Source of the DNA: a virus | IMG/VR virus record: IMGVR_UViG_3300043395_001970 | Location: 17,810 to 81,809 of that record | DNA: 64,000 bases | Reading direction: 5' to 3' (one strand) | Shown: piece by piece, positions 1-64,000 of the stretch | Layout: every line of letters begins with the position of its first letter | Numbering within the stretch: the first letter of the stretch is position 1 | Position numbers and translations under genes: made by a program | Notes under the pieces: generated by a model | Database searches by the model: none | What the model was told of the DNA's origin: nothing | What the model saw: the letters and a program-made list of their open reading frames with translations, nothing else

Positions 1-1003
1 CATAAAGGTATGGATATGGATTTGATGCTACACTAACCATTTCAGGATAACATAATTTATTTGGAAGTAAGTAAGGGCAACCAACCGAAAATCCATCAGT
101 AGTTGATATACTCCAAGCTGAATATGTTTGGAATGTACCTACACCAAATTTAATTTTGGAAAGGAAATCCATATACTCATCTCTACCTGTCAATTTTACT
201 CTTTCATTCCAAGGCCTATCCACTTGTGCTAATGTAGTATATACTTTGAAATCTTGTCTCTTTTCCCAAATCTCATCTACACACTTCACAAACCATTCCC
301 ATCCGGTATAACCAGCATCTCTATGATTGAATATAACAGTCTTATCTTTATAATCAGAAACTTTTCTTGGATTAACTCTATCAACCCCCAAATAATGTGG
401 TTGAATAATTTGTTGTAATTTATCCAAAACATTTTGATTATAATGATTTGCTGCATGTTTGATTGTTAATTGCTTTAACCAATCACTATTAACTCCACAC
501 TCATCCATTTGTAACAAACCTGCTACTGAAGCATCTAACATATGTTTTGCATATGGTGCGTTTTCAGGAACTTCAAACCAATGTGAGTAACCAATAATTT
601 TTGGAGCTATGTTTGTATTATTGAATACACAATTTGCAATCTGATTTGTGTGTTCAGGCAAATGTGTATAGATAATATCCCAATCGTTATGTTTCCACTT
701 AATATACTCCATAAATTGAAGTGAATCAAAGTGGGTACGCATTTGATTAATATACGTTGGAAGGGTATATATCCGTTGGTCCACATTTGGAAAGTTTAGT
801 GACTTTACAAATTCAGGAATAAGGATTGTAAAATGTACTTTCCATCTTTTACTTATAAATGGAATAACTCTACGAAGAACTTCTACCAAGCTATCAGCTT
901 CTAAATTTTCTCTATATGTGTAATTTCCATAAACTAATATTTTGTAATCATATTGTTCATTCTCATACTTGTCTACTAAGAAATCAGTAATGTCTCTTGC
1001 CAT
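1..1003 (-). CDS. GT-B-like glycosyltransferase, 3' end cut by window edge
   Basis: An open frame begins at the ATG at 1001-1003 (MARDITDFLVDKYENEQ) and runs without a stop past base 1, giving at least 334 residues. The N-terminal part alternates beta strands and helices (YKILVYGNYTY, WKVHFTILIP). Near the truncated end, TDGFSVGCPYLLPNK is the kind of glycine-rich, nucleotide-sugar-facing segment seen in GT4-type enzymes. I infer a GT-B fold glycosyltransferase, which in phages may act on hypermodified DNA bases or on surface sugars. The substrate cannot be read from the sequence. It lies 23 bp downstream of a Mom-like gene, so a role in DNA decoration is possible but unproven. The family call is by pattern only. 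Confidence 0.55.
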   Translation of the reverse strand, partial: MARDITDFLVDKYENEQYDYKILVYGNYTYRENLEADSLVEVLRRVIPFISKRWKVHFTILIPEFVKSLNFPNVDQRIYTLPTYINQMRTHFDSLQFMEYIKWKHNDWDIIYTHLPEHTNQIANCVFNNTNIAPKIIGYSHWFEVPENAPYAKHMLDASVAGLLQMDECGVNSDWLKQLTIKHAANHYNQNVLDKLQQIIQPHYLGVDRVNPRKVSDYKDKTVIFNHRDAGYTGWEWFVKCVDEIWEKRQDFKVYTTLAQVDRPWNERVKLTGRDEYMDFLSKIKFGVGTFQTYSAWSISTTDGFSVGCPYLLPNKLCYPEMVSVASNPYPYLY

Positions 1004-1026
1004 ATTTTATTTTGTTTAATTTATTT

Positions 1027-1827
1027 TTACCAAAAATTTTCAGTACCTTCCGGCACTTCGTATGTTGTTAAATGATGTACAACTTCAGTATTAAAATCCA
1101 CACTATTTTTTGGATAGGGTTTGATTTCATGCTTCAGTGCTTTCATCAATTGTTTTTTTTCTTTCTTATCTTGCGCCAATATTTGAATGTATCGGTGCTT
1201 TGGTGGCTCCATTCTTCTCCAAAACTCTTTATATCCCTGCTTACCAATTTCTCTTTTAAGATGGTCTAAGTTACCACTACCCCACATTGAGAATACAGTT
1301 CTACTATGAATCCAATCGTATGGTTCTTTTTGTAGTGAGATACCCCAATTAGGCATCAATGCAATATCAGATGAAATACCCTGATATATCCAATTGGTTG
1401 CTTGATATATTCCACCCAAATGCTCTTGTCCAGCATCTGCATAGGATAGTAACAACTTAATGTTCTTATCATTTTCTTTCAACCACTTAAAGGATTGTGA
1501 TATAGCAAATGATTCAATATTAGAACCATACCCATCATCACAATACAAACGTGTCAACTCTAATGCATTATCTTTCGTCAATCCTTCACAAATAGAAGTT
1601 GCTGCTTTTGCTCCAACAGGAAATCCATAAATGATACAGCCAATTAGTTTATCACCATCAAAGGTACTAGCATCCTCTGCTTTGTAATAGATACCTAATG
1701 CGTAACGGCAAGAAGTCCAAGCGTGAGTGTAGTGTTTCTTAACAATAATATCCTTAGCGATATTCTTTGCTATTGGTGCTACATACACTTTACTTACATC
1801 ACAATATTGTTTACCTTCAACTTTCAT
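1027..1827 (-). CDS. Mom-like DNA adenine modification protein, copy 1
   Basis: This 266-residue protein has the marks of the Mom family, the GNAT-fold enzymes that in phage Mu convert adenine to a carbamoylmethyl derivative and protect DNA from restriction. Visible family features are an H32-Y33 pair (VKKHYTHAW), ELTRL with Arg93, and the signature SYADAGQEHLGGIYQATNW at about 128-146. It resembles the copy at 2096-2869 throughout and shares a nearly identical start (MKVEGKQYCD). The ATG overlaps the 3' end of the upstream 83-residue gene by 11 bp, so translation is probably coupled. Function is inferred from the family. The exact modification in this phage is unknown. Confidence 0.82.
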   Translation of the reverse strand: MKVEGKQYCDVSKVYVAPIAKNIAKDIIVKKHYTHAWTSCRYALGIYYKAEDASTFDGDKLIGCIIYGFPVGAKAATSICEGLTKDNALELTRLYCDDGYGSNIESFAISQSFKWLKENDKNIKLLLSYADAGQEHLGGIYQATNWIYQGISSDIALMPNWGISLQKEPYDWIHSRTVFSMWGSGNLDHLKREIGKQGYKEFWRRMEPPKHRYIQILAQDKKEKKQLMKALKHEIKPYPKNSVDFNTEVVHHLTTYEVPEGTENFW

Positions 1828-2068
1828 TTTTCTTTTTATTGGCCATAGCCTTTTCTAAGGTTGATTGCTTCTTTACTAATCTAGCTTCCTTCATTTGCTT
1901 CTTCATCATCTTATCATAACCTGGAGGAAATTTGTTCTCAACTGAAATTGGTCCATTTGGAAATTTCTTTAAATCATATTTCCAAATTGATTCAACCCCA
2001 TCATCATCTTTATACACATACTCAAACTTAGTTGGTTTATCTATTGGTTTTTCGGGCCACCTTCCCAT
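1817..2068 (-). CDS. small charged protein of unknown function
   Basis: This 83-residue protein has a very basic C-terminal third (KKQMKEARLVKKQSTLEKAMANKKK) and an aromatic, acidic middle (FEYVYKDDDGVESIWKYDL). I recognise no domain. It sits between the two Mom-like paralogues, overlaps the downstream one by 11 bp, and starts 14 bp below a strong TTTG-N20-TATATTTG promoter, so it is the first gene of the transcript that carries Mom-like copy 1. The basic tail would suit nucleic-acid contact, but that is only a guess. Confidence 0.6.
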   Translation of the reverse strand: MGRWPEKPIDKPTKFEYVYKDDDGVESIWKYDLKKFPNGPISVENKFPPGYDKMMKKQMKEARLVKKQSTLEKAMANKKKNES

Positions 2069-2082
2069 ATAATAAATTTATA

Positions 2083-2114
2083 CAAATATACAAAATTATT
2101 TTGAATCTACCAAA
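2083..2114 (-). promoter_or_regulatory. Bacteroidota-type promoter for Mom-like copy 1 unit
   Basis: On the minus strand TTTG (2111-2114) is followed by exactly 20 bases and then TATATTTG (2083-2090), a full match to the Bacteroidota -33 TTTG and -7 TAnnTTTG consensus. It overlaps the last codons of the second Mom-like gene. The predicted start of transcription is about 8 nt before the ATG at 2068, giving a very short leader. Confidence 0.78.
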
Positions 2115-2869
2115 TTTATCGGGTCCATTTTATAAACTTCATCAATAATATCTAATTCTACCTTCGGATATGGTAAGACCTCATGTTTAAGCGATTTTAA
2201 GAGTGCTTTACGTTCCTTCTTATCTTTGGTTAGAATGTACACATATCGGTGCTTACGGGGTTCTCTTTTAATCCAGAATGGGCTTGTAACCATTGTCTGA
2301 ATTATCTTTGGGTCATTCGTTCCGTACTTCACATAGGATGTTCGAGAATGATGCCATTCATCATCCTCACTCCATTTGAAACTCCAACTATCTGACCATC
2401 TGATTTTGTTACCCTGATATATCCAATTGGTAGCTTGATATACCGTTCCTAAGTGTCCAGCGTTTGGGTCTGAATAAGATATTAGTGCTTTGATGTGTAG
2501 TGCGTTTTCTCTTAACCAATCAAATGTTCTTCCAACAAACCAGCTCTCAATATTACTACCATACCCATCAAATACAAAAAGGCGTGTCAATTCTAACACA
2601 CCATCTCTTGGTAGTAATTCAGAAATAGATGCACCTGCATTTCTACCAACCGGGTCACCATAACAGGCAACTCCAACTAACTTTTCATTTACACCACTAA
2701 AAAAAGAATGTTCTTCATCAGACATATAAAATAATCCTATGGCATAGGATACCTTTGTCCATATACCACTATAATGGTTATTGACAATAATATCCTTTGC
2801 TATATTCTTATTGATTTCTCTTATTGAGAATTTGGATATGTCACAATATTGTTTACCTTCTACTTTCAT
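2096..2869 (-). CDS. Mom-like DNA adenine modification protein, copy 2
   Basis: This 257-residue paralogue of the protein at 1027-1827 has the same layout: H32-Y33 (VNNHYSGIW), ELTRL with Arg96, and SYSDPNAGHLGTVYQATNW at about 131-149. Copy 2 keeps GHLG, which in copy 1 is EHLG, and is closer to the general Mom consensus. Its ATG overlaps the stop of the HTH gene at 2866 by 4 bp. As a Mom-family (GNAT-like) protein it should act on adenines in phage DNA. The shared N-terminus points to a tandem duplication followed by divergence, perhaps in sequence preference. Function is inferred by family. Confidence 0.83.
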   Translation of the reverse strand: MKVEGKQYCDISKFSIREINKNIAKDIIVNNHYSGIWTKVSYAIGLFYMSDEEHSFFSGVNEKLVGVACYGDPVGRNAGASISELLPRDGVLELTRLFVFDGYGSNIESWFVGRTFDWLRENALHIKALISYSDPNAGHLGTVYQATNWIYQGNKIRWSDSWSFKWSEDDEWHHSRTSYVKYGTNDPKIIQTMVTSPFWIKREPRKHRYVYILTKDKKERKALLKSLKHEVLPYPKVELDIIDEVYKMDPINLVDSK

Positions 2870-3069
2870 AAGCTACCAGACCAAAATTCATTTAGATGTG
2901 CCCAAGTTTTACGTTGGATTATCTTCATTACATTGGCTGGAGAAACTTTATTGTTTCGCGCAATCACCTTTATATTTCGGTGACCCATACTCCATAATCT
3001 TCTGATGTTTAGAACTTGCTCATCTGTCAACTTTGCAGCTGGATGAGTTTGTCCTCTTAAAATAGCCAT
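2866..3069 (-). CDS. small helix-turn-helix DNA-binding protein
   Basis: This 67-residue protein is almost entirely one HTH unit: KLTDEQVLNIRRLWSMG, then HRNIKVIARNNKVSPANVMKI, then IQRKTWAHL. That order (short helix, HTH, then R-x-KTW) matches the DNA-binding module often attached to phage homing endonucleases (NUMOD/AP2-associated type), but no nuclease domain is present here. It overlaps the downstream Mom-like gene by ATGA-type coupling and lies 19 bp after thioredoxin. It could be a transcriptional regulator of the modification genes or a remnant of a homing endonuclease. Both readings are inference. Confidence 0.68.
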   Translation of the reverse strand: MAILRGQTHPAAKLTDEQVLNIRRLWSMGHRNIKVIARNNKVSPANVMKIIQRKTWAHLNEFWSGSL

Positions 3070-3088
3070 GTAACCTTTATTATTAAAT

Positions 3089-3355
3089 TTATTTTATTGC
3101 TTCGTTGATAGCATTTTTGTAAGCCATCTTTGAAGTTAGGCCTTGAAATCTTTCAATTATCACACCATCTTTTTCAACAACTACCAATGGAATTGATGTT
3201 ACACTATATTGTTGTGCTTCATTTGGAGAATTATCTACATCATATTCAATGAAAGTTGCCTGTCCATTAAATTCTTCTTTTAATTGTTCCAAAACAGGTT
3301 TTAGCATTCTGCATGGTCCACACCATTCTGCTCCAAATTTTTTAATCGTTACCAT
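3089..3355 (-). CDS. thioredoxin
   Basis: An 88-residue thioredoxin-fold protein with the active site WCGPC (Trp11, Cys12, Cys15) and the cis-proline loop VTSIPLVVV near residue 54. It is shorter than the usual 105 residues, which is normal for phage thioredoxins. The gene overlaps the preceding small Cys-rich gene by 14 bp and is downstream of the class II ribonucleotide reductase. That reductase ends in a Cys-x4-Cys tail, the substrate of thioredoxin, so this protein is the likely electron donor for dNTP synthesis in the infected cell. Confidence 0.93.
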   Translation of the reverse strand: MVTIKKFGAEWCGPCRMLKPVLEQLKEEFNGQATFIEYDVDNSPNEAQQYSVTSIPLVVVEKDGVIIERFQGLTSKMAYKNAINEAIK

Positions 3356-3536
3356 TTTCTAAGTGTTTAAATTGTTTTTCTATTTTTATGTTACCAGCCT
3401 CATGCTTTGGTTCGTAAGGACAGTGTCTACATCCACTTCCACAACAGTAGCCACGCTCTATGTGGTATTGTGGAGTAAACACAATCCTACTACCCTCAAA
3501 GTAATACAGCTCCTCTCTTTCTTTATTTAACTTCAC
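3342..3536 (-). CDS. DUF5522-like small cysteine-rich protein
   Basis: About 64 residues with the core YYFEGSRIVFTPQYHIERG followed by YCCGSGCRHCPY. The CCxxxCxxC cluster looks metal-binding and matches the Bacteroidota family I know as DUF5522, whose function is not established. The frame is open back to 3566, but that region overlaps the reductase. I chose the GTG at 3534-3536 because AGGAGG sits 5 nt before it, leaving a 14-bp overlap with the reductase stop. GTG at 3551 or 3566 are alternatives. Position between reductase and thioredoxin suggests a redox or cofactor role in the same pathway, by inference only. Confidence 0.75.
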   Translation of the reverse strand: MKLNKEREELYYFEGSRIVFTPQYHIERGYCCGSGCRHCPYEPKHEAGNIKIEKQFKHLENGND

Positions 3537-5379
3537 AAGCTCCTCCTGCACACGCAGCCTCCGCACTCAAGTCGGTGTTATCTTCCAACTCTATAACTTT
3601 ACTTAAATCAACATCTGATAATGTTTTTAAAAGTTCTTCGTATTTTTCTTTTGTACAATCTTCAAATGGTGCTTGAATATAAGTTCCACCATCATAAGGT
3701 AATACTGATAATCCGTTGTAGAAATCTTTATTTTCCCACATCCATTCACCAACTGCTTTCCACTCATGCTCTCTGATAGAAATTGTAGCAGATACGTTGT
3801 GTGTATTGTTACCACTTCTATGGCCAGGCTTAACCCACTCACCATGCACCTTCTTAACTCTTTCTAAAAGTTGAAGTGGTGATTCGGTTCTAAAGATTGA
3901 ACCTTCCGGTGCTTTTTGTGGAATACCAATTACTGCGGTATCATGTGGTCTAAAGTATTCATCTTCTACCAATTCAGGATGATGCAATACTAAGTGTGAA
4001 TAGATACTTTCGTTTTTACCTACTCTTACTCTACGAATGTAATACTCATTGTGCCAAGCGTGAATACCAGATGATGTACCCAAAGTTAATGATGTAGTTC
4101 CAGCAGGCTTTACAGTTGTACATCTTGCTGAAGCGTTGATACCAATTATTTCCGCTACTCTTTTATTTTCTTCTTTCACAACTTTAGCTGCTGCTTTCAT
4201 ATCATGCTTTAGAATAGCACCACTACCAATACCTGTCATAGATACACCAATAAGTGCATCCTTTTCAGTTGTTCTTTGCCAAATTGGTCTTAGGTAATGG
4301 AAATCAGTATAGCCGGCTTGTAATGTTCCGATGAATGATGCTGCTTTTACTCTAGCTTCTAAATCAGCTTGGTCTATAATATCACTTACATTTACTTCAC
4401 ATAAGTTACAAAACTGATAAGGTCTTAATGCAATCTCACAACAAGGATTAGTTCCCCAATCTTTATCGTTTGATAAGTAGATACCAGGTTCACCTGCTCC
4501 ACTTGCTTCAATTCTTTTCCACAAATCCATAAAGTATTCTTTTGTGATTTTGTGTCTCATCAATACTGCTGAGTTGTTTGCTCTACCTCTTTGTGGATTT
4601 GTTTCCCACCATGCACCACTCTTACAACTAATCATCTTCTCATCGGTTGCTGAGAATAATGAAATAAGAGCTGCTCTACGAATACCACCTGCTAATACAG
4701 CATCAGCGATGTGGCAAATAATATCATGCACTTCAATTGGTTCTAATTTATCACCATCTTTGTGTGCATCTAAAATACCTTCTACTTTAATCAAACACTC
4801 TTTAAGTGGTTGTGGACCAGGTGCTTTACCACCCGATGTAATTAATCTTGCTCCTTTTGGTCTAATATCTCTGAAATCAAATACAGGCTTACTACCACCA
4901 AAGAAATAAGCTTTTACCAGTACCTGTACTGCATCTGCCCAACCTTCAATAGAATCACCTACTAAAAATCTTCTTGTCTTATCAGCGTTTGGTTTTCTGA
5001 TTTCAGGCAATTGGTCTACATGATGTTTTTGAACTGAATAACCTACACCAGTACCACCCAATAATAAGAACATAATTTCTGCAAATACTCTCCAATCATC
5101 AGCTGGTGCGAATGCACAATTATAAATTCTATTTGGGGAAATTTCAATTGGTTTGCCTGCAAATTGCATAGAACGCATTGAAGGTAAAACCTTTTTATCG
5201 TACACAAATTTGTAGTTCTCTTTAATCTCTTTCTTTAAGTTTGGATACTTCTTAATATGCATTTCCATATTACGAGTTACCAATTCTTCCCATGTTTCCC
5301 TTCTTTGTAATTCAGGAACGTACTTAGCGTATTTCATATACACTGTAATGTCCGATAAAATTTTTGTTGAAATGTCCAT
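3523..5379 (-). CDS. nrdJ: class II adenosylcobalamin-dependent ribonucleotide reductase
   Basis: This 618-residue reductase is of the monomeric NrdJ type. Signs include NRIYNCAF with Cys88 (one of the redox pair), LLLGGTGVGYSV near 105, the catalytic loop NPCCEIALRPYQFCNLCEVN near 311-330 carrying the thiyl-radical and partner cysteines, and a C-terminal ACAGGACEVK tail whose two cysteines pass electrons from thioredoxin. No NrdB-like or glycyl-radical partner is visible, as expected for a B12-dependent enzyme. It is shorter than the 739-residue Lactobacillus enzyme. It works oxygen-independently and needs host or imported cobalamin. Thioredoxin lies two genes downstream. Its leader is unusually structured. 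Confidence 0.9.
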   Translation of the reverse strand: MDISTKILSDITVYMKYAKYVPELQRRETWEELVTRNMEMHIKKYPNLKKEIKENYKFVYDKKVLPSMRSMQFAGKPIEISPNRIYNCAFAPADDWRVFAEIMFLLLGGTGVGYSVQKHHVDQLPEIRKPNADKTRRFLVGDSIEGWADAVQVLVKAYFFGGSKPVFDFRDIRPKGARLITSGGKAPGPQPLKECLIKVEGILDAHKDGDKLEPIEVHDIICHIADAVLAGGIRRAALISLFSATDEKMISCKSGAWWETNPQRGRANNSAVLMRHKITKEYFMDLWKRIEASGAGEPGIYLSNDKDWGTNPCCEIALRPYQFCNLCEVNVSDIIDQADLEARVKAASFIGTLQAGYTDFHYLRPIWQRTTEKDALIGVSMTGIGSGAILKHDMKAAAKVVKEENKRVAEIIGINASARCTTVKPAGTTSLTLGTSSGIHAWHNEYYIRRVRVGKNESIYSHLVLHHPELVEDEYFRPHDTAVIGIPQKAPEGSIFRTESPLQLLERVKKVHGEWVKPGHRSGNNTHNVSATISIREHEWKAVGEWMWENKDFYNGLSVLPYDGGTYIQAPFEDCTKEKYEELLKTLSDVDLSKVIELEDNTDLSAEAACAGGACEVK

Positions 5380-5399
5380 AATTGTTTAAATGTTAAAAT

Positions 5400-5459
5400 G
5401 TGAGTAAATATTTTTTCAGGAAAACCTGAAAATAAAAAAATAAATATGTGGTCACTCAC
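5400..5459 (-). promoter_or_regulatory. structured leader of the reductase mRNA
   Basis: About 20 nt before the reductase ATG, GTGAGT/ACTCAC (5454-5459 with 5400-5405) encloses an 8-bp hairpin TTTTCAGG/CCTGAAAA with a T4 loop (5413-5432). No T-run follows on the minus strand, so it is not a simple terminator. It lacks the conserved boxes of a cobalamin riboswitch as far as I can see. A CATATTTATT late-like motif lies inside. A regulatory role is an inference. Confidence 0.35.
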
Positions 5460-5475
5460 CAAACAACATACTTTT

Positions 5476-5499
5476 GTGGATAAAAAATCCACTTTTTTT
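5476..5499 (+). terminator. plus-strand-oriented intrinsic terminator
   Basis: GTGGAT (5476-5481), an A5 loop and ATCCAC (5487-5492) are followed by seven T on the plus strand. It is a good intrinsic terminator for rightward transcription, yet no rightward gene exists here. It may stop antisense transcription arising within the reductase gene, or act as an RNA hairpin in the reductase leader. Confidence 0.5.
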
Positions 5500-5545
5500 A
5501 AAATATTTTTAGGTGTCAACAACTGACCCTATTAAAACATATGAA

Positions 5546-5564
5546 AGGGGAGAGTTACTCCCCT
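5546..5564 (-). terminator. intrinsic terminator after H1-like gene
   Basis: A perfect 7-bp stem AGGGGAG/CTCCCCT with a 5-nt loop lies 4 nt past the H1-like stop codon. The following T-tract is interrupted (TTTCATATGTTTT), so termination may be partial and some transcripts may continue into the reductase. Confidence 0.65.
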
Positions 5565-5568
5565 ATCA

Positions 5569-5742
5569 TTATGCTGCCTTTTGCTCTTCTGTTGAAGCTT
5601 TCTTATACGCGGTTACTAATTTCTTCAACTCACCAATTGCTTTTCTAGCTCTTGCTTTGTTTACTTTCTTAGTACCATTGTGCTCAGTTTCAAAAGTTGT
5701 GAATAGAGCTTTCATTTTTTCGAATAGTTCTTGACTGTTCAT
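5569..5742 (-). CDS. Hc1/histone-H1-like small basic protein
   Basis: A 57-residue protein that starts MNSQELFEKMKALFTTFETE and continues with HNGTKKVNKARARKAIGELK and KLVTAYKKAS. The segment KKVNKARARKAIGELKKL closely follows the pattern of the short histone H1-like (Hc1-type) proteins common in Bacteroidota, which have an N-terminal amphipathic helix, a K/R-rich turn and a second helix. It probably coats or bends DNA, either phage DNA during replication or host nucleoid DNA. It lies 19 bp after the helicase stop and ends in a terminator, so it closes the replication transcript. Sequence similarity is judged by eye. Confidence 0.7.
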   Translation of the reverse strand: MNSQELFEKMKALFTTFETEHNGTKKVNKARARKAIGELKKLVTAYKKASTEEQKAA

Positions 5743-5761
5743 AGTTTTTGTTTTTAAATGT

Positions 5762-7156
5762 TTATCCTAATCCCGTATTGGTATTTGTTTTATTACCAAT
5801 CGGCATTGCTTCCATATACTTTTTATGTAACAATTGTCTTTCCATTTCGGCACCATTTGCACTTTCCTTAGTTGCTATCATTCCATCTGGCGATGTTGCT
5901 GTGTAAACATCTAAAGTACCATGCGTAGTATCCATCTTCGCTGGGAAGGTGATACCATCTTGTCCGAAACGATTCTTCATAATATGCACCCTAGCGGTAT
6001 TGTTCAATTTATCTTTAGCTTTTCTACTCAAACTCATAATAAAATCTGCGTTCATTACTTTAGCGTAAGAATCTGCAATCTTATCTGCTTCAATAACTTC
6101 CGAATCAATTGCTGAACGATTGGTTTGCGATGCTGTCCAAATTGGAATTCCTAACTCACCACTCATTCCTCTTAAATCAATATACACACCACCTTGCTCA
6201 GCGTATGTACTATCGGTTTTGTTAGAATGTGATAATAGTAAATCGGCGTAATCCACAATAACTAAATCGGGCTTATTACCGGCTGCCATCATCTTTTCTA
6301 AATGAGCTTGAATTGTTTTTGAACTTGCTGCTTTAGGTGGGAAGTATTTTATTTTGAGTTTACCTCTCAACTTCTTTAATGCGGAAAGTACTTGTTCTTT
6401 TTTCTCTGCTAAATCATGCGATGCTATGTGTGAGAATACGGTATCGTATCTCAAACCAACATACTCTTGTGATAATTCCAAAGAATAATGTGCAACGGTC
6501 ATACCAGCTCTTACAGCGGCTGCTCCTAAAGCACATAATACCCAAGTCTTACCAACACCAGAAGGTGCTACTACCACTCCTAATTCGCCAGGTCCTAAAC
6601 CACCATTCATTAATTCGTTGATACATTCCCAATCAGTTGGTACAGTATCACGTTTTGTTTCATCGTATCTCTTTTCAAAATCAATAAGATAATCCATTCC
6701 CAAATCTGAATCAACACCTACTTTCATTGCCTTATCAACCAAGTCTTTGATTTTATCATAGTTGCCCGATTTCAACAAATCAATAGATTGTACAATTACA
6801 TTCTTTAAGTTTTGGTTTATACAAAATGATGTGAACTCATCTTTGATATATGCTAAATCAGTATTACCAATTTGTCCATATACTTCTTTGAGTTGAGTTA
6901 CGATTGTCTTTTGTAGAGATTGGTTTTCAAGTTTAGATACTTGAACTTTGAATACATCTAACGAAGGTACTTTATTGTAATCTTTATGATGCGATACAAT
7001 TTCATCCACTATCCATTTATTTGCTTCGGATTCAAAGAACTTCTTATGGATTACATCTGAAAGTGTATCCATCATTCGTTCATCCGTAAGCAAAGCAGAT
7101 ATTACTTTGGTCTGAAATGATTGCCCATATTTTGAAAGTGTATCTTCGCTGTGCAT
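5762..7156 (-). CDS. DnaB-type replicative DNA helicase
   Basis: This 464-residue protein has a DnaB-like layout: an N-terminal helical domain (about 1-160), then a RecA-fold motor. Walker A is VVVAPSGVGKTW near residue 190-201 and Walker B is DLVIVDYADLL near 294-304. The segment TDWECINELMNGGLGPGELG just before Walker A is typical of the family, as is WTASQTNRSA near 345. It would unwind DNA 5' to 3' as a hexamer at the phage fork, like T4 gp41. No primase domain is fused. A strong Bacteroidota-type promoter is 15 bp upstream. Confidence 0.92.
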   Translation of the reverse strand: MHSEDTLSKYGQSFQTKVISALLTDERMMDTLSDVIHKKFFESEANKWIVDEIVSHHKDYNKVPSLDVFKVQVSKLENQSLQKTIVTQLKEVYGQIGNTDLAYIKDEFTSFCINQNLKNVIVQSIDLLKSGNYDKIKDLVDKAMKVGVDSDLGMDYLIDFEKRYDETKRDTVPTDWECINELMNGGLGPGELGVVVAPSGVGKTWVLCALGAAAVRAGMTVAHYSLELSQEYVGLRYDTVFSHIASHDLAEKKEQVLSALKKLRGKLKIKYFPPKAASSKTIQAHLEKMMAAGNKPDLVIVDYADLLLSHSNKTDSTYAEQGGVYIDLRGMSGELGIPIWTASQTNRSAIDSEVIEADKIADSYAKVMNADFIMSLSRKAKDKLNNTARVHIMKNRFGQDGITFPAKMDTTHGTLDVYTATSPDGMIATKESANGAEMERQLLHKKYMEAMPIGNKTNTNTGLG

Positions 7157-7171
7157 AATTTAATTGGTTTA

Positions 7172-7203
7172 CAAATATACAACAATTTAGTGATTACACC
7201 AAA
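7172..7203 (-). promoter_or_regulatory. Bacteroidota-type promoter for the helicase gene
   Basis: TTTG (7200-7203), a 20-base spacer and TATATTTG (7172-7179) on the minus strand match the Bacteroidota consensus fully. It lies in the 47-bp gap after the exonuclease stop. Predicted start of transcription is about 9 nt before the helicase ATG. Confidence 0.82.
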
Positions 7204-8247
7204 TTATTTTACTATTATATTTGTATAAGTTGATTTTAACCAATCGTTTATGTCTTTCCAGTTCTGAAGGATTTTATACTTCATAGCGGCTTTGATAAAT
7301 TCCATCTTATCAAACTTTTTGTTTGGTTCAGCGAATCTATCATTTATTTTCAACTTCGTATTTGTATTGATATGTGGTTCTTGCAATTGCATGATTTGTC
7401 TATTTCGTAACACATCATTTTTTGATGCAAGTATATCTTCATAGATTTTGGCTTCTCCCTTTTTATCTTCACATATTTGAAAGAACTCATCAAAAGTTAT
7501 TTCTCTATCTTCAGTTAATTCAGGAAATCTTTTAAGAACAGTCTTTAATCCACATCCCTTAACGCCAGGCACATTATCAGAGTTATCTCCATCTAATGTT
7601 CTGAATAGTAAAAGGTTTTGTGGATACAATCCATATTCTTCTTTAACCATTTCTCTATTGTAAAGTTTCTTTTTAGTTGGTGAATAGACAAATGTCTTTT
7701 CATCCACTAATTGTAAAAAATCTTTATCGGTAGAAACAATGAAACATTCTTCACCTTCACCAAGCACATGCTTAGCAATGTGTCCAATTACATCATCTGC
7801 TTCTATACCATCATATATCATTGTAGTGATTGGTAAACTATCTAATAGGTCTACTAACCACACAAATTGTCTTTTCATTGAAAGTTGCTCATCTTCTTGA
7901 GACATCATTTCTGGGTATTGTCTATTAACCCTAAAACGATTCTTACCTCTATCAGCTTTATATCCTTCAAACAATTCTTTCCTACCTTTAGAACCACCCT
8001 TACCATCAAAGGTTAAGATAACTCTAGTTGGATTGAATTGGCGGATTGAATATCCGATTGAATTTAGTGAACCAATAACTCCACCCGTATGGTCACCATC
8101 CTCATTCATTGTGGGGTTGGTAGTCCAGCTACGGATGAAGGTATTGAGTCCATCTATGATAAGAACTCTACCATTCCTCACCCTTTGGATGTTGGCAGTA
8201 TGTTCTACTTCTACTTCATTAAGTAATTGTTTGTAAAGTTCTTTCAT
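7204..8247 (-). CDS. 5'-3' exonuclease / flap nuclease (T4 RNase H-like)
   Basis: A 347-residue member of the FEN/5'-3' exonuclease family. Acidic metal-binding motifs occur in the expected order: RVLIIDGLNTFIR (about 27-39), RVILTFDGKGGSKGR (about 81-95), YDGIEADDVIG (about 144-154) and FIVSTDKDFLQL (about 169-180), followed by the helix-hairpin-helix-like DGDNSDNVPGVKGCG. It should remove RNA primers and 5' flaps during lagging-strand synthesis, as T4 RNase H does. It lies 15 bp after the recombinase gene and shares its transcript. A few residues precede the core, and the ATG at 8247 is the natural start. Confidence 0.92.
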   Translation of the reverse strand: MKELYKQLLNEVEVEHTANIQRVRNGRVLIIDGLNTFIRSWTTNPTMNEDGDHTGGVIGSLNSIGYSIRQFNPTRVILTFDGKGGSKGRKELFEGYKADRGKNRFRVNRQYPEMMSQEDEQLSMKRQFVWLVDLLDSLPITTMIYDGIEADDVIGHIAKHVLGEGEECFIVSTDKDFLQLVDEKTFVYSPTKKKLYNREMVKEEYGLYPQNLLLFRTLDGDNSDNVPGVKGCGLKTVLKRFPELTEDREITFDEFFQICEDKKGEAKIYEDILASKNDVLRNRQIMQLQEPHINTNTKLKINDRFAEPNKKFDKMEFIKAAMKYKILQNWKDINDWLKSTYTNIIVK

Positions 8248-8262
8248 TTTTTGTAACCTTTA

Positions 8263-9384
8263 TTAATCACCTATTACTTCTGAGTCTGTCACCAAACTAT
8301 CAGTATCAAGTGAATCTTTTTTGTATTGTGAAATTGTTGCTTCGCAAATCCTTTTATAGATTTGCTCCCTAACTTCATTGTTAGCATCTAACGTTGAAGG
8401 GAAATCTTTGGATTGGAATTTAATCACTTCACCAGTATCAATATCAGTATATTCATACCAAGCTCCTGATTGTTTTACAATACCATTGTCCTTCATTATT
8501 GCTAACCAAGCTCCATAGTTATCAATTCCTCTGTCAAAGAAGATATCGAAATCGGCGGAACGTAACGGCGGTCCCATCCTATTCTTTACTACCTGACAAC
8601 GTACTTTGATACCTACGATTCTTTCGTTACCATTCTCCTTAGCCTTAATAGTTCCCATACTCTTTAATCTCAAACGAACTGAAGCATGGAAAGCGATTGC
8701 TTTACCACCACTTGTTGTCCAAGGGTCAGAGAAAGGCATTGCGTTCATTTTCTGTCTTAACTGATTTGTGAAAACCAATGTGATTTTCTGTCTACCAATT
8801 AAGTTAGTGATTTTACGCATTGCTTTGGAAATAATGATTGCCTTATCGGTAGCGTAACCATCTTTACCATAATCTGCTTCCATTTCTTTTTCAGTAGATG
8901 CGGCGGCAACGGAATCCACCACAATCGTTACATACTTATCTTTGGATTGCGTTCTTACTTTTTCGATGATTGTTTCGGTGTACTCAAAACATTGTTCAAC
9001 AGTCTCAGCTGCTACATACAACATCTTAGATACATCAACTCCGATAGCTTCTAAGAACTCTCTACTTACGGCATTTTCAGTATCAATCAACACAGCGATA
9101 CCACCTAACTTTTGTGTTTCGGCAAGTAAGTGTGCTGAAAGTAATGATTTACCACTTTGCTCAAGTCCTGTCACTTCGGTAATTCTACCAACAGGCAAAC
9201 CACCATAAGGTCTATTGGAAATAGCAACGTCCAACAACGATGCTCCGGTTGAAATCCAACCATCTACATTTGTTGGTGCTTCATCAGAATCCAAAAAGAA
9301 TGCTACTCTTTGGTCCTTTGATTGTTTGTTTAGTGACTCGGCCAGCACTGCTGCCAAATCAACTTCTTTAGTTGCTTTTGCCAT
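8263..9384 (-). CDS. uvsX: UvsX/RecA-like recombinase
   Basis: This 373-residue RecA-family ATPase has Walker A GLEQSGKS (about 73-80, Lys79), Walker B-type VTIVVDSVAAAS near 158-168, and the RecA-typical segments LVFTNQLRQKMNAMPFSDPW and TTSGGKAIAFHASVRLRLK. It binds ssDNA and drives strand exchange, needed for recombination-dependent replication and repair. It sits between the SSB and the 5' exonuclease, an order that fits a T4-like recombination module. The C-terminus is acidic (DSLVTDSEVIGD). RecA versus UvsX naming rests on phage context. Confidence 0.95.
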   Translation of the reverse strand: MAKATKEVDLAAVLAESLNKQSKDQRVAFFLDSDEAPTNVDGWISTGASLLDVAISNRPYGGLPVGRITEVTGLEQSGKSLLSAHLLAETQKLGGIAVLIDTENAVSREFLEAIGVDVSKMLYVAAETVEQCFEYTETIIEKVRTQSKDKYVTIVVDSVAAASTEKEMEADYGKDGYATDKAIIISKAMRKITNLIGRQKITLVFTNQLRQKMNAMPFSDPWTTSGGKAIAFHASVRLRLKSMGTIKAKENGNERIVGIKVRCQVVKNRMGPPLRSADFDIFFDRGIDNYGAWLAIMKDNGIVKQSGAWYEYTDIDTGEVIKFQSKDFPSTLDANNEVREQIYKRICEATISQYKKDSLDTDSLVTDSEVIGD

Positions 9385-9401
9385 ATTCTTTATAACTTAT
9401 T

Positions 9402-10223
9402 TTATGAATTGAAAAGGTCATCAAATGCTGCTGCTACATCATCTAATTTCTTAGCTGGTGCTGCCGCTGGTTTTGATGGAGTTGTATCAAATGGTGCGTC
9501 ATCCTCATCTTTCGCTGTTGAAGAAAGGGTTTCAGCTGATGCTGATTTCTCATCTTCAGAAGCTGCGTTAGATGGGTTTAACCAACCTTCTAATACATTC
9601 TTCAATTCTGCATAAGTTAATTCAGAATAAAGTTCGGTGATTTCTTTTTGCTCAGAAAGAAACTTATCATTTTCAGCTTTAGTTGTTGCTAATGGTGTTT
9701 CTTTTGGCTTAACACGAATTGTTGTTACAGGGTAAGAAGTACCACTGTCTTCTGCGGATACAACTTCAACGGTAATATCTCTACCAGTTTCAGGATCGGT
9801 AATATCACCATAATCAGGATCAGCCATATAACCAAGAATTTCTTGATATACAGTTTTACCAAAGCCCCAGAATCTTACACCTTCACCTTCCTCACCTCTT
9901 ACCAATACTGGTACGAAGGTTCTAAGTTTCGGCTCCATTTTCTTTGCAGCTTTCCAATCTTCCTTATCACCCATTCTTTTAAGTTTATCAGCAAACTCAA
10001 CGATTGGGTCAGGTCTGCCAAAACTCATTGGAGATAAGTAAGTTTTGTTGTTGATGTTGTAGTGAAAATAAAGTTCAATAAAAGGATTCTCTTTATTGAA
10101 TTTGTACGGCACCAATCTGATTGTGTGTTTGCCTGGTGCTGGCTTCCAAAGTTCTACTGTGGTTCTTTGGGTGTTTTGCAGTTTGTTAAGTCTGCTCTTA
10201 ATTGCGTCTAAATTAATAGCCAT
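9402..10223 (-). CDS. gp32-like single-stranded DNA-binding protein
   Basis: This 273-residue protein has the T4 gp32 layout: a basic N-terminus (NLDAIKSRLNKLQ), an OB-fold core (TIRLVPYKFNKENPFIELYF, then NNKTYLSP), and a long acidic, Ala/Ser-rich tail ending AAAFDDLFNS for recruiting partner proteins. The zinc-binding cysteines of T4 gp32 are absent. It coats ssDNA at forks and loads recombinase and helicase, whose genes follow in the same operon. Its leader of about 100 nt carries repeated CUUAAAAC-like elements, the kind of unstructured target gp32 uses to repress its own translation. Two overlapping promoters precede it. Confidence 0.88.
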   Translation of the reverse strand: MAINLDAIKSRLNKLQNTQRTTVELWKPAPGKHTIRLVPYKFNKENPFIELYFHYNINNKTYLSPMSFGRPDPIVEFADKLKRMGDKEDWKAAKKMEPKLRTFVPVLVRGEEGEGVRFWGFGKTVYQEILGYMADPDYGDITDPETGRDITVEVVSAEDSGTSYPVTTIRVKPKETPLATTKAENDKFLSEQKEITELYSELTYAELKNVLEGWLNPSNAASEDEKSASAETLSSTAKDEDDAPFDTTPSKPAAAPAKKLDDVAAAFDDLFNS

Positions 10224-10226
10224 TTT

Positions 10227-10272
10227 CTTTTAAGTTTTAAGAGTTTAAGTTTTAAAACGTTTATGTTTTAAG
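10227..10272 (-). promoter_or_regulatory. possible autogenous translational operator of the SSB gene
   Basis: Immediately before the SSB ATG the leader repeats CTTAAAA or a close variant (CTTAAAAC, TTTTAAAAC, CTTAAAC, CTTAAAAC, CTTAAAAG) and has almost no capacity to fold. T4 gp32 represses its own mRNA by cooperative binding to an A/U-rich unstructured leader, so this is a plausible equivalent. Confidence 0.45.
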
Positions 10273-10312
10273 GTTGGATTATAGTGTCTTTCCTACACTT
10301 CCGTTACACATA

Positions 10313-10361
10313 TAAATATAAAGGAGATACAAATATACAACAAATTTCTGAGATTTCCAAA
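10313..10361 (-). promoter_or_regulatory. tandem overlapping promoters upstream of the SSB operon
   Basis: Two elements share this stretch. TTTG (10358-10361)-N20-TATATTTG (10330-10337) is a full Bacteroidota consensus. TTTG (10341-10344)-N20-TATATTTA (10313-10320) is a second copy, and its last bases also form the late-type ATATTTATA. The SSB, recombinase and exonuclease genes could thus be read both early/middle and late. Confidence 0.72.
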
Positions 10362-10431
10362 TCTTTTTTTGCGGTATATTTTATCATAAAAGATGTAACA
10401 AATATAGGAAAAATTTGTGACAAATCCAAAT

Positions 10432-10454
10432 AAAAAAGGGAGTATTTAACTCCC
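10432..10454 (-). terminator. intrinsic terminator after the endolysin gene
   Basis: GGGAGT/ACTCCC stem (10438-10443 with 10449-10454), 5-nt loop, then six T on the minus strand, just past the endolysin stop. It separates the late lysis unit from the SSB operon. Confidence 0.9.
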
Positions 10455-10460
10455 CTTCTT

Positions 10461-11291
10461 TTATGCTAACAAATGATAGTATTCTTTAAAGTGTTTTATA
10501 CGGTCTGCCAATCCAATTGTACCACCATTTACTCTTTTAGTAATAGATGTTACTACCGCATCGGTTGCACCACCATCAGCCATTATATGTAATTTATTCT
10601 TATTGAAGAACCATGCTGCTGAAAGTAAAGCATATTTAGATGCTACTACATCAGGATTAGATGGAATATCTTCACCGATTGCTTTACCAAATGCGGTATA
10701 GTTATCCTTTCCTGTCAATTGGATATAACCACGTCCTCTGAATTTGTAGCCTTCGCCACTCGCCTCATCACCATTACCCATACGAGATGCATATACTTTA
10801 TTTGCAATCTTTTGTGGGTTTCTTTGATATGCGTTTGCTATAGCTTCAGTTGGGAAATACTTTTTGAATATACCCATTAAACCTTTTGCTGAATAGTTTA
10901 AGTTTTCTTGCGTTGCTTTGAATCCGCCACTCTCATGTCCACATTGTGCTAAGAAGTGTGCCAATCTTAATGGAGTGTTAATTTGGAATTTAGCTGCCGT
11001 ATCAGGAATCATTGCGATTACTGCATCTGGAATATGACCTTTTAATTTATCTAATTTCAATCCACCAACAGGTGCAATAGGTGCAGGTGGTGCAGGCGCT
11101 GGTGTGTTTTCACCCATAATTTTTGCCCAGGTTCCATCTCCTACAATACCATCAGGATTTAATCCATTTTTTAATTGAAATGCTTTTACAGCTTCTTCAG
11201 TTTTTGGACCGTAGTTTCCTATTGGTTCTAAACCTAATTTTGTTTGTAGTTGTTTAACGTGTTCGTTATTATCACCTCTTTTTAATAACAT
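10461..11291 (-). CDS. endolysin: peptidoglycan-binding domain plus GH19 glycosidase
   Basis: A 276-residue two-domain lysin. Residues about 1-60 are a PG_binding_1 repeat (LKRGDNNEHVKQLQTKLGLEP, PKTEEAVKAFQLKNGL, DGIVGDGTWAKIMG). A proline-rich linker follows, then a GH19 chitinase/lysozyme domain with the catalytic region RLAHFLAQCGHESGGF and YKFRGRGYIQLTGKDNY. It should cut the glycan backbone of peptidoglycan at lysis. The open frame extends to 11345, but the ATG at 11289-11291 directly precedes the folded domain and avoids a 47-bp overlap with the gene before it, so I use it. No signal peptide is visible, so a holin elsewhere is expected. Confidence 0.92.
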   Translation of the reverse strand: MLLKRGDNNEHVKQLQTKLGLEPIGNYGPKTEEAVKAFQLKNGLNPDGIVGDGTWAKIMGENTPAPAPPAPIAPVGGLKLDKLKGHIPDAVIAMIPDTAAKFQINTPLRLAHFLAQCGHESGGFKATQENLNYSAKGLMGIFKKYFPTEAIANAYQRNPQKIANKVYASRMGNGDEASGEGYKFRGRGYIQLTGKDNYTAFGKAIGEDIPSNPDVVASKYALLSAAWFFNKNKLHIMADGGATDAVVTSITKRVNGGTIGLADRIKHFKEYYHLLA

Positions 11292-11298
11292 CCTAATA

Positions 11299-11727
11299 TT
11301 ATTTATTTTCGTTAGATATAACTTCTTTACCTTCACCAAAATCAATTACTTCAAAAACTCTTGTCTGAATTTTCTTAGTACCTTCAGCGTTGGTTAATAT
11401 TATTGAATTTTTAAATTTCTGCCAATTGATGACAAATGAATTATCCAATACACCACCATTTTCTTCTTTTACCAGTTCGTTAAGTGCGTTGATAGTATAT
11501 AGTGTATTTGATTCTTTCTTTCTGTGTATTAAAATAGTGTTTTCCAACGGAGTATCCGGTTGGAAAGCTGTATCAATATTGTATGTGATGAATAACTCAT
11601 CTAAATTACTCTTATTTTGGAGTATATAGATGTAGTTATACACTATGTGGTAAGTTTCACGAATTAATTGTAATGTATTTTGTAACTCACCTTTCGTTGT
11701 AAACGTACATAGTAACTGTGTTTTCAT
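11299..11727 (-). CDS. conserved phage protein of unknown function
   Basis: A 142-residue protein (MKTQLLCTFTTKGELQN, YHIVYNYIYILQNKSNLDEL, NTILIHRKKESNTLYTINAL, NGGVLDN). The pattern is one I associate with a small conserved protein of marine T4-like myoviruses, but I know no function for it. It contains no signal peptide or membrane segment. It is the first gene after the late-type ATATTTATA element (11757-11765) and is followed 7 bp later by the endolysin, so it is probably expressed late with lysis. Confidence 0.7.
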   Translation of the reverse strand: MKTQLLCTFTTKGELQNTLQLIRETYHIVYNYIYILQNKSNLDELFITYNIDTAFQPDTPLENTILIHRKKESNTLYTINALNELVKEENGGVLDNSFVINWQKFKNSIILTNAEGTKKIQTRVFEVIDFGEGKEVISNENK

Positions 11728-11756
11728 CCTCTTTTTTCCCTTTTTCTTTTATTATC

Positions 11757-11765
11757 TATAAATAT
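11757..11765 (-). promoter_or_regulatory. late-type ATATTTATA element for the lysis unit
   Basis: ATATTTATA on the minus strand, 29 nt before the ATG at 11727, in the gap after the giant polyvalent gene. No TTTG lies 20 nt upstream. Confidence 0.55.
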
Positions 11766-11798
11766 GAAAATTCGGATGAAAGGATATTTTCAGTTATT

Positions 11799-14700
11799 TT
11801 ATCCGTATATATTTTTGTTAGCTGCTTCTAGTATTTTTGCAAATCTTTTATCTAATTGCATTTCAAACTTAATTTGGCCGCCATATCCAACACCATCTTC
11901 TCTAGCAACAATAGTGGCAATTGGTATTACTCTACCTTTTTTACCAGCTTTGTATGCCAAATATGGTGGTTCTTCATTGGTTACCGCAAATAAACCTTGT
12001 TTGATTTCTTCAAAGTTTGATGTTTGGAATATATTTTGCAATACAGCTCTATCTAAAGAATTAGGTCCAATTGCCATAGATTCTTCACCTTCACCAACTG
12101 CTTTCAATGGAAACTCCTCTCTAATAGCACCCAACATACCTTGCTTCAACTTAGGATTACTTCCCAAAGAACTAATTACAGCTTTTTGGTGAGCTTTGTG
12201 TACATCTTGTACATTTTGTAGATATTTAACTGCTCCTTTATCTCCCTTCTTTGCTAAAGTGGTAATTGCTGATAATACTACTTTATTAATATCTCTACTA
12301 CCTTTACCTGCTTGCAATTTAGCTACTGCTGTTACTAAATCTATTTTTTTAGATTTAACAATTGCTTGGAATTCTGGGTCATTAGCTACTGCATTTTGTA
12401 ATTTTTTAATATTAGCTTTTCCAAAATCTCCTAAAGCCTTTCTTTGATTCTTTTGATATACATTTGGATTAATATCATCAGGAATATTCGGGTCCCATTC
12501 AAACAATTTACCCGTGCCAGAATTTAAGAAGTTTACTGCTGTTGATTTCTTTAAAGATACTTCATCTAATATTTCTTGTCCATCTTTGGTTTTAATTTTG
12601 AAATATGCATCAGTTGAAAATCCTTTATTCTTTTTATAATCAGCCAATCCCATTGCTTCAACCTCACCTTGAGTATCCCAACTACCAGCCTCAATTGTTG
12701 CGCCAGGATATTCTTTAGCTAATCTATTTCTAATAGCTCTTCTGTTGTTTACTGCGGCTTTAATCCAACTTGTACCAACAACCCTACTACCTTCAACTTT
12801 TAATTTAGGGTTTGCTGCTATTTGTTGCTTTTCATGCTCTAATAAAGAGTTAAATAATGCTGCCGCTTGTTTATCATCTAATGTAGTTGAAATCATAGTC
12901 ATCAACTCACCCGCTTGTGCTGATATTTGTCCAGCTCCACCAGGTAAATCTGAAAAATGTGACCACTTTGCTGTTTCTGTTGTTGCTCTAGTGTTCATCA
13001 TTCTTTCCAATGCTTTTAAATGTCTTGGTGGAACTTTTGCATTAGCATATAATTCTTTTGGTAATTTATATGGAGCCGGTGGAGGTCCTATTTGGAATTT
13101 TTTATTTTTTTCTGCAAATTTAGCATCATCAGGTTGTTGCTTCTGAAGGAATTCTTTTGATTTTAAAGTATCTACCTTAGAAAGTGTTTTGTCTTTACCA
13201 CCAATAATTCTAGAACCTTTGGTTGGTTTAGTAGCTTTTGCGGTTGGTTCTAAATCTTTTTCTTTTGTTTTTCTAAAACCCAAACCTTGACCAGGAATTT
13301 CTTTTGGTTTTTTTTCAGTTGCTCCTAATTCACTATTACTAACGCCTGCTTTTTTAAGTAATCCAACTGCTGATTGATATGCTTGTATTTGTCCTTTGTT
13401 TTTAGAACCTTTGTATTTTAGTGCAGATGCTACTTTAATATCTTTTCCTGTTTCTGGATTTTTTACCGTTTGATTCAAAACATCATCTGCTTTTTTTATA
13501 GGATTTTCATTTAAAATCTCTAATATAATTCCATCAATTATTGAAATTTCTTTTTTCATTGTATCTTTTTCTTTCTTTTTATTATATGAATCAATCATTT
13601 CTTCCATTTGTTCAGGACTAATTTTCATATTTTCCAACCCATCAGCAATCATTTCGGTAAACTTAATAAATTGTGCATCCATTTCAGCTTCACCTTCAGC
13701 ATCCGCAAATAATGCTGCTCTACCAGCTCCTTTTAGGAAAGTTTCTGCAATAACATGTGGTACAAATTCAATAGCAACGTGCTTAGCAAAACCAACTGCA
13801 CCATAGGATAATCCACCCATAGCTGCACCAAATAGTGCGGTGGTTACTATTTTAGTACCAACTGATTTAATTGCATCTTTTTCGTGATGTGATAGAGAAT
13901 TCCATCCACCCGCTTCACTAAATAGTTTTCCAACAGCAACACCAGCTGTTTTGAATTCTTTTACTTCATGTTTAAACCCATCTTTTACTGCTTTCCAAGC
14001 ACCAGAAGCTTTATCTCTTAACCTTTCACTAATACTCTTTCTTGCCTCAGAACCAGGCTTATGATACCCCATATTGAAGTATTCCTTTTCTTTCTTATTC
14101 CAATTTTTTAACTTTTCTTTTATTCTAGATAAAGTTGATGGTTTTGTAGAAGTTGCTGGTTTTGGTTCATCTTTTTTCTTTCCCTTACCACTCATTGTTT
14201 CAATACCCATCTTTTCAGCAAAAGCATTTGCTCTTGGGATGTGTGTTTCAATATCCTCATCAACAATACGAACTTTCATTTTAATTGGTTCTTTATCACC
14301 ATTAGGCGGAGTATGTTTCATATTATACGCCTGAATTGTTGCCCATCTATGGTGCCCATCAATTACATATCCATCTCGTGTCACCATTATAGGTGCTGTA
14401 ATAAATGGATTGTTCGGGTCTTGCTCTAAAGAATTTACCATGCCCACAATTTGCTCGCCAACTAATTCACTTTGAGTTGCTTTTAGTGATGATGCAGGTA
14501 CTTCAACAGGATCACTTACATTTATACCTTCTGATTTTAAATAATCTTCAAATTCTTTTTCTACATTAACATGCTGAGTGTTTTCTTTTGCATACAAATC
14601 ATCATACTCTTGTTTCTTGTCTGCAGGGATTTCACCATCGTTAGGTAATCCCATTTTCTTTCTTACATTTTGGTCAGCAATTCTTTTTGCTTTTGCTTCA

Positions 14701-17700
14701 CCCTCAGAACCAGGTTTTGGTTTACCACCTAATTGTGGCATTTTATCTCTTGGTATTCCTATATTTTCATCACAGAATTTATTTGTACCAGGAATTGATA
14801 CTTTACATAAATCCCAATGTGGTGGTTTGTTTTCATCCTTAACTGCAGCAGAAAATTCTTTTTGTAATTCAGGATTATCTTTTAATGCTGGGTGTTTGAA
14901 TCCAAATGGTAATGGATGTACTTCTTTAAAATCTGCTGGTAGTTTACCCTCAGCTTTCATTTTTTCAATTACTGCCTTTTGTGCTCTTTCTTCTTCATCC
15001 AATACATCTTTGTAAAAATCATCTAACTTTGTAGAAACTTTATTTACAAATTTAGGATTTGGATTTTCTTCATTTTGAGCAGGTATATCAGTTCCCTCAA
15101 CATTACCCTTATCATCAACTTTTGGTTTTAACTTTGGGTCAGGTTTATATTCACCCTTTGGATTACCAGGTTCCGCCGGCTCCTCTTTTCTAGTTGGGGG
15201 AGCAACTTTTTTATCTGTTGGTGGTGTTTCACTCTTAGGAGCTTCTGGTTTTTGTTCGGGCTCTTTGTATGATGCCGCTGCTGCTTTAGCTTTTTGAGTT
15301 GCTTTTTTTACATCGTTTGGTGGTAATTCTTGAACTTTAATTTGTTTACCATTTGATAAAGTTGCCGTAATTGTTTTTTCAAATAAAGCAAATACATCTT
15401 CAGTAATAATATCCGAAAATGCTAAATCAACAACCCACTCCGTTCTTACATATTTTGCAGGTCCATTTGGCTTATCGGAATAATAACCACCACCTACACT
15501 ATAAATTTTATTTCCAGAAGATGATGTTGCCTCTTGACCAGGCTTTTCTTTTTTAATATCTTCTTTATCATCTTTCGTATCTTCCGGCTTTTCTTTTGGT
15601 TGCTTTGTATCCTTTGATTTTTTTGACATTTTATCAACAAGCTCAACATGACTTTCACCGGCAATTGTAATAGGTATTTTACCTTGTGCAGTTAATTCTT
15701 TATTTTTTTCAATTAAATTTTCATCTCTAATTTCATTAAATGCTACTTGAATATCATTTATTTTTGTTCCTTTATCGCCATTATCTTCTGGAAATGCTAA
15801 TCTATATAATGTTCCTTTATCTCCACTACCTTTTGGATTTTCTTCACTTGGAGACTCTCCAGTTGGGTTATCCCAATTTTCTATTGGTGGTAATCCTGCT
15901 TCTTTAGCTGCATCTTGTAAGAATTGTTTACCATCATCATCTAAAAAATCATTTGGTGACATTGTATCAGTACCCTCACCCTGTCCAATCATACTAGCCC
16001 AATTACCAGCTTTAACTTGAGAATCGTTAAATCCAGTTTTTTCTTTTTGTTTTTGGTATAGTTTGGATTGGTCATTATGTACATCCATATCATCACCATC
16101 CCATGTATCTACACCAGCACCCATTTCTTTAAACTTCGGAGCTGCATATTTCATCTCATCGTTAAATTCTAACTCACCTGCATCATTAGTTGCTCCGCCT
16201 TCACCTACAAACACAACATCTTTCCATCTTTCTTTTGGTATCTTAGATTTAACATCATCCAATATATCATCAACCATTGCTGTGTTTCCGTGCTTTGTTC
16301 CATATACGAATCCACCACCTTCCATTTCCATTGTTTGGATTTCTTCACCGGATTTCTTTCCTTTAAATTTTTGTGCTTTAGATTCCGGGTCATCATTGGC
16401 AGGTTCTCTCTTTGCTGGTTCAGATGGTTGTTGTTCTCCGGCAGTACCAGTTGTTTCACCTTGCTTTTTAGGTGCAATTCCTATATCTTCTGCAAACTTA
16501 TTACACATTGGAATTGCATCTTTAATATCCATATCAACAACTTCACATTTCATTGGTATTTGCTTATCAGGATATTTTGCGTTATATGCTGCTATTGCTG
16601 CCCATCTATGGTGTCCATCAATTACAAATCCATCTCTACTAACATATATAGGACCTGTTATACCTGGGTGGTTAGGGTCTTTTTCTAAAGCTCCCATCAT
16701 TCCAACTACTTTATCACCACCCAATTCAGATTGCGTTGCTTTTAATTTATCAGCAGGTACTTCAGTTTGAGTTGTTGTAATTCCTTTTTCTTTTAACATT
16801 TCTCTAAACACAGGTTCAGTATCTACTTCACCATCTTTGTTTAGTGGCATTTTTTCTGCTTTACTACCAGGAACCGGCTTACCTTTGAATTGTGGCATTT
16901 GGTCTCTTGGAATACCTAAGTTATCATCACAATATAAGTTAGTACCCGGCACAGTTATATCACACAAATTAATATCAGGTGCTTTTTCACCTTTAGCTTT
17001 TGCATCAGCAACAATTTGCTGAACTTTACTAATATCCGTATTGAATTTTTTTAATTCTTCTTTACCAATTCCATCTGGAATATCAGATGGTGCTCCAAAT
17101 GTATCAGGATCTGCTTCAGGTATTTCATTCTTTACATCTTGTGCTGGTATTGGTTCAAACCCGTCCTTCTTTTTAGGTTCTTCTTTTGGCTTTTCAGCTT
17201 CTTTATCTTTTTCAGCATCTGCAGCTAACTTAGCTTGAGTTTCTTTTTCTTTATCCAAACGAGCAGCCATAGCCGGGTCAACTTTAGGGTCAAACATAGC
17301 TTGTGCTTGCTGTTGTTTTTCTTTTTCAGCAGCTTGTTTATCTTCACCACTTTTTGGTTCTTCTTCTCCTTTTTTACCACCCTCACCACCTAATTCTTGA
17401 TTTAAGGCATCTCTTTCAGGAGAACCCTCTGGTGGTAAAACCTTTTCAGCTGCATCTCTTGCAGGTGTTCCTTCTGGTTGTCTTAAAAGATTACCAACAA
17501 TACCATCTTTTTGATTACCTTCTTTATCTTTATAAGAAACTTTTTTATTAAGGATAGGATTTGAAAAAGATTTTTCTTCTTCTTTTACAGGTTGAGGAGT
17601 TTTTCCTTTTTCAGTAATAAGATTTTGGACTAATTCTTCTTTGATATGAGACAATCCCATTTCAGAAAGTACAATACTTAATTCTTTCAAATGAGATGGG

Positions 17701-17780
17701 TTTTGTGGGTTTGGCATACCATCATTTACTCTATATGCCCATTCTTCAATTATTAAATTAACAATACCAGTTACGTTCAT
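11799..17780 (-). CDS. giant polyvalent protein with two ParB-like domains
   Basis: A 1993-residue multidomain protein. After a helical start (about 1-60) and a charged Lys/Glu/Pro linker come: a first unit (about 270-460) with PGTNLYCDDNLGIPRDQMPQ and the ParB-like VIDGHHRWAA; a central unit (about 490-720) with VYGTKHG, VVFVGEGG and TIAGESHVEL, suggestive of the TraB/TIKI/ChaN fold; a second copy of the ParB-like unit (about 1010-1200, VIDGHHRWAT); a hydrophobic Gly/Ala stretch near 1300-1330; and a C-terminal domain (about 1600-1993) with FSTDAYFKIK and ILDEVSLKKS, perhaps a PD-(D/E)xK nuclease. Such 'polyvalent' proteins are often packaged and injected. It follows the exported nuclease by 6 bp. 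Domain calls are by eye. Confidence 0.7.
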   Translation of the reverse strand: MNVTGIVNLIIEEWAYRVNDGMPNPQNPSHLKELSIVLSEMGLSHIKEELVQNLITEKGKTPQPVKEEEKSFSNPILNKKVSYKDKEGNQKDGIVGNLLRQPEGTPARDAAEKVLPPEGSPERDALNQELGGEGGKKGEEEPKSGEDKQAAEKEKQQQAQAMFDPKVDPAMAARLDKEKETQAKLAADAEKDKEAEKPKEEPKKKDGFEPIPAQDVKNEIPEADPDTFGAPSDIPDGIGKEELKKFNTDISKVQQIVADAKAKGEKAPDINLCDITVPGTNLYCDDNLGIPRDQMPQFKGKPVPGSKAEKMPLNKDGEVDTEPVFREMLKEKGITTTQTEVPADKLKATQSELGGDKVVGMMGALEKDPNHPGITGPIYVSRDGFVIDGHHRWAAIAAYNAKYPDKQIPMKCEVVDMDIKDAIPMCNKFAEDIGIAPKKQGETTGTAGEQQPSEPAKREPANDDPESKAQKFKGKKSGEEIQTMEMEGGGFVYGTKHGNTAMVDDILDDVKSKIPKERWKDVVFVGEGGATNDAGELEFNDEMKYAAPKFKEMGAGVDTWDGDDMDVHNDQSKLYQKQKEKTGFNDSQVKAGNWASMIGQGEGTDTMSPNDFLDDDGKQFLQDAAKEAGLPPIENWDNPTGESPSEENPKGSGDKGTLYRLAFPEDNGDKGTKINDIQVAFNEIRDENLIEKNKELTAQGKIPITIAGESHVELVDKMSKKSKDTKQPKEKPEDTKDDKEDIKKEKPGQEATSSSGNKIYSVGGGYYSDKPNGPAKYVRTEWVVDLAFSDIITEDVFALFEKTITATLSNGKQIKVQELPPNDVKKATQKAKAAAASYKEPEQKPEAPKSETPPTDKKVAPPTRKEEPAEPGNPKGEYKPDPKLKPKVDDKGNVEGTDIPAQNEENPNPKFVNKVSTKLDDFYKDVLDEEERAQKAVIEKMKAEGKLPADFKEVHPLPFGFKHPALKDNPELQKEFSAAVKDENKPPHWDLCKVSIPGTNKFCDENIGIPRDKMPQLGGKPKPGSEGEAKAKRIADQNVRKKMGLPNDGEIPADKKQEYDDLYAKENTQHVNVEKEFEDYLKSEGINVSDPVEVPASSLKATQSELVGEQIVGMVNSLEQDPNNPFITAPIMVTRDGYVIDGHHRWATIQAYNMKHTPPNGDKEPIKMKVRIVDEDIETHIPRANAFAEKMGIETMSGKGKKKDEPKPATSTKPSTLSRIKEKLKNWNKKEKEYFNMGYHKPGSEARKSISERLRDKASGAWKAVKDGFKHEVKEFKTAGVAVGKLFSEAGGWNSLSHHEKDAIKSVGTKIVTTALFGAAMGGLSYGAVGFAKHVAIEFVPHVIAETFLKGAGRAALFADAEGEAEMDAQFIKFTEMIADGLENMKISPEQMEEMIDSYNKKKEKDTMKKEISIIDGIILEILNENPIKKADDVLNQTVKNPETGKDIKVASALKYKGSKNKGQIQAYQSAVGLLKKAGVSNSELGATEKKPKEIPGQGLGFRKTKEKDLEPTAKATKPTKGSRIIGGKDKTLSKVDTLKSKEFLQKQQPDDAKFAEKNKKFQIGPPPAPYKLPKELYANAKVPPRHLKALERMMNTRATTETAKWSHFSDLPGGAGQISAQAGELMTMISTTLDDKQAAALFNSLLEHEKQQIAANPKLKVEGSRVVGTSWIKAAVNNRRAIRNRLAKEYPGATIEAGSWDTQGEVEAMGLADYKKNKGFSTDAYFKIKTKDGQEILDEVSLKKSTAVNFLNSGTGKLFEWDPNIPDDINPNVYQKNQRKALGDFGKANIKKLQNAVANDPEFQAIVKSKKIDLVTAVAKLQAGKGSRDINKVVLSAITTLAKKGDKGAVKYLQNVQDVHKAHQKAVISSLGSNPKLKQGMLGAIREEFPLKAVGEGEESMAIGPNSLDRAVLQNIFQTSNFEEIKQGLFAVTNEEPPYLAYKAGKKGRVIPIATIVAREDGVGYGGQIKFEMQLDKRFAKILEAANKNIYG

Positions 17781-17786
17781 AAGTTA

Positions 17787-18395
17787 TTAAAATTTGTGGT
17801 CAGGTTCTTCACATATCATTTCTAACTCATACCAATGAAATTTTGGTCTTTCGTTAAGGAAAACAAAACACTTCCATTTTTTTTGTTTTTCAAAGTAGAT
17901 GTGTTTTTGAATGTGTGATGGAACTGCTGCACCTGTTGCTACTCTTTTTGCTGGAGTATCAAAGAATGATTTTATTAAAACAGTCAAAGGTTCTACATCA
18001 TCCCATTTTCTTTCTTGCTCTTCCAACAATCTCCACTCACCTCTATTAAGGTATTGGTCTTGCATTATTGAATTTAAATATGAGAATGTTTGCTTTAAGT
18101 TCACTTCGTTATCAGAGAATGTTGCTGCAGGAGCTCCATGTCCTTTATCGTAAATGTTTGCTTTGTAATCTTCACCATCTGATGTTTTGATTCCCTTTTC
18201 AGTATAGAAATCCATATGTCCTCTATTAACATTTGTAGGCCTGTTTGTAGAACGATACTTAATGATTAGGGGTTGTTCTAAAGATTGTGAATAAAGTACA
18301 TCAAACACTTCATTTTTAATTCTAACATCAGGCAATTGTGCCAAAGAAGTTACCGAAACTAAAAGAAACGATAATAAAACAAAGATTTTTTTCAT
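17787..18395 (-). CDS. exported DNA/RNA non-specific endonuclease
   Basis: A 202-residue protein with a clear signal peptide (MKKIFVLLSFLLVSVTSLAQ, cleavage near 19-20) followed by a NUC1-type His-Me finger nuclease. The catalytic motif is YDKGHGAPA (His86), the metal ligand is Asn117 in QYLNRGEW, followed by LLEEQERKW. The frame is open to 18434, but the ATG at 18395 starts exactly at the signal peptide. The enzyme should act in the periplasm or outside, for example degrading foreign phage DNA, extracellular DNA, or host debris for nucleotides. Signal-bearing nucleases are uncommon in phages. A late-type ATATTTATA lies 24 nt upstream. Confidence 0.82.
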   Translation of the reverse strand: MKKIFVLLSFLLVSVTSLAQLPDVRIKNEVFDVLYSQSLEQPLIIKYRSTNRPTNVNRGHMDFYTEKGIKTSDGEDYKANIYDKGHGAPAATFSDNEVNLKQTFSYLNSIMQDQYLNRGEWRLLEEQERKWDDVEPLTVLIKSFFDTPAKRVATGAAVPSHIQKHIYFEKQKKWKCFVFLNERPKFHWYELEMICEEPDHKF

Positions 18396-18419
18396 ATTAT
18401 AGCATATTTTTGTATATAC

Positions 18420-18428
18420 TATAAATAT
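18420..18428 (-). promoter_or_regulatory. late-type ATATTTATA element for the exported nuclease
   Basis: TATATTTATA on the minus strand between the polymerase stop and the nuclease ATG, 24 nt before the start codon. It has no TTTG 20 bases upstream. It implies that the nuclease and the polyvalent protein are made late. Confidence 0.5.
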
Positions 18429-18433
18429 ACCCA

Positions 18434-19714
18434 CTAAAGGTTTCCGTAAGTTTTTCCCCAGCTTGCTTTGATTGGAAACCCACCATCTTCCAATATTCCT
18501 TTCAATCCCTTAATTAACTCCTTATCCACATCAACAGGCACATCAAATAGGAACGAGTCATAAGTGTATAGATTCAATGAGATTCCAGTTCCCTTAATGT
18601 AATCCAACACCCTACGCATTTTCTCAACGTTTACTTCAGTTTCAAATGCCTGAAGGAGATAGTTAAATACCTTTTGTGGATTTGCCTGTTCTACCCAACT
18701 TAGTGGAATCAATCGGTTTGGGGTACGGATACAATCACACTCTACACTCTCATCCCAAAAATGGTCTATGAAATCGGCCACCTTATCAAAGTATGGTATT
18801 TGGCGGAACTCATCATCAATACCACCATATAGTAATCGGAATGTAACACCCTTAGCCTCATCAATTCCACAACCATATTGGTCAGCTAACCATTGGTGAA
18901 CGTTTCCATCCGGCATATCGTATCCCACCAACTTACCAATCAATCGAGGGTGATAAGCGTTATAGTCCATTTGTAGGAATATCCCATCGGCTATGAAACA
19001 ATCTCTACTACCATCCGATTTGTTTAGGGCGGCATAGTTCACACCACCATGTCTATTGGAAGGTCTACCTGTCACCGTAAATGGATTGTATTCGGTGAAT
19101 ACGGTATCACCTTTTAAGTGTTTGGAAGCTTGAGGCCATCTATCAATAAATTTTTCCCCAACGACACGGATTCCGAATCCTTCAATCTGAGAAAGGGTAG
19201 GAATGAATATATCGTTGTACCAATTATAAGTTTTACTCTTTTGGTTTGTATGTTTTAGTAATTCGGGTTCTACTGCTTCCGCAAGTTTAAGAATGGGAAT
19301 GGATTGAATGATGTCTTCTCTATAACCTTTGTGTAATAAAGGAGCTACTAAGTGTTGTAATGGTTGAGAGTAGTCTATTGTTTCACCGGTCTTTAAGAAA
19401 TAAGCGGTGTCAACATCATTCAGTCCTTCCCTAAGTGTAACAAAAGATTGGAGTAGCTTTTTCTTTTGAAATACCCACTTTTCACCGGCGGTATTCAACA
19501 CACCTTCTATTTGCTCATTAGAGAGTGATAGAGCGTCTGTGTGTTGTTGTGGTAGTATATACCTGTCCGATTGGGTTCTTACGAATATAAACGAAATAGT
19601 GGTGTTTAATGGGTGCTTATCATTATCTACCCATAGCGGATACCAAAGGGATACTTCAGTTTCCAACTTTACCTTTAATTCGTTTAATTCATCAATAGAC
19701 TCAACAATTCTCAT
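18434..19714 (-). CDS. short family A DNA polymerase
   Basis: A 426-residue polymerase of the PolA family. Motif A is FLQMDYNAYHPRLIG (near 245-260), preceded by the family-typical NPFTVTGRPSNRHGGVNYAAL. Motif B is DEAKGVTFRLLYGG (near 278-292). Motif C is NLYTYDSFLFDVP (near 380), with Tyr-Asp-Ser in place of the usual His-Asp-Glu. No exonuclease motifs are seen, and the length is well below Pol I or T7 polymerase, so the exonuclease may be lost or separately encoded. The frame opens at 19750, but that start lies in the tmRNA terminator. The ATG at 19714 fits the promoter. It is isolated from the other replication genes. Confidence 0.85.
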   Translation of the reverse strand: MRIVESIDELNELKVKLETEVSLWYPLWVDNDKHPLNTTISFIFVRTQSDRYILPQQHTDALSLSNEQIEGVLNTAGEKWVFQKKKLLQSFVTLREGLNDVDTAYFLKTGETIDYSQPLQHLVAPLLHKGYREDIIQSIPILKLAEAVEPELLKHTNQKSKTYNWYNDIFIPTLSQIEGFGIRVVGEKFIDRWPQASKHLKGDTVFTEYNPFTVTGRPSNRHGGVNYAALNKSDGSRDCFIADGIFLQMDYNAYHPRLIGKLVGYDMPDGNVHQWLADQYGCGIDEAKGVTFRLLYGGIDDEFRQIPYFDKVADFIDHFWDESVECDCIRTPNRLIPLSWVEQANPQKVFNYLLQAFETEVNVEKMRRVLDYIKGTGISLNLYTYDSFLFDVPVDVDKELIKGLKGILEDGGFPIKASWGKTYGNL

Positions 19715-19719
19715 AACTA

Positions 19720-19751
19720 CAAAGATACAAAAAAAATCCCAAACTACCAAA
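19720..19751 (-). promoter_or_regulatory. Bacteroidota-type promoter for the DNA polymerase, nested in a terminator
   Basis: TTTG (19748-19751)-N20-TATCTTTG (19720-19727) on the minus strand is a full consensus match. It lies across the tmRNA terminator hairpin. The predicted transcription start falls at or within 1-2 nt of the A of the ATG at 19714, so the mRNA would be leaderless. Confidence 0.75.
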
Positions 19752-19767
19752 TAATAGTTCGGGATTT
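19729..19767 (-). terminator. intrinsic terminator of the tmRNA gene
   Basis: AAATCCC-g-AACTA pairs with TAGTT-t-GGGATTT and is followed by a run of T on the minus strand. The hairpin begins 2 nt after the encoded CCA end of the tmRNA. Confidence 0.9.
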
Positions 19768-19768
19768 G

Positions 19769-20144
19769 TGGTGGAGATGGTGGGATTCGAACCCACGTCT
19801 TACGAAGTAACCATAATACCAGCGTTTCACACGTTTAGGATAAGGTTTAATCTTATTCACCTTCCAAAATAATTGGGGCCGTTTGGTTAGAACAGCGCTA
19901 CCACCAACCGATTTAGAGTTTCGGTAAACTTAGGTTTCACTTCTTGTTAAATTCCACGAGTGATGCGGAAGGTGATTAGGCTGCTACAGCGTAATCAGCA
20001 CCTACGAATGCCATAACGTCATCGAAGGTCCAAGTAGATAATTCTACATCATTTATTGTTTGATTCCGAGATTTAAGTGGTTTGAGAACCTTCCCACTAC
20101 GTGTGATACTACAATTCGCATCGCAATCAATTCCAGTCATCCCC
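19769..20144 (-). ncRNA. ssrA: transfer-messenger RNA (tmRNA)
   Basis: A 376-nt tmRNA. The acceptor stem is GGGGATG with CATCTCC, including the third-position G-U wobble recognised by alanyl-tRNA synthetase, then A and an encoded CCA. The T arm is GTGGG-TTCGAAT-CCCAC. P2 is an 8-bp UCACACGU/ACGUGUGA (20099-20106 with 19827-19834). A P5 helix UCACCUUCC/GGAAGGUGA (19967-19975 with 19857-19865) begins just after the tag stop. A likely PK1 uses AGUGG/CCACU with a GGUUC-GAAUC pseudoknot. The tag frame ends GADYAVAA then UAA (19976-19978). The resume codon is uncertain, perhaps GAU after UAAAU, giving a tag of about 24 residues. It rescues stalled ribosomes by trans-translation with SmpB. Confidence 0.94.
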
Positions 20145-20150
20145 ATTATG

Positions 20151-20182
20151 TAAATATACAAAAAAGTATTTACATTTCCAAA
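20151..20182 (-). promoter_or_regulatory. Bacteroidota-type promoter for the tmRNA
   Basis: TTTG (20179-20182)-N20-TATATTTA (20151-20158) on the minus strand. The -7 box ends 6 nt before the mature 5' G of the tmRNA at 20144, exactly where this promoter type predicts initiation. It overlaps the last codons of the baseplate-region gene upstream. Confidence 0.85.
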
Positions 20183-20553
20183 TTTTGTTTTTGTTTAAAT
20201 TGCAAATAATTTGGTAAGTATTTTATAAGAAGTGGTATTTTTTTCATACCAATCTTAACTGAATTAAAGTTAGATTCTTTCAATTCTTCGTCTGTTCCAG
20301 TTATTTTCCATCTCAATGTAAGTACTGTAAAAAATGGATTTGTAAGTAGTGTTCCATATACTGCTTCACTTATTTCATAGATATATCCATTTTTATCATT
20401 TGTTCTTTGAGCAAAGTATCTTTTTATAAATCCCATTTTATAATCATTTTCCGTTGGAGTAGGGCAAAAAGTACTTATTTGACCATCTTTTTCACGAAAT
20501 GGATATCCACCAGCTCCATTTAACTTATTATAATCATAATTGTAAATAGCCAT
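20170..20553 (-). CDS. conserved structural protein, baseplate region, function unknown
   Basis: A 127-residue protein (MAIYNYDYNKLNGAGGYPF, ENDYKMGFIKRYFAQRTND, IYEISEAVYGTLLTNPFF, LTLRWKITGTDEELKE). The Y-x-x-GFIKRYFAQ...ND and LRWKITG pattern looks like a small conserved protein found near baseplate genes of other myoviruses, but I cannot name it. It follows the hub protein by 3 bp and so shares the baseplate transcript. It is probably virion-associated. The tmRNA promoter overlaps its 3' end. Confidence 0.65.
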   Translation of the reverse strand: MAIYNYDYNKLNGAGGYPFREKDGQISTFCPTPTENDYKMGFIKRYFAQRTNDKNGYIYEISEAVYGTLLTNPFFTVLTLRWKITGTDEELKESNFNSVKIGMKKIPLLIKYLPNYLQFKQKQNLEM

Positions 20554-20556
20554 ATA

Positions 20557-23274
20557 TTATGAATTTTGTTGTCTATATTCACCTGTCACACTTGTTTGCC
20601 ATTCCATCCCATTTAGTTCATGTTCAATTTGTGTTATTTGAAATAACCCATGTGCTGCATATTTATCCGGAATTCCTAAAATGTTAAAAGTATCTCCCCT
20701 TCGCAACCCACTAACACCTATTGTTTTAAAATTGTATTTGATAGGAAGTGGATGCGATAATCTATCGTTACCCGAGCCATTGGGGCTGAAAGCGTCATTT
20801 CGTAATCTATCAAAATAATTTCCATCATTTAAAGTATAGATTCTTAATTCCCCTGCTGTATCAAAAACAGTGGCACTTTTGATGACACTTGTATCCATTG
20901 TAATATTTGCTCTTGAAGGGTTTGCTACTAATGAAATTTTTTCAAAATTTTTGCTCAAAGCTGCCTGCTCTGCTGCTTTAGCATCTTCCGCTGCCTTTTT
21001 TTGGGCTTCATATACTTCTAAGCTTTTCTCATATGATTTATTTTGTAAATCAGATATTATTTTATCGTTTGCATCAATTTCATCTTGTTTTGCTTTTATT
21101 TTTGCATCACGTTCCTCCTCCAAAGCTCTTATTCTAGCAAATTCTCTATCTCTAGCAGCATCTGTTGCAGCGTCTGTAAAAATAGATGCTATTGCACCAC
21201 CAAATTCTCTAATACCTACATTAACAACTCCTTTATTAATATATTCTGTACGTATGTCACGTATTTGGCTTGCTAATTCAGCATTTTTAGTTTGTAAAGA
21301 AGTTTTTTGTGTATTAATATCTTCGTATTCTTTAGTTAGTCTTTCAACTGCAGTCATTTCGGGTTCTGTTTGTGCAGCAGAACCAGATGTACCTCCTGTT
21401 CCCTGAGTTGTTACCAATTTCATAAATAAATCAGTATTACTATTAAATAATTCTCCTGTATTTACAATTGCAGAGTCTGGATTGGTTGCTAAACTTAATC
21501 TTTTTGCAACAAGCATACTTGTCATATCTTGTGGTATGCTAATGTCCAAATCCGCAGATAAAAATGCAGATTCAATTCCAGCATGTATAAATTTAGTAGG
21601 AGGTTCTGTATTTGCGTTTTTACCTACCCAGTTTTCATCAATAACTGTGATAACAATATCACCCTCATTCATTCCTTCAACTGGTTTATCTTTTGTAACT
21701 GTTGTTTCTACTATCTGAAAATTCCAAAAAGAATTCACTCCTGATGATAATTCATTTAGTATATCTAAAAATATTTCTCTAATTGTTTTATTTGTTTGAG
21801 TTATTTTTGGATAAAAAACTTGGTCAAAATTAACAAAAAGATTTCTTAAATATCCCCAATAATTTGCGGACTCTTTGTGACCACTACTATTTAAATCAGT
21901 AGTTTCAGGAAATTTTTTGTCTCCAGTTGAATAATCCACTGGTACTTCATCGGATATTTTCCCATCTGCTTGCTGTTGTACTTCTATCGTACTTAAAAAA
22001 TATTTTTTGAATGGTGGTAATGAACTACCAGGAATAATTAGTTTATCCGGCTTTGTTGAAAACATATGAGGAAAGGCTCCTATAATAGTATTAGATATAT
22101 CAATCTTAACTTTTATAGTTTTTCCACCTACAGTAAGTGTATTTAAACCTCCATTTAGATTTAGAAGTTTTGCACACAATCCCATACTAAAATATCTATC
22201 ATTATTAAAAAGTGATTCTTTGGCAAGTGTTGCATTTCCAACACTTATATCGTTTGCTTCAAAAAGACCTACCGATTCATAATCAAGTAGTTTTTGGTTT
22301 ACAACTTCATCAAAATTTATAAAATCATATTCACTATATTCAGTTGAGCTTAATTCTTTAATTTCTTTTATTTGTTTTTCAGCAGGAAGTGCGTTAAACA
22401 TTGCTTTAAATCTTCTACGAGCGAGAGGACCATTAACTGTGCCACCCATAGCACCTGCAACGACAGCGGTACCTGCACCAGCTGGTGCAACTTCTTCTTC
22501 TAATTCAGAAATTGGAAATGGATGTACTGTTGGTAATTCTATAATTTTTCCGCTTGCATCTAATTCTTGTGTCTTTTTATGAGTTTGTAAAAATGTAGGT
22601 AATCCGGGTGCTCCTTTACATTTAATTGTTAATTGAAAACTTTCTCCGTCCGATGTAACATTTCCACCAACTATAAAACCTAAAAATATATCATATTCTC
22701 CAGCCGAACTTTTTCTTGCGTTATGTATATTGTCTTGATTTAAACATCTACTGGCTATAGAATTTAAAATTTCATCCAAACTTTTTGTAGTATCTATCAT
22801 TTGTGATAAAGCATTGGTTGTATTAAATCCCCACTCTACACACAAATTATAGCCCGGCTCCATTAAAAAAGCTTGTAGTAATTCCATTTGGTCTTTGGAA
22901 AAACATTGTAATGTCAAATTTAATTCTCTTGATATTTGGTCTTTACCTTCTTTTGAAGTTAATGCTTTTATAATTGGAGATGGTCTAAATCCTCTACCTT
23001 CACCAGATGCTCCAATTGCAGCTTTATTTGCTAAATCATAACCTATTGCTCCCGATTCAGATTTACTTCCATAAATTGCTCCAAAATTTTCGTCAGCTGT
23101 TTTAAATAATTTAAAATCATTATTAGATGCTATAACTAATCCCTTAACACCACTTACTTCAGCTCCAGAGATAATTCTAACCCATGGATTTAATTTTGAT
23201 GCTACTTTAGTATTAGATCTTGACTTTATCGTTGCCGATATTTCTTTTTCTATGTTTGTTAGTTGTGGCCACAT
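20557..23274 (-). CDS. baseplate hub protein with coiled-coil insertion
   Basis: A 905-residue protein. The N-terminal part (GRGFRPSPIIKAL, ELNLTLQCFSKDQMELLQAF, MEPGYNLCVEWGFNT, FLGFIVGGNVTSDGESFQL) and the C-terminal part (GVSGLRRGDTFNILGIPDKY, GLFQITQIEHELNGMEWQTS) resemble gp27-like/late-control hub proteins that sit at the centre of the baseplate. Residues about 640-775 form a long charged coiled coil with repeated Glu/Lys/Ala-rich heptads, not usual in hub proteins. The start TAATG overlaps the stop of the LysM-like gene by one base. Hub assignment is by pattern and synteny with the LysM-like and tape measure genes. Confidence 0.72.
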   Translation of the reverse strand: MWPQLTNIEKEISATIKSRSNTKVASKLNPWVRIISGAEVSGVKGLVIASNNDFKLFKTADENFGAIYGSKSESGAIGYDLANKAAIGASGEGRGFRPSPIIKALTSKEGKDQISRELNLTLQCFSKDQMELLQAFLMEPGYNLCVEWGFNTTNALSQMIDTTKSLDEILNSIASRCLNQDNIHNARKSSAGEYDIFLGFIVGGNVTSDGESFQLTIKCKGAPGLPTFLQTHKKTQELDASGKIIELPTVHPFPISELEEEVAPAGAGTAVVAGAMGGTVNGPLARRRFKAMFNALPAEKQIKEIKELSSTEYSEYDFINFDEVVNQKLLDYESVGLFEANDISVGNATLAKESLFNNDRYFSMGLCAKLLNLNGGLNTLTVGGKTIKVKIDISNTIIGAFPHMFSTKPDKLIIPGSSLPPFKKYFLSTIEVQQQADGKISDEVPVDYSTGDKKFPETTDLNSSGHKESANYWGYLRNLFVNFDQVFYPKITQTNKTIREIFLDILNELSSGVNSFWNFQIVETTVTKDKPVEGMNEGDIVITVIDENWVGKNANTEPPTKFIHAGIESAFLSADLDISIPQDMTSMLVAKRLSLATNPDSAIVNTGELFNSNTDLFMKLVTTQGTGGTSGSAAQTEPEMTAVERLTKEYEDINTQKTSLQTKNAELASQIRDIRTEYINKGVVNVGIREFGGAIASIFTDAATDAARDREFARIRALEEERDAKIKAKQDEIDANDKIISDLQNKSYEKSLEVYEAQKKAAEDAKAAEQAALSKNFEKISLVANPSRANITMDTSVIKSATVFDTAGELRIYTLNDGNYFDRLRNDAFSPNGSGNDRLSHPLPIKYNFKTIGVSGLRRGDTFNILGIPDKYAAHGLFQITQIEHELNGMEWQTSVTGEYRQQNS

Positions 23275-23573
23275 TAAAATTGAACATTTTTGAAATCTCT
23301 GATTATAGATATATAAGCTTCTGGAATTCTTAAAATAGTTCCTTCGGCAAGTCCTATCTGTCCATTGTGAATATTATTTGCAGATGCTATAATCCACCAC
23401 AAAGAAGAATCGCTATAAAATTGATGCGCTAAGGTATCCAATCTATCACCCGTTTCGGTTGCTATATAAAAATCAGTATCCCTAAGTTCTATATTAGGAT
23501 ATATTTTTGATTGGTAAACCTCTCTACCATCAATTGTTTTTTTAGTTGGATTGTTTTGATATCTACTAATCAT
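23274..23573 (-). CDS. LysM-like baseplate protein (gp53/gpX type)
   Basis: A 99-residue protein with a LysM-like core: YIATETGDRLDTLAHQFYSD, then SSLWWIIASANNI and LAEGTILRIP. This is the pattern of small tail proteins such as P2 gpX and the LysM part of T4 gp53, which link hub, tube initiator and wedges. It lies 6 bp after the 692-residue baseplate gene and overlaps the hub gene by one base, a tight baseplate operon. No secretion signal is seen, so it is a structural part and not a cell-wall enzyme. Confidence 0.82.
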   Translation of the reverse strand: MISRYQNNPTKKTIDGREVYQSKIYPNIELRDTDFYIATETGDRLDTLAHQFYSDSSLWWIIASANNIHNGQIGLAEGTILRIPEAYISIIRDFKNVQF

Positions 23574-23579
23574 AATTTA

Positions 23580-25658
23580 TTATTTTCTTAATCTATTAGC
23601 TAAATTATCTACACTTCCCAAATTAAGCTCTTTCTGAATTATTGGATTTTGTGTAACTCCGCTAAATCTTTGTTTAAATTGTTTATCTATTGCTTCATCA
23701 GATAATTGAGCTAACTTTGAATCAATTTTTATTTTTGCAATATCGCTGTTAATACTAGATTTAGATTTTCCAATATCAACTGGTTTTTGTAATTCTCTTT
23801 TAACCAATGTACCATCTGGGTTTGTTTCAGTACTTGTAGCAGGAACTCTTAATTTTTGATTTTTACCAACTCCACCGTATGAATAGAATCTGTTTGCTAT
23901 AAAAGTTCCTTCTTTACCCGTTTCATCACTAATACCATACGAATCACCCATAGTATCCAAAAATTTATATGTAATATTAACATTTATAATTCTTGGTAGT
24001 TTCCAATATTCTAAATCAACGGATTGGTCTATATCAAATCCAATTTCCCATGGAGAGTTATCATCAATATCATAACTAAGAGATTCAATAAATCCTTCTG
24101 CGTTCTTAAACATATCACCCAATGTTAATTTTAAAAATGGTGGAGTAATAAATACGCTACCAGCCACACCAATACCATTAGCAGGATAAACTAATCCAGT
24201 CAAAAAATTAATCTTTTCCCATGCCACCTTATGTTCTTTTGCATTTAAAGAAAAAACTTTAAATGTAAAAGTAATACTTCTTTCAATTCCAGAGTATGTA
24301 TAATAACTAAATGGATTTCCTAAAGTTTTATTAGTATCCCAAGTTGGACTTAAATTTTCACTAATACCAGATAATGTTGCTCTGAAAGATACTGCTGTTT
24401 CTTTTGCAATAGAATAAAATCTTAATGGAATAAAATCGTAATCATCATAATATTTACCAGCTGCATCTTTTTGACCTCTACTATCGGTTTTAAGGTCTGC
24501 TTCTGTCAATGAATACGTTCCCAATGAATTTAGGTAATCACTACCTTTTGTCATACCTCTTAAAACTTCTATATTTTTTTCTAACTCATATCCACTACCA
24601 CCGGGAGTTGAATTTTTTGGATATCCCCTTCTTTTTGAATATGGTTGGAATCTACCACCATTATCATAATTTTCATTAGCTGTTATATCCGGTTTAAAAG
24701 TTCCTATATCTGCCATTAATCCACCATCTAAAGCAGATAATTCAGTATATCTTTCTGAATATATTGATGCTAAATCATTTTGTTCAGGTACAGTATCAGC
24801 TCGTGCATCAATACTTTTTGAATACTTTGGTAATTCTCCTTTTAAATTTTTTTCAGCTACCGATGTTTTATCTTTGTTTGTATATACAGTTTTAGGTTGT
24901 ATTTGCCCTAAAGGACCTAAATTAATCTTTTTTCCTCTACCAATTCCAATATTAGGTTGAGCTACTATACTTCCAAGATTTATTTCGTTTACACCAAAAA
25001 TTGCTTTTTTAAATTGTTGTTTTCCTAATCGTAAAGCCTCACCTACAATTTTATTACCTATTTGATTTGGTGTTGAACTTTTTAATGCAGATGATAAAAT
25101 TCGTCCAGGTAAATTACCTTCTGATTTTGCTTTTATTTTTTTAAGCGTATCTACTAATTCATGTGGACTTGCATTTGTAAAATCTAAATCGTTTACAACT
25201 CTTGTTGGAATCTTAGTTTCAGGAAAATTAATACCTAATTTATCAGTTACTTTTTTTACAGTTTGTTCTGCCTTTACTTTAAGTTGTTGTAAACTATTTA
25301 TTTTACCGCCTGTTAATTGAGATAAACCTTTACCAACCAAACCACCATCTTGAGTTTGAGTACCACTAGCTGCCAATTTCATATCGTTTAAAACTGGTGT
25401 TGTTTTTTCTTTAAATCTCAAAATGTCCGTACCATACAATGTAGTACTTCTCAAACCTCTAATTGCTCTAATACCAATTAATTCTTCTTCTATTCTTGTT
25501 TCTCCCAATCTATTAGCTACTCCACTTCTTCTAAGTGCGTTAATAGCAAATCCATCAATTACACGAATATCTTTACTATTACGAATATCGTATTTTTGCT
25601 CTGCGGTTAGATTACCATCAATTTTTTTGGTTTTAAATAATTCTTGTAAAGTTGGCAT
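23580..25658 (-). CDS. baseplate / tail-tube initiator protein
   Basis: A 692-residue protein. The first 390 residues are basic and low in aromatic content. A conserved folded domain spans about 393-580 (YDDYDFIPLRFYSI, FRATLSGISENLSP, GIERSITFTFKVFSLNAKEH, WEKINFLTGLVYP, FLKLTLGDMF, GFIESLSYDID, PWEIGFDIDQSVDLE, LPRIINVNITYKFL). That domain looks like the tail-tube-like module of baseplate initiator proteins (as in T4 gp48/gp54). It is followed by the LysM-like and hub genes and preceded by the tape measure gene, the expected place for tube initiation. The exact equivalent is uncertain. Confidence 0.7.
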   Translation of the reverse strand: MPTLQELFKTKKIDGNLTAEQKYDIRNSKDIRVIDGFAINALRRSGVANRLGETRIEEELIGIRAIRGLRSTTLYGTDILRFKEKTTPVLNDMKLAASGTQTQDGGLVGKGLSQLTGGKINSLQQLKVKAEQTVKKVTDKLGINFPETKIPTRVVNDLDFTNASPHELVDTLKKIKAKSEGNLPGRILSSALKSSTPNQIGNKIVGEALRLGKQQFKKAIFGVNEINLGSIVAQPNIGIGRGKKINLGPLGQIQPKTVYTNKDKTSVAEKNLKGELPKYSKSIDARADTVPEQNDLASIYSERYTELSALDGGLMADIGTFKPDITANENYDNGGRFQPYSKRRGYPKNSTPGGSGYELEKNIEVLRGMTKGSDYLNSLGTYSLTEADLKTDSRGQKDAAGKYYDDYDFIPLRFYSIAKETAVSFRATLSGISENLSPTWDTNKTLGNPFSYYTYSGIERSITFTFKVFSLNAKEHKVAWEKINFLTGLVYPANGIGVAGSVFITPPFLKLTLGDMFKNAEGFIESLSYDIDDNSPWEIGFDIDQSVDLEYWKLPRIINVNITYKFLDTMGDSYGISDETGKEGTFIANRFYSYGGVGKNQKLRVPATSTETNPDGTLVKRELQKPVDIGKSKSSINSDIAKIKIDSKLAQLSDEAIDKQFKQRFSGVTQNPIIQKELNLGSVDNLANRLRK

Positions 25659-25672
25659 TTTATAATTTTATT

Positions 25673-27985
25673 TTATCCTTGAGCCATAGCGTAGTTGTTT
25701 CTGGTACTACCCTCTACAACTGTACCAATACCCGCTGAAACCTTAGCACCATCCATTCTAACAGCTATTTTACCTGCTGCCAAATCTGCTCTTAATGCTT
25801 TTAATTCTCCAATCATTGTATTTAGTGGTGCAGATAATACTGCCAAATTTCCTCCTGACCCTCCATTCATAGCTTTTGCTGCTCCAGGTGCTGCTATTAA
25901 ATCATCATTTGGAGATAATTCAAATAATCCACCTTCTTTTGTTGAAACTTGAGTTTTTCCATCAGCTGGGGAATACATATCTCCCGCTTTTTGTTGAGAC
26001 TTTATAAAACCAATACCACCTGCAATAGCAGCAATTGCTAAAGCAGGTCCAACAACAGGCAATCCACCTAATGAAGTCCATGCTCCTTTAATAACACTCA
26101 TTATTGCTAATGCTTGTGTTTTTATCCACATAGCGTTAAAAATAGCTAATATTGGTAGTAATACAGGAGCCATAGCAGTAAATCCTTGAATAATATAAGA
26201 AACAGCCTGACCAATTAGTTGGACTGGATATAATATGGCTTGAATTATTGGTATTAATGCATCTAATAATGGAGTTAAAGCATTACCAACTGTGGCTGCA
26301 ATTGATGTAAAAGTATTTGCTAGCTTATCTAATGATTTTTGATTTTCTTGCTGAACTTTGAATTTTTGTGTTTCTGATGCTAATTGGTCTGCGCTTATAT
26401 TTGTAATATCTAATCCGGCATTAATAGCTTCTTCCGCTTGTTTTCTTTGCTCAGATGTTAAACTATTTAATTTATCTTGCGCATCTAATTGTTTATTAAT
26501 TTCCTCAACACTCATTCCAGCTGCCTTAGCTAATTGTCTTTGTGTAAAATAATCTTGCTTTCGAAAATCTCCACTTCTTTGTAATTGAGCTAATGTTTCT
26601 TTTTGAGCATCAACTATATTACCTTCCATTGCTAATGCCCTAGCTCTACTTAAATTAAATTGACCACCAACATAAGTTGCAGCTACTAATTCATCTTCAA
26701 TACTACCTTCAAAATCTAAAAGTTTTTCAGCCGTTGCGGCTACATCTTTTAAATTAGTTCCAAGCCTTCTAGCCTCAATAGCATTTTTGGTTAATTTAGT
26801 TAAATCTCCTTTAAATAATGTTGATGCAACTTCTGCGTTTTCTGCTATATCTTTAAATACTTTTGCAGGAGCAACTCCAGCCAACTTAGCCATATTTGCA
26901 GCTTGCATTTGTACATTAGCTGCTGTTTCGGAACTCAATCCTCCAATTTGTTCAAATATACCTTGTACCTTTCCGGAATCTGCTGCAGCAATACCAAAGT
27001 TTTGATTCATTACTGTAAGTGCAGCAGTTGTTTCTTTTGAGACATTGTATATATCACTAAATTCAGATTTTAAAGCGGCTACAGTATCAAATGCTCCTTT
27101 TGCTGTTACACCCAAATCCCCAAACTCTCCTGCAATTTCACTTGCATTAGAACGAATTCCCTCCATTTGAGAATTAGTCAATCCTGTTGTTTCTCTAAAT
27201 TCTCCCGCAGCATCATCTAAATCTTTAAATGCTGTTATTCCTGCAATTAAAATTCCCGCTAGCAACGTAAATACTATAGCTTTTGCACTAGCTGTTTTTA
27301 TTGCATTTCCTAATTTTTGCGCAAATCCAACTGCTCCTTTTAAACTATCAGGTAAAGCATTAAACATATCCTGCTGAGATTCTCGTATTTGTTTTAACTT
27401 TTGTTCTTTTAAATACATTTGTTCTTCAAGATTAACAGCATCCATATCTCTTTTAATTTGAGCTTCACTCAAACCTAAAACATTTTCTTTAATTTTTAAT
27501 CTTTTTTGCTCAAACTCATTTAATCCTTTAGCATCTGCTTCAGCTTTTGCAGTAGCTTGAGCTTGTTGTAACATATCATTACTTATTTGAGTAAGATAAT
27601 TTTCCCTTTCTATTTCTGCTTGTAATTCTTCACCAGTTAATTTTGTTTGCTTTACTTTACTTTGAATGATGTCTTGATTAATTGAATGATAAATTGAAGT
27701 TTCCGAGTTTTGGTCTGCAAGTAATTTTTTAACTGCTGGAGATAATTTTGCAAATGATTTAGCGAACGCAGATTGTTCTTTTTGTAATTTTTTTTGTTCG
27801 TTTACTCGTTTTTGTTCTTCTTTAAGTAAAGCCTGTTGTTCCTTTTTTTCGGCTTGATAATCTTTTAACTTTCTTTTTGAATATGAACTACTTAATTTCG
27901 CATAATGAGCTATTCGCTCATCCGCATGAGCAATTCTTTCTTTAATTTTTTCAATTTCTGTAAGTTCTCTTAAATTTTCAGCCAT
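25673..27985 (-). CDS. tape measure protein
   Basis: A 770-residue tape measure protein. The N-terminal 200 residues are a charged coiled coil (ERIAHADERIAHYAKLSS, KRVNEQKKLQKEQ). Next come a hydrophobic segment (AIVFTLLAGILIAGI), a helical central part, and strongly hydrophobic C-terminal segments (LLPILAIFNAMW, VVGPALAIAAIAGGIGF), typical for a protein that fills the tube and later enters the host membrane. At about 0.15 nm per residue it would set a tail of roughly 115 nm, an estimate from the general rule. It lies downstream of the tube and assembly-chaperone-like genes, as in most tailed phages. Confidence 0.9.
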   Translation of the reverse strand: MAENLRELTEIEKIKERIAHADERIAHYAKLSSSYSKRKLKDYQAEKKEQQALLKEEQKRVNEQKKLQKEQSAFAKSFAKLSPAVKKLLADQNSETSIYHSINQDIIQSKVKQTKLTGEELQAEIERENYLTQISNDMLQQAQATAKAEADAKGLNEFEQKRLKIKENVLGLSEAQIKRDMDAVNLEEQMYLKEQKLKQIRESQQDMFNALPDSLKGAVGFAQKLGNAIKTASAKAIVFTLLAGILIAGITAFKDLDDAAGEFRETTGLTNSQMEGIRSNASEIAGEFGDLGVTAKGAFDTVAALKSEFSDIYNVSKETTAALTVMNQNFGIAAADSGKVQGIFEQIGGLSSETAANVQMQAANMAKLAGVAPAKVFKDIAENAEVASTLFKGDLTKLTKNAIEARRLGTNLKDVAATAEKLLDFEGSIEDELVAATYVGGQFNLSRARALAMEGNIVDAQKETLAQLQRSGDFRKQDYFTQRQLAKAAGMSVEEINKQLDAQDKLNSLTSEQRKQAEEAINAGLDITNISADQLASETQKFKVQQENQKSLDKLANTFTSIAATVGNALTPLLDALIPIIQAILYPVQLIGQAVSYIIQGFTAMAPVLLPILAIFNAMWIKTQALAIMSVIKGAWTSLGGLPVVGPALAIAAIAGGIGFIKSQQKAGDMYSPADGKTQVSTKEGGLFELSPNDDLIAAPGAAKAMNGGSGGNLAVLSAPLNTMIGELKALRADLAAGKIAVRMDGAKVSAGIGTVVEGSTRNNYAMAQG

Positions 27986-27997
27986 TTAGAGTTTTAT

Positions 27998-28207
27998 TTA
28001 TAATGCTCCGTATTTTTTTAATATTTTTACAAATTCAGGATCTAATTGACCGCTTTTTTGATGTAGCTTAGCTATGTTAGCATCAATTTTTTTTAATTCA
28101 GGATCATTATCAATCACATATTGTAAATCTTTTGGTTTTTTCTTTTTTCCAAACCAACCAAAAAATTCTTTTAAATTTGACTTTGATATTTTATATTTTT
28201 TCCTCAT
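27998..28207 (-). CDS. small basic protein upstream of the tape measure
   Basis: A 69-residue, lysine-rich protein (KISKSNLKEFFGWFGKKKKP, KDLQYVIDNDPELKKIDANI, LDPEFVKILKKYG). The K-K-P-K-D-L...DNDPELKKID pattern is one I have seen in small proteins next to tape measure genes of myoviruses, but no function is known to me. It starts 19 nt after a late-type ATATTTATA element and precedes the tape measure by 12 bp, so the two are co-expressed late. It may assist tape measure folding, by position only. Confidence 0.65.
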   Translation of the reverse strand: MRKKYKISKSNLKEFFGWFGKKKKPKDLQYVIDNDPELKKIDANIAKLHQKSGQLDPEFVKILKKYGAL

Positions 28208-28226
28208 TTTATATTTGTTTATTTGA

Positions 28227-28235
28227 TATAAATAT
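28227..28235 (-). promoter_or_regulatory. late-type ATATTTATA element for the tape measure unit
   Basis: ATATTTATA on the minus strand, 19 nt before the ATG at 28207 and just past a strong terminator, so it restarts transcription for the tape measure and baseplate genes. Confidence 0.65.
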
Positions 28236-28245
28236 CCTATAAAAC

Positions 28246-28274
28246 AAAAAGTTAGGATTTTATCTAATCCTAAC
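28246..28274 (-). terminator. intrinsic terminator after the chaperone-like gene pair
   Basis: A perfect 9-bp stem GTTAGGATT/AATCCTAAC with a 6-nt loop, followed by five T on the minus strand. It overlaps the stop codon of the 76-residue gene. Confidence 0.88.
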
Positions 28275-28490
28275 CTTTGGAAGTTTTGGTGATTTTGATG
28301 CGGTTGAAGCTTTTATTTGTTCATTTTCCTTCTTCTTAGCATCCACCAATTTTTTATAATAAAAGTTTCTTAAATAAGTTGGCATCTTATATAATTCCAT
28401 CATTGTAAACCCATTCCCATAATGAACCATATCAAAAATTTGGGAATGTAGATTTACACTATGGTTTATCGGAAGGCCAAAAAAACCCAA
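28260..28490 (-). CDS. probable frameshift extension of a tail assembly chaperone-like gene
   Basis: A frame of 76 codons opening with TTG inside the 3' end of the gp26-like gene. Its product has LPINHSVNLHSQIFDMVHYG, then GFTMMELYKMP and TYLRNFYYKKL. The pattern (Gly-Phe-x-x-x-x-x-Tyr-x-Met-Pro...LR-x-FY) fits the short helical extension that many phages join to a tail assembly chaperone by frameshifting. The two frames overlap for 32 nt across a run of seven T (28479-28485), and no ATG start exists. It lies just before the tape measure unit, the usual site of such a pair. It may also be translated alone from the TTG. Confidence 0.6.
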   Translation of the reverse strand: MGFFGLPINHSVNLHSQIFDMVHYGNGFTMMELYKMPTYLRNFYYKKLVDAKKKENEQIKASTASKSPKLPKVRIR

Positions 28491-29220
28491 CTCCTAATAC
28501 TATATTGACGTCCTCCACCTCGCCACTATCGTGCTCATATTTAATAGTCATATCCATATCAGGGGACATATTTTTTACATAATCTCTAAATGCTTTACTA
28601 TCTCTAGCTAACATTCCGTTTATAAATTTACTAATTGCACCTATACTACTATCACCATCAACAGATTTAATCATATATCTTAATCTAGTTGTAATATCAG
28701 CAGATGCATCTTTATTCATCTTTTCTAAAGCAGCTATATCTTTTTCAATCATTTGCTCATCGCCATGAGTTAATAACTTAAATGTAATTTTTTTACCATT
28801 TGATGGTAGTGTAAAACTAAACTCATTTTTGTTATTGAATAAAGAGAAATCAACTTCTTTTGTTTGTATTTTTGATAAATCAACATCAGCTTGTGCTGTA
28901 TCTCTTAATACTGATGAATAAAATTTAAATGAGTATTCAGGTCCATATCCTAATAATCTTGTTGCCAAAATTATGGCATTCTTGTCTCCGATTACAATAT
29001 CGTTAATATTAATATTATCAACAACAATAGATTCAAATAACTTATCTAAAACAACACCTTTTTTAATAAGGTTTTGGTTAGAAAGAATATCTTCTTCCTT
29101 TGCTGTCATATGCTTAATTGTAATTCTACCCGATGCTAATGGGTGGTCTTTTGGGTACACTAACCCTTTTGATGGAAGGTCTAACACTTCCGTTGGAAAA
29201 TCGTATTGTTTTTCTTGCAT
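28459..29220 (-). CDS. T4 gp26-like baseplate/tail assembly protein
   Basis: A 253-residue protein with the family signature LDLPSKGLVYPKDHPLASG, then RITIKHMTAKEEDIL, DIVIGDKNAIILATRLLGYG and FSFTLPSNGKKITFKLLT. This matches the T4 baseplate protein family (gp26-like) of myoviruses. Its position between the tube and the tape measure, together with a frameshift-prone T7 run near its 3' end (GVGFFWPSDKP), suggests it also fills the place of the tail assembly chaperone. It has a late-type element 20 nt before its ATG. Family membership is fairly secure; the precise role is inferred. Confidence 0.75.
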   Translation of the reverse strand: MQEKQYDFPTEVLDLPSKGLVYPKDHPLASGRITIKHMTAKEEDILSNQNLIKKGVVLDKLFESIVVDNININDIVIGDKNAIILATRLLGYGPEYSFKFYSSVLRDTAQADVDLSKIQTKEVDFSLFNNKNEFSFTLPSNGKKITFKLLTHGDEQMIEKDIAALEKMNKDASADITTRLRYMIKSVDGDSSIGAISKFINGMLARDSKAFRDYVKNMSPDMDMTIKYEHDSGEVEDVNIVLGVGFFWPSDKP

Positions 29221-29240
29221 AACGTAATTTGTTTTGTATA

Positions 29241-29249
29241 TATAAATAC
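29241..29249 (-). promoter_or_regulatory. late-type GTATTTATA element
   Basis: GTATTTATA on the minus strand, 20 nt before the ATG at 29220 and directly downstream of a strong terminator. It differs from the ATATTTATA consensus only in the first base. Confidence 0.55.
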
Positions 29250-29272
29250 ATTAATTTAAAAAAGTTGGAAAT

Positions 29273-29300
29273 AAAAAAGGGATACCTTTTGAGTATCCCT
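29273..29300 (-). terminator. intrinsic terminator after the tail tube gene
   Basis: An 8-bp stem AGGGATAC/GTATCCCT with a 7-nt loop and then six T/U on the minus strand. It ends the sheath-tube transcript, allowing the very abundant tube and sheath to be expressed separately. Confidence 0.92.
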
Positions 29301-29323
29301 TTCTTTTTATATCTTTTCTTAGA

Positions 29324-29818
29324 TTAGAATTCAAGAATTGCGTAATCGTAAGATAGTGTTAATTCAATTGTTGCAGGTTCGTTAGAATCAAATGCAACAT
29401 CACCAAAGTTTGCTTGATTGATAAATGCACCTTTTAATTTCCACTGCTCAATCTTATCACCAACAGGTCCTAACATATAAAAATCAATATCTTTTTTGTA
29501 GAACTCTGCATATCCATCTCTACCAGTAATAGATTCATGTGATAATCTCACCCATTCCATTACACCTTGAGCTGCTGAAGGAACGATTGGGTCATACAGA
29601 GTGATAGTGATATCTTGCCACTCACCTTTACCCTTCAACTTTCTCTTTACGTTGATGTGGTCTAAAGTTACTACTTCAAATTGAATAGTAGGTCTATTAG
29701 CTGCTTTTACAAGATACGCAGGTAATCCGACTTCGCCGAACTCCATCACATATCTATTTTTCATCTTAGGTTCGAAGTTCGTATAGAACATCTTATCAAA
29801 CTCTAGTATTTCTGCCAT
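29324..29818 (-). CDS. tail tube protein
   Basis: A 164-residue protein with the gp19-type tail tube pattern: FEPKMKNRYVMEFGEVGLPA, YLVKAANRPTIQFEVVTLDH, INVKRKLKGKGEWQDITITL, then YDPIVPSAAQGVMEW. The size and position just after the sheath gene are as in T4 (gp18-gp19). Hexameric rings of this protein form the inner tube that conducts DNA. It sits between a late-type element and a strong terminator, so it can be made as its own short, abundant mRNA. Confidence 0.93.
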   Translation of the reverse strand: MAEILEFDKMFYTNFEPKMKNRYVMEFGEVGLPAYLVKAANRPTIQFEVVTLDHINVKRKLKGKGEWQDITITLYDPIVPSAAQGVMEWVRLSHESITGRDGYAEFYKKDIDFYMLGPVGDKIEQWKLKGAFINQANFGDVAFDSNEPATIELTLSYDYAILEF

Positions 29819-29840
29819 TTTATTATTCCTTTATTTTATT

Positions 29841-29849
29841 AATAAATAT
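29841..29849 (-). promoter_or_regulatory. late-type element for the tail tube gene (variant)
   Basis: ATATTTATT on the minus strand, one base off the ATATTTATA consensus, 22 nt before the tube ATG. An AAGGAA ribosome-binding-like sequence lies between them. Confidence 0.45.
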
Positions 29850-29869
29850 TTCTTCGTTACGTTTTTATA

Positions 29870-32263
29870 TTATGCTGAGAAACTTGCTCCAGTTGGAAGA
29901 ATGTTGAAATCAATTACGATGAATTCTGCAGTCTTCGCTGGTTGAAGGAATATCTGTCCAGCTAATATGTTTCTATCAATCACATCAGGTGTATTGTTAG
30001 TTTCATCCATTACAACTCTGAATGCGTATAAACCTTGTCTTTGTTGAATTGCTTCTAAGTAAGGATTTACAGTATTCAAGAATCTTCCTCTAGTTGTAGA
30101 AGTATTTTGTTCAAATACTAAGAAACGAGAAGTAGATGCGATGAACTTCTTAACAGTGATAAGTAATCTTCTTACGTTGATTCTATCTAATGCCGATGCT
30201 TTATCTTGTAGAGTTTTTTGTCCGAATGCTACAATACCTTGTCCAGGGAATGCTGCGATTGGGTTTACTTTGTTCTCATATAGAGTATCTCTTTCAGAGT
30301 GTGTTAATCTATTCAATACACTAACTGCTCCAGTAATACCACCTCTATTCAAACCAGCAGGTGCGAACCATTCTGCTGCTAATCTATCATTCTGAGCGAA
30401 TACCGCTGGAAGTAATACTGAAGGTGGAACAGTTGTAAGTTTGTTTGTGTTAGTATCAATTGTCTTAACCCAAGGATAGTAAGTTGCTACATAGTTTGAA
30501 TCTACTGCGTTAGCTGCTTCAGTTGCTTCAGTTATTGTATCATCATAATCGTTGAAATCAGCGATATAGAATGCATCTTGTCTATCTTCAACCATATCAA
30601 TAGCCTTTGTAGTTACTGATGGGTGAAGGCTTCTTACAATACCAGGAGTTACAACCATATTGATATCCCATTCATCAGGATTAGATACAGCGTTGATACC
30701 TCTAGCATATGATAGTGAACCAGATGATGTTGAAGTTGAACAATTAAATCCTTGCGTATTTGCTGCTCCCCATTCAGTATCACCAGCTTTTGCTGCTTTA
30801 ACAGTTGGGTTCATACCATCATATCCACTTTGGAATGCTAATACAAATTGTCTTTTGGCCATATCACCAGAAGTAGAACCTGTCATTTCGTATTGATAAT
30901 TTGGATAAATAGCCGAATTATCAAATGCGAATATTTTATTATTACCCGTTGCTACACCTTGTGGCAATGGTTTTAAGTATTGTTTGTTATCCAAAGAAAC
31001 ACCAGAAGTTTCAAAATCAAAACCTGCGAAATAAACAGGAGATGATGATGTGTTTACTGCTGAACCAGTTTGGAATACAACCGCAGGAACTTTTGATTCA
31101 TCTGCTGTTGCTACTTTGATTGGGTTGAAATAAGCTGCATGTCCAAATGGTGCTGCCGATACAGGAAATGCTCCTGCTTCTTTTACTTCAACTCTAATAT
31201 ATTTTGACCTAGCTACATAATCACCATTTTCAGTAATCTTACCATCAGAATCAATTGTTAAATATCTATCACCAATTCTTCTAGCAATATAGTTTGGAGA
31301 AGCAGGGTCTAAGTTTACGTTATTATATGTTTCTAATACAACTTTTCTTTTATCAGTGTCAGAGAATGAACGGATTGTTACAGTAAATGTAGCGTAATCA
31401 GTTGCTCCATCTTCACCAGCTGCTTTTACATTAGAAATACCAACTTTAAATTTAGTATTATAATTTGTACCATGTCCTAATGTTGCAAAACGGAAAAGGT
31501 CATATCTTTCACCACTTATGTTCTGAGATTTAACCCAAGGAGTAAATGCTTCAGAATAAGCTGGTGAAATTTCATTACCACTATAATTTTGGTCAGGCAA
31601 TTCTTTTACAAAAATTGATGCTGAAGCGTATGGTGAAGATAATGCAGAACCGGTGTTTTCAAAGAAAATGTAAGTGTAAGCTTTCTTTGAAGTTGATGCA
31701 GATGTTACAATTGGAGAAGTACCAAATACATCAGAAAGGTCATTTACATCCGAATTATTTATAGAAGCAGAAATTGAATATCCACTTTGTAATAGGTTTG
31801 AACCAGAAAGTAAGAATGCTCCACTTCCAGTTAAATCAGCACCAAATATTGGCATTATGTTAGCTGCAGGGAATCCTACATTTTGTTGTCCTAAATTAGT
31901 ATTATAAAGAACACCAATTAAAGTTGGAGTTCTTCCACTAGCTTCTGTCCATGCGGAAGATGATGCAAATATACCCATAGGTTTTACTTGAGTATAACCA
32001 CCAACTCCAGCTACTCTTACGATTGTTGCTGAACCAGCTTCTCTTAAATAGTTTTGTACTGCATATTCAGTATAATATGTCCCATCAGGTGTTCCGAAGA
32101 TATCTTCAAATTCTGATTGTGTTCTCACAATAGTTGGAACAAATGCAGGTCCTTGTTTGAAAGGTCCTATAAATGCTGCTCCAATTTCTCCAATTCCTTG
32201 CGCTAAGAAGGATAGGTCATTTTCTCTTGTGAATACGCCAGGTGATACGATTCTTTCTGCCAT
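29870..32263 (-). CDS. contractile tail sheath protein
   Basis: A 797-residue sheath protein. The N-terminus is typical (MAERIVSPGVFTRENDLSFL, AQGIGEIGAAFIGPFKQGPA, FVPTIVRTQSEFEDIFGTP), and the C-terminus carries the conserved tube-contacting part (NPIAAFPGQGIVAFGQKTL, NVRRLLITVKKFIA, FRVVMDETNNTPDVIDRN, QPAKTAEFIVIDFNI). It is longer than T4 gp18 (659 residues), with extra middle domains between about 130 and 470. Contraction of the sheath drives the tube through the host envelope, which defines this phage as a myovirus. A late-type element lies 54 nt upstream, and GGAG precedes the ATG. Confidence 0.96.
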   Translation of the reverse strand: MAERIVSPGVFTRENDLSFLAQGIGEIGAAFIGPFKQGPAFVPTIVRTQSEFEDIFGTPDGTYYTEYAVQNYLREAGSATIVRVAGVGGYTQVKPMGIFASSSAWTEASGRTPTLIGVLYNTNLGQQNVGFPAANIMPIFGADLTGSGAFLLSGSNLLQSGYSISASINNSDVNDLSDVFGTSPIVTSASTSKKAYTYIFFENTGSALSSPYASASIFVKELPDQNYSGNEISPAYSEAFTPWVKSQNISGERYDLFRFATLGHGTNYNTKFKVGISNVKAAGEDGATDYATFTVTIRSFSDTDKRKVVLETYNNVNLDPASPNYIARRIGDRYLTIDSDGKITENGDYVARSKYIRVEVKEAGAFPVSAAPFGHAAYFNPIKVATADESKVPAVVFQTGSAVNTSSSPVYFAGFDFETSGVSLDNKQYLKPLPQGVATGNNKIFAFDNSAIYPNYQYEMTGSTSGDMAKRQFVLAFQSGYDGMNPTVKAAKAGDTEWGAANTQGFNCSTSTSSGSLSYARGINAVSNPDEWDINMVVTPGIVRSLHPSVTTKAIDMVEDRQDAFYIADFNDYDDTITEATEAANAVDSNYVATYYPWVKTIDTNTNKLTTVPPSVLLPAVFAQNDRLAAEWFAPAGLNRGGITGAVSVLNRLTHSERDTLYENKVNPIAAFPGQGIVAFGQKTLQDKASALDRINVRRLLITVKKFIASTSRFLVFEQNTSTTRGRFLNTVNPYLEAIQQRQGLYAFRVVMDETNNTPDVIDRNILAGQIFLQPAKTAEFIVIDFNILPTGASFSA

Positions 32264-32317
32264 TTTATTTCTCCAATTAGATTTTTGTTATAATTTGTAT
32301 TCCTATAAAAATACACA

Positions 32318-32326
32318 TATAAATAT
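32318..32326 (-). promoter_or_regulatory. late-type ATATTTATA element for the sheath gene
   Basis: TATATTTATA on the minus strand just past the terminator of the preceding unit. It lies 54 nt before the sheath ATG, farther than in the other cases, giving a longer leader. Confidence 0.58.
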
Positions 32327-32332
32327 AAACAA

Positions 32333-32367
32333 AATATCCAAAACACAATAATGATGCTTTGGATATT
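32333..32367 (-). terminator. intrinsic terminator before the sheath unit
   Basis: A 10-bp stem AATATCCAAA/TTTGGATATT with a 15-nt loop, followed by TTTGTTTA on the minus strand, 24 bp after the stop of the 129-residue gene. The AT-rich stem and broken T-tract suggest moderate strength. Confidence 0.7.
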
Positions 32368-32390
32368 ACGTTTGATTAATTCTTTAAAAA

Positions 32391-32780
32391 TTATATAGGT
32401 AAAGAACCCGAATTAGAACCAGATACAGGTGACCAAGGTAAATCAAAAGTGTCTACATTTTGTATCACATTTCTTTTTCTATCTATATCTTTTTGAATTC
32501 TATCACTAATATGGTCCCAATATGAAGTGTTTGAAGAACCACTTACATAGCTCTTAATCCACCCCAAAACTTGCTCTTCTGTAAGTTGTGTATAATCAAC
32601 AAAGTTTTCAGGATCTACTGAACTTAAATCAAATGGTGTAGCTCCTACAAATGCTCCAGAAACATTATCTGAAGTATCCGTTCCAGTACACTCCCAACGA
32701 GTACCTATAATTACATTATCTAAACCATTACCACTTGTTTTTGATAATGCTGTAATTTTCCATGTATAATTTATTGCCAT
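32391..32780 (-). CDS. small structural protein of unknown function
   Basis: A 129-residue protein (MAINYTWKITALSKTSGNGL, VIIGTRWECTGTDTSDNVSG, FDLSSVDPENFVDYTQLTE, EQVLGWIKSYV, YWDHISDRIQKDIDRKRN). The lead-in YTWKIT...VIIGTRWECTGTD and ENFVDYTQLTEEQVLGWI resemble small virion proteins of marine phages with a short beta domain and a helical tail. I cannot assign a named family. It has its own late-type element 17 nt upstream and is followed by a terminator. Confidence 0.65.
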   Translation of the reverse strand: MAINYTWKITALSKTSGNGLDNVIIGTRWECTGTDTSDNVSGAFVGATPFDLSSVDPENFVDYTQLTEEQVLGWIKSYVSGSSNTSYWDHISDRIQKDIDRKRNVIQNVDTFDLPWSPVSGSNSGSLPI

Positions 32781-32797
32781 TTTCTTTTTATTTTAAT

Positions 32798-32806
32798 TAT
32801 AAATAT
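32798..32806 (-). promoter_or_regulatory. late-type ATATTTATA element
   Basis: ATATTTATA on the minus strand, 17 nt before the ATG at 32780. Confidence 0.58.
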
Positions 32807-32818
32807 TTGTTTTTAAAA

Positions 32819-33106
32819 TTAACCATTTTCTTGTCCTGTCACTTTAAAATCAAAATCTTGACACATTTTTTCTGCTAAATAGAAATTACTACCACTCCAT
32901 GCATTTAAAACATTTTGTGGTACTTTCCATTCACCTGTTGATACTGTTGTATCTGGTATTGCAACCGATTCTCTATTTGGGTCTCTATATCTTAACTCAT
33001 ATCTTAAAATACAATCATCATCATTCAAATCATATCTTAAAATGTTTGTAAATACAGTGTTTACTTTTTTACCAAATAAATTTTTTTCTTCAATAAAAGT
33101 TATCAT
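32819..33106 (-). CDS. small structural protein of unknown function
   Basis: A 95-residue protein (MITFIEEKNLFGKKVNTVFT, NILRYDLNDDDCILRYELRY, VAIPDTTVSTGEWKVPQNVL, FYLAEKMCQDFDFKVTGQ). The alternating hydrophobic and charged pattern suggests a beta-rich fold. I do not recognise the family. It lies 14 bp after the 141-residue gene and belongs to the same late transcript as neighbouring tail genes, so a minor virion role is likely. Confidence 0.6.
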   Translation of the reverse strand: MITFIEEKNLFGKKVNTVFTNILRYDLNDDDCILRYELRYRDPNRESVAIPDTTVSTGEWKVPQNVLNAWSGSNFYLAEKMCQDFDFKVTGQENG

Positions 33107-33120
33107 CTTCTTTTTTGTTT

Positions 33121-33546
33121 TTAAACATCAACTAAAACAGTTGCTGATTGGATTACATTTCTTTCTATCAAATCTGCCGCTATCTTTTCTTTTAGTAAAG
33201 GATATGCTTTTGCAAATATATCACCACCTTCCAATACAGTAAAATCAGGAACCTTTTTTTCATAAACTCTACCATCAATAACTTCTTGTTCCGTTCTTGT
33301 CATTGGTAAAGAATGCCAATGTGGTATAGCATCTATCTTAGCAAGAAATCTTTCTTGAATAGGCGCTCCCATACGATTTGAAATATTAGTTTCCAACAAT
33401 CTTGCTGTTTCTTCGTTTTTAAATACATTCACATAAAGTTCTAATGCTCCTTTGTTTCTATCTACCACATAACGATAAATTCTAACATAAGCTTCATCAG
33501 TTATTCCCTGCGATGTACCTACTTGTGCTGCTATTTTAATTGCCAT
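33121..33546 (-). CDS. tail-region protein of unknown function
   Basis: A 141-residue protein (MAIKIAAQVGTSQGITDEAY, VRIYRYVVDRNKGALELYVN, VFKNEETARLLETNISNRMG, IPHWHSLPMTRTEQ, FTVLEGGDIFAKAYPLLKEK, IAADLIERNVIQSATVLVDV). The N-terminal half is predicted beta and the end is a helix with a short strand. No named family is recognised. It starts 20 nt after a late-type element, with AAAGGA before the ATG, and opens the small-structural-gene cluster between the giant fibre and the sheath. Confidence 0.62.
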   Translation of the reverse strand: MAIKIAAQVGTSQGITDEAYVRIYRYVVDRNKGALELYVNVFKNEETARLLETNISNRMGAPIQERFLAKIDAIPHWHSLPMTRTEQEVIDGRVYEKKVPDFTVLEGGDIFAKAYPLLKEKIAADLIERNVIQSATVLVDV

Positions 33547-33566
33547 AGTTATTTTCCTTTAATATA

Positions 33567-33575
33567 TATAAATAT
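33567..33575 (-). promoter_or_regulatory. late-type ATATTTATA element
   Basis: TATATTTATA on the minus strand in the 33-bp gap after the giant fibre gene, 20 nt before the ATG at 33546. Confidence 0.6.
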
Positions 33576-33579
33576 ATAG

Positions 33580-36500
33580 TTACTTATTCAAACCTAATTT
33601 TTCTTCCAAAATTTTTATTTTAGCCTTTAATTCTTCAATCTGAGTTTGTTGTTCTTTCATAGCGTTTACTAATAATGCAGGCATTGCTCTATCTCTTATT
33701 GCTAAATATCCAGCATCATCAGGTCTTACTAATAATGGTTCAACATCTTCAACTTCTTGAGCGATAAAACCAATATCATGTCTTAGATTTGTTGTTTCAT
33801 ATTCATCAGTACCCTCTTTCCAATCAAATTCAACACCTCTCAATTTCAGAACTTTATCTAATGCATTTTCGTAAAACTTAACATTATCTTTTAATCTTCT
33901 ATCAGATGGAGAACCATATGCAATAATATTGTTTGATGCAATAATCACACCATCATATCTCAAGTTAATGTTTGCACCACCACCTCTATTACCAGAGAAG
34001 ATTCTCAAACCATAAGAAGCACGAAGTGATAAATATCCGTCATTCACGTCTGCCAAATCACCATCATCGGATACCCACATACCACCACCACCATAGTTAT
34101 CAAAGTTTGCACGAACTACATATGGAGTACCAATAGTATCATCATTCAAATAGTATCTCTGCCATCTAGAAGACCAACCACCCCATCTTACAACGTTATC
34201 ACCATCCAAACCTAAGTTCAATGCGTAGTAACCACCTTTGTGGAATGACATGAACGCACCATTGTTACCAGTTGAGTATGGTTGCAACATTGCCGAATCG
34301 GTTTGTGTTGCGTAGTATCCTCTATTGTAAGTAAAGTAAACTCTTGAATAGTGATTATAATCGTAAGTTGGAATACAATATTCACCTCTGTTGTTAGAGT
34401 CAACCATTGCTTTCCAACCACTATTGTTTGGCCAAGAGTTTCTAAACCACAATCTATCTACAGGTCCACCAACTAATTGCCATCCATATCCTGCATTATA
34501 ACTCCAAGTATAGTGGTATGATTGAACACCCACCCAGTGAGATGTACCAGGAGGTTGGTTAGCCGGGTTTGACCAAGTATCAATATCACCACTACCCCAA
34601 TCCATTACCCAGTTGAAGTCCGTAGTACCCCAACCCATATTACCTGTCCAATAATAAACATCACCAGTGTAATCTTGTGGTCTTCTCCAGTTTGACCTAC
34701 CTGTCAATGATATATTACCTTTACCTCTATTTTCTAATCCTAACCATTGAGAACGAGAGTTAGGATTCATATAGTATCCAGTATCATCTCTATCATAGTA
34801 AATGTATGCTCTTGCATCATTCATATATGTGATACGATACAACTCCATATGGGCGTTACCATATTCAATACGAATCTGCCAGTTTCCGGAGTTATTTAAC
34901 ATACCGAAACCACTACCATCCCAATATCCAGCGTATCCTCTTAAATCAGATTCGTAGTTGTTGTAGAATACTATACCACCATATCCATATCCACCACCGG
35001 CTGCTTTCCAATATCCGTTATTAGAATACCAGTGCATTCCTCTATTGTTATTATACAAACCTTGTCCAGAGTTATTATTTCTAAACCAAGCATTTGAATA
35101 TATGTCATTGAAAGTTGGAGAAGCATCGGTTCTTACGTTTTGGTTGATGTAGTTACTCATCCAACCCATATATCTATTCCAATAGTTACCATCTCTTGCA
35201 AACTGATGAGATTCTAAACCATCAGAACCATATCTCATAATATGGTAACCATTTGCGTAAGCTTGTAGATATAAGTGAGAACTATGCCATTGTATCTTAT
35301 AGTATTCACCCGTCCAACCACCAGGATCAGAATACAACATATAACCAGGATTGATGTATATGTTATTTGCATTTACAAAGTTTAATCTATTTGTAGAAGC
35401 AGGGTCACAATAATATCCTGAATTATTTGTATCATAGAAAATAGTTGCGTAGAAATCACCACCACTACCTAAGTACATATTTCCAACCCAGAAGTTGTAC
35501 ATCGCCAAACGATATCCATTGGCGTACATTTCATTTACGTTGAAATAGAAGTTAGAACGGTCAGTATAAATGTGAGCATGTCCAGTATTTGCCGGTCCAA
35601 ACTGAATCCATCCAGAAGGTGTATAATGTCTCCATCCCCAATCACCGGCACCAAAGTAGAATCCACTATTACCATAATCTATCGTTGAAAGACGAGAACG
35701 TCCATTTGGGTCAACAAAGAATGCGGAGTTATTTCTATCATAAAGTATTGGTGTGTATATTTGACCAGGAACGTGAAATTCAGGTCCATAGAAATATCCA
35801 TCACCTTCTATGTTTCCAGTACCGGCCGCAGATATATAATCGTTTACGTTTCCATATGTTCCAGTTGAATCGAATACAATTCTACCAGTTGCTGCAATTC
35901 TTATACGGTCATGTATAGTTGATGTATCAGGATCATTACCTTTAAAGATTAACAATTCAGATTCATCACCATTTCTCCAAATTCTTTCTATAAGAGCAGT
36001 GTGGTTATATGAACCAGGATTATCACCAACAACTCCATAGAAATATAATCCATTTGATGTTGTTGAAATACCACTTAAATAGATACCGCTAAATCTAGAA
36101 TCACCATTAGGATTGACGTAATATGTAGTATCATTTGCATCATAATAGATACCCGCTCTCATTTGGTCTCTTACCCAAAGGTGTCCATCAGGGTGGAACT
36201 GAGCCACACCTGTCCATCCAGAAGTTAAGATACTGAATGATTTTGATGAACTCATATGGATACCAAAACCTTCTCTACCCCAATATCCTCTTGATGTTGA
36301 GTGTTTAATCAAACCTTCATCCCATGTACCAGCTCTTAACCAATAAATGTAAGGCCATTGGTCAGCGTTTGATGTATCATATGCAGTACCATTAACATAG
36401 AAGTAACCACTTTGAAGTGCTACTATATTTGATAAACTTGTTGGGTCTACATAATATGCTGTGTTGTTATAATCATAGAAAATTGGAGAACGCATTTGAT

Positions 36501-39500
36501 TGTATGCGTAGAAAATACCACTACTAAATTCACCCCAAGCATTATTAGAACCTCCACCAAAATAGATTACGTTACCGTCATAATAATTCAAATACAAACC
36601 ATATCCACTACCAGCATCTAAGTGTAAATTACCATTTGTTGTTGCTACTGATGCAAATGCCGAATCAATATATCCATTTCTACCATCACCACCAACTAAT
36701 AAATAAGCTCCCCAAGTGTTATTTGGACCAAATAATGCACCACCTCTCATTCTCAATGCAGTCATTGATGTTGAGTTAGGGTCTATGTAGTATCCACTAT
36801 CATTTGCATCATAATAAATTGTACCATAAACACGTCCACCAAAATATAATATTGGGTCTCCACTCTCTCTACCGATATAAGCAAACTGATTATTACCGGC
36901 GGTGTTATCCATAAATCTTACATAAGAGTTGTTATTATTATCATTAGCATCAACTCTTAGGATAATATCGTTAAATGAGTTTATAGATATTGAATCGGTA
37001 AACGTACCATTCAAGTCAGTAGAAGCAATACCATGAAACTGATACGAATCATATGAAGCGTTCCAGTCAAATGAAACATATGCTAATCTGGTCATATATG
37101 AACTCCACGAACCATAGTTAGCCCATATAGAACGTTCACTATTTAATCTAAACGAGTTATCGGAACGAATGTAGTTATCATTGTAAAGAACTTTTGAACC
37201 TCTTACTCTTAAATAAGTTCCATCAACCATATACCAGCCACCACCCCAACCAAATCCAATTTCCTCATCTCTCATAAATGATGCAGCACCTCTACCAAAT
37301 ACGATTGCGTCTTGGTTTCCTAATAATTGAAGTGAACCATTTATGAATACTCTGTTATTTGTAATTGTACTAATTACTGAAGCGTTATCAGTTGCGGTAT
37401 ATGAAAAATCAGTAGTTGCAATACCCATTCTTTGGTCGGATGAGAAGAATGCTGCCAAACCACCATTTATTGAAGTAAAATCAGAAGTGTTATTAGTATA
37501 AATGTATAAAGAACCTCCTGTATTTGTTCTACCAGCTACTATATAGTTACCACCATTATTACCTAATTGTAAACCATACCAACTCAATGAGCCGTGATAG
37601 TTATTTGAACCATCATATCTAGCTCTAAAATAATTTCCACCAGGAATATATATGTCACCAGTTGCAACATTTCCTCTACTTGTTACAGTAGCTAATGTTT
37701 CCGAACCAGCCGTACCAGTAATATTTCCTGTTATATTAGCTGTAGTATTATCTAAATGGAATGCTGCTCTTGGAATTGTTACAGAATAACTTGAGTGATT
37801 TGAGTAGGTGAATGGACCATGCGTCATATTCAAATTAGAATATGAAATCTTAACATTATAGCTTAACCCAGCTCCACAATTTGGATTTACAATTAATCTT
37901 AATACCCAACCTGTTGATACATGGTCACCATTAATACCCAATAAACCATTTGCGTTACTACCATTCCACAATCCAACATTATTGTTAGAACCTGCTGATA
38001 ATATCAAATTAGATGAAATTCTATCACCAATGTAAACAATCCATTTTTTATATTCAACATAAGAAGTTTGTGTATAACCTCTATGAGAACCAATTACTTC
38101 AATTACAATAGAACTATCATAACCACCATATGAATTAATCGTACCAATTGTATAAATTCTTGCATTTTCATTACAAGCCGGCCAGTTATCAGGGGTTGAA
38201 ACAACACCTTTAAATTCAGTATAGTTATCACTAAATGTATGAGAACCATATAATCTTGAAGACCTATTATAAAGACTTCCACCAGCATTTGGGTCTAAGA
38301 AGTATGAAGTACTAGCTACATCATATAGTATAGGTGTATAAAATGCACCATTTTGAGAATCAGGAGTTACATATACATCCTGATTTAGCATTCTTAATGT
38401 TGTAAAATTACTATTTCCTTCTGTTCCTGTATTTAAATTAATTCTTTTTGATGAACCTCTATTTGAAATATTCATCGCACCAGCACCATCCAAATTCAAT
38501 GATAAACCATCTGTAGCATATGCTGCATAAGAACCGAATGATTGAGTTCTACCACCTAAACCAAACCATGCTCTTTGTGAACCTTGGTCATCATACATTC
38601 CTAATAACAAATAGTTACTAGCAGATGTATTGTCCCATCTCATAAATGGAGCGCCTGTATTATTAAAATCAGCCAATCCATTTATTACTAATCCGGCAAA
38701 TGTTACCGAATCCGATGTTCTTATATTTTGGTTCATTAAGTGAACTTCGGTCAAACCTTGTCCAGTATTAACCTGAGCAGATACTAAGTTTCCAGGTATT
38801 GTAAATGTACCTGCGCTATCTAGTCTACCAATTTGAGTCCATCCTATTGTTCTACCTGCTGTTGTAGTTTGGTCATTGTAGAAAGTAAATCCTTGGTTAA
38901 AATTAAGATATGTTGCTGTATCGGTTAGTGGGGCAATTAGTTGACCTGATGTAGCTGTATGCCTTACATTATATCCAATACCGCCATACCATCCACCACT
39001 ATAACCAGCAACCATACCTCTACCCTCAGAACCACCACTACCTAAGTTTACGTTGTATGTACCATTAGCATCATAAAAATTAGCAGCTCTTACATTTGCA
39101 TAAATTACAGTATCTGTAGTTCTTAGATTTTGGTCCATTAAGTAAACTTCGGTAGCACCTTGTCCAGTATCAATTGTACCACTAAGAATTACATTACCAT
39201 TAACCTGTAATGTATTATCTGCATACCATCTATCAGTTGATTCATCCCAATAGAATGAAACATTTGCTGATGAACCTCTCCTTACTTCAATACCAGCATT
39301 TTCAGATGGTGCTCCAGAAGTAAAGTTTGAATTTAATGTAATTATATTATCAGCTAATAAAATAGTTTCAGTATTGATTGTGGTAGTTGTACCACTTACA
39401 GTAAGATTACCTGTAATTGTTGCATTACCTGTTACTGTCAATAGTGTACCATCAAATGTTAAGTTTTGTTCTACTGTACCATTTGGTGCCGTTCCATTTA

Positions 39501-41970
39501 ATGTAATCACACCATTATCAGTATTTCCAGTTAATGCTAATAGGCCCGATGTACCACCACTACCGCTTGTGCCAGACGTTCCACCACTTCCGCTTGTGCC
39601 AGACGTACCACCACTTCCGCTTGTGCCAGACGTACCACCAGAACCACTAGAACCACCACTGCCAGAAGTACCTCTGGTGCCAGATGAACCAGCAGAACCA
39701 GATGAGCCTGATGTGCCACCACTACCTGCGCTTCCAGATGAACCACCACTACCTGATGTACCGCTTGAACCACCGCTACCAGATGTGCCTGTTGTTCCTG
39801 ATGTGCCACCACTACCTGCGCTTCCAGATGAACCACCACTTCCCGCAGAACCAGATGTTCCTGATGTACCACCACTACCTGCGCTACCAGATGAACCTCC
39901 ACTACCAGATGTACCTGTTGTGCCAGATGTACCGCCAGAACCAGAAGTTCCACCATCACCTGTTCTTACAAAATCAATAACTAATTGTGCGTTATTTGAA
40001 GGAAGTGTACCACTTACATAAGAAACAGGAATTTTAAAATAGCCTGATGCATTTGTTACTGCACCATTAACTAAAAATATGTTATTAACAGTACCATTAT
40101 CTCTTGAAGATAATACTACATACCCCCTTGCTGAAGATGTTGTACTATCATCCCATGTATTATACCATGCTAATTGATTATTACCATTTTGGTCTAAAAT
40201 ATCAATGTATATGAATGTTACCGAACCAATCGTAGCATTGTTATAAGCAACTTTACCATTACCAGGATCGGCATCAGTTGTTGATGTATTAAAATCAAAT
40301 TTTATACCACCACTCTGTCCGCTTGTACCACCACTACCAGCAGTTCCAGCTGAGCCAGAAGTTCCAGATGTGCCTGCGGATCCTGATGTACCAGTTGTTC
40401 CTGATGAGCCAGCTGAACCAGTTGTACCAGCTGAACCGGTTGAGCCGCTTGTACCACTTGTGCCAGATGTACCTCCTGTACCAGCAGATGCTGAAGTTCC
40501 AGAAGAACCTGATGTTCCTGATGAGCCTCCGCTTCCGCTTGTACCACTTGAGCCGCTTGTACCACTTGTGCCAGATGTACCAGCTGTACCGCCCGTTCCA
40601 CCAGCTCCACTTAATCCTGATGAACCTCCGGACCCGCTAGTACCACTACTTCCCGATGAGCCGCTTGTGCCAGATGTACCACCACTTCCAGATGTACCAG
40701 CCGAGCCACCAGCCCCACTAATACCTCCACTACCCGATGTACCACTTGAGCCACCACTACCAGGACTACCAGCTGTTCCTGAAGAACCATTCGAGCCAGA
40801 AGTTCCTGATGTACCACTTATACCGCTTGAGCCAGTAGTTCCTGACGAACCTGTTGTGCCAGAAGTTCCCGATGAGCCAGTTGTACCAGCCGAACCCGTA
40901 GTACCAGCTGAACCAGTAGTTCCTGATGAGCCTCCACTACCTGACGTACCGCTTGAACCGCTTGTGCCAGATGTTCCACCACTACCCGAAGAGCCATTTG
41001 TACCACTTGTGCCAGATGTTCCACCACTTCCGCTTGAACCACTTGAGCCTCCACTACCTGACGTACCGCTTGAACCGCTTGAGCCAGAAGTTCCCGATGT
41101 GCCCCCACTACCCGAAGTACCTGCTGAGCCAGTTGAACCAGACGTACCACTACTACCGCTTGAGCCGCTTGTGCCAGAAGTTCCTGATGTACCTCCTGAA
41201 CCGCTTGTGCCAGACGTACCACCACTACCGCTAGAGCCGCTTGAACCCCCACTACCAGAACTACCAGATGAGCCACCACTTCCAGATGTTCCCGAAGTAC
41301 CAGATGTTCCCGAAGTTGCTGCCGCAAATCTTCTACCTACTCTACCTGTTGTTAAGTTTACAACCAAAACTTCGTTTGTTGTATTATCAGTAGGTATAGT
41401 ATCGCCAGTAACTCCTATTGAACCACTTACTGAAAGTGAACCTGTAATTTCTTGTCTATCAGTTACAGAATCACCAAATTTATTAGAACCTGTTGCATAT
41501 ATTACAGACGATGATATAAATGTTGTATGTAATTCGGTAGATGTAATTTTACCAGCTACAGTAATATCACCTTTAAAAATTCCACTTCCTGTAACAACTA
41601 AAAAATTATCAATTGTAACACCAGTGTTTACAATTAATCCTTTATTTGGGGATACATTTGCTATTGCAGAACCAGACTTAATCTGATTTAAATCTCCGAT
41701 TGATGATGCATTAATATTTGTTAATCCACTACCATCTCCAATAAATAATGATGATGATACTGAGCCACTTACTCTTACGTTTGCATTTATTTGAATAGAA
41801 TTTGTTGGAGAACCAATCAAAGATGTTTGGATACCAGAAGCAGTAAAATTACCAACTACTTTTACCGATGCGGATGAAAAGTCAGCTATTCTACTTCCAC
41901 TTACATATAACGCAATTAAGCTTGAGCTTAATTGATTTAAACCATTAGGGTTACCACCTAAATACTCCAT
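33580..41970 (-). CDS. giant tail fibre with collagen-like blocks and S74 intramolecular chaperone
   Basis: A 2796-residue fibre. Residues 1-215 are beta-rich with FTASG/SVSGS motifs like the other fibre. Collagen-like Gly-X-Y blocks (X,Y mostly Ser/Thr/Gly) cover about 217-553 and 668-811, split by a beta domain of about 115 residues. The long shaft carries recurring YYDxNxxxYYxDPN units (for example IYYDANDSGYYIDPN). The end (about 2690-2796) is a peptidase S74 chaperone domain (SDRRLKDNVKF, IGFIAQEVEDVEPLL) with a terminal coiled coil, known to trimerise and then cleave itself from tail spikes. It probably forms a long receptor-binding fibre. The gene starts 12 bp after the 110-residue gene. 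Confidence 0.9.
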   Translation of the reverse strand: MEYLGGNPNGLNQLSSSLIALYVSGSRIADFSSASVKVVGNFTASGIQTSLIGSPTNSIQINANVRVSGSVSSSLFIGDGSGLTNINASSIGDLNQIKSGSAIANVSPNKGLIVNTGVTIDNFLVVTGSGIFKGDITVAGKITSTELHTTFISSSVIYATGSNKFGDSVTDRQEITGSLSVSGSIGVTGDTIPTDNTTNEVLVVNLTTGRVGRRFAAATSGTSGTSGTSGSGGSSGSSGSGGSSGSSGSGGTSGTSGSGGTSGTSGTSGSSGSSGTSGSTGSAGTSGSGGTSGTSGSSGSSGTSGSGGSSGSSGSGGTSGTSGTNGSSGSGGTSGTSGSSGTSGSGGSSGTTGSAGTTGSAGTTGSSGTSGTTGSSGTTGSSGISGTSGTSGSNGSSGTAGSPGSGGSSGTSGSGGISGAGGSAGTSGSGGTSGTSGSSGSSGTSGSGGSSGLSGAGGTGGTAGTSGTSGTSGSSGTSGSGGSSGTSGSSGTSASAGTGGTSGTSGTSGSTGSAGTTGSAGSSGTTGTSGSAGTSGTSGSAGTAGSGGTSGQSGGIKFDFNTSTTDADPGNGKVAYNNATIGSVTFIYIDILDQNGNNQLAWYNTWDDSTTSSARGYVVLSSRDNGTVNNIFLVNGAVTNASGYFKIPVSYVSGTLPSNNAQLVIDFVRTGDGGTSGSGGTSGTTGTSGSGGSSGSAGSGGTSGTSGSAGSGGSSGSAGSGGTSGTTGTSGSGGSSGTSGSGGSSGSAGSGGTSGSSGSAGSSGTRGTSGSGGSSGSGGTSGTSGSGGTSGTSGSGGTSGTSGSGGTSGLLALTGNTDNGVITLNGTAPNGTVEQNLTFDGTLLTVTGNATITGNLTVSGTTTTINTETILLADNIITLNSNFTSGAPSENAGIEVRRGSSANVSFYWDESTDRWYADNTLQVNGNVILSGTIDTGQGATEVYLMDQNLRTTDTVIYANVRAANFYDANGTYNVNLGSGGSEGRGMVAGYSGGWYGGIGYNVRHTATSGQLIAPLTDTATYLNFNQGFTFYNDQTTTAGRTIGWTQIGRLDSAGTFTIPGNLVSAQVNTGQGLTEVHLMNQNIRTSDSVTFAGLVINGLADFNNTGAPFMRWDNTSASNYLLLGMYDDQGSQRAWFGLGGRTQSFGSYAAYATDGLSLNLDGAGAMNISNRGSSKRINLNTGTEGNSNFTTLRMLNQDVYVTPDSQNGAFYTPILYDVASTSYFLDPNAGGSLYNRSSRLYGSHTFSDNYTEFKGVVSTPDNWPACNENARIYTIGTINSYGGYDSSIVIEVIGSHRGYTQTSYVEYKKWIVYIGDRISSNLILSAGSNNNVGLWNGSNANGLLGINGDHVSTGWVLRLIVNPNCGAGLSYNVKISYSNLNMTHGPFTYSNHSSYSVTIPRAAFHLDNTTANITGNITGTAGSETLATVTSRGNVATGDIYIPGGNYFRARYDGSNNYHGSLSWYGLQLGNNGGNYIVAGRTNTGGSLYIYTNNTSDFTSINGGLAAFFSSDQRMGIATTDFSYTATDNASVISTITNNRVFINGSLQLLGNQDAIVFGRGAASFMRDEEIGFGWGGGWYMVDGTYLRVRGSKVLYNDNYIRSDNSFRLNSERSIWANYGSWSSYMTRLAYVSFDWNASYDSYQFHGIASTDLNGTFTDSISINSFNDIILRVDANDNNNNSYVRFMDNTAGNNQFAYIGRESGDPILYFGGRVYGTIYYDANDSGYYIDPNSTSMTALRMRGGALFGPNNTWGAYLLVGGDGRNGYIDSAFASVATTNGNLHLDAGSGYGLYLNYYDGNVIYFGGGSNNAWGEFSSGIFYAYNQMRSPIFYDYNNTAYYVDPTSLSNIVALQSGYFYVNGTAYDTSNADQWPYIYWLRAGTWDEGLIKHSTSRGYWGREGFGIHMSSSKSFSILTSGWTGVAQFHPDGHLWVRDQMRAGIYYDANDTTYYVNPNGDSRFSGIYLSGISTTSNGLYFYGVVGDNPGSYNHTALIERIWRNGDESELLIFKGNDPDTSTIHDRIRIAATGRIVFDSTGTYGNVNDYISAAGTGNIEGDGYFYGPEFHVPGQIYTPILYDRNNSAFFVDPNGRSRLSTIDYGNSGFYFGAGDWGWRHYTPSGWIQFGPANTGHAHIYTDRSNFYFNVNEMYANGYRLAMYNFWVGNMYLGSGGDFYATIFYDTNNSGYYCDPASTNRLNFVNANNIYINPGYMLYSDPGGWTGEYYKIQWHSSHLYLQAYANGYHIMRYGSDGLESHQFARDGNYWNRYMGWMSNYINQNVRTDASPTFNDIYSNAWFRNNNSGQGLYNNNRGMHWYSNNGYWKAAGGGYGYGGIVFYNNYESDLRGYAGYWDGSGFGMLNNSGNWQIRIEYGNAHMELYRITYMNDARAYIYYDRDDTGYYMNPNSRSQWLGLENRGKGNISLTGRSNWRRPQDYTGDVYYWTGNMGWGTTDFNWVMDWGSGDIDTWSNPANQPPGTSHWVGVQSYHYTWSYNAGYGWQLVGGPVDRLWFRNSWPNNSGWKAMVDSNNRGEYCIPTYDYNHYSRVYFTYNRGYYATQTDSAMLQPYSTGNNGAFMSFHKGGYYALNLGLDGDNVVRWGGWSSRWQRYYLNDDTIGTPYVVRANFDNYGGGGMWVSDDGDLADVNDGYLSLRASYGLRIFSGNRGGGANINLRYDGVIIASNNIIAYGSPSDRRLKDNVKFYENALDKVLKLRGVEFDWKEGTDEYETTNLRHDIGFIAQEVEDVEPLLVRPDDAGYLAIRDRAMPALLVNAMKEQQTQIEELKAKIKILEEKLGLNK
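39536..41320 (-). repeat. collagen-like (Gly-X-Y) coding repeats in the 2796-residue fibre
   Basis: Tandem nine-base units encoding Gly-Ser-Ser, Gly-Thr-Ser, Gly-Gly-Ser and similar occupy 40310-41320 and 39536-39965. The proline-free composition, with few hydrophobic residues, indicates an extended triple-helical or flexible spacer. The repeats are imperfect at DNA level but similar enough to recombine. Confidence 0.92.
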
Positions 41971-41982
41971 TCATTACAACTT

Positions 41983-42315
41983 TTAAGTTATCTCCAATAC
42001 TGAAACAATTACATCCGCAGAACTAGCTAATGATGATGTTACTGAAAGAAAATCTCCAGCTTCCAAAACTAATTTTTGTTCACCACCAACTAATACATTA
42101 GAACTACCGGGTAAAATTAAAGAATCTTTTACAACATATACAGTTTTATTTGCTGAATTATCTCTAACCATTACACTAACTGAAATATTTTGTGAATTTA
42201 CATTTGCCACACCAACACCAATTACAGTTGTTGATGTATTAGCAGGAGTTTCATAAACTTTAGCTCCTATTGTTCCAATTGAACCCGTTATACTATTTTT
42301 AAATGCGTTTGCCAT
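41983..42315 (-). CDS. small fibre-associated beta protein
   Basis: A 110-residue protein (MANAFKNSITGSIGTIGAKV, YETPANTSTTVIGVGVANVN, SQNISVSVMVRDNSANKTVY, VVKDSLILPGSSNVLVGGEQ, KLVLEAGDFLSVTSS, ADVIVSVLEI). The pattern (TTVIGVGVAN, VVKDSLILPGSSNVLVGGEQKLVLEAGD) is that of a beta-sandwich phage accessory protein with receptor- or shaft-capping roles. Similar proteins lie near fibres in marine phages. It is placed between two fibre-related genes in one transcript. The role is inferred from position. Confidence 0.68.
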   Translation of the reverse strand: MANAFKNSITGSIGTIGAKVYETPANTSTTVIGVGVANVNSQNISVSVMVRDNSANKTVYVVKDSLILPGSSNVLVGGEQKLVLEAGDFLSVTSSLASSADVIVSVLEIT

Positions 42316-42326
42316 TTTATTTTATT

Positions 42327-42608
42327 TTATCCTAATGCTATTGCAAATGCAATTGCAGAATCTAAAACATTCACCCCATCTACTAAATATCCACCAGCCG
42401 TTAAATTCATTGAACCTGTCAATTTTATTGACCCACTTACAGATAAACTATTATTTACTTGTAAATTATCAAAAGATGCTTGTTGTACATCAATTGTACC
42501 TTTAAATGAACCAGTAACTGAACCAGTAAAAGAACCACTCAAATTCGCATATGCGTTATTTTTATCTTGAATGATTGAACCTGAAAATATGGGGTTGTGA
42601 ATTACCAT
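42327..42608 (-). CDS. short fibre-like protein
   Basis: A 93-residue protein whose FSGSIIQDKNNAYANLSGSF, TGSVTGSFKGTIDVQQASFD, then LSVSGSIKLTGSMNLTAGGY have the same 'FTGSFTGS' and 'VSGSIxLTG' units as the giant fibres. It looks like a stand-alone piece of the same repeat family, perhaps an adaptor or a cap joining fibre parts. Its own late-type element lies 19 nt upstream, with a 6-bp inverted repeat (AACCTT/AAGGTT at 42642-42657) just before that element. Confidence 0.68.
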   Translation of the reverse strand: MVIHNPIFSGSIIQDKNNAYANLSGSFTGSVTGSFKGTIDVQQASFDNLQVNNSLSVSGSIKLTGSMNLTAGGYLVDGVNVLDSAIAFAIALG

Positions 42609-42627
42609 TATTTATTAAATCTTTATG

Positions 42628-42636
42628 TATAAATAT
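42628..42636 (-). promoter_or_regulatory. late-type ATATTTATA element
   Basis: TATATTTATA region on the minus strand, 19 nt before the ATG at 42608, in a 41-bp intergenic gap. Confidence 0.6.
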
Positions 42637-42649
42637 AGTACAACCTTAA

Positions 42650-43093
42650 TTAAGGTTTTACAGGCCAAACTATACTAAACGGATTGCTTTGTGTTGTAAC
42701 ATCTCTTAATTCTTGTCTATATGATTGCCAAGCCGTTTTAATTTCGGTTGCAATATCATTTAATTGTGTCCAATCGCATTCTTGAAGTAATTCATTTCTA
42801 ATTTGTCTAATTTCTTCCCACTTAATTTGTATTCTTGAATTTATTTCAGATTCACTTGCATTTGTTTGTTCCCAGTTTTGATAATAAACACCCTCTACTA
42901 ATATTGGTGTTCCTTCCGATATATTTTTTGTGTAATCATTTGGTTTTGGTGTCTGTCTTACTTCATATATATTAAATTCATTCATCACCAATTCAGTCAT
43001 TTCCGATGGAAAGCTTGCTCTTGGATTATCTTCTTTTAATTTTTCTAAAGAGTAAGGATATGTTGTTTCATTATTTACTATTCTTAAATACAT
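42650..43093 (-). CDS. tail fibre assembly / tail assembly chaperone protein
   Basis: A 147-residue protein with a C-terminal domain typical of Phage_tail_APC-type tail assembly chaperones: EIRQIRNELLQECDWTQLND, IATEIKTAWQSYRQELRDVT, then PFSIVWPVKP. The D-W-T-Q-L-x-D and W-x-x-Y-R-Q-x-L-R-D motifs are diagnostic. The N-terminal half is variable and probably specific to its fibre. Such proteins help fibres fold or attach and are usually encoded next to them, as here, between the LRR-like protein and the fibre genes. Confidence 0.86.
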   Translation of the reverse strand: MYLRIVNNETTYPYSLEKLKEDNPRASFPSEMTELVMNEFNIYEVRQTPKPNDYTKNISEGTPILVEGVYYQNWEQTNASESEINSRIQIKWEEIRQIRNELLQECDWTQLNDIATEIKTAWQSYRQELRDVTTQSNPFSIVWPVKP

Positions 43094-43095
43094 AA

Positions 43096-43998
43096 TTACT
43101 TAAAGTTTAATGGTATTGATGCAAAGTTGGATAACCCCGTACAATTGTTAAAACAATCAGTTCCAGATGGTGTAGGTACTCTATTCCATAATTGGGGAGC
43201 TGTACCACTTAATGCATTTGATGTACTACTCATATTATAACAGTTATTAAAAATTGTTACGGATGTATTAAAAGTAAATTGTAATACATTTGTTAATACT
43301 AAGCAATTTCTAAATGTACCAGAAAAGTTAGTTACTATTGTATTAAGGTCAAATAAAGTTGAAGGAACTGATGTTAATGCCGTACAACCAAAAAAACAGG
43401 ATGCAAAAGTTGTTGCTCCAGTATTATTATTAAATAAACCAGATGGTGCTGTTGATATCGTTGGTATTGATGAAAATGTATCAGTAAATGTTGTTGCGTA
43501 TAATGAATATGAAAATATATCCGAAGGTATTGAAGTTATACGAGTACCTCTCATAAAACTTGCATAACTACGAACTTCATTCAACCCACCATATCCACCA
43601 ACTGCGCTAAGTGATGCGCTAGATGGTATAGAAGTTAGATTTACACATCCATAAAAATTTAATGCTCTTAATCCAACCTGTCCAAATTGAACAATTCCGG
43701 TTACTAAATTTCTAATTGATGATAAGTTATTAACTGTAAAGCCGGGCATAAACCCTGAAATTGTTATTGTATATGTTCCTGGTGAAACATATGTATGAAT
43801 TCTATTAATAGAACTTGATGATGTTATTAATCCAGAATTTCCCGTACTATCTCCCCAATCAATTACAACTTGCGGAGTTAATCCACCAAAATCTGATAAT
43901 GGAGTAGTCCATACAGTATTTGCTGATGTTGTTGTTATTTGAATTTTAAATGGAAATTGTTCTTCTCCACTTGGTATTAGTTTTCTTGCTATACTCAT
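43096..43998 (-). CDS. PKD-like plus leucine-rich-repeat-like surface protein
   Basis: A 300-residue protein. Residues about 15-85 resemble a PKD/Ig-like fold (VVIDWGDSTGN, IHTYVSPGTYTITISG). The rest has BspA/DUF285-like repeats of about 25-30 residues with phase-conserved FxGCTxLTSVPSTLFD, FRNCLVLTNV, FNNCTGLSNFASIP. In bacteria such repeats mediate surface adhesion, so in a phage they suggest a receptor-binding or shielding tip. The ATG follows the 3529-residue fibre by 11 bp, and a tail assembly chaperone follows 2 bp after it. Family call by repeat pattern. Confidence 0.78.
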   Translation of the reverse strand: MSIARKLIPSGEEQFPFKIQITTTSANTVWTTPLSDFGGLTPQVVIDWGDSTGNSGLITSSSSINRIHTYVSPGTYTITISGFMPGFTVNNLSSIRNLVTGIVQFGQVGLRALNFYGCVNLTSIPSSASLSAVGGYGGLNEVRSYASFMRGTRITSIPSDIFSYSLYATTFTDTFSSIPTISTAPSGLFNNNTGATTFASCFFGCTALTSVPSTLFDLNTIVTNFSGTFRNCLVLTNVLQFTFNTSVTIFNNCYNMSSTSNALSGTAPQLWNRVPTPSGTDCFNNCTGLSNFASIPLNFK

Positions 43999-44009
43999 AA
44001 CTCTAATTA

Positions 44010-47000
44010 TTAACTAAGATTTTTTCCTACTACAAATCCATAATATGTTGTACCACCATTGAATGTAAAGAATGTTAATACATCAGTTCCAGTAGATGTT
44101 AATACAGGTGCTACTCCACCAACCCAATCAACGGAAACAGGCCATGTGATAACATATGCTCCAGCATTTATTGTTGTAATTGTAAATCCAAATGCGTTAG
44201 AAGCAGGAGGGTTACTGAAAGTTATTGTTGCAGAACCATTAAATTGTCTTCTAAAATTGTTTGCTGTTGATAAATCAAATGTTGCACTTCCCCCTGTACC
44301 TAAATCTGAATATGTTTCTCTAAATGTTGTTGCAGATACAAATGTACTTGCTGCTACCGATGTTGTTACTATCACATTACCAGTAACACTCAATGTATTT
44401 CCATCAAAAGTTAAATTATTTTCAGCTCTTACATTTGGAGATGAACCTTCTAATGTTAATACACCATTATCTAAAGTACCACTTATTGATGCAAATGCAG
44501 AAGTACCATTACTACCACTTATACCAGAACTACCTGTGGTTCCCGATGTAACCCCCAATGCTGACGTTCCAGATGTACCGCTTACACCACCACTACCAGA
44601 AGTTCCTGATGTTATGCCAGGTGTTGATGTACCTGATGAACCAGATGTGCCGCTGAATCCATCCGTACCAGATGTACCAGATGAGAATCCAGGTGCTGAT
44701 GTTCCAGAAGTACCTGACGTACCAGCATCACCCTGCGTACCTTGTGCTCCGGAAGTTCCAGACGAGCCATTAGTTCCAAAGAATGTACCATTTAATCCCG
44801 AAGAACCAGAAGAACCCGTTGTGCCAGAAGTTCCACTTGAACCTGCTGTTCCTGTTGAGCCAGATGTTCCTGATGAGCCATCGGTTCCTGTTGTGCCAGA
44901 AGTTCCATTAGTTCCAAAGAATGTACCATTTAAACCAGAGCTTCCAGAAGTGCCGCTTGTACCATCAGTACCACTTAATCCTGAAGAGCCGCTTGTACCA
45001 TCCGTTCCGCTAGTGCCAGAAGTTCCATTAGTTCCAAAGAATGTACCATTCAGTCCCGAAGAGCCGCTTGTACCAGTTGTACCCGATGTTCCATTTTGGC
45101 CATCAAGTCCGGATGTACCTGCCGTACCATTAGTTCCAGATGAGCCGCTTGTACCACTACTTCCAAAGAATGTACCATTTAATCCTGAAGAACCAGATGA
45201 ACCGCTACTTCCTCCCGTACCATCAGTACCATCTACACCACTTGTGCCATTTTGTCCGCTTGAACCAGATGAACCGGAACTTCCTGATGAGCCGAAGAAT
45301 GTACCATTTAATCCCGAAGACCCAGACGAACCAGAAGAACCAGATGAACCTGATGTTCCATCTACACCACTTGTGCCACCCGTACCAGAACTGCCTGAAC
45401 TTCCAGATGAACCAAAATAAGTTCCATCCAAACCAGATGTTCCACCACTTCCGCTTGTGCCATCAGTACCGGATACTCCACTTGAGCCGCTTGTACCATC
45501 TGAACCAGAGCTTCCGCTTGAGCCAGACGAACCACTACTTCCAAAGAATGTACCATTTAAACCTGATGTACCTCCACTACCAGATGTACCATCCGTGCCA
45601 GAGCTACCAGAGCTTCCTGCGCTACCTGTTGAGCCAGACGAACCACTACTTCCAGAAGAACCACTACTTCCAAAGAATGTACCGTTTAATCCCGAAGAAC
45701 CAGAACTACCTGATGATCCTGATGAGCCAGATGTTCCACCACTTCCACTACTACCATCTGTGCCACTACTACCATTTGTGCCGCTACTTCCGCTTGTGCC
45801 GCTTGTACCTTCTGAACCTGTTGTACCAGAAGAACCCGTAGTACCACTTGTGCCATTTGTGCCGCTTGATCCTGAAGAACCACTACTACCGCTTGAGCCA
45901 TCTATTCCGCTTGAGCCAGCCGTTCCACTACTACCACTTGAGCCAGTTGTACCAGATGTGCCATCAGTTCCCGTAGACCCAGATGAACCACTACTACCAT
46001 CAGTGCCGCTTGTACCATCCACTCCGCTTGTGCCAGATGAACCTGAAGTTCCTGTTGTACCGCTTGTGCCACTTGAGCCTGCTGAACCAGTTGAGCCAGC
46101 TGAACCACTACTTCCATCAGTACCGCTTGAGCCAGAACTTCCTGATGTGCCAGAACTTCCTGACGTGCCGGTTGTACCGCTTGAGCCACTTGAACCTGCT
46201 GAACCAGATGAGCCTGCTGAACCACTACTTCCAGATGATCCCGAAGAGCCATCCGAACCTGATGTTCCAGAACTTCCCGATGTGCCGCTTGAACCACTAC
46301 TACCGCTTGTGCCAGATGTGCCAGAAGTTCCTGATGTACCATCAACTCCACTTGAGCCAGCCGTTCCACTACTACCGCTAGTTCCCGATGAGCCAGTTGT
46401 ACCGCTAGAACCTGTTGAACCACTTGAGCCGCTTGTTCCAGAACTTCCTGATGTGCCACTTGTGCCGCTTGAACCAGAAGTTCCTGAGGTGCCTGATGAG
46501 CCAGTCGTACCACTAGAACCAGATGAGCCACTACTTCCTGAAGTACCATCTTCACCACTTGTGCCGCTTGAACCACTTGTGCCAGAAGTTCCTGCAGAGC
46601 CAGTTGTTCCCGATGAACCACTACTACCGCTTGTGCCAGATGTGCCAGAAGTTCCTGATGTACCACCTGAGCCGCTTGTACCTGATGTACCTGCTTCTCC
46701 ACTACTACCGCTTGTGCCAGAAGTTCCCGATGTACCATCCGAGCCAGATGTGCCAGACGTACCTCCGGTTCCTGTTGAGCCAGATGTGCCAGACGTTCCC
46801 GAAGTACCTCCCGTACCTGCCGTTGCCGATGTACCGGATGTTCCAGACGAGCCAGACGTTCCCGATGAGCCACCTGTACCAGTAGAGCCAGAGGTTCCCG
46901 ATGTGCCGCTTGTTCCTCCACTACCAGAAGTACCACCACTACCTGATGTTGCTGATGTTCCACTTGAGCCAGACGAACCAGCCGTACCAGATGTGCCAGA

Positions 47001-50000
47001 AGTTCCTGATGTACCGCTAGTGCCAGATGAGCCGCTTGTACCTCCACTTCCACTTGAGCCAGAAGTTCCCGAAGAACCCGTTGTTCCTGATGAGCCGCTT
47101 GAGCCAGATGAGCCTGATGTTCCGCTTGTGCCAGAAGTTCCCGATGTGCCAGAAGTTCCCGATGTGCCGCTTGAGCCAGTTGTTCCGCTTGAGCCGGATG
47201 AACCGCTTGAGCCGCTTGTGCCAGACGTTCCGCTAGTTCCACTACTTCCCGAAGAGCCACTTGAACCTGTTGTGCCAGAAGTTCCGCTGCTTCCAGATGA
47301 ACCACTACTACCACTTGAGCCGCTTGAGCCAGAACTTCCCGATGAACCGCTTGTGCCAGAAGAACCAGCAGTTCCACTACTACCACTTGAGCCGCTTGAA
47401 CCAGAAGTTCCTGATGTACCGCTTGAGCCAGAAGAACCATCTTGTCCGGATGTGCCACTTGAACCACTACTTCCAGATGAACCTGAGCTACCAGATGTTC
47501 CTGATGAGCCGCTTGAACCATCTTGTCCAGATGTACCACCTGTACCAGAAGAACCTACCGCTGCTGCTACGTTTCTATATGCTAATCTTTTTGTTATCGG
47601 GTCCCAAATTACCACCTCATTTGAAGAACCAGATGGTAAACTTTGGAATGCTATACTACTACTGAAAAATACACTTCCACTCACGCCCAAACTTCCACTA
47701 ATTGTAAGTGATGCGTTTATTGTCTGGTTTGTGTTAATGTTTAAGAATGATGATGTATCGGATGACGGAGTATTTAATGCAAATAATGCGTAAGATGCAG
47801 TTCTTGCAAAACTTATACTATCCATTCCCAATGGACCATCTACACCAGTTGATAAAATATAAGATGCTGTTTGTGATGATTGTGCATTTCCACCATTTAT
47901 TGTTACCAATACACCATCAGAACCAGATTGTACTACATCAACACCACTACCACTAAAGTTAATTTTAGCAACCTGTGAACGTACTAATGAACTTGTTTGA
48001 TAAATGTACAAATCAGTTCCACCACCCTGTCCAGCATTTAATGCGTAAGATGCAGTTAATGCGTAAGAAGAACTTACTGCACTAAACACAGCCATTGAAG
48101 ATGTTTGATTATTTCTTACATATTCATTTGCATTTGCCAATGATGCTGATAAAGCTGAAAGTGATGCGGAATCAAATCCTACAACAGCATCTGCTATATC
48201 AGCTCTTATTGCATGTGATGCTGAAAGAACAGTTCCAAATACTCTATTACCTTCAATCGTACCACTAATTAATGAACCACCACTACCAATTACAACATGT
48301 CCAGAAGTTAATCCAGCAAATTTAATTTGTATTGTATTTTCATCAATTGAAATAATTTGACCAGGAATAATTTGGTCTTCAGAACCTGTAGCGTATACTT
48401 GTACCATTGGATATAAAATTTCCAAATTATGTACAATTGTTAAGTCACTTACATTACTAAATGCTACAGTTTCAGTTAATGATGTTTCAGGTTGTGGGAT
48501 GAAATATCCTTGTGTATCGTTATATCTTAATATATTGTATTCCGCAGATGCAGTTGCTCCTACACCTTGGAAGTTATATGTACCTAAGAATGAACCAGTA
48601 AATAAAGGTGAGAATATAGTTGAACTACCTGTAATTACATTTGCTCTTAACTTACCATCAACATATGAATCACCCCAAACAAATGAAGATGTATTAACTA
48701 CAAATCCTTTATCAGGTGAAATTGATGCTGTTACACTACCACTTTTTAATATAAACGTTTCAAATGATAAGTTAGCAATGTTAATATTTGTTAATCCACT
48801 ACCATCACCATAATATACTGAACCAGAGGTTGCTATTATGTTTCCACCTGTTACAAAAAGAGAACCCGTAACACTTAGGTTACCAGATACAAATGTTCTT
48901 GTTCCAATTTGTAATCCTTTATTTGGAGAAATTACAGCCTGAACGGAACCTGATTGGATTCTATCAATTTTAAGGTCGTCTAACGCTTCAGGTGGGATGT
49001 TAAATAATCCACTACCATCACCATCATAACGAGCTGCGGTAATAGGAACATTTACACTTAATTTATTTGGGTCAATGATAGCAACACCAGAACCAGAATT
49101 AATCTTAAATAACTCTAAGTTTTGAATAGCTTCAGGTGGGATATTAAATAATCCACCACCATCTCCAATATACAATGATGCAGTTAATGCACCACTAATA
49201 GCCATAGATGCTGTAATCTCTGCTTTGAATGAACCAGAAGATGGCGCTGTTATTACTTGGAATCTATCCCCTGTTGCTACCGATGCAGTTGCACTACCAC
49301 TAGCAATCAAAGGAGATGCTGCCGCAACTACATTTGTTAATTGAGAACCATCTCCAACAAACGCAAATGCTTTAACACTTCCACTCACATCCACCGAACC
49401 AGTAATTCTAGTTCCAATTTGAGAACCTGTTGCTGATGTTGTTACTACAAAATTATTACCGCTTGCTACCGATGCTGTTGCTGAACCACTAGCGATAAAT
49501 GGTGCTGCTGCCGCTTGTACGTTAGTAATGTAAGAACCATCACCTACAAAGAATTGTGCTTTTACACTTCCACTTACATCAATAGAACCAGTAAATCGTG
49601 CACCATATTGAACATTCAATCCACTTCCAGTAGCTCCTGTTGTTACAATAAATGTATCACCACTTTGAACAGATGCTGTTGCACTACCACTAGCAATTAA
49701 TGGAGCTGCTGCCGCTTGTACGTTAGTAATATATCTACCATCACCATAAAGGAATTCAGTTGCTCTTATACTTCCACTAACTTCAATAGAACCAGTGAAT
49801 TGTGAACCGACTTGTGATTGTGTGAATGGAGTAACAACTTTAAAACCTTCATCAGGATTTACTGATGCTGTTACTGAACCAGATTTGATTTCAGTTGATA
49901 TTAACGCATCTTCGGTTAATGCTGATTTTGGAATACGTCTTAAATAAGTACCTTCAGCGTATATAAATGAACCAGAATCAATAAATAAACCACCACTTAC

Positions 50001-53000
50001 ATCTGAAACGAATAAACTTCCACTTACTGAAATTGAACCTGTAAAGTGTGAAGCGATTGATGCTGTAAATGCTCCGGCTTCACCTAATGATGAAGTAAAT
50101 GGCGTTGTTACAACAAATCCATCAACAGGAGAAACTGATGCTGTTACTGAACCAGATTTGATTTCAAACGATATTAATGCATCTTCAGTTAATGCTGATT
50201 TAGGAATATTTCTTAAATATCTACCTTCACCAAAGAAATTAGAAGATGATTCAAGCATTAATGCACCGCTTGTAGCGTACATATAGATACTACCAGTTAC
50301 TTGCAAACTACCGGTCAATTGAGAACCGCTTGCTACTGATTCTACTTTAAATCCATAATTAGGAGCTACTGAAGCTGTTACACTTCCACTTGCTATACGG
50401 AATACTTCTTCTGAAAGTGCTGAACGAGGTATATCAAATAATCCTCTACCACTACCACTATACATTGAAGCAGTTAATGTACCTTCTATTTTAGTTGCAC
50501 CAATAAATTTAATTTCAGCAGGTAATACAATTGAATCAACGATATTAAATGTACCAGCCATTGCTGAGTGGAATTGGCAATTATAATAAAGAGTATTAGG
50601 TGAACCAGAAGGTGGAGTAAATGTTATTGTTCCAACCGCTGCACCATTATTATTTACACCCGTATTATATGCATTACCTGTACCTGTTGAGTTTACACTC
50701 TTAATATAAAATGGATGACCAGATGCATTTACGTTAAATGTATGGGTTACCCCTCTTACTAAAGTTATTGTTGGATTTACTCCTTGTACCGAGCCACTAA
50801 ATATATATGCATTACTTCCATCAGCAGTTACATTATAAACAGGAAATAGAGATGATGTTAATACTTCTCTTGCCGATGATGAAACTATGAAGCTACCACT
50901 AATTGTAGAATATGTATTAACTACAAATCCTTTATCAGGTGCTATTGAAGCAGTTGCTGAACCGCTGAATATTTTTGTAGAATCAATTGCTAAATTAGCT
51001 AATGAAATATTTGTTAATCCACTGCCATCACCATAATAAACAGAACCACTTTCTACATAAAGACTTCCACTTATTCTTACACTACCTGTGAAGAATGAGC
51101 CACTTGCTGCAGATTTAACTACAAATCCAAAATTAGGTGATACCGATGCGGTTACCGAACCCGATTTAATTTCAGTTGATATTAATGCATCTTCACTTAA
51201 TGCATTTCTAGGAATATTTCTAAGATATGTACCTTCTCCAAAATATGCAGATGATGAATCCAATATTAAAGAACCAGATGTTGTAGTAACTCTTAAACTT
51301 CCGGTAATTGCAACACTACCAGTAATTCTAGAACCACTCAATGCTGAATCTACAATAAATCCTCTATCAGGTAATGCTGAAGCAGTTACACTTCCACTTG
51401 CTATTCTAAATAATTCCTGAGATAATGCTGAGAATGGAATATCTGTCAATCCTGCACCACTACCACTAAATACTGATGCAGATACTCCCATTCTAAATCT
51501 AGTACTTCCGCTAACATTTAAACTTCCACTAAATGTAGAACCGCTTGCTACTGAATTTACTACAAATCCAAAATTAGGTGAAACTGATGCAGTAACGCTA
51601 CCACTAAATATTTTTGATGTATCTAAATCAGAAATTGCTGCAGCAGGTATATCAAATAAATTTCTACCACTACCAGAATAAGATGAACCCGATGCTAAGA
51701 ATACACCACCACCGCTTATAAATAAACTTCCACTAAATCTAGAACCACTAGCTATAGATTCTACCTTAAATCCAAAATTAGGTGCTACAGATGCTGTAAC
51801 ACTACCACTAGCTATTTGTGATATATCAAATGATAATGCCGAGCGAGGTATATCATAAAGGAATCTACCACTACCACTAAAGGATGAGCCAGTTTCTAAA
51901 AATATACCACCACCTGTTATGAATAACGAACCCGTAAATCTTGAACCAAATTGTGCAGATTCTACTTTAAATCCAACACTATCAGGATTTACCGATGCAG
52001 TAACACTACCACTTGCTATTCTATTAGATACTTCAGCAGGTACATTTCTTAGTCCACTACCATCTCCAACATAAGAACCAGAAAAAGAGCCACTAAATGC
52101 AAATGCTCTAACACTACCACTTACATCAATACTACCAGTAAATTGTGAACCAAATGCCGAACCTGTTCTATCAGTTTCAACTCTAAATCCAAAATCAGGA
52201 GTGGTTGATGCAGTAATTGAACCAGATCCAATCCTAAATGCATCTCCGGTGAAAGCTGAACGAGGAATATTAAATAATCCACTACCATCCCCAACAAATG
52301 CCGAACCACTAAATGATCCTGTAAATTCTCTTGCTCTTACAACATCTCTTACTGTTAAACTACCAGTAATTCCTGTATTACCTATAAATAAAATTCTATC
52401 TTGTAGTAAGAAATTATTTACAATATTGATTTGGCCATTCATTGCTGAATGGAATCCGCATATATAATATAATGTGTCAGGAGAACCGGATGGTGGTGTA
52501 AAATATACCGAACCACTTTGAGTACCATTATTAACAACACCAGTTGTATATTGAGAACCAATTCCAGTTACAAGTGCGGTTTTAATATAAAATGGATGCC
52601 CAGTTGCATTTACTTCAAATCTATATGTTACACCTCTAACTAAAGTAAGTGTTGGATTTTGTCCTGTAGCTGCTCCATCAAATACATATGCAGATGAACC
52701 ATTGGCGGTTACATAAAAATAATTTGGTATTGATGAGGTTGCTAATGGTTCTGCTGATGATGATACTACAAAACTACCACTAATTGTTGAACGAGTATTT
52801 ACAGTAAATCCATAATCAGGTGTAATTGATGCAGTATATGAACCACTAAAGATTTTTGATGTATCTAAATCAGATATAGCAGTTTTAGGAATATCAAAAA
52901 GAAATCTACCACTACCAGAATAAGAACCAGAATATAATTCAACTCTTGCTCCACTTATAAATAAAGAACCAGTAAACTGAGAACCACTTGCTGAAGATAT

Positions 53001-54599
53001 TACTTGGAATCCTCTATCAATTGATACAGATGCTGTTACTGAACCGGTTTGTATTCTTGTTGCCGCAACAACTTCTTCTGCCAATGCCGATAATGGAATA
53101 TTAAATAATCCTTGTCCACTACCAGAATAAAATGAACCATTTGCCAATTGAACAATCCCACCAGTTACAAAAAGAGAACCGGTAAATTTAGAGCCACTAA
53201 AAGGAGATGTAACTACAAAACCTCTATCAGGAGAAACAGATGCTGTTACACTACCACTTTTAATTTCAGTAGATATTAATGCATCTTCCGTAAGTGCAGT
53301 TCTTGGAATATTTCTTAAATAAGTACCTTCACCATAATAAGCGGATGAAGAACCTAATATCAAAGAACCAGAAGTTGCTATAATTTCTAAACTACCAGTA
53401 ATAGAAACACTACCAGTAAATTCAGAACCACTATTAGGTGAAGTTACAACAAATCCAAAATTAGGAGATACTGAAGCTGTAACACTACCACTTACAATAA
53501 ACGAAGATAATAATGCATCTTCAGTTAATGCTGAACGAGGTATATTTCTTAGATATCTACCTTCACCATAATATGATGAACCAGATGCTAATTGTATAGA
53601 ACCACTATGAGGATTAACAAATAAAGAACCAGTAATATCAACACTACCTGTAATTCTAGAGCCACTTATTTGAGATTCTACTTTAAATCCAAATGTTGGT
53701 GAAACTGATGCGGTTACACTTCCACTTGTAATTTTAAATGGTTGAAATGAAAGTGCTGATTCTGGAATATCGAATAATCCTCTACCACTACCACTAAAGA
53801 ATCCACTCCCAGATGGTATTGTAATATTTCCACTTACAAATAAAGAACCCGTAAATGTAGAACCGCTTGCAATTGAAAGTACTTTAAACCCTTCTTCAGG
53901 TGAAACAGAAGCTGTTACGGAACCTGTTGATAATTTTGTTGCTTGCGGTAAATTAAATAAGTTTCTACCATCTCCAAAGAAAGAGCCTGTAAATGAACCA
54001 GTAAATGATGAACCTGTTGCTTGTGATGTTACTAATGATGAACTAATTAATACCGAACCAGTAAATTCTTGCTTATCATCATAAGCATCACCAAATTTAT
54101 TTGAACCAGATGAATAAATTACAGAAGATGAAATAAATGATACTAAAAGTTGTTGTGCATATATTGAATCATCAACATATAAATCACCCTGAACTCTAGT
54201 ATTTGTATTAACAACTAAATCACCTTCGATAAAAGATGCAGTTGATGAACCACTTGCTATTAACTTTGCACCAGGTAAATTAAATAATTGAGAACCATCT
54301 CCGATAAAAGAACCAGAGAAAGAACCTGTGAAACTACCACTTAATGATGTAGCGCTACCGGTAAAAGAACCTGTAAATTGTCCAGTTACTCTATCTAAAT
54401 CTAAACTACGAACAAATCCTCTATTACCCTGGTCATCGGAAACAACAATTGCAGGAGAGCCAGAAAGGGAAGCTGAAAAGTTTGGTACACCCAAATTAGG
54501 TTCAACCTGAGACAAATCAATAAACTGATACCTGTCCGGCGTTACATTTTTTGGGGATACTACCCTTACCCTACCTGTTAAAAGATTACTAATTGCCAT
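44010..54599 (-). CDS. giant tail fibre (3529 aa) with two cupredoxin-like domains
   Basis: A 3529-residue fibre. Residues 1 to about 2000 repeat a unit of about 55-65 residues: a GSVTASVSPNFGFKVES-type strand pair, SGSxFTGSLFVSG, and YGEGRYLRNIPRSALTEDAL. Two separate domains of about 105 residues interrupt it (near 625-725 and 1253-1353), each with GHPFYI and then C-x2-H-x2-M (CGFHSAM, CQFHSAM), a complete type 1 copper site of amicyanin type. Residues about 2351-3370 are collagen-like Gly-Ser/Thr triplets with interspersed GLNGTFFG. A globular C-terminal beta domain ends it. It probably forms a very long host-contact fibre. It has two late-type elements upstream. Confidence 0.88.
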   Translation of the reverse strand: MAISNLLTGRVRVVSPKNVTPDRYQFIDLSQVEPNLGVPNFSASLSGSPAIVVSDDQGNRGFVRSLDLDRVTGQFTGSFTGSATSLSGSFTGSFSGSFIGDGSQLFNLPGAKLIASGSSTASFIEGDLVVNTNTRVQGDLYVDDSIYAQQLLVSFISSSVIYSSGSNKFGDAYDDKQEFTGSVLISSSLVTSQATGSSFTGSFTGSFFGDGRNLFNLPQATKLSTGSVTASVSPEEGFKVLSIASGSTFTGSLFVSGNITIPSGSGFFSGSGRGLFDIPESALSFQPFKITSGSVTASVSPTFGFKVESQISGSRITGSVDITGSLFVNPHSGSIQLASGSSYYGEGRYLRNIPRSALTEDALLSSFIVSGSVTASVSPNFGFVVTSPNSGSEFTGSVSITGSLEIIATSGSLILGSSSAYYGEGTYLRNIPRTALTEDALISTEIKSGSVTASVSPDRGFVVTSPFSGSKFTGSLFVTGGIVQLANGSFYSGSGQGLFNIPLSALAEEVVAATRIQTGSVTASVSIDRGFQVISSASGSQFTGSLFISGARVELYSGSYSGSGRFLFDIPKTAISDLDTSKIFSGSYTASITPDYGFTVNTRSTISGSFVVSSSAEPLATSSIPNYFYVTANGSSAYVFDGAATGQNPTLTLVRGVTYRFEVNATGHPFYIKTALVTGIGSQYTTGVVNNGTQSGSVYFTPPSGSPDTLYYICGFHSAMNGQINIVNNFLLQDRILFIGNTGITGSLTVRDVVRAREFTGSFSGSAFVGDGSGLFNIPRSAFTGDAFRIGSGSITASTTPDFGFRVETDRTGSAFGSQFTGSIDVSGSVRAFAFSGSFSGSYVGDGSGLRNVPAEVSNRIASGSVTASVNPDSVGFKVESAQFGSRFTGSLFITGGGIFLETGSSFSGSGRFLYDIPRSALSFDISQIASGSVTASVAPNFGFKVESIASGSRFSGSLFISGGGVFLASGSSYSGSGRNLFDIPAAAISDLDTSKIFSGSVTASVSPNFGFVVNSVASGSTFSGSLNVSGSTRFRMGVSASVFSGSGAGLTDIPFSALSQELFRIASGSVTASALPDRGFIVDSALSGSRITGSVAITGSLRVTTTSGSLILDSSSAYFGEGTYLRNIPRNALSEDALISTEIKSGSVTASVSPNFGFVVKSAASGSFFTGSVRISGSLYVESGSVYYGDGSGLTNISLANLAIDSTKIFSGSATASIAPDKGFVVNTYSTISGSFIVSSSAREVLTSSLFPVYNVTADGSNAYIFSGSVQGVNPTITLVRGVTHTFNVNASGHPFYIKSVNSTGTGNAYNTGVNNNGAAVGTITFTPPSGSPNTLYYNCQFHSAMAGTFNIVDSIVLPAEIKFIGATKIEGTLTASMYSGSGRGLFDIPRSALSEEVFRIASGSVTASVAPNYGFKVESVASGSQLTGSLQVTGSIYMYATSGALMLESSSNFFGEGRYLRNIPKSALTEDALISFEIKSGSVTASVSPVDGFVVTTPFTSSLGEAGAFTASIASHFTGSISVSGSLFVSDVSGGLFIDSGSFIYAEGTYLRRIPKSALTEDALISTEIKSGSVTASVNPDEGFKVVTPFTQSQVGSQFTGSIEVSGSIRATEFLYGDGRYITNVQAAAAPLIASGSATASVQSGDTFIVTTGATGSGLNVQYGARFTGSIDVSGSVKAQFFVGDGSYITNVQAAAAPFIASGSATASVASGNNFVVTTSATGSQIGTRITGSVDVSGSVKAFAFVGDGSQLTNVVAAASPLIASGSATASVATGDRFQVITAPSSGSFKAEITASMAISGALTASLYIGDGGGLFNIPPEAIQNLELFKINSGSGVAIIDPNKLSVNVPITAARYDGDGSGLFNIPPEALDDLKIDRIQSGSVQAVISPNKGLQIGTRTFVSGNLSVTGSLFVTGGNIIATSGSVYYGDGSGLTNINIANLSFETFILKSGSVTASISPDKGFVVNTSSFVWGDSYVDGKLRANVITGSSTIFSPLFTGSFLGTYNFQGVGATASAEYNILRYNDTQGYFIPQPETSLTETVAFSNVSDLTIVHNLEILYPMVQVYATGSEDQIIPGQIISIDENTIQIKFAGLTSGHVVIGSGGSLISGTIEGNRVFGTVLSASHAIRADIADAVVGFDSASLSALSASLANANEYVRNNQTSSMAVFSAVSSSYALTASYALNAGQGGGTDLYIYQTSSLVRSQVAKINFSGSGVDVVQSGSDGVLVTINGGNAQSSQTASYILSTGVDGPLGMDSISFARTASYALFALNTPSSDTSSFLNINTNQTINASLTISGSLGVSGSVFFSSSIAFQSLPSGSSNEVVIWDPITKRLAYRNVAAAVGSSGTGGTSGQDGSSGSSGTSGSSGSSGSSGSSGTSGQDGSSGSSGTSGTSGSSGSSGSSGTAGSSGTSGSSGSSGSSGSSGSSGSSGSSGTSGTTGSSGSSGSSGTSGTSGTSGSSGSSGSSGTTGSSGTSGTSGTSGTSGTSGTSGSSGSSGSSGTTGSSGTSGSSGSGGTSGSSGTSGTSGTSGTSGTAGSSGSSGTSATSGSGGTSGSGGTSGTSGTSGSTGTGGSSGTSGSSGTSGTSATAGTGGTSGTSGTSGSTGTGGTSGTSGSDGTSGTSGTSGSSGEAGTSGTSGSGGTSGTSGTSGTSGSSGSSGTTGSAGTSGTSGSSGTSGEDGTSGSSGSSGSSGTTGSSGTSGTSGSSGTSGTSGSSGTSGSSGSTGSSGTTGSSGTSGSSGTAGSSGVDGTSGTSGTSGTSGSSGSSGTSGSSGTSGSDGSSGSSGSSGSAGSSGSAGSSGSSGTTGTSGSSGTSGSSGSSGTDGSSGSAGSTGSAGSSGTSGTTGTSGSSGTSGVDGTSGTDGSSGSSGSTGTDGTSGTTGSSGSSGTAGSSGIDGSSGSSGSSGSSGTNGTSGTTGSSGTTGSEGTSGTSGSSGTNGSSGTDGSSGSGGTSGSSGSSGSSGSSGLNGTFFGSSGSSGSSGSSGSTGSAGSSGSSGTDGTSGSGGTSGLNGTFFGSSGSSGSSGSSGSDGTSGSSGVSGTDGTSGSGGTSGLDGTYFGSSGSSGSSGTGGTSGVDGTSGSSGSSGSSGSSGLNGTFFGSSGSSGSSGSSGQNGTSGVDGTDGTGGSSGSSGSSGLNGTFFGSSGTSGSSGTNGTAGTSGLDGQNGTSGTTGTSGSSGLNGTFFGTNGTSGTSGTDGTSGSSGLSGTDGTSGTSGSSGLNGTFFGTNGTSGTTGTDGSSGTSGSTGTAGSSGTSGTTGSSGSSGLNGTFFGTNGSSGTSGAQGTQGDAGTSGTSGTSAPGFSSGTSGTDGFSGTSGSSGTSTPGITSGTSGSGGVSGTSGTSALGVTSGTTGSSGISGSNGTSAFASISGTLDNGVLTLEGSSPNVRAENNLTFDGNTLSVTGNVIVTTSVAASTFVSATTFRETYSDLGTGGSATFDLSTANNFRRQFNGSATITFSNPPASNAFGFTITTINAGAYVITWPVSVDWVGGVAPVLTSTGTDVLTFFTFNGGTTYYGFVVGKNLS
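44490..47545 (-). repeat. about 1000-residue collagen-like (Gly-X-Y) repeat
   Basis: More than 3 kb of nine-base units encode Gly-Ser-Ser, Gly-Thr-Ser, Gly-Ser-Thr and Gly-Val/Gln/Leu-Asp triplets, with GLNGTFFG inserts recurring at roughly even spacing toward the C-terminus. GC content is visibly higher than around it, and the opposite strand reads as a Pro/Val/Glu-rich frame, a by-product of the repeat. Confidence 0.93.
50535..50855 (-). other. cupredoxin-like domain 2 in the 3529-residue fibre
   Basis: This part codes for FPVYNVTADGSNAYIFSG, then TLVRGVTHTFNVNASGHPFY, and ends with LYYNCQFHSAMAGTFNIV. The His of GHPFY and the Cys, His and Met of CQFHSAM are the four ligands of a type 1 copper site. 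Confidence 0.75.
52420..52735 (-). other. cupredoxin-like domain 1 in the 3529-residue fibre
   Basis: This part codes for YFYVTANGSSAYVFDGA, then TLVRGVTYRFEVNATGHPFY, and ends with LYYICGFHSAMNGQINIV. Spacing C-x2-H-x2-M equals that of amicyanin. It is a clear paralogue of domain 2. Confidence 0.75.
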
Positions 54600-54618
54600 T
54601 CCGTATTTCCAGCTTTAT

Positions 54619-54649
54619 TATAAATATCTAAAAAATCACCTATAAATAT
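54619..54649 (-). promoter_or_regulatory. two late-type ATATTTATA elements for the 3529-residue fibre
   Basis: ATATTTATA at 54619-54627 (19 nt before the ATG) and again at 54641-54649, on the minus strand. Each copy is exact. Confidence 0.65.
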
Positions 54650-54668
54650 TAATAGATAATTTATATCG

Positions 54669-55601
54669 TTATTCATTTGCAGATTCAAGAAGTGAAAGAA
54701 TAACTGTTAAATCTGGCGAACCAGAAACAATAAATCCATATCCTTCTTCTAATACAAGTTTACCTGCTACAACAGGTGAAAGTGAATCCGCCGCTGGGAT
54801 TGTTACGTTTGTTACTAATTGAATTGGATTTTGAGCTACTAATGTAGGATTTTCAATAGTATTTAAAACCACATTTGTTAAACCATTTATAACATAAGCA
54901 GAACTACTAAATTGTAATGTAGTTGGTGTAAATGAATTAAATGATTGTGTTACAGTATTTTGATATAATCTACTTACGAATTGAGAACCAGTAACTGATT
55001 GATTTTTTATAATTTGTTGTGATAAATAATTAAAATAATCAATTGCATCTAATGATGCTGAATATTCTTCTGGATAATTTGTTTTTATTATATTAACACC
55101 ATTTTTTGTAAAGTAAGCTTTTGCAGCTTTATCAGTTCTAATTTTTAAACTATTATCTAAATCATAAGCAATTGCGTCTGTCAAATCTAAAATGTAATTT
55201 TCAAAACGAGAAGAAGTAAATACAAAAGGAGTTTCAGAAAGATTATTTTGGAATGATGAATATGCCGCAACTTCTTTTCTTAAAAATTGTCTGTTTAAAG
55301 TTAGTAAATTTGATGCACTATCAAAACTTCCGCTAAAGTTATTTAAAGTTTGAAATCCACCAACCGATGCACTTATGAATGAACTACCACTATAAACTCC
55401 CTCAAATGAAGGTATTGGAATTTCTCTATTTGATGTTACCAAAATAGTAACAGGCAAAGTTGACAAACTTGTGTTTGTAATTTGCGCAGAAAGTACAATA
55501 GATGAAACCCCAGTTGGAGTTACATAAACTTCATCCTGCTCACCAGTCAGATTTGTTACTACTGACTGAAATCGGTTTAACGGTACGAATACTTGTGCCA
55601 T
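54669..55601 (-). CDS. virion structural protein of unknown function
   Basis: A 310-residue protein. Residues about 1-100 are beta-rich (DEVYVTPTGVSSIVLSAQIT, STLPVTILVTSNREIPIPS), the middle is helical (FENYILDLTDAIAYDLDNSL, SASLDAIDYFNYLSQQIIKN), and the end is beta again (IQLVTNVTIPAADSLSPVVA, GKLVLEEGYGFIVSGSPDLT). The closing GKLVLEEGYGFIVSGS part resembles a tail/capsid accessory beta fold shared with the 110-residue fibre-associated protein (KLVLEAGDFLSVTSS). It sits between the two largest genes, so it may be a fibre-to-baseplate adaptor. No family is recognised. Confidence 0.65.
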   Translation of the reverse strand: MAQVFVPLNRFQSVVTNLTGEQDEVYVTPTGVSSIVLSAQITNTSLSTLPVTILVTSNREIPIPSFEGVYSGSSFISASVGGFQTLNNFSGSFDSASNLLTLNRQFLRKEVAAYSSFQNNLSETPFVFTSSRFENYILDLTDAIAYDLDNSLKIRTDKAAKAYFTKNGVNIIKTNYPEEYSASLDAIDYFNYLSQQIIKNQSVTGSQFVSRLYQNTVTQSFNSFTPTTLQFSSSAYVINGLTNVVLNTIENPTLVAQNPIQLVTNVTIPAADSLSPVVAGKLVLEEGYGFIVSGSPDLTVILSLLESANE

Positions 55602-55627
55602 ATTTTATTTCTTTTTTCCTTTACATT

Positions 55628-58600
55628 TTAAATTTGTAGTGCCAATGAGAACGGAGTTACCAATGAGAATAGAGATTTACTAAATGTTCTACCCACAAGA
55701 GTACCAGTTGCCTGATTAATACTTAAACCAGTACCAATTCTAAAGTCACCATCTTGGTTACCAGAGGTAAAGAATATTCTACCACCACCCAATTCGGTAA
55801 TCTCATAAATTGGATTTGCTACACCACTACCACCCTGATTTGGAGGAAGTGCTTTAAACGTAACACCACTACCATTATAAGAGTAGTCAATACCAGTTGC
55901 CACAATCAATGAACCAAATGATTCTAATGGAGCACCTGCTGCGATAAATTCTGCTCTTGTTCTTAAATACCTATTAGTTTCAAGAGTTTCAAGCTTTTGT
56001 TGATTAATTACAGCTGCTGCACTTCCAAATTGACCGTTATAGTAGGATGATGCTGCTGCTATTGCTCTTTCATTTCCACCATATAATAAATCAGTTGCAC
56101 AAGCATCAACAATCAATCCAGTATCACGAGAACAACTAGCCTCATTATAGACTAAATATGGGAATGCTCCATTTGTATATCCGATTGCTCTTTGTTTCAG
56201 TTCATCTTTTGCTGCTACCAATCTAGCTGCTGCTTGTCTTCTCTTAGTTGTTGGTGCTAGATAAGTTAATTGTGTATTTGTTACAACTTTTTCAGCTATA
56301 CCTCTTGCGAAGTTAATTCCATCTACAGTTTGTTTCTTTTGACCAACCTCACCATTATCAGTATATGATTCTGCAATTGCTACTGAAGGTATTCTATAAT
56401 AATAAGAACCTGCTTCGATACTTCTTTCGTTACCACCATATACTAAGTCAGTTCTAATAGCATCTATAATAAATCCTAAGTCACGAGAACAACTTACTTC
56501 ATTATATTTTAATGTACTCCAAGATGAAGATAAGAAAGTAATTGTTTCTTTTTGTATTAATGATTTATTAAATGTTAATAATTGAGCTGTTCTCATTAAT
56601 GAACCAGAAACTACCCAAGCATCTGCGTAAGTTGGATTTGTTACTGATTTAGATGCTAATCTACCAGCATATCTTACACCTGTAATTGTTGGGTCTAATT
56701 GATTTTGCTCAGATGGTACACCTGCGTTAGTTGCTCTTGATGGGAATAGATAATAATATGTTCCAGCTATAACACTTCTTTCTTGTCCACCATAAAGAAG
56801 GTCAGTTGTTGCTGCATCAATCAAATACTTAACATCTCTACTACAACTTGCTTCGTTATATTTAACACCACTCCAAGAAGATGAAACATATGCAATAGCT
56901 TCAGCCGCAATAAAGTTTTTATTTTCTCTTAATAAGTAAACCGAAGAAGATACTGCTAAAGATGCTGTATTAAACTGAACATTTTGTATTACCTTTTGTG
57001 CAATTCTACTTGCGTAGTTTATACCATCGTTGGTTTGCTTTAGTTGTCCATCACCATCACCATCACCTAATAATGTTGCCTTCGATGGATATTTAAAGTA
57101 GAATTCACCACTCATTACGGTTCTTTCATTACCACCATATAATAAATCGGTTGCTACACCATCAATTATATATCCAACATCACGTCTACATTTAACTTTA
57201 TCATAGTTAAAATTAGCCCAACTTGATGTTAAGTAATGCATTGTTTCTTCTTGTATAAACTCTCTATTATTTCTCAACAATGTTACTGAAGCAGATACTA
57301 CTTGCGATGCAGTAACAAATACTTTATTTTGAATGATATTCTTAGCTATTCCACCTGCATAATCAATTGAGTTTACAGTTGGTTCTAATTGAGAACCCGT
57401 TGTTGCTAATGATGGATATAAGAAATAGAATAAACCTGCGTTTGCACTTCTTTCGTTACCTCCATATAAAATGTCAGTTGAAACAGCATCTATAATATGC
57501 CCCACATCACGTCTACACAAAGATTCAGAATATTGCAATCCTACCCAAGAAGATGAAATATATGCTATTGTTTCTTCTTGTATAAATTTCTTATTAGCTC
57601 TCATTAATTGGTGAGATGCCGATGCTTCCATAGAAGCCGTTACATAAACAGTGTTAAGTATTAATTTTTGTGCCAAACGGCTTGCGTACTTAATACCATC
57701 TAAAGTTTGGTTTAATTGTGTACCTTGAGCCTGTGATGGGTAATCATAATAGAATCTACCATTCACAACCGATGCAGAATTACTATTGAACACTAAATCT
57801 TCTGCTGCTCCGCTTATAATCAATCCTACATCTCTTTTACACTTATTCTCGTCATAAGATGCCGTACTCCAAGAAGAACTTAGGTATGCTATTGTTTCAT
57901 TTTGTATAAATGCAATATTATTTTTTAATATACCATAAGCAATCCACTTATTATCATCACTTACTGCTGTTGTGTAAGATGATGTTGGTAAAGTTAATGA
58001 AGCACTTATTACCGAAGAACCAGTACCCTTTGCTATTATGTTTGCTACAATTGAAATAGATGCCGAAATAGCACTTACTTCATTAGATGTTGCAGATGAA
58101 CCAGAAATATACTGAGGTGTATTTGTAACCTTAATATTGTTTGTAGTATTAAGTATTATTTGTGGTTCAGGTACTAAATTACTATTAATTATTTGTTCCG
58201 TTAATCTTCTAGCATAATCAATTGCAGTTGTTGTTTCAGCTACCTGCTCTGATTCGGTTGCCAATGAAGGATATAAGTAATAGAACTCACCGGCTTTATT
58301 ACTTCTTTCATTACCACCATATAATAGGTCAGTTGCAACCGCATCTACAATATATCCAACATCACGTCTACACTTAGATTCTATGTAATCCAATTCAGGA
58401 TATTTAGCATTTACAAATGCTACAGTTTCTTCTTGGATGAATGTTTTATTCTTTTTAATTAAGTTATATGCGTACTGATTGTTTGAATTAGGTGATACAA
58501 ATGTAGAACCGCTAACGATATTCATTGCTAATCCTCTAGCATGTCTTACACCGGTTAATGTTGGTTCTAATTGTTCATCAGTTGCTTCAGATGGATAATC

Positions 58601-61600
58601 ATAATAGTATCTTCCCGCAATAATGCTTCTCTCATTACCACCATAAAGAATATCAGTTGCTACTGCATCAATTATATAACCCAAATCTCTTTCACACTTA
58701 GATTGAGAATACACAAATCCTTGCCAAGAAGAACTTAGGTATGCGATTGATTCTGATACAATAAATCCTTTGTTAGTTCTTAATGATGCCCAAGAAGAAG
58801 AAATAAATGATGATGAGAAATGTGTTAATACAGTATTTCTTACTACTTTCTCTGCCATTCCACCTGCAAACTTTAATGCAGTTATAGTTTGGTCTAATTG
58901 AGAACCAGTTGCTGCAGATGGATATTCAAAATAGAACTTACCATTCACAAATGATGCTGAATTGCCACCATATAAAAGGTCATAAGCTGCTCCGCTTATA
59001 ATTAATCCCACATCCCTACTACAACTTGCCTCATTATATACAAATGTTGACCAAGATGAACTCATAAATGCTATCGTTTCATCTACAATCATTTGTTTAT
59101 TATCTAATAATAAATTGTATGCTGCGTTTACTTTAGCGTTTGTATTTGGTGTGTTTGCAGGTGCTTCATAGATTACGGATGATGTACCATAACTTAACAT
59201 ATCAATTACATAAGAAAATGATGATGATATAAGTTTAGCTTGTAATCTATCAGCTCCACTACCACTTATAATTTGTGGAGTAGATGTTACTTTAATGCTT
59301 GCTGAAGTATTTGATATTAATGTTGGTATTACTGATTTTCCGTTTTGTACAATATTCAATACTATACCAAACAGATTACCTATTCTATTAACTTCAGAAG
59401 AGCTTCCTGTTATTGAAACCGAAGTTGCTGCAGTTGTTTTTACTGAGCCGGATGTGTTTGATACTAATGTTGGTATTGAACCTGTACCATTGTTTATTGT
59501 ATTAATTACATTTCCAAATGAGCTACTAATACTTGCTGTTTGTGTATTATACGTTCCACTTCCTAAACTTTGTGTTACGGATGAAATATGCAATAAAGTT
59601 GGTGTACTTAGTTGGAATCCATAATTGTAGTTATTTGCTAAACTATCAGGTACAGAAGCAGAACCCCAATAAATAATATCTCTTATTAATCCAAATGAAG
59701 CGGTTGTTATTCCTACTTCAATTGAACTAGCTGAAACCGAGGATGTTATTTGAGATTCATTTGATACTTTAATAGATGAACTTGCGTTTGTAATAACAGT
59801 AGGTACAACATCCAATCCACCAGCTATTATTTCAGTTACTAATGCAAACGATGAACTAACTTTGTTAATTTCAGTTGATGTTGCAGAAATAGATGATGTT
59901 ACCGGCAATATATTACCTACTCTAATATTTGAGTTTGTGTTAGAAACTAAAGTTGGTGAAGATAGTATTACATTTTGTACTATTTTTTTAGTCAAAGATT
60001 TTGCATATTCAACCCCAGCTACAGTTTCAATAACTTGGTCAACCTTAGTTGCTTTAGATGGATAACGATAATAGTAATCACCAGCAATAATACTTCTTTG
60101 GTTACCACCATACCATAAATCAGTTGCTACATTATCTACAATATATCCAACATCACGTCTACATTTCTCTCTATTGTATCTTAAATAAGGATAGAACGCA
60201 TCAATGAATTGGATAGTTTCATTTTGAATGAATTGTCTATTATTTTTCATTAATGTGTATGCTGATTTTACATAATCAGTTGGTTCTACCAATAGTACTT
60301 TAGATATTACATTTTGTGCTACACCTGCTGCAAATCCAATACCTTCTAATGTAGGTCCTTTTTGTGCAGCAGTTGTTGGAGAGATAGATGATGTTACGGT
60401 TGCTGCAGATGGGTATAAGTAATAGTATTGTCCTGCTTTAGAACTTCTCTCATTGCCACCATAAATTAAATCAGTTGCTACATTATCAACAATATATGCA
60501 ACATCTCTCTTACAAGTGTTTTCGTTGTATGAGAATCCACCAACACCACTCCAAGATGAAGATAAAAATGCAATTGTTTCTTCTTGTATAAGTTTTTTAT
60601 TCTTATTTAATAAGTTCCAGCCTGCTATTTCTGATTTTGTTGGTTTTACTAATAATTGGTTAGATGCAATCTTTTCAACTAAACCTTTTGCGTATTTTAC
60701 TCCATCTAAAGTTTGTCCTAATTGTCCAGAAGAATCACCATCACCATCTACAGTTGCTAATGAAGGATATAAGTAATAATATTCACCAGCTTCTCTACTT
60801 CTTTCGTTTCCACCATAAAGAATATCAGTTGCTACCGCATCAATTATATACCCAACATCACGTCTACACTTAGATTCGGAGTATTCAAAGAAACTCCATG
60901 CAGAATTTAAGAAACCAATAGTTTCAGTTTGTACTAATTCTCTATTATCTGCAATTAATTGGTAAGCTGTTCTTACTGAAAGTGATGCTGTTGCAAATAC
61001 TCTATTGTGTAGTATTTGCTCAGTCATATGCTTAGCATGTTTAATACCACTCAATGTAGGTCCTAATTGAGATGTAGTTGCTTGTGAAGGATATGTATAA
61101 TAAAAATCTCCAGCTTCTCTACTTCTCTCATTACCACCATAAATAATATCTGTTGCTACCGCATCTAAAATGTATCCTACATCTCTTTTACAAGTTTGTT
61201 CATTGTAAGATGCTGTACTCCAGCTAGCGGATACATATGCTATAACTTCATCAGCAATAAATCCTTTATTTTTGAATATTAATTCTTTTGCTTGAAGTTT
61301 ATTTTGAGATACCTTAGAGAATGTATATCCTCTTAATAATTTATCTGCCAAATCCCTAGCATATCCAATACCAGTTACTGTCTCCTGAATTTGAGAACCA
61401 GTTGCTGCTGATGGATATAAATAATAGTAAATACCTGCTTTAATAACTCTTTCGTTACCACCCCATTTAGTATCAGTTGCTACCGCATCAATTATATAAC
61501 CAACATCTCTTTTACAAGTTGTTTGGTCATAAGAATGCGAACTCCAAGAAGAAGATAGATAAGCTATTGTTTCTTCTTGTATAAATGTTTTATTATTTAC

Positions 61601-64000
61601 CAAAATATTATACGCTACTAATGATTGAGAAGTAGGTAATGCAAATTGAGTATTTAAAATTACTTTTTGTGCTAATTTACTTGCGTAGAATAAACCATCT
61701 AAAGTTTGATTTAATTGTGCTCCTTGCGCTTGTGATGGGTATTCGTAGTAGAATTTACCATTCACCAAAGATGCAGAGTTACTATTCCAAATAAGGTCTT
61801 CAGCTGCGCCACTAATAATTAAACCAATATCACGTCTACACTTAGTTTCATCATAAGATGCTGTACTCCAAGAAGAACTTAGGTATGCAATAGTTTCATC
61901 TTGTATGAATTGAATATTTTGTTTCAATATTCCATATGCTGCTAATACAGCTGATGATGAAACTGAATTACTATAAGATGATGTAGATAAATTAGTTATT
62001 ATAGAACCAGTACCATTTGCTATTATATTTGTTACAATTGAAATAGATGCTGATATAGCATTTACTTGCGTTGTTGTTGCAGATGATGCTGAAATATATT
62101 GTGGTGTAGATGTTACCTTAATATTGTTGTTTGTATTCACAACTAATGTTGGTAATGAACCTGTACCATTTTCTAATATATTAATTACTCTATTGAAACT
62201 TGATGAAATATTATTAGCTAATGATTTAGAAACAGCAACGGAAGAACTATATTGTGCTTCGTTTGTAATTTTTACCAAACCATCAACATTTCTAACTAAA
62301 GTTGGTAATGAACCAGTATTTGCAAAAATGTTTAATATAACATCAAAATTATTATTTGATGCACTTATAAATGTAGAAGATATTGATGCAGTTGAAACAA
62401 ATTGTGGGTAATTTGTTTTTTTAACCAATCCTCTTGCATTATTAACTAATGTTGGGATTGAACCTGTTCCATTTGCTATTATATCAATTACAGTATTAAA
62501 TCCTATTCCAGCTTTTATAGCATCAGATGATAGTGGTGTAATTGAAGATGTAATTTGATTATATATCAATTCATTTGATATAATACTATTTACAAATTCT
62601 TTAAGATATATTATACCTTCTAAAGTTTGATTTAATTGAGAACCTGTTGCTAGAGATGGGTATAAATAATAGAATCTTCCCGCCTCTACACTTCTTTCGT
62701 TACCACCCCATAATACATCCGTTGCAACATTATCTAAAATGTATCCAATATCTCTCTTACAAATTTGCTCATTATAATTACCTGTCCAAAGATTTGAATT
62801 AATTTTTGCAATTGTTTGTTCTTGTAACCAAGTTTTATTATCTAATATTAAATTGTAAGCGCTTGTTCTTGATTCAGAAGCTGTTACAAATGTGAAATTC
62901 TGAGCTATTTTTTGTGCTAATCTACCAGCATGTCTTATACCATCTAATGTTTGGCTTAATTGAGCTCCATCAGCTTGAGAAGGATATTCTAAATAAAATT
63001 TACCATTAACAAATGATGCAGATACCGAATTGAACAACAAATCTTCAGCTGCTCCACTAATGATTAATCCAACATCCCTTCTACATTTTTCTTCACTATA
63101 AGAAGCGGTTGACCAAGAAGAACTTAGATATGCTATTGTTTCGTCCTGTATAAACTTAACATTTTGTTTAATTAAGTTGTATGCATAGAATGCATTTGAT
63201 GCAGATGTAGCTGATGTATATGATGATGTTGGTAATTGCGTTATTACTGAACCGCTACCATTTCTAATTATATCCAATACAACCGCAAATGAAGATGAAA
63301 TAATAGCCGCTTCATTTAAAGTACCAATATTTGATGATGTTATGTATTGTGGTGTGGATGTAACTTTAACACTCTGAATTGTATTAAGTGTAATTGATGG
63401 TATTGAGCCCGTTCCATTTTCTACAATATCTAAAATTATATCAAAATTATTTGCTACATTTGTTTTATCAGAAGATTCAACATTTACAGATGATGTAATT
63501 TGAGAACCAGCAATTCTAGCTACTCCTTTGACAGAAGCGGATACGATTGTTGGTATTGCACCCAATCCTTTATCAACTATATTAATTACATTACCAAATG
63601 ATGATGATACAATTTGTTTATCAGAAGAAATAACATTATCTTTTACTAAGAATTGTAGTTCTGATGATTTTCTTATTCCTTCTGCATTGTTTGTAACTAA
63701 TGTTGGTGCAGTAATACTACCACTACCAATTATTTTAGCTACAATATCAAATCCATCTTCAATTGGTTTACCACCAATTGCTACCAATTCTGCCAAATCT
63801 CTAGCAAATTCAATAGCATCCACAGTTTCAGTTACTTGTGCATCAGTTGCTTGAGAAGGATATAAATAATAGAATCTACCAGCGGTAATACTTCTTTCAT
63901 TACCACCATATACTAAATCAGTAAGAACATTATCAATAATAAATCCAGTATCTCTATAACACTTATCTTCTTTATAATTTAAAGTTGGATAAGTATCATT
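55628..64000 (-). CDS. giant repeat virion protein, 5' end beyond the window
   Basis: At least 2790 residues, open to base 64000. The apparent start at 63823 is an internal GTG, because the same repeat continues upstream (CYRDTGFIIDNVLTDLVYGG). Eighteen units of about 90-110 residues share C-(R/K/S)-RD-x-G-x-I-(I/L)-D-A-x-A-T-D-x-x-Y-G-G-N-E-R-S, then AGxYYYLYPSxAT and QTLDGIxYAxxLAEKVI. They alternate with a second unit (SSSFxxVxxIxxNGTGSIPTLV). The C-terminus (GGGRIFFTSGNQDGDFRIGTG) is a separate beta domain. It resembles large virion structural proteins of marine myoviruses and may be a fibre or whisker. Each unit keeps one cysteine. Confidence 0.82.
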   Translation of the reverse strand, partial: NDTYPTLNYKEDKCYRDTGFIIDNVLTDLVYGGNERSITAGRFYYLYPSQATDAQVTETVDAIEFARDLAELVAIGGKPIEDGFDIVAKIIGSGSITAPTLVTNNAEGIRKSSELQFLVKDNVISSDKQIVSSSFGNVINIVDKGLGAIPTIVSASVKGVARIAGSQITSSVNVESSDKTNVANNFDIILDIVENGTGSIPSITLNTIQSVKVTSTPQYITSSNIGTLNEAAIISSSFAVVLDIIRNGSGSVITQLPTSSYTSATSASNAFYAYNLIKQNVKFIQDETIAYLSSSWSTASYSEEKCRRDVGLIISGAAEDLLFNSVSASFVNGKFYLEYPSQADGAQLSQTLDGIRHAGRLAQKIAQNFTFVTASESRTSAYNLILDNKTWLQEQTIAKINSNLWTGNYNEQICKRDIGYILDNVATDVLWGGNERSVEAGRFYYLYPSLATGSQLNQTLEGIIYLKEFVNSIISNELIYNQITSSITPLSSDAIKAGIGFNTVIDIIANGTGSIPTLVNNARGLVKKTNYPQFVSTASISSTFISASNNNFDVILNIFANTGSLPTLVRNVDGLVKITNEAQYSSSVAVSKSLANNISSSFNRVINILENGTGSLPTLVVNTNNNIKVTSTPQYISASSATTTQVNAISASISIVTNIIANGTGSIITNLSTSSYSNSVSSSAVLAAYGILKQNIQFIQDETIAYLSSSWSTASYDETKCRRDIGLIISGAAEDLIWNSNSASLVNGKFYYEYPSQAQGAQLNQTLDGLFYASKLAQKVILNTQFALPTSQSLVAYNILVNNKTFIQEETIAYLSSSWSSHSYDQTTCKRDVGYIIDAVATDTKWGGNERVIKAGIYYYLYPSAATGSQIQETVTGIGYARDLADKLLRGYTFSKVSQNKLQAKELIFKNKGFIADEVIAYVSASWSTASYNEQTCKRDVGYILDAVATDIIYGGNERSREAGDFYYTYPSQATTSQLGPTLSGIKHAKHMTEQILHNRVFATASLSVRTAYQLIADNRELVQTETIGFLNSAWSFFEYSESKCRRDVGYIIDAVATDILYGGNERSREAGEYYYLYPSLATVDGDGDSSGQLGQTLDGVKYAKGLVEKIASNQLLVKPTKSEIAGWNLLNKNKKLIQEETIAFLSSSWSGVGGFSYNENTCKRDVAYIVDNVATDLIYGGNERSSKAGQYYYLYPSAATVTSSISPTTAAQKGPTLEGIGFAAGVAQNVISKVLLVEPTDYVKSAYTLMKNNRQFIQNETIQFIDAFYPYLRYNREKCRRDVGYIVDNVATDLWYGGNQRSIIAGDYYYRYPSKATKVDQVIETVAGVEYAKSLTKKIVQNVILSSPTLVSNTNSNIRVGNILPVTSSISATSTEINKVSSSFALVTEIIAGGLDVVPTVITNASSSIKVSNESQITSSVSASSIEVGITTASFGLIRDIIYWGSASVPDSLANNYNYGFQLSTPTLLHISSVTQSLGSGTYNTQTASISSSFGNVINTINNGTGSIPTLVSNTSGSVKTTAATSVSITGSSSEVNRIGNLFGIVLNIVQNGKSVIPTLISNTSASIKVTSTPQIISGSGADRLQAKLISSSFSYVIDMLSYGTSSVIYEAPANTPNTNAKVNAAYNLLLDNKQMIVDETIAFMSSSWSTFVYNEASCSRDVGLIISGAAYDLLYGGNSASFVNGKFYFEYPSAATGSQLDQTITALKFAGGMAEKVVRNTVLTHFSSSFISSSWASLRTNKGFIVSESIAYLSSSWQGFVYSQSKCERDLGYIIDAVATDILYGGNERSIIAGRYYYDYPSEATDEQLEPTLTGVRHARGLAMNIVSGSTFVSPNSNNQYAYNLIKKNKTFIQEETVAFVNAKYPELDYIESKCRRDVGYIVDAVATDLLYGGNERSNKAGEFYYLYPSLATESEQVAETTTAIDYARRLTEQIINSNLVPEPQIILNTTNNIKVTNTPQYISGSSATSNEVSAISASISIVANIIAKGTGSSVISASLTLPTSSYTTAVSDDNKWIAYGILKNNIAFIQNETIAYLSSSWSTASYDENKCKRDVGLIISGAAEDLVFNSNSASVVNGRFYYDYPSQAQGTQLNQTLDGIKYASRLAQKLILNTVYVTASMEASASHQLMRANKKFIQEETIAYISSSWVGLQYSESLCRRDVGHIIDAVSTDILYGGNERSANAGLFYFLYPSLATTGSQLEPTVNSIDYAGGIAKNIIQNKVFVTASQVVSASVTLLRNNREFIQEETMHYLTSSWANFNYDKVKCRRDVGYIIDGVATDLLYGGNERTVMSGEFYFKYPSKATLLGDGDGDGQLKQTNDGINYASRIAQKVIQNVQFNTASLAVSSSVYLLRENKNFIAAEAIAYVSSSWSGVKYNEASCSRDVKYLIDAATTDLLYGGQERSVIAGTYYYLFPSRATNAGVPSEQNQLDPTITGVRYAGRLASKSVTNPTYADAWVVSGSLMRTAQLLTFNKSLIQKETITFLSSSWSTLKYNEVSCSRDLGFIIDAIRTDLVYGGNERSIEAGSYYYRIPSVAIAESYTDNGEVGQKKQTVDGINFARGIAEKVVTNTQLTYLAPTTKRRQAAARLVAAKDELKQRAIGYTNGAFPYLVYNEASCSRDTGLIVDACATDLLYGGNERAIAAASSYYNGQFGSAAAVINQQKLETLETNRYLRTRAEFIAAGAPLESFGSLIVATGIDYSYNGSGVTFKALPPNQGGSGVANPIYEITELGGGRIFFTSGNQDGDFRIGTGLSINQATGTLVGRTFSKSLFSLVTPFSLALQI

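Follow-up and report, generated by a model that had tools for sequence, protein, structure and literature searches.

The light-harvesting phycobiliproteins (phycocyanin, phycoerythrin and allophycocyanin; PF00502) hold their bilin through Cys84, Arg86 and Asp87. Their paralogues, the BBAGs (bilin biosynthesis-associated globins), lie outside photosynthesis: as reported, they are small cellular globins, some with a CXRD motif that contains the attachment cysteine, which bind bilins without lyases and are tied to a heme oxygenase and an FDBR encoded with them in one gene cluster (PMC10151467). Heme oxygenase and bilin reductase genes of phages have been on record for nearly two decades, and their purpose is still called enigmatic, most of all where the host lacks phycobilisomes (PMC11480375, PMC2984593); iron supply, phytochromes or BBAGs have been proposed as their use (PMC11480375). 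The phage hemO-pcyA/pcyX cassettes described there place heme oxygenase beside the reductase, and the part of the report drawn on here names no virion acceptor (PMC11480375). In the open-licence PMC literature, to the extent of its searchable excerpts, we found no phycobiliprotein-like virion protein or virion bilin acceptor reported.

The window analyzed here, a 64,000-nucleotide stretch of viral DNA, is the last 64 kb of the 81,809-base IMG/VR record IMGVR_UViG_3300043395_001970 (record positions 17,810–81,809). On its minus strand, an ORF remains open through 2790 aa and runs past the end of the record, so that the N-terminus of the protein is missing and its 18 copies of the longer repeat unit, A, are a minimum (Table 1). 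A search with a unit-A profile recovered 18 domains of ~108 aa, scoring 105–155 bits, and C-x-R-D occurs 18 times in this one frame, once per A unit, in agreement with the at least 18 Cys-Arg-Asp units claimed in the preliminary description. The ORF contains 19 cysteines in total, the extra one sitting in the last A unit. The same description had called the unit almost unchanged, a wording that is too strong given that the full long motif is exact in only 4 of the 18 units. It had also proposed a second, alternating unit: such a unit (b, ~50 aa) is real, but it does not alternate one-to-one with A, since the profiles for A and b yield the layout A1 b4 A2 b4 A6 b6 A3 b2 A6. A-unit type follows position, with GLIISGAAEDL units starting a block after a b array and YPxLxY units tending to end one. 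Alignment of b against A with hhalign gave 0.35%, with no detectable sign of b as a shortened A. The domain scores, together with a similar block order across many related contigs, rule out the repeat being a product of chance.

Table 1. Coordinates of the giant ORF, its repeat blocks and the neighboring ORF in the window.
Feature	Window position	Strand	Basis or remark
Giant tail-fibre ORF (putative), 2790 aa, tandem A units of predicted phycobiliprotein fold and b arrays	55628..64000	-	5' end outside record
A unit 1, CYRD, truncated by record end	63776..64000	-	motif and unit profile
b array 1: 4 b matches, last one weak	63167..63763	-	b profile
A units 2-3 (CRRD, CKRD)	62564..63205	-	motif and unit profile
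b array 2: 4 b matches, last one weak	61946..62503	-	b profile
A units 4-9, six-unit block	59966..61960	-	motif and unit profile
Modelled pair of neighboring A units	60992..61639	-	mean pLDDT 93.5, pTM 0.85, phycobiliprotein fold
b array 3: 6 b matches	59120..59998	-	b profile
A units 10-12, three-unit block	58175..59140	-	motif and unit profile
b array 4: 2 b matches, second one weak	57950..58207	-	b profile
A units 13-18, C-terminal six-unit block; unit 18 diverged, second Cys	55934..57961	-	motif and unit profile
C-terminal end, resembles end of phrog_3442 (unknown function)	55631..55933	-	PHROG match
Neighbor ORF, 310 aa	54669..55601	-	weak phrog_4527 match, 2e-5

The protein matches PHROG 4527 ('short tail fiber') at 7.5e-156 and PHROG 5342 ('tail fiber') at 7.5e-126, and the adjoining genes, which encode collagen-like fibres, a fibre-assembly-like protein, sheath and tube, form a tail-fibre gene run. 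PHROG annotation and gene position thus support its assignment as a putative virion tail-fibre protein, in line with the virion role first assumed for it. In relatives, the ORF in the place of the neighboring gene contains a single degenerate A unit that lacks Cys, Arg and Asp alike, and a comparable degenerate stretch is readable by eye in the window's own neighbor.

The preliminary description had called for a search of other phages, and the unit proved widespread. A scan of viral contigs identified 341 stretches encoding relatives, from which 64 loci were retained. Genes uncut by the locus end encode 2778–5104 aa with 13–25 A units, the first of which is preceded by ~280–770 aa without A units. 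Block order is common among these relatives (for example, b5 A3 b5 A4 b6 A6 b6 A3 b2 A6), the layouts nearest to that of the window being L016 and L019. With a unit from a Kyanoviridae phage as query, matches were found in 339 of 50,697 named phage records, all titled Synechococcus, Prochlorococcus, cyanophage or marine virus. The Kyanoviridae giant tail fibre (T4-GC 296/734, PHROG 4527), whose gene lies directly ahead of gp12, carries the same domain with C-x-R-D mostly retained. Its units are fewer and more diverged than in the fibre described here (3–9 matches per genome among ten genomes with matches), and cpeT lies nearby. A third, distant phage group (G079-G082, loci L235-L238) encodes a 2522-aa ORF with seven unit-profile matches, retains C-x-R-D in both units read and carries a bilin reductase. 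The unit profile A5 found no units in Pelagibacter phage Mosig, in P-SSM2 or in the controls T4, KVP40 and HTVC008M.

AlphaFold2, supplied with two neighboring A units and 126 aligned rows, returned a confident model with five helices per unit and a phycobiliprotein-type fold, the two-unit prediction having been suggested at the outset. The 50 PDB entries listed by VIA-align comprised phycobiliproteins, two entries of smURFP (small ultra-red fluorescent protein) and two further entries titled 'bacterial fluorescent protein' and 'near-infrared fluorescent protein of de novo backbone design', all at Z 11.1–12.5. No families beyond phycobiliproteins and bilin-type or designed fluorescent proteins were among the matches listed, where chains ranked low by Foldseek could not appear. 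smURFP, although among the closest solved folds, is an engineered single domain. Alignments mostly spanned 100–111 residues at an rmsd of 1.9–2.8 (8j98: 134 at 3.7), each of the two units matching over 100–109 residues at about 2.0–2.5, with 12–18% identity in the aligned rows. Both units align to chain residues ~32–148, leaving the N-terminal hairpin and the last helix mostly unmatched; several rows begin earlier in both model and chain (e.g., model residue 89 on chain residue 9), so the last helix of the preceding unit may stand in. The first unit runs on for 66 residues from C42 to its end, equal to the distance between positions 82 and 148 of the matched chains.

The phycobiliprotein group stands apart in this comparison, as 100 of 998 chains reached Z ≥ 8 and only 5 more fell between Z 5 and Z 8. 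VIA-align cautions that a common arrangement may take helical proteins as high as Z 13, and we therefore sought evidence in the sequences. Foldseek against the PDB gave E-values above 0.5, which on their own would not support the fold, yet assigned probabilities of up to 0.94 to phycobiliproteins. A comparison against predicted viral structures gave 12 matches at E ≤ 0.001, all to Synechococcus phages, uncultured Caudovirales or a nameless entry. A model of an A-b6-A segment (488 aa) reached a pLDDT of 65.6 and rendered b, at low confidence, mostly as one helix with an extended linker.

Searches of the window protein against Pfam and against PDB sequences returned nothing for the repeat, and the two-unit profile had no PDB match at E ≤ 10, leaving fold comparison and profile methods as the sole routes to the phycobiliprotein family. 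The preliminary description had named a match to a named and solved fibre repeat as its refutation; no such repeat appeared among the PDB sequences, and the solved structures with this fold belong to a different class of protein. We built a phycocyanin profile from 40 CpcA and 40 CpcB sequences out of cyanobacterial contigs and ran it on all six-frame ORFs of the phage loci at E ≤ 10. It matched 86 ORFs, namely all 69 giant ORFs and 17 others. The best giant ORF reached 2.5e-14 and the window 2e-8, values that sum many weak domains with short alignments insignificant one by one, while the best other ORF stood at 1.8. The giant ORFs contributed 837 domain alignments, of which 824 cover the Cys84 column, with Cys in 820 and C.RD in 811 of these 824; none of the 25 alignments in the 17 other ORFs covers this column. 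In the window, all 13 domain alignments reported place a cysteine there. With hhalign, 28 diverse units matched the phycocyanin profile at 95.4% (E 1.9e-8, 60 columns, unit Cys on Cys84), a value that fell to 0.5% and 0.3% when query or template was reversed. Among six forward pairs, the weakest (A4 against CpcB) gave 2.8%, and the highest reversed value was 6.0%.

Among 24,736 Pfam models, the sole match of an S-PM2 unit was Phycobilisome (PF00502), at 22.1 bits (cut-off 22.2) and E 1.6e-4. This family was matched by three of six units, one of them equally matched by another family, and the window unit was among the three without such a match. When whole records were searched, PF00502 appeared in 13 of 24 at E ≤ 10, a level at which three control genomes without phycobiliproteins also matched, under the cut-off. 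The cut-off was passed in 5 of the 24, all cyanophages with this repeat (S-CAM1, S-PM2, S-WAM1, P-RSM6 and Sf-FP1), four of them via summed neighboring units; it was not passed in T4, KVP40, HTVC008M, P-SSM2, Mosig or the window's record. A chance resemblance, with the motif arising on some bundle of helices of other descent, would accord with the weak single-domain profile scores and with the middling Z often seen for helical repeats, but phycobiliproteins stand apart from other helical chains in Z, the profile–profile match extends over its 60 columns only in the forward direction, and the PF00502 cut-off is passed in relatives; we consider such a coincidence extremely improbable. Unit A is almost certainly a homologue of phycobiliproteins with their fold. 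The likeness lies in the predicted fold over residues ~32–148, in a Cys followed by Arg and Asp two and three places on, and in profile similarity. The phage domains differ in being shorter, of low identity and arranged in tandem in a giant viral chain, and they are known here from sequence and a model.

We then compared the C-x-R-D triad across 802 distinct units. Among the 798 units without a gap in any of the three columns, 766 have the full triad and 27 have none of it; partial triads comprise three units with Cys and Asp but no Arg and two with Arg alone. Such a pattern, with Cys, Arg and Asp mostly kept or lost jointly, is expected of a ligand site. Units without Cys number 29, of which 28 lie in short ORFs (the gene following that of the fibre) and the remaining one in a fused copy in L024. 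In a 28-row alignment spanning the jumbo clade, the G079-G082 group and Kyanoviridae, N12, C42 and D45 are the only invariant columns, the Arg being lost in some Kyanoviridae units. There is no conserved His, the most frequent His column holding 6 of 70 rows, and a heme-binding globin was dropped as a candidate for want of a conserved proximal His.

The cysteine had initially been suggested to serve metal binding, disulfides or covalent host contact. That each unit has a single Cys, with another in only 18 of the 802, suits a dedicated role of this kind, including a covalent bond to a host receptor, but the lone Cys stands with an invariant Asp and a nearly invariant Arg in phycobiliprotein register and has no conserved His partner. 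We dropped the metal or disulfide repeat on these grounds, and the host-contact cysteine because it is in register with the bilin-attachment Cys84; taken together, these roles are very unlikely. The invariant Cys thus matters, as first proposed, and a covalent role was rightly suspected, while its likely partner is not a metal, a second Cys or the host. Judged from the sequences and the model, the A units probably carry a covalently bound bilin.

To locate bilin pathway genes, we searched 49 records of the 64 related loci and the window's own, leaving out shorter or duplicate records. Heme oxygenase (PF01126) was found in 8 of the 50 records, and these 8, but no others, have a ferredoxin-dependent bilin reductase gene (PF05996) next to it. 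Two scans intended to supply a size-matched background for this rate returned near relatives only (UvsX) and mostly short fragments (terminase). The two genes overlap when read in frame. The cassette occurs in 5 of 5 records above 185 kb, in 8 of 11 above 120 kb and in none of 39 below 96 kb. Judged by coordinates, seven of the eight have it on the strand of the fibre gene, 113–126 kb downstream of the final A unit; in G003 (270,865 bases) it lies 138 kb away on the opposite side of the units, and if this record is a circularly permuted whole genome, the arrangement is the same as in the other seven. By arithmetic, the three records above 120 kb without the cassette (G004, G006 and G043) and the shorter ones end before the expected spot. 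Reckoned from coordinates, all 8 related records that reach this spot carry the cassette.

The eight records represent about five lineages by reductase sequence, and in them cassette and fibre gene lie at least 113 kb apart, outside any shared cluster. No cassette was found in the window's own record, where the expected position falls outside. Its near relatives by UvsX, 3300042448_001702 (97%) and 3300034283_001774 (95%), both have the reductase. The best PDB match of the reductase is PcyX_EBK42635 (2.7e-18), so the cassette resembles the described hemO-pcyA/pcyX pairs in gene order and in a reductase nearest PcyX, and differs in that a candidate acceptor is present in the same genomes. Among related records, psbA was found in 0 of 12, the CpeS lyase in 0 of 18 and CpeT in 4 of 18, all from one lineage. 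A CpeT-like protein with an apparent signal peptide was seen in one unit-carrying phage lineage (L090-L093), and a GroEL-like gene shortly downstream of the cassette in L084-L087.

In the reverse direction, 49 of 53 reductase loci were searched with the unit profile A4, leaving out four tiny contigs (L106, L117, L130 and L144), and 12 of the 37 loci without a match were searched again with A5. Units were detected by A4 in 12 of the 49 and weakly by A5 in one more; among reductase records of at least 180 kb, 7 of 9 have units. The remaining 36 of these 49 uncultured records gave no detectable units, including two large ones of 200 and 251 kb. Of the 50,697 named phage records, 27 have the reductase, and 26 of these 27 belong to cyanophages. 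With A5 we tested 10 of the 27, namely Mosig and nine cyanophages (duplicate accessions are among the others), and found units in all nine cyanophages, as well as in P-HM1. P-SSM2, a cyanophage that carries bilin genes, gave none. In Sf-FP1 the reductase gene is immediately upstream of the giant gene, with CpeT close by, and in S-CAM1 CpeT lies two protein genes upstream of it. In Mosig (L327), the region from the tail fibre to the neck genes holds heme oxygenase and reductase, with a ferrochelatase and several 2OG-Fe(II) oxygenases close by.

These counts bear on a reading in which the cassette serves another purpose, such as phytochromes, heme degradation, iron release or host pigments, and accompanies the fibre through shared ancestry. 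Reductase or cassette genes do occur without units, in Mosig and in the 36 uncultured records, and uses of this type have been proposed, as noted above. Both cassette genes are, against this, found in the same 8 records at a steady distance from the fibre gene, and the reductase accompanies units in no fewer than three distant groups (jumbo clade, G079-G082 and Kyanoviridae), which makes an unrelated use improbable. A homologous fold without chromophore, with rigid spacer modules derived from phycobiliproteins or BBAGs and a triad retained because it makes a structural contact or binds a partner protein, would accord with the 339 named records with units as opposed to just 27 with reductase, and with lyases being mostly not found. 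Set against it are the joint retention or loss of the triad, a ligand-site pattern, the bilin genes in unit-carrying genomes in which psbA was not found, and the fact that Synechococcus hosts make bilins themselves; we regard a fold of this kind as rather unlikely.

The explanation that we favor, and consider likely, is a giant fibre of phycobiliprotein-type bilin-binding domains, a candidate for loading with bilin through the phage's own pathway. Computation supports it through the fold, distant homology, the Cys register, the joint retention or loss of Cys, Arg and Asp, and the cassette at a steady distance. Each A unit would fold as a small bilin-binding globin and hold one open-chain tetrapyrrole, thioether-linked to the C-x-R-D cysteine. 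The bilin would be made in the infected cell by phage enzymes from host heme, or, in cyanophages, come from host or phage enzymes, the bilins of Synechococcus hosts being one source. Attachment could be spontaneous, as reported for BBAGs, or require a lyase. In motif and predicted fold the A units are comparable to BBAGs as these are described; the phage protein differs from these cellular globins in being a putative virion protein of 13–25 domains in complete genes, with its enzymes at least 113 kb away.

In the fibre, A blocks may form stiff helical rods and b arrays flexible joints, which would give a virion with a pigmented fibre of 18–25 chromophores per chain. The use of the pigment is the least certain step of this explanation. 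Our first choice would be a cofactor that stabilizes a fibre exposed in sunlit water and absorbs light or radicals, and our second a fibre that changes with light or redox state and so tunes adsorption. Tandem bilin-site-like fibre domains and bilin genes in related phages suggest that some phages may build colored tail fibres. The wider proposal, that a large group of aquatic phages load these 18–25 sites per chain covalently with their own bilin, so that the purpose of their bilin genes is the virion itself and not photosynthesis in the host, with a fibre that reacts to light or shields from it, is one towards which we lean slightly. The finding offers a concrete candidate bilin acceptor inside the virion, in genomes carrying phage bilin genes. 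If correct, it would describe a new kind of virus particle, one with a biliprotein fibre; it would also add a new branch to phycobiliprotein history and provide imaging or energy-transfer studies with a natural chain of up to 25 bilin sites.

Several further observations were made in these genomes. In S-PM2 (L077, NC_006820), sixteen tRNAs are annotated within the giant fibre ORF at 11338-16165, whereas ARAGORN found none there and nine at 6164-8084; the annotated tRNA positions therefore look shifted. In the window, a collagen-like fibre of 3529 aa (44010-54599, minus strand), with a weak Pfam match to an At5g54830-like family, contains two cupredoxin-like stretches, one at ~52419-52667 and a second copy further on. 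They read GHPFYIK ... YYICGFHSAMNG, with a C-x2-H-x2-M spacing like that of type 1 copper sites, a copper reading made by eye. A 1993-aa ORF (11799-17780, minus strand) matches phrog_2859, of unknown function, and is weakly ParB-like. Two adjacent genes on the minus strand (1027-1827 and 2096-2869) are Mom-like DNA modification genes (phrog_1384).
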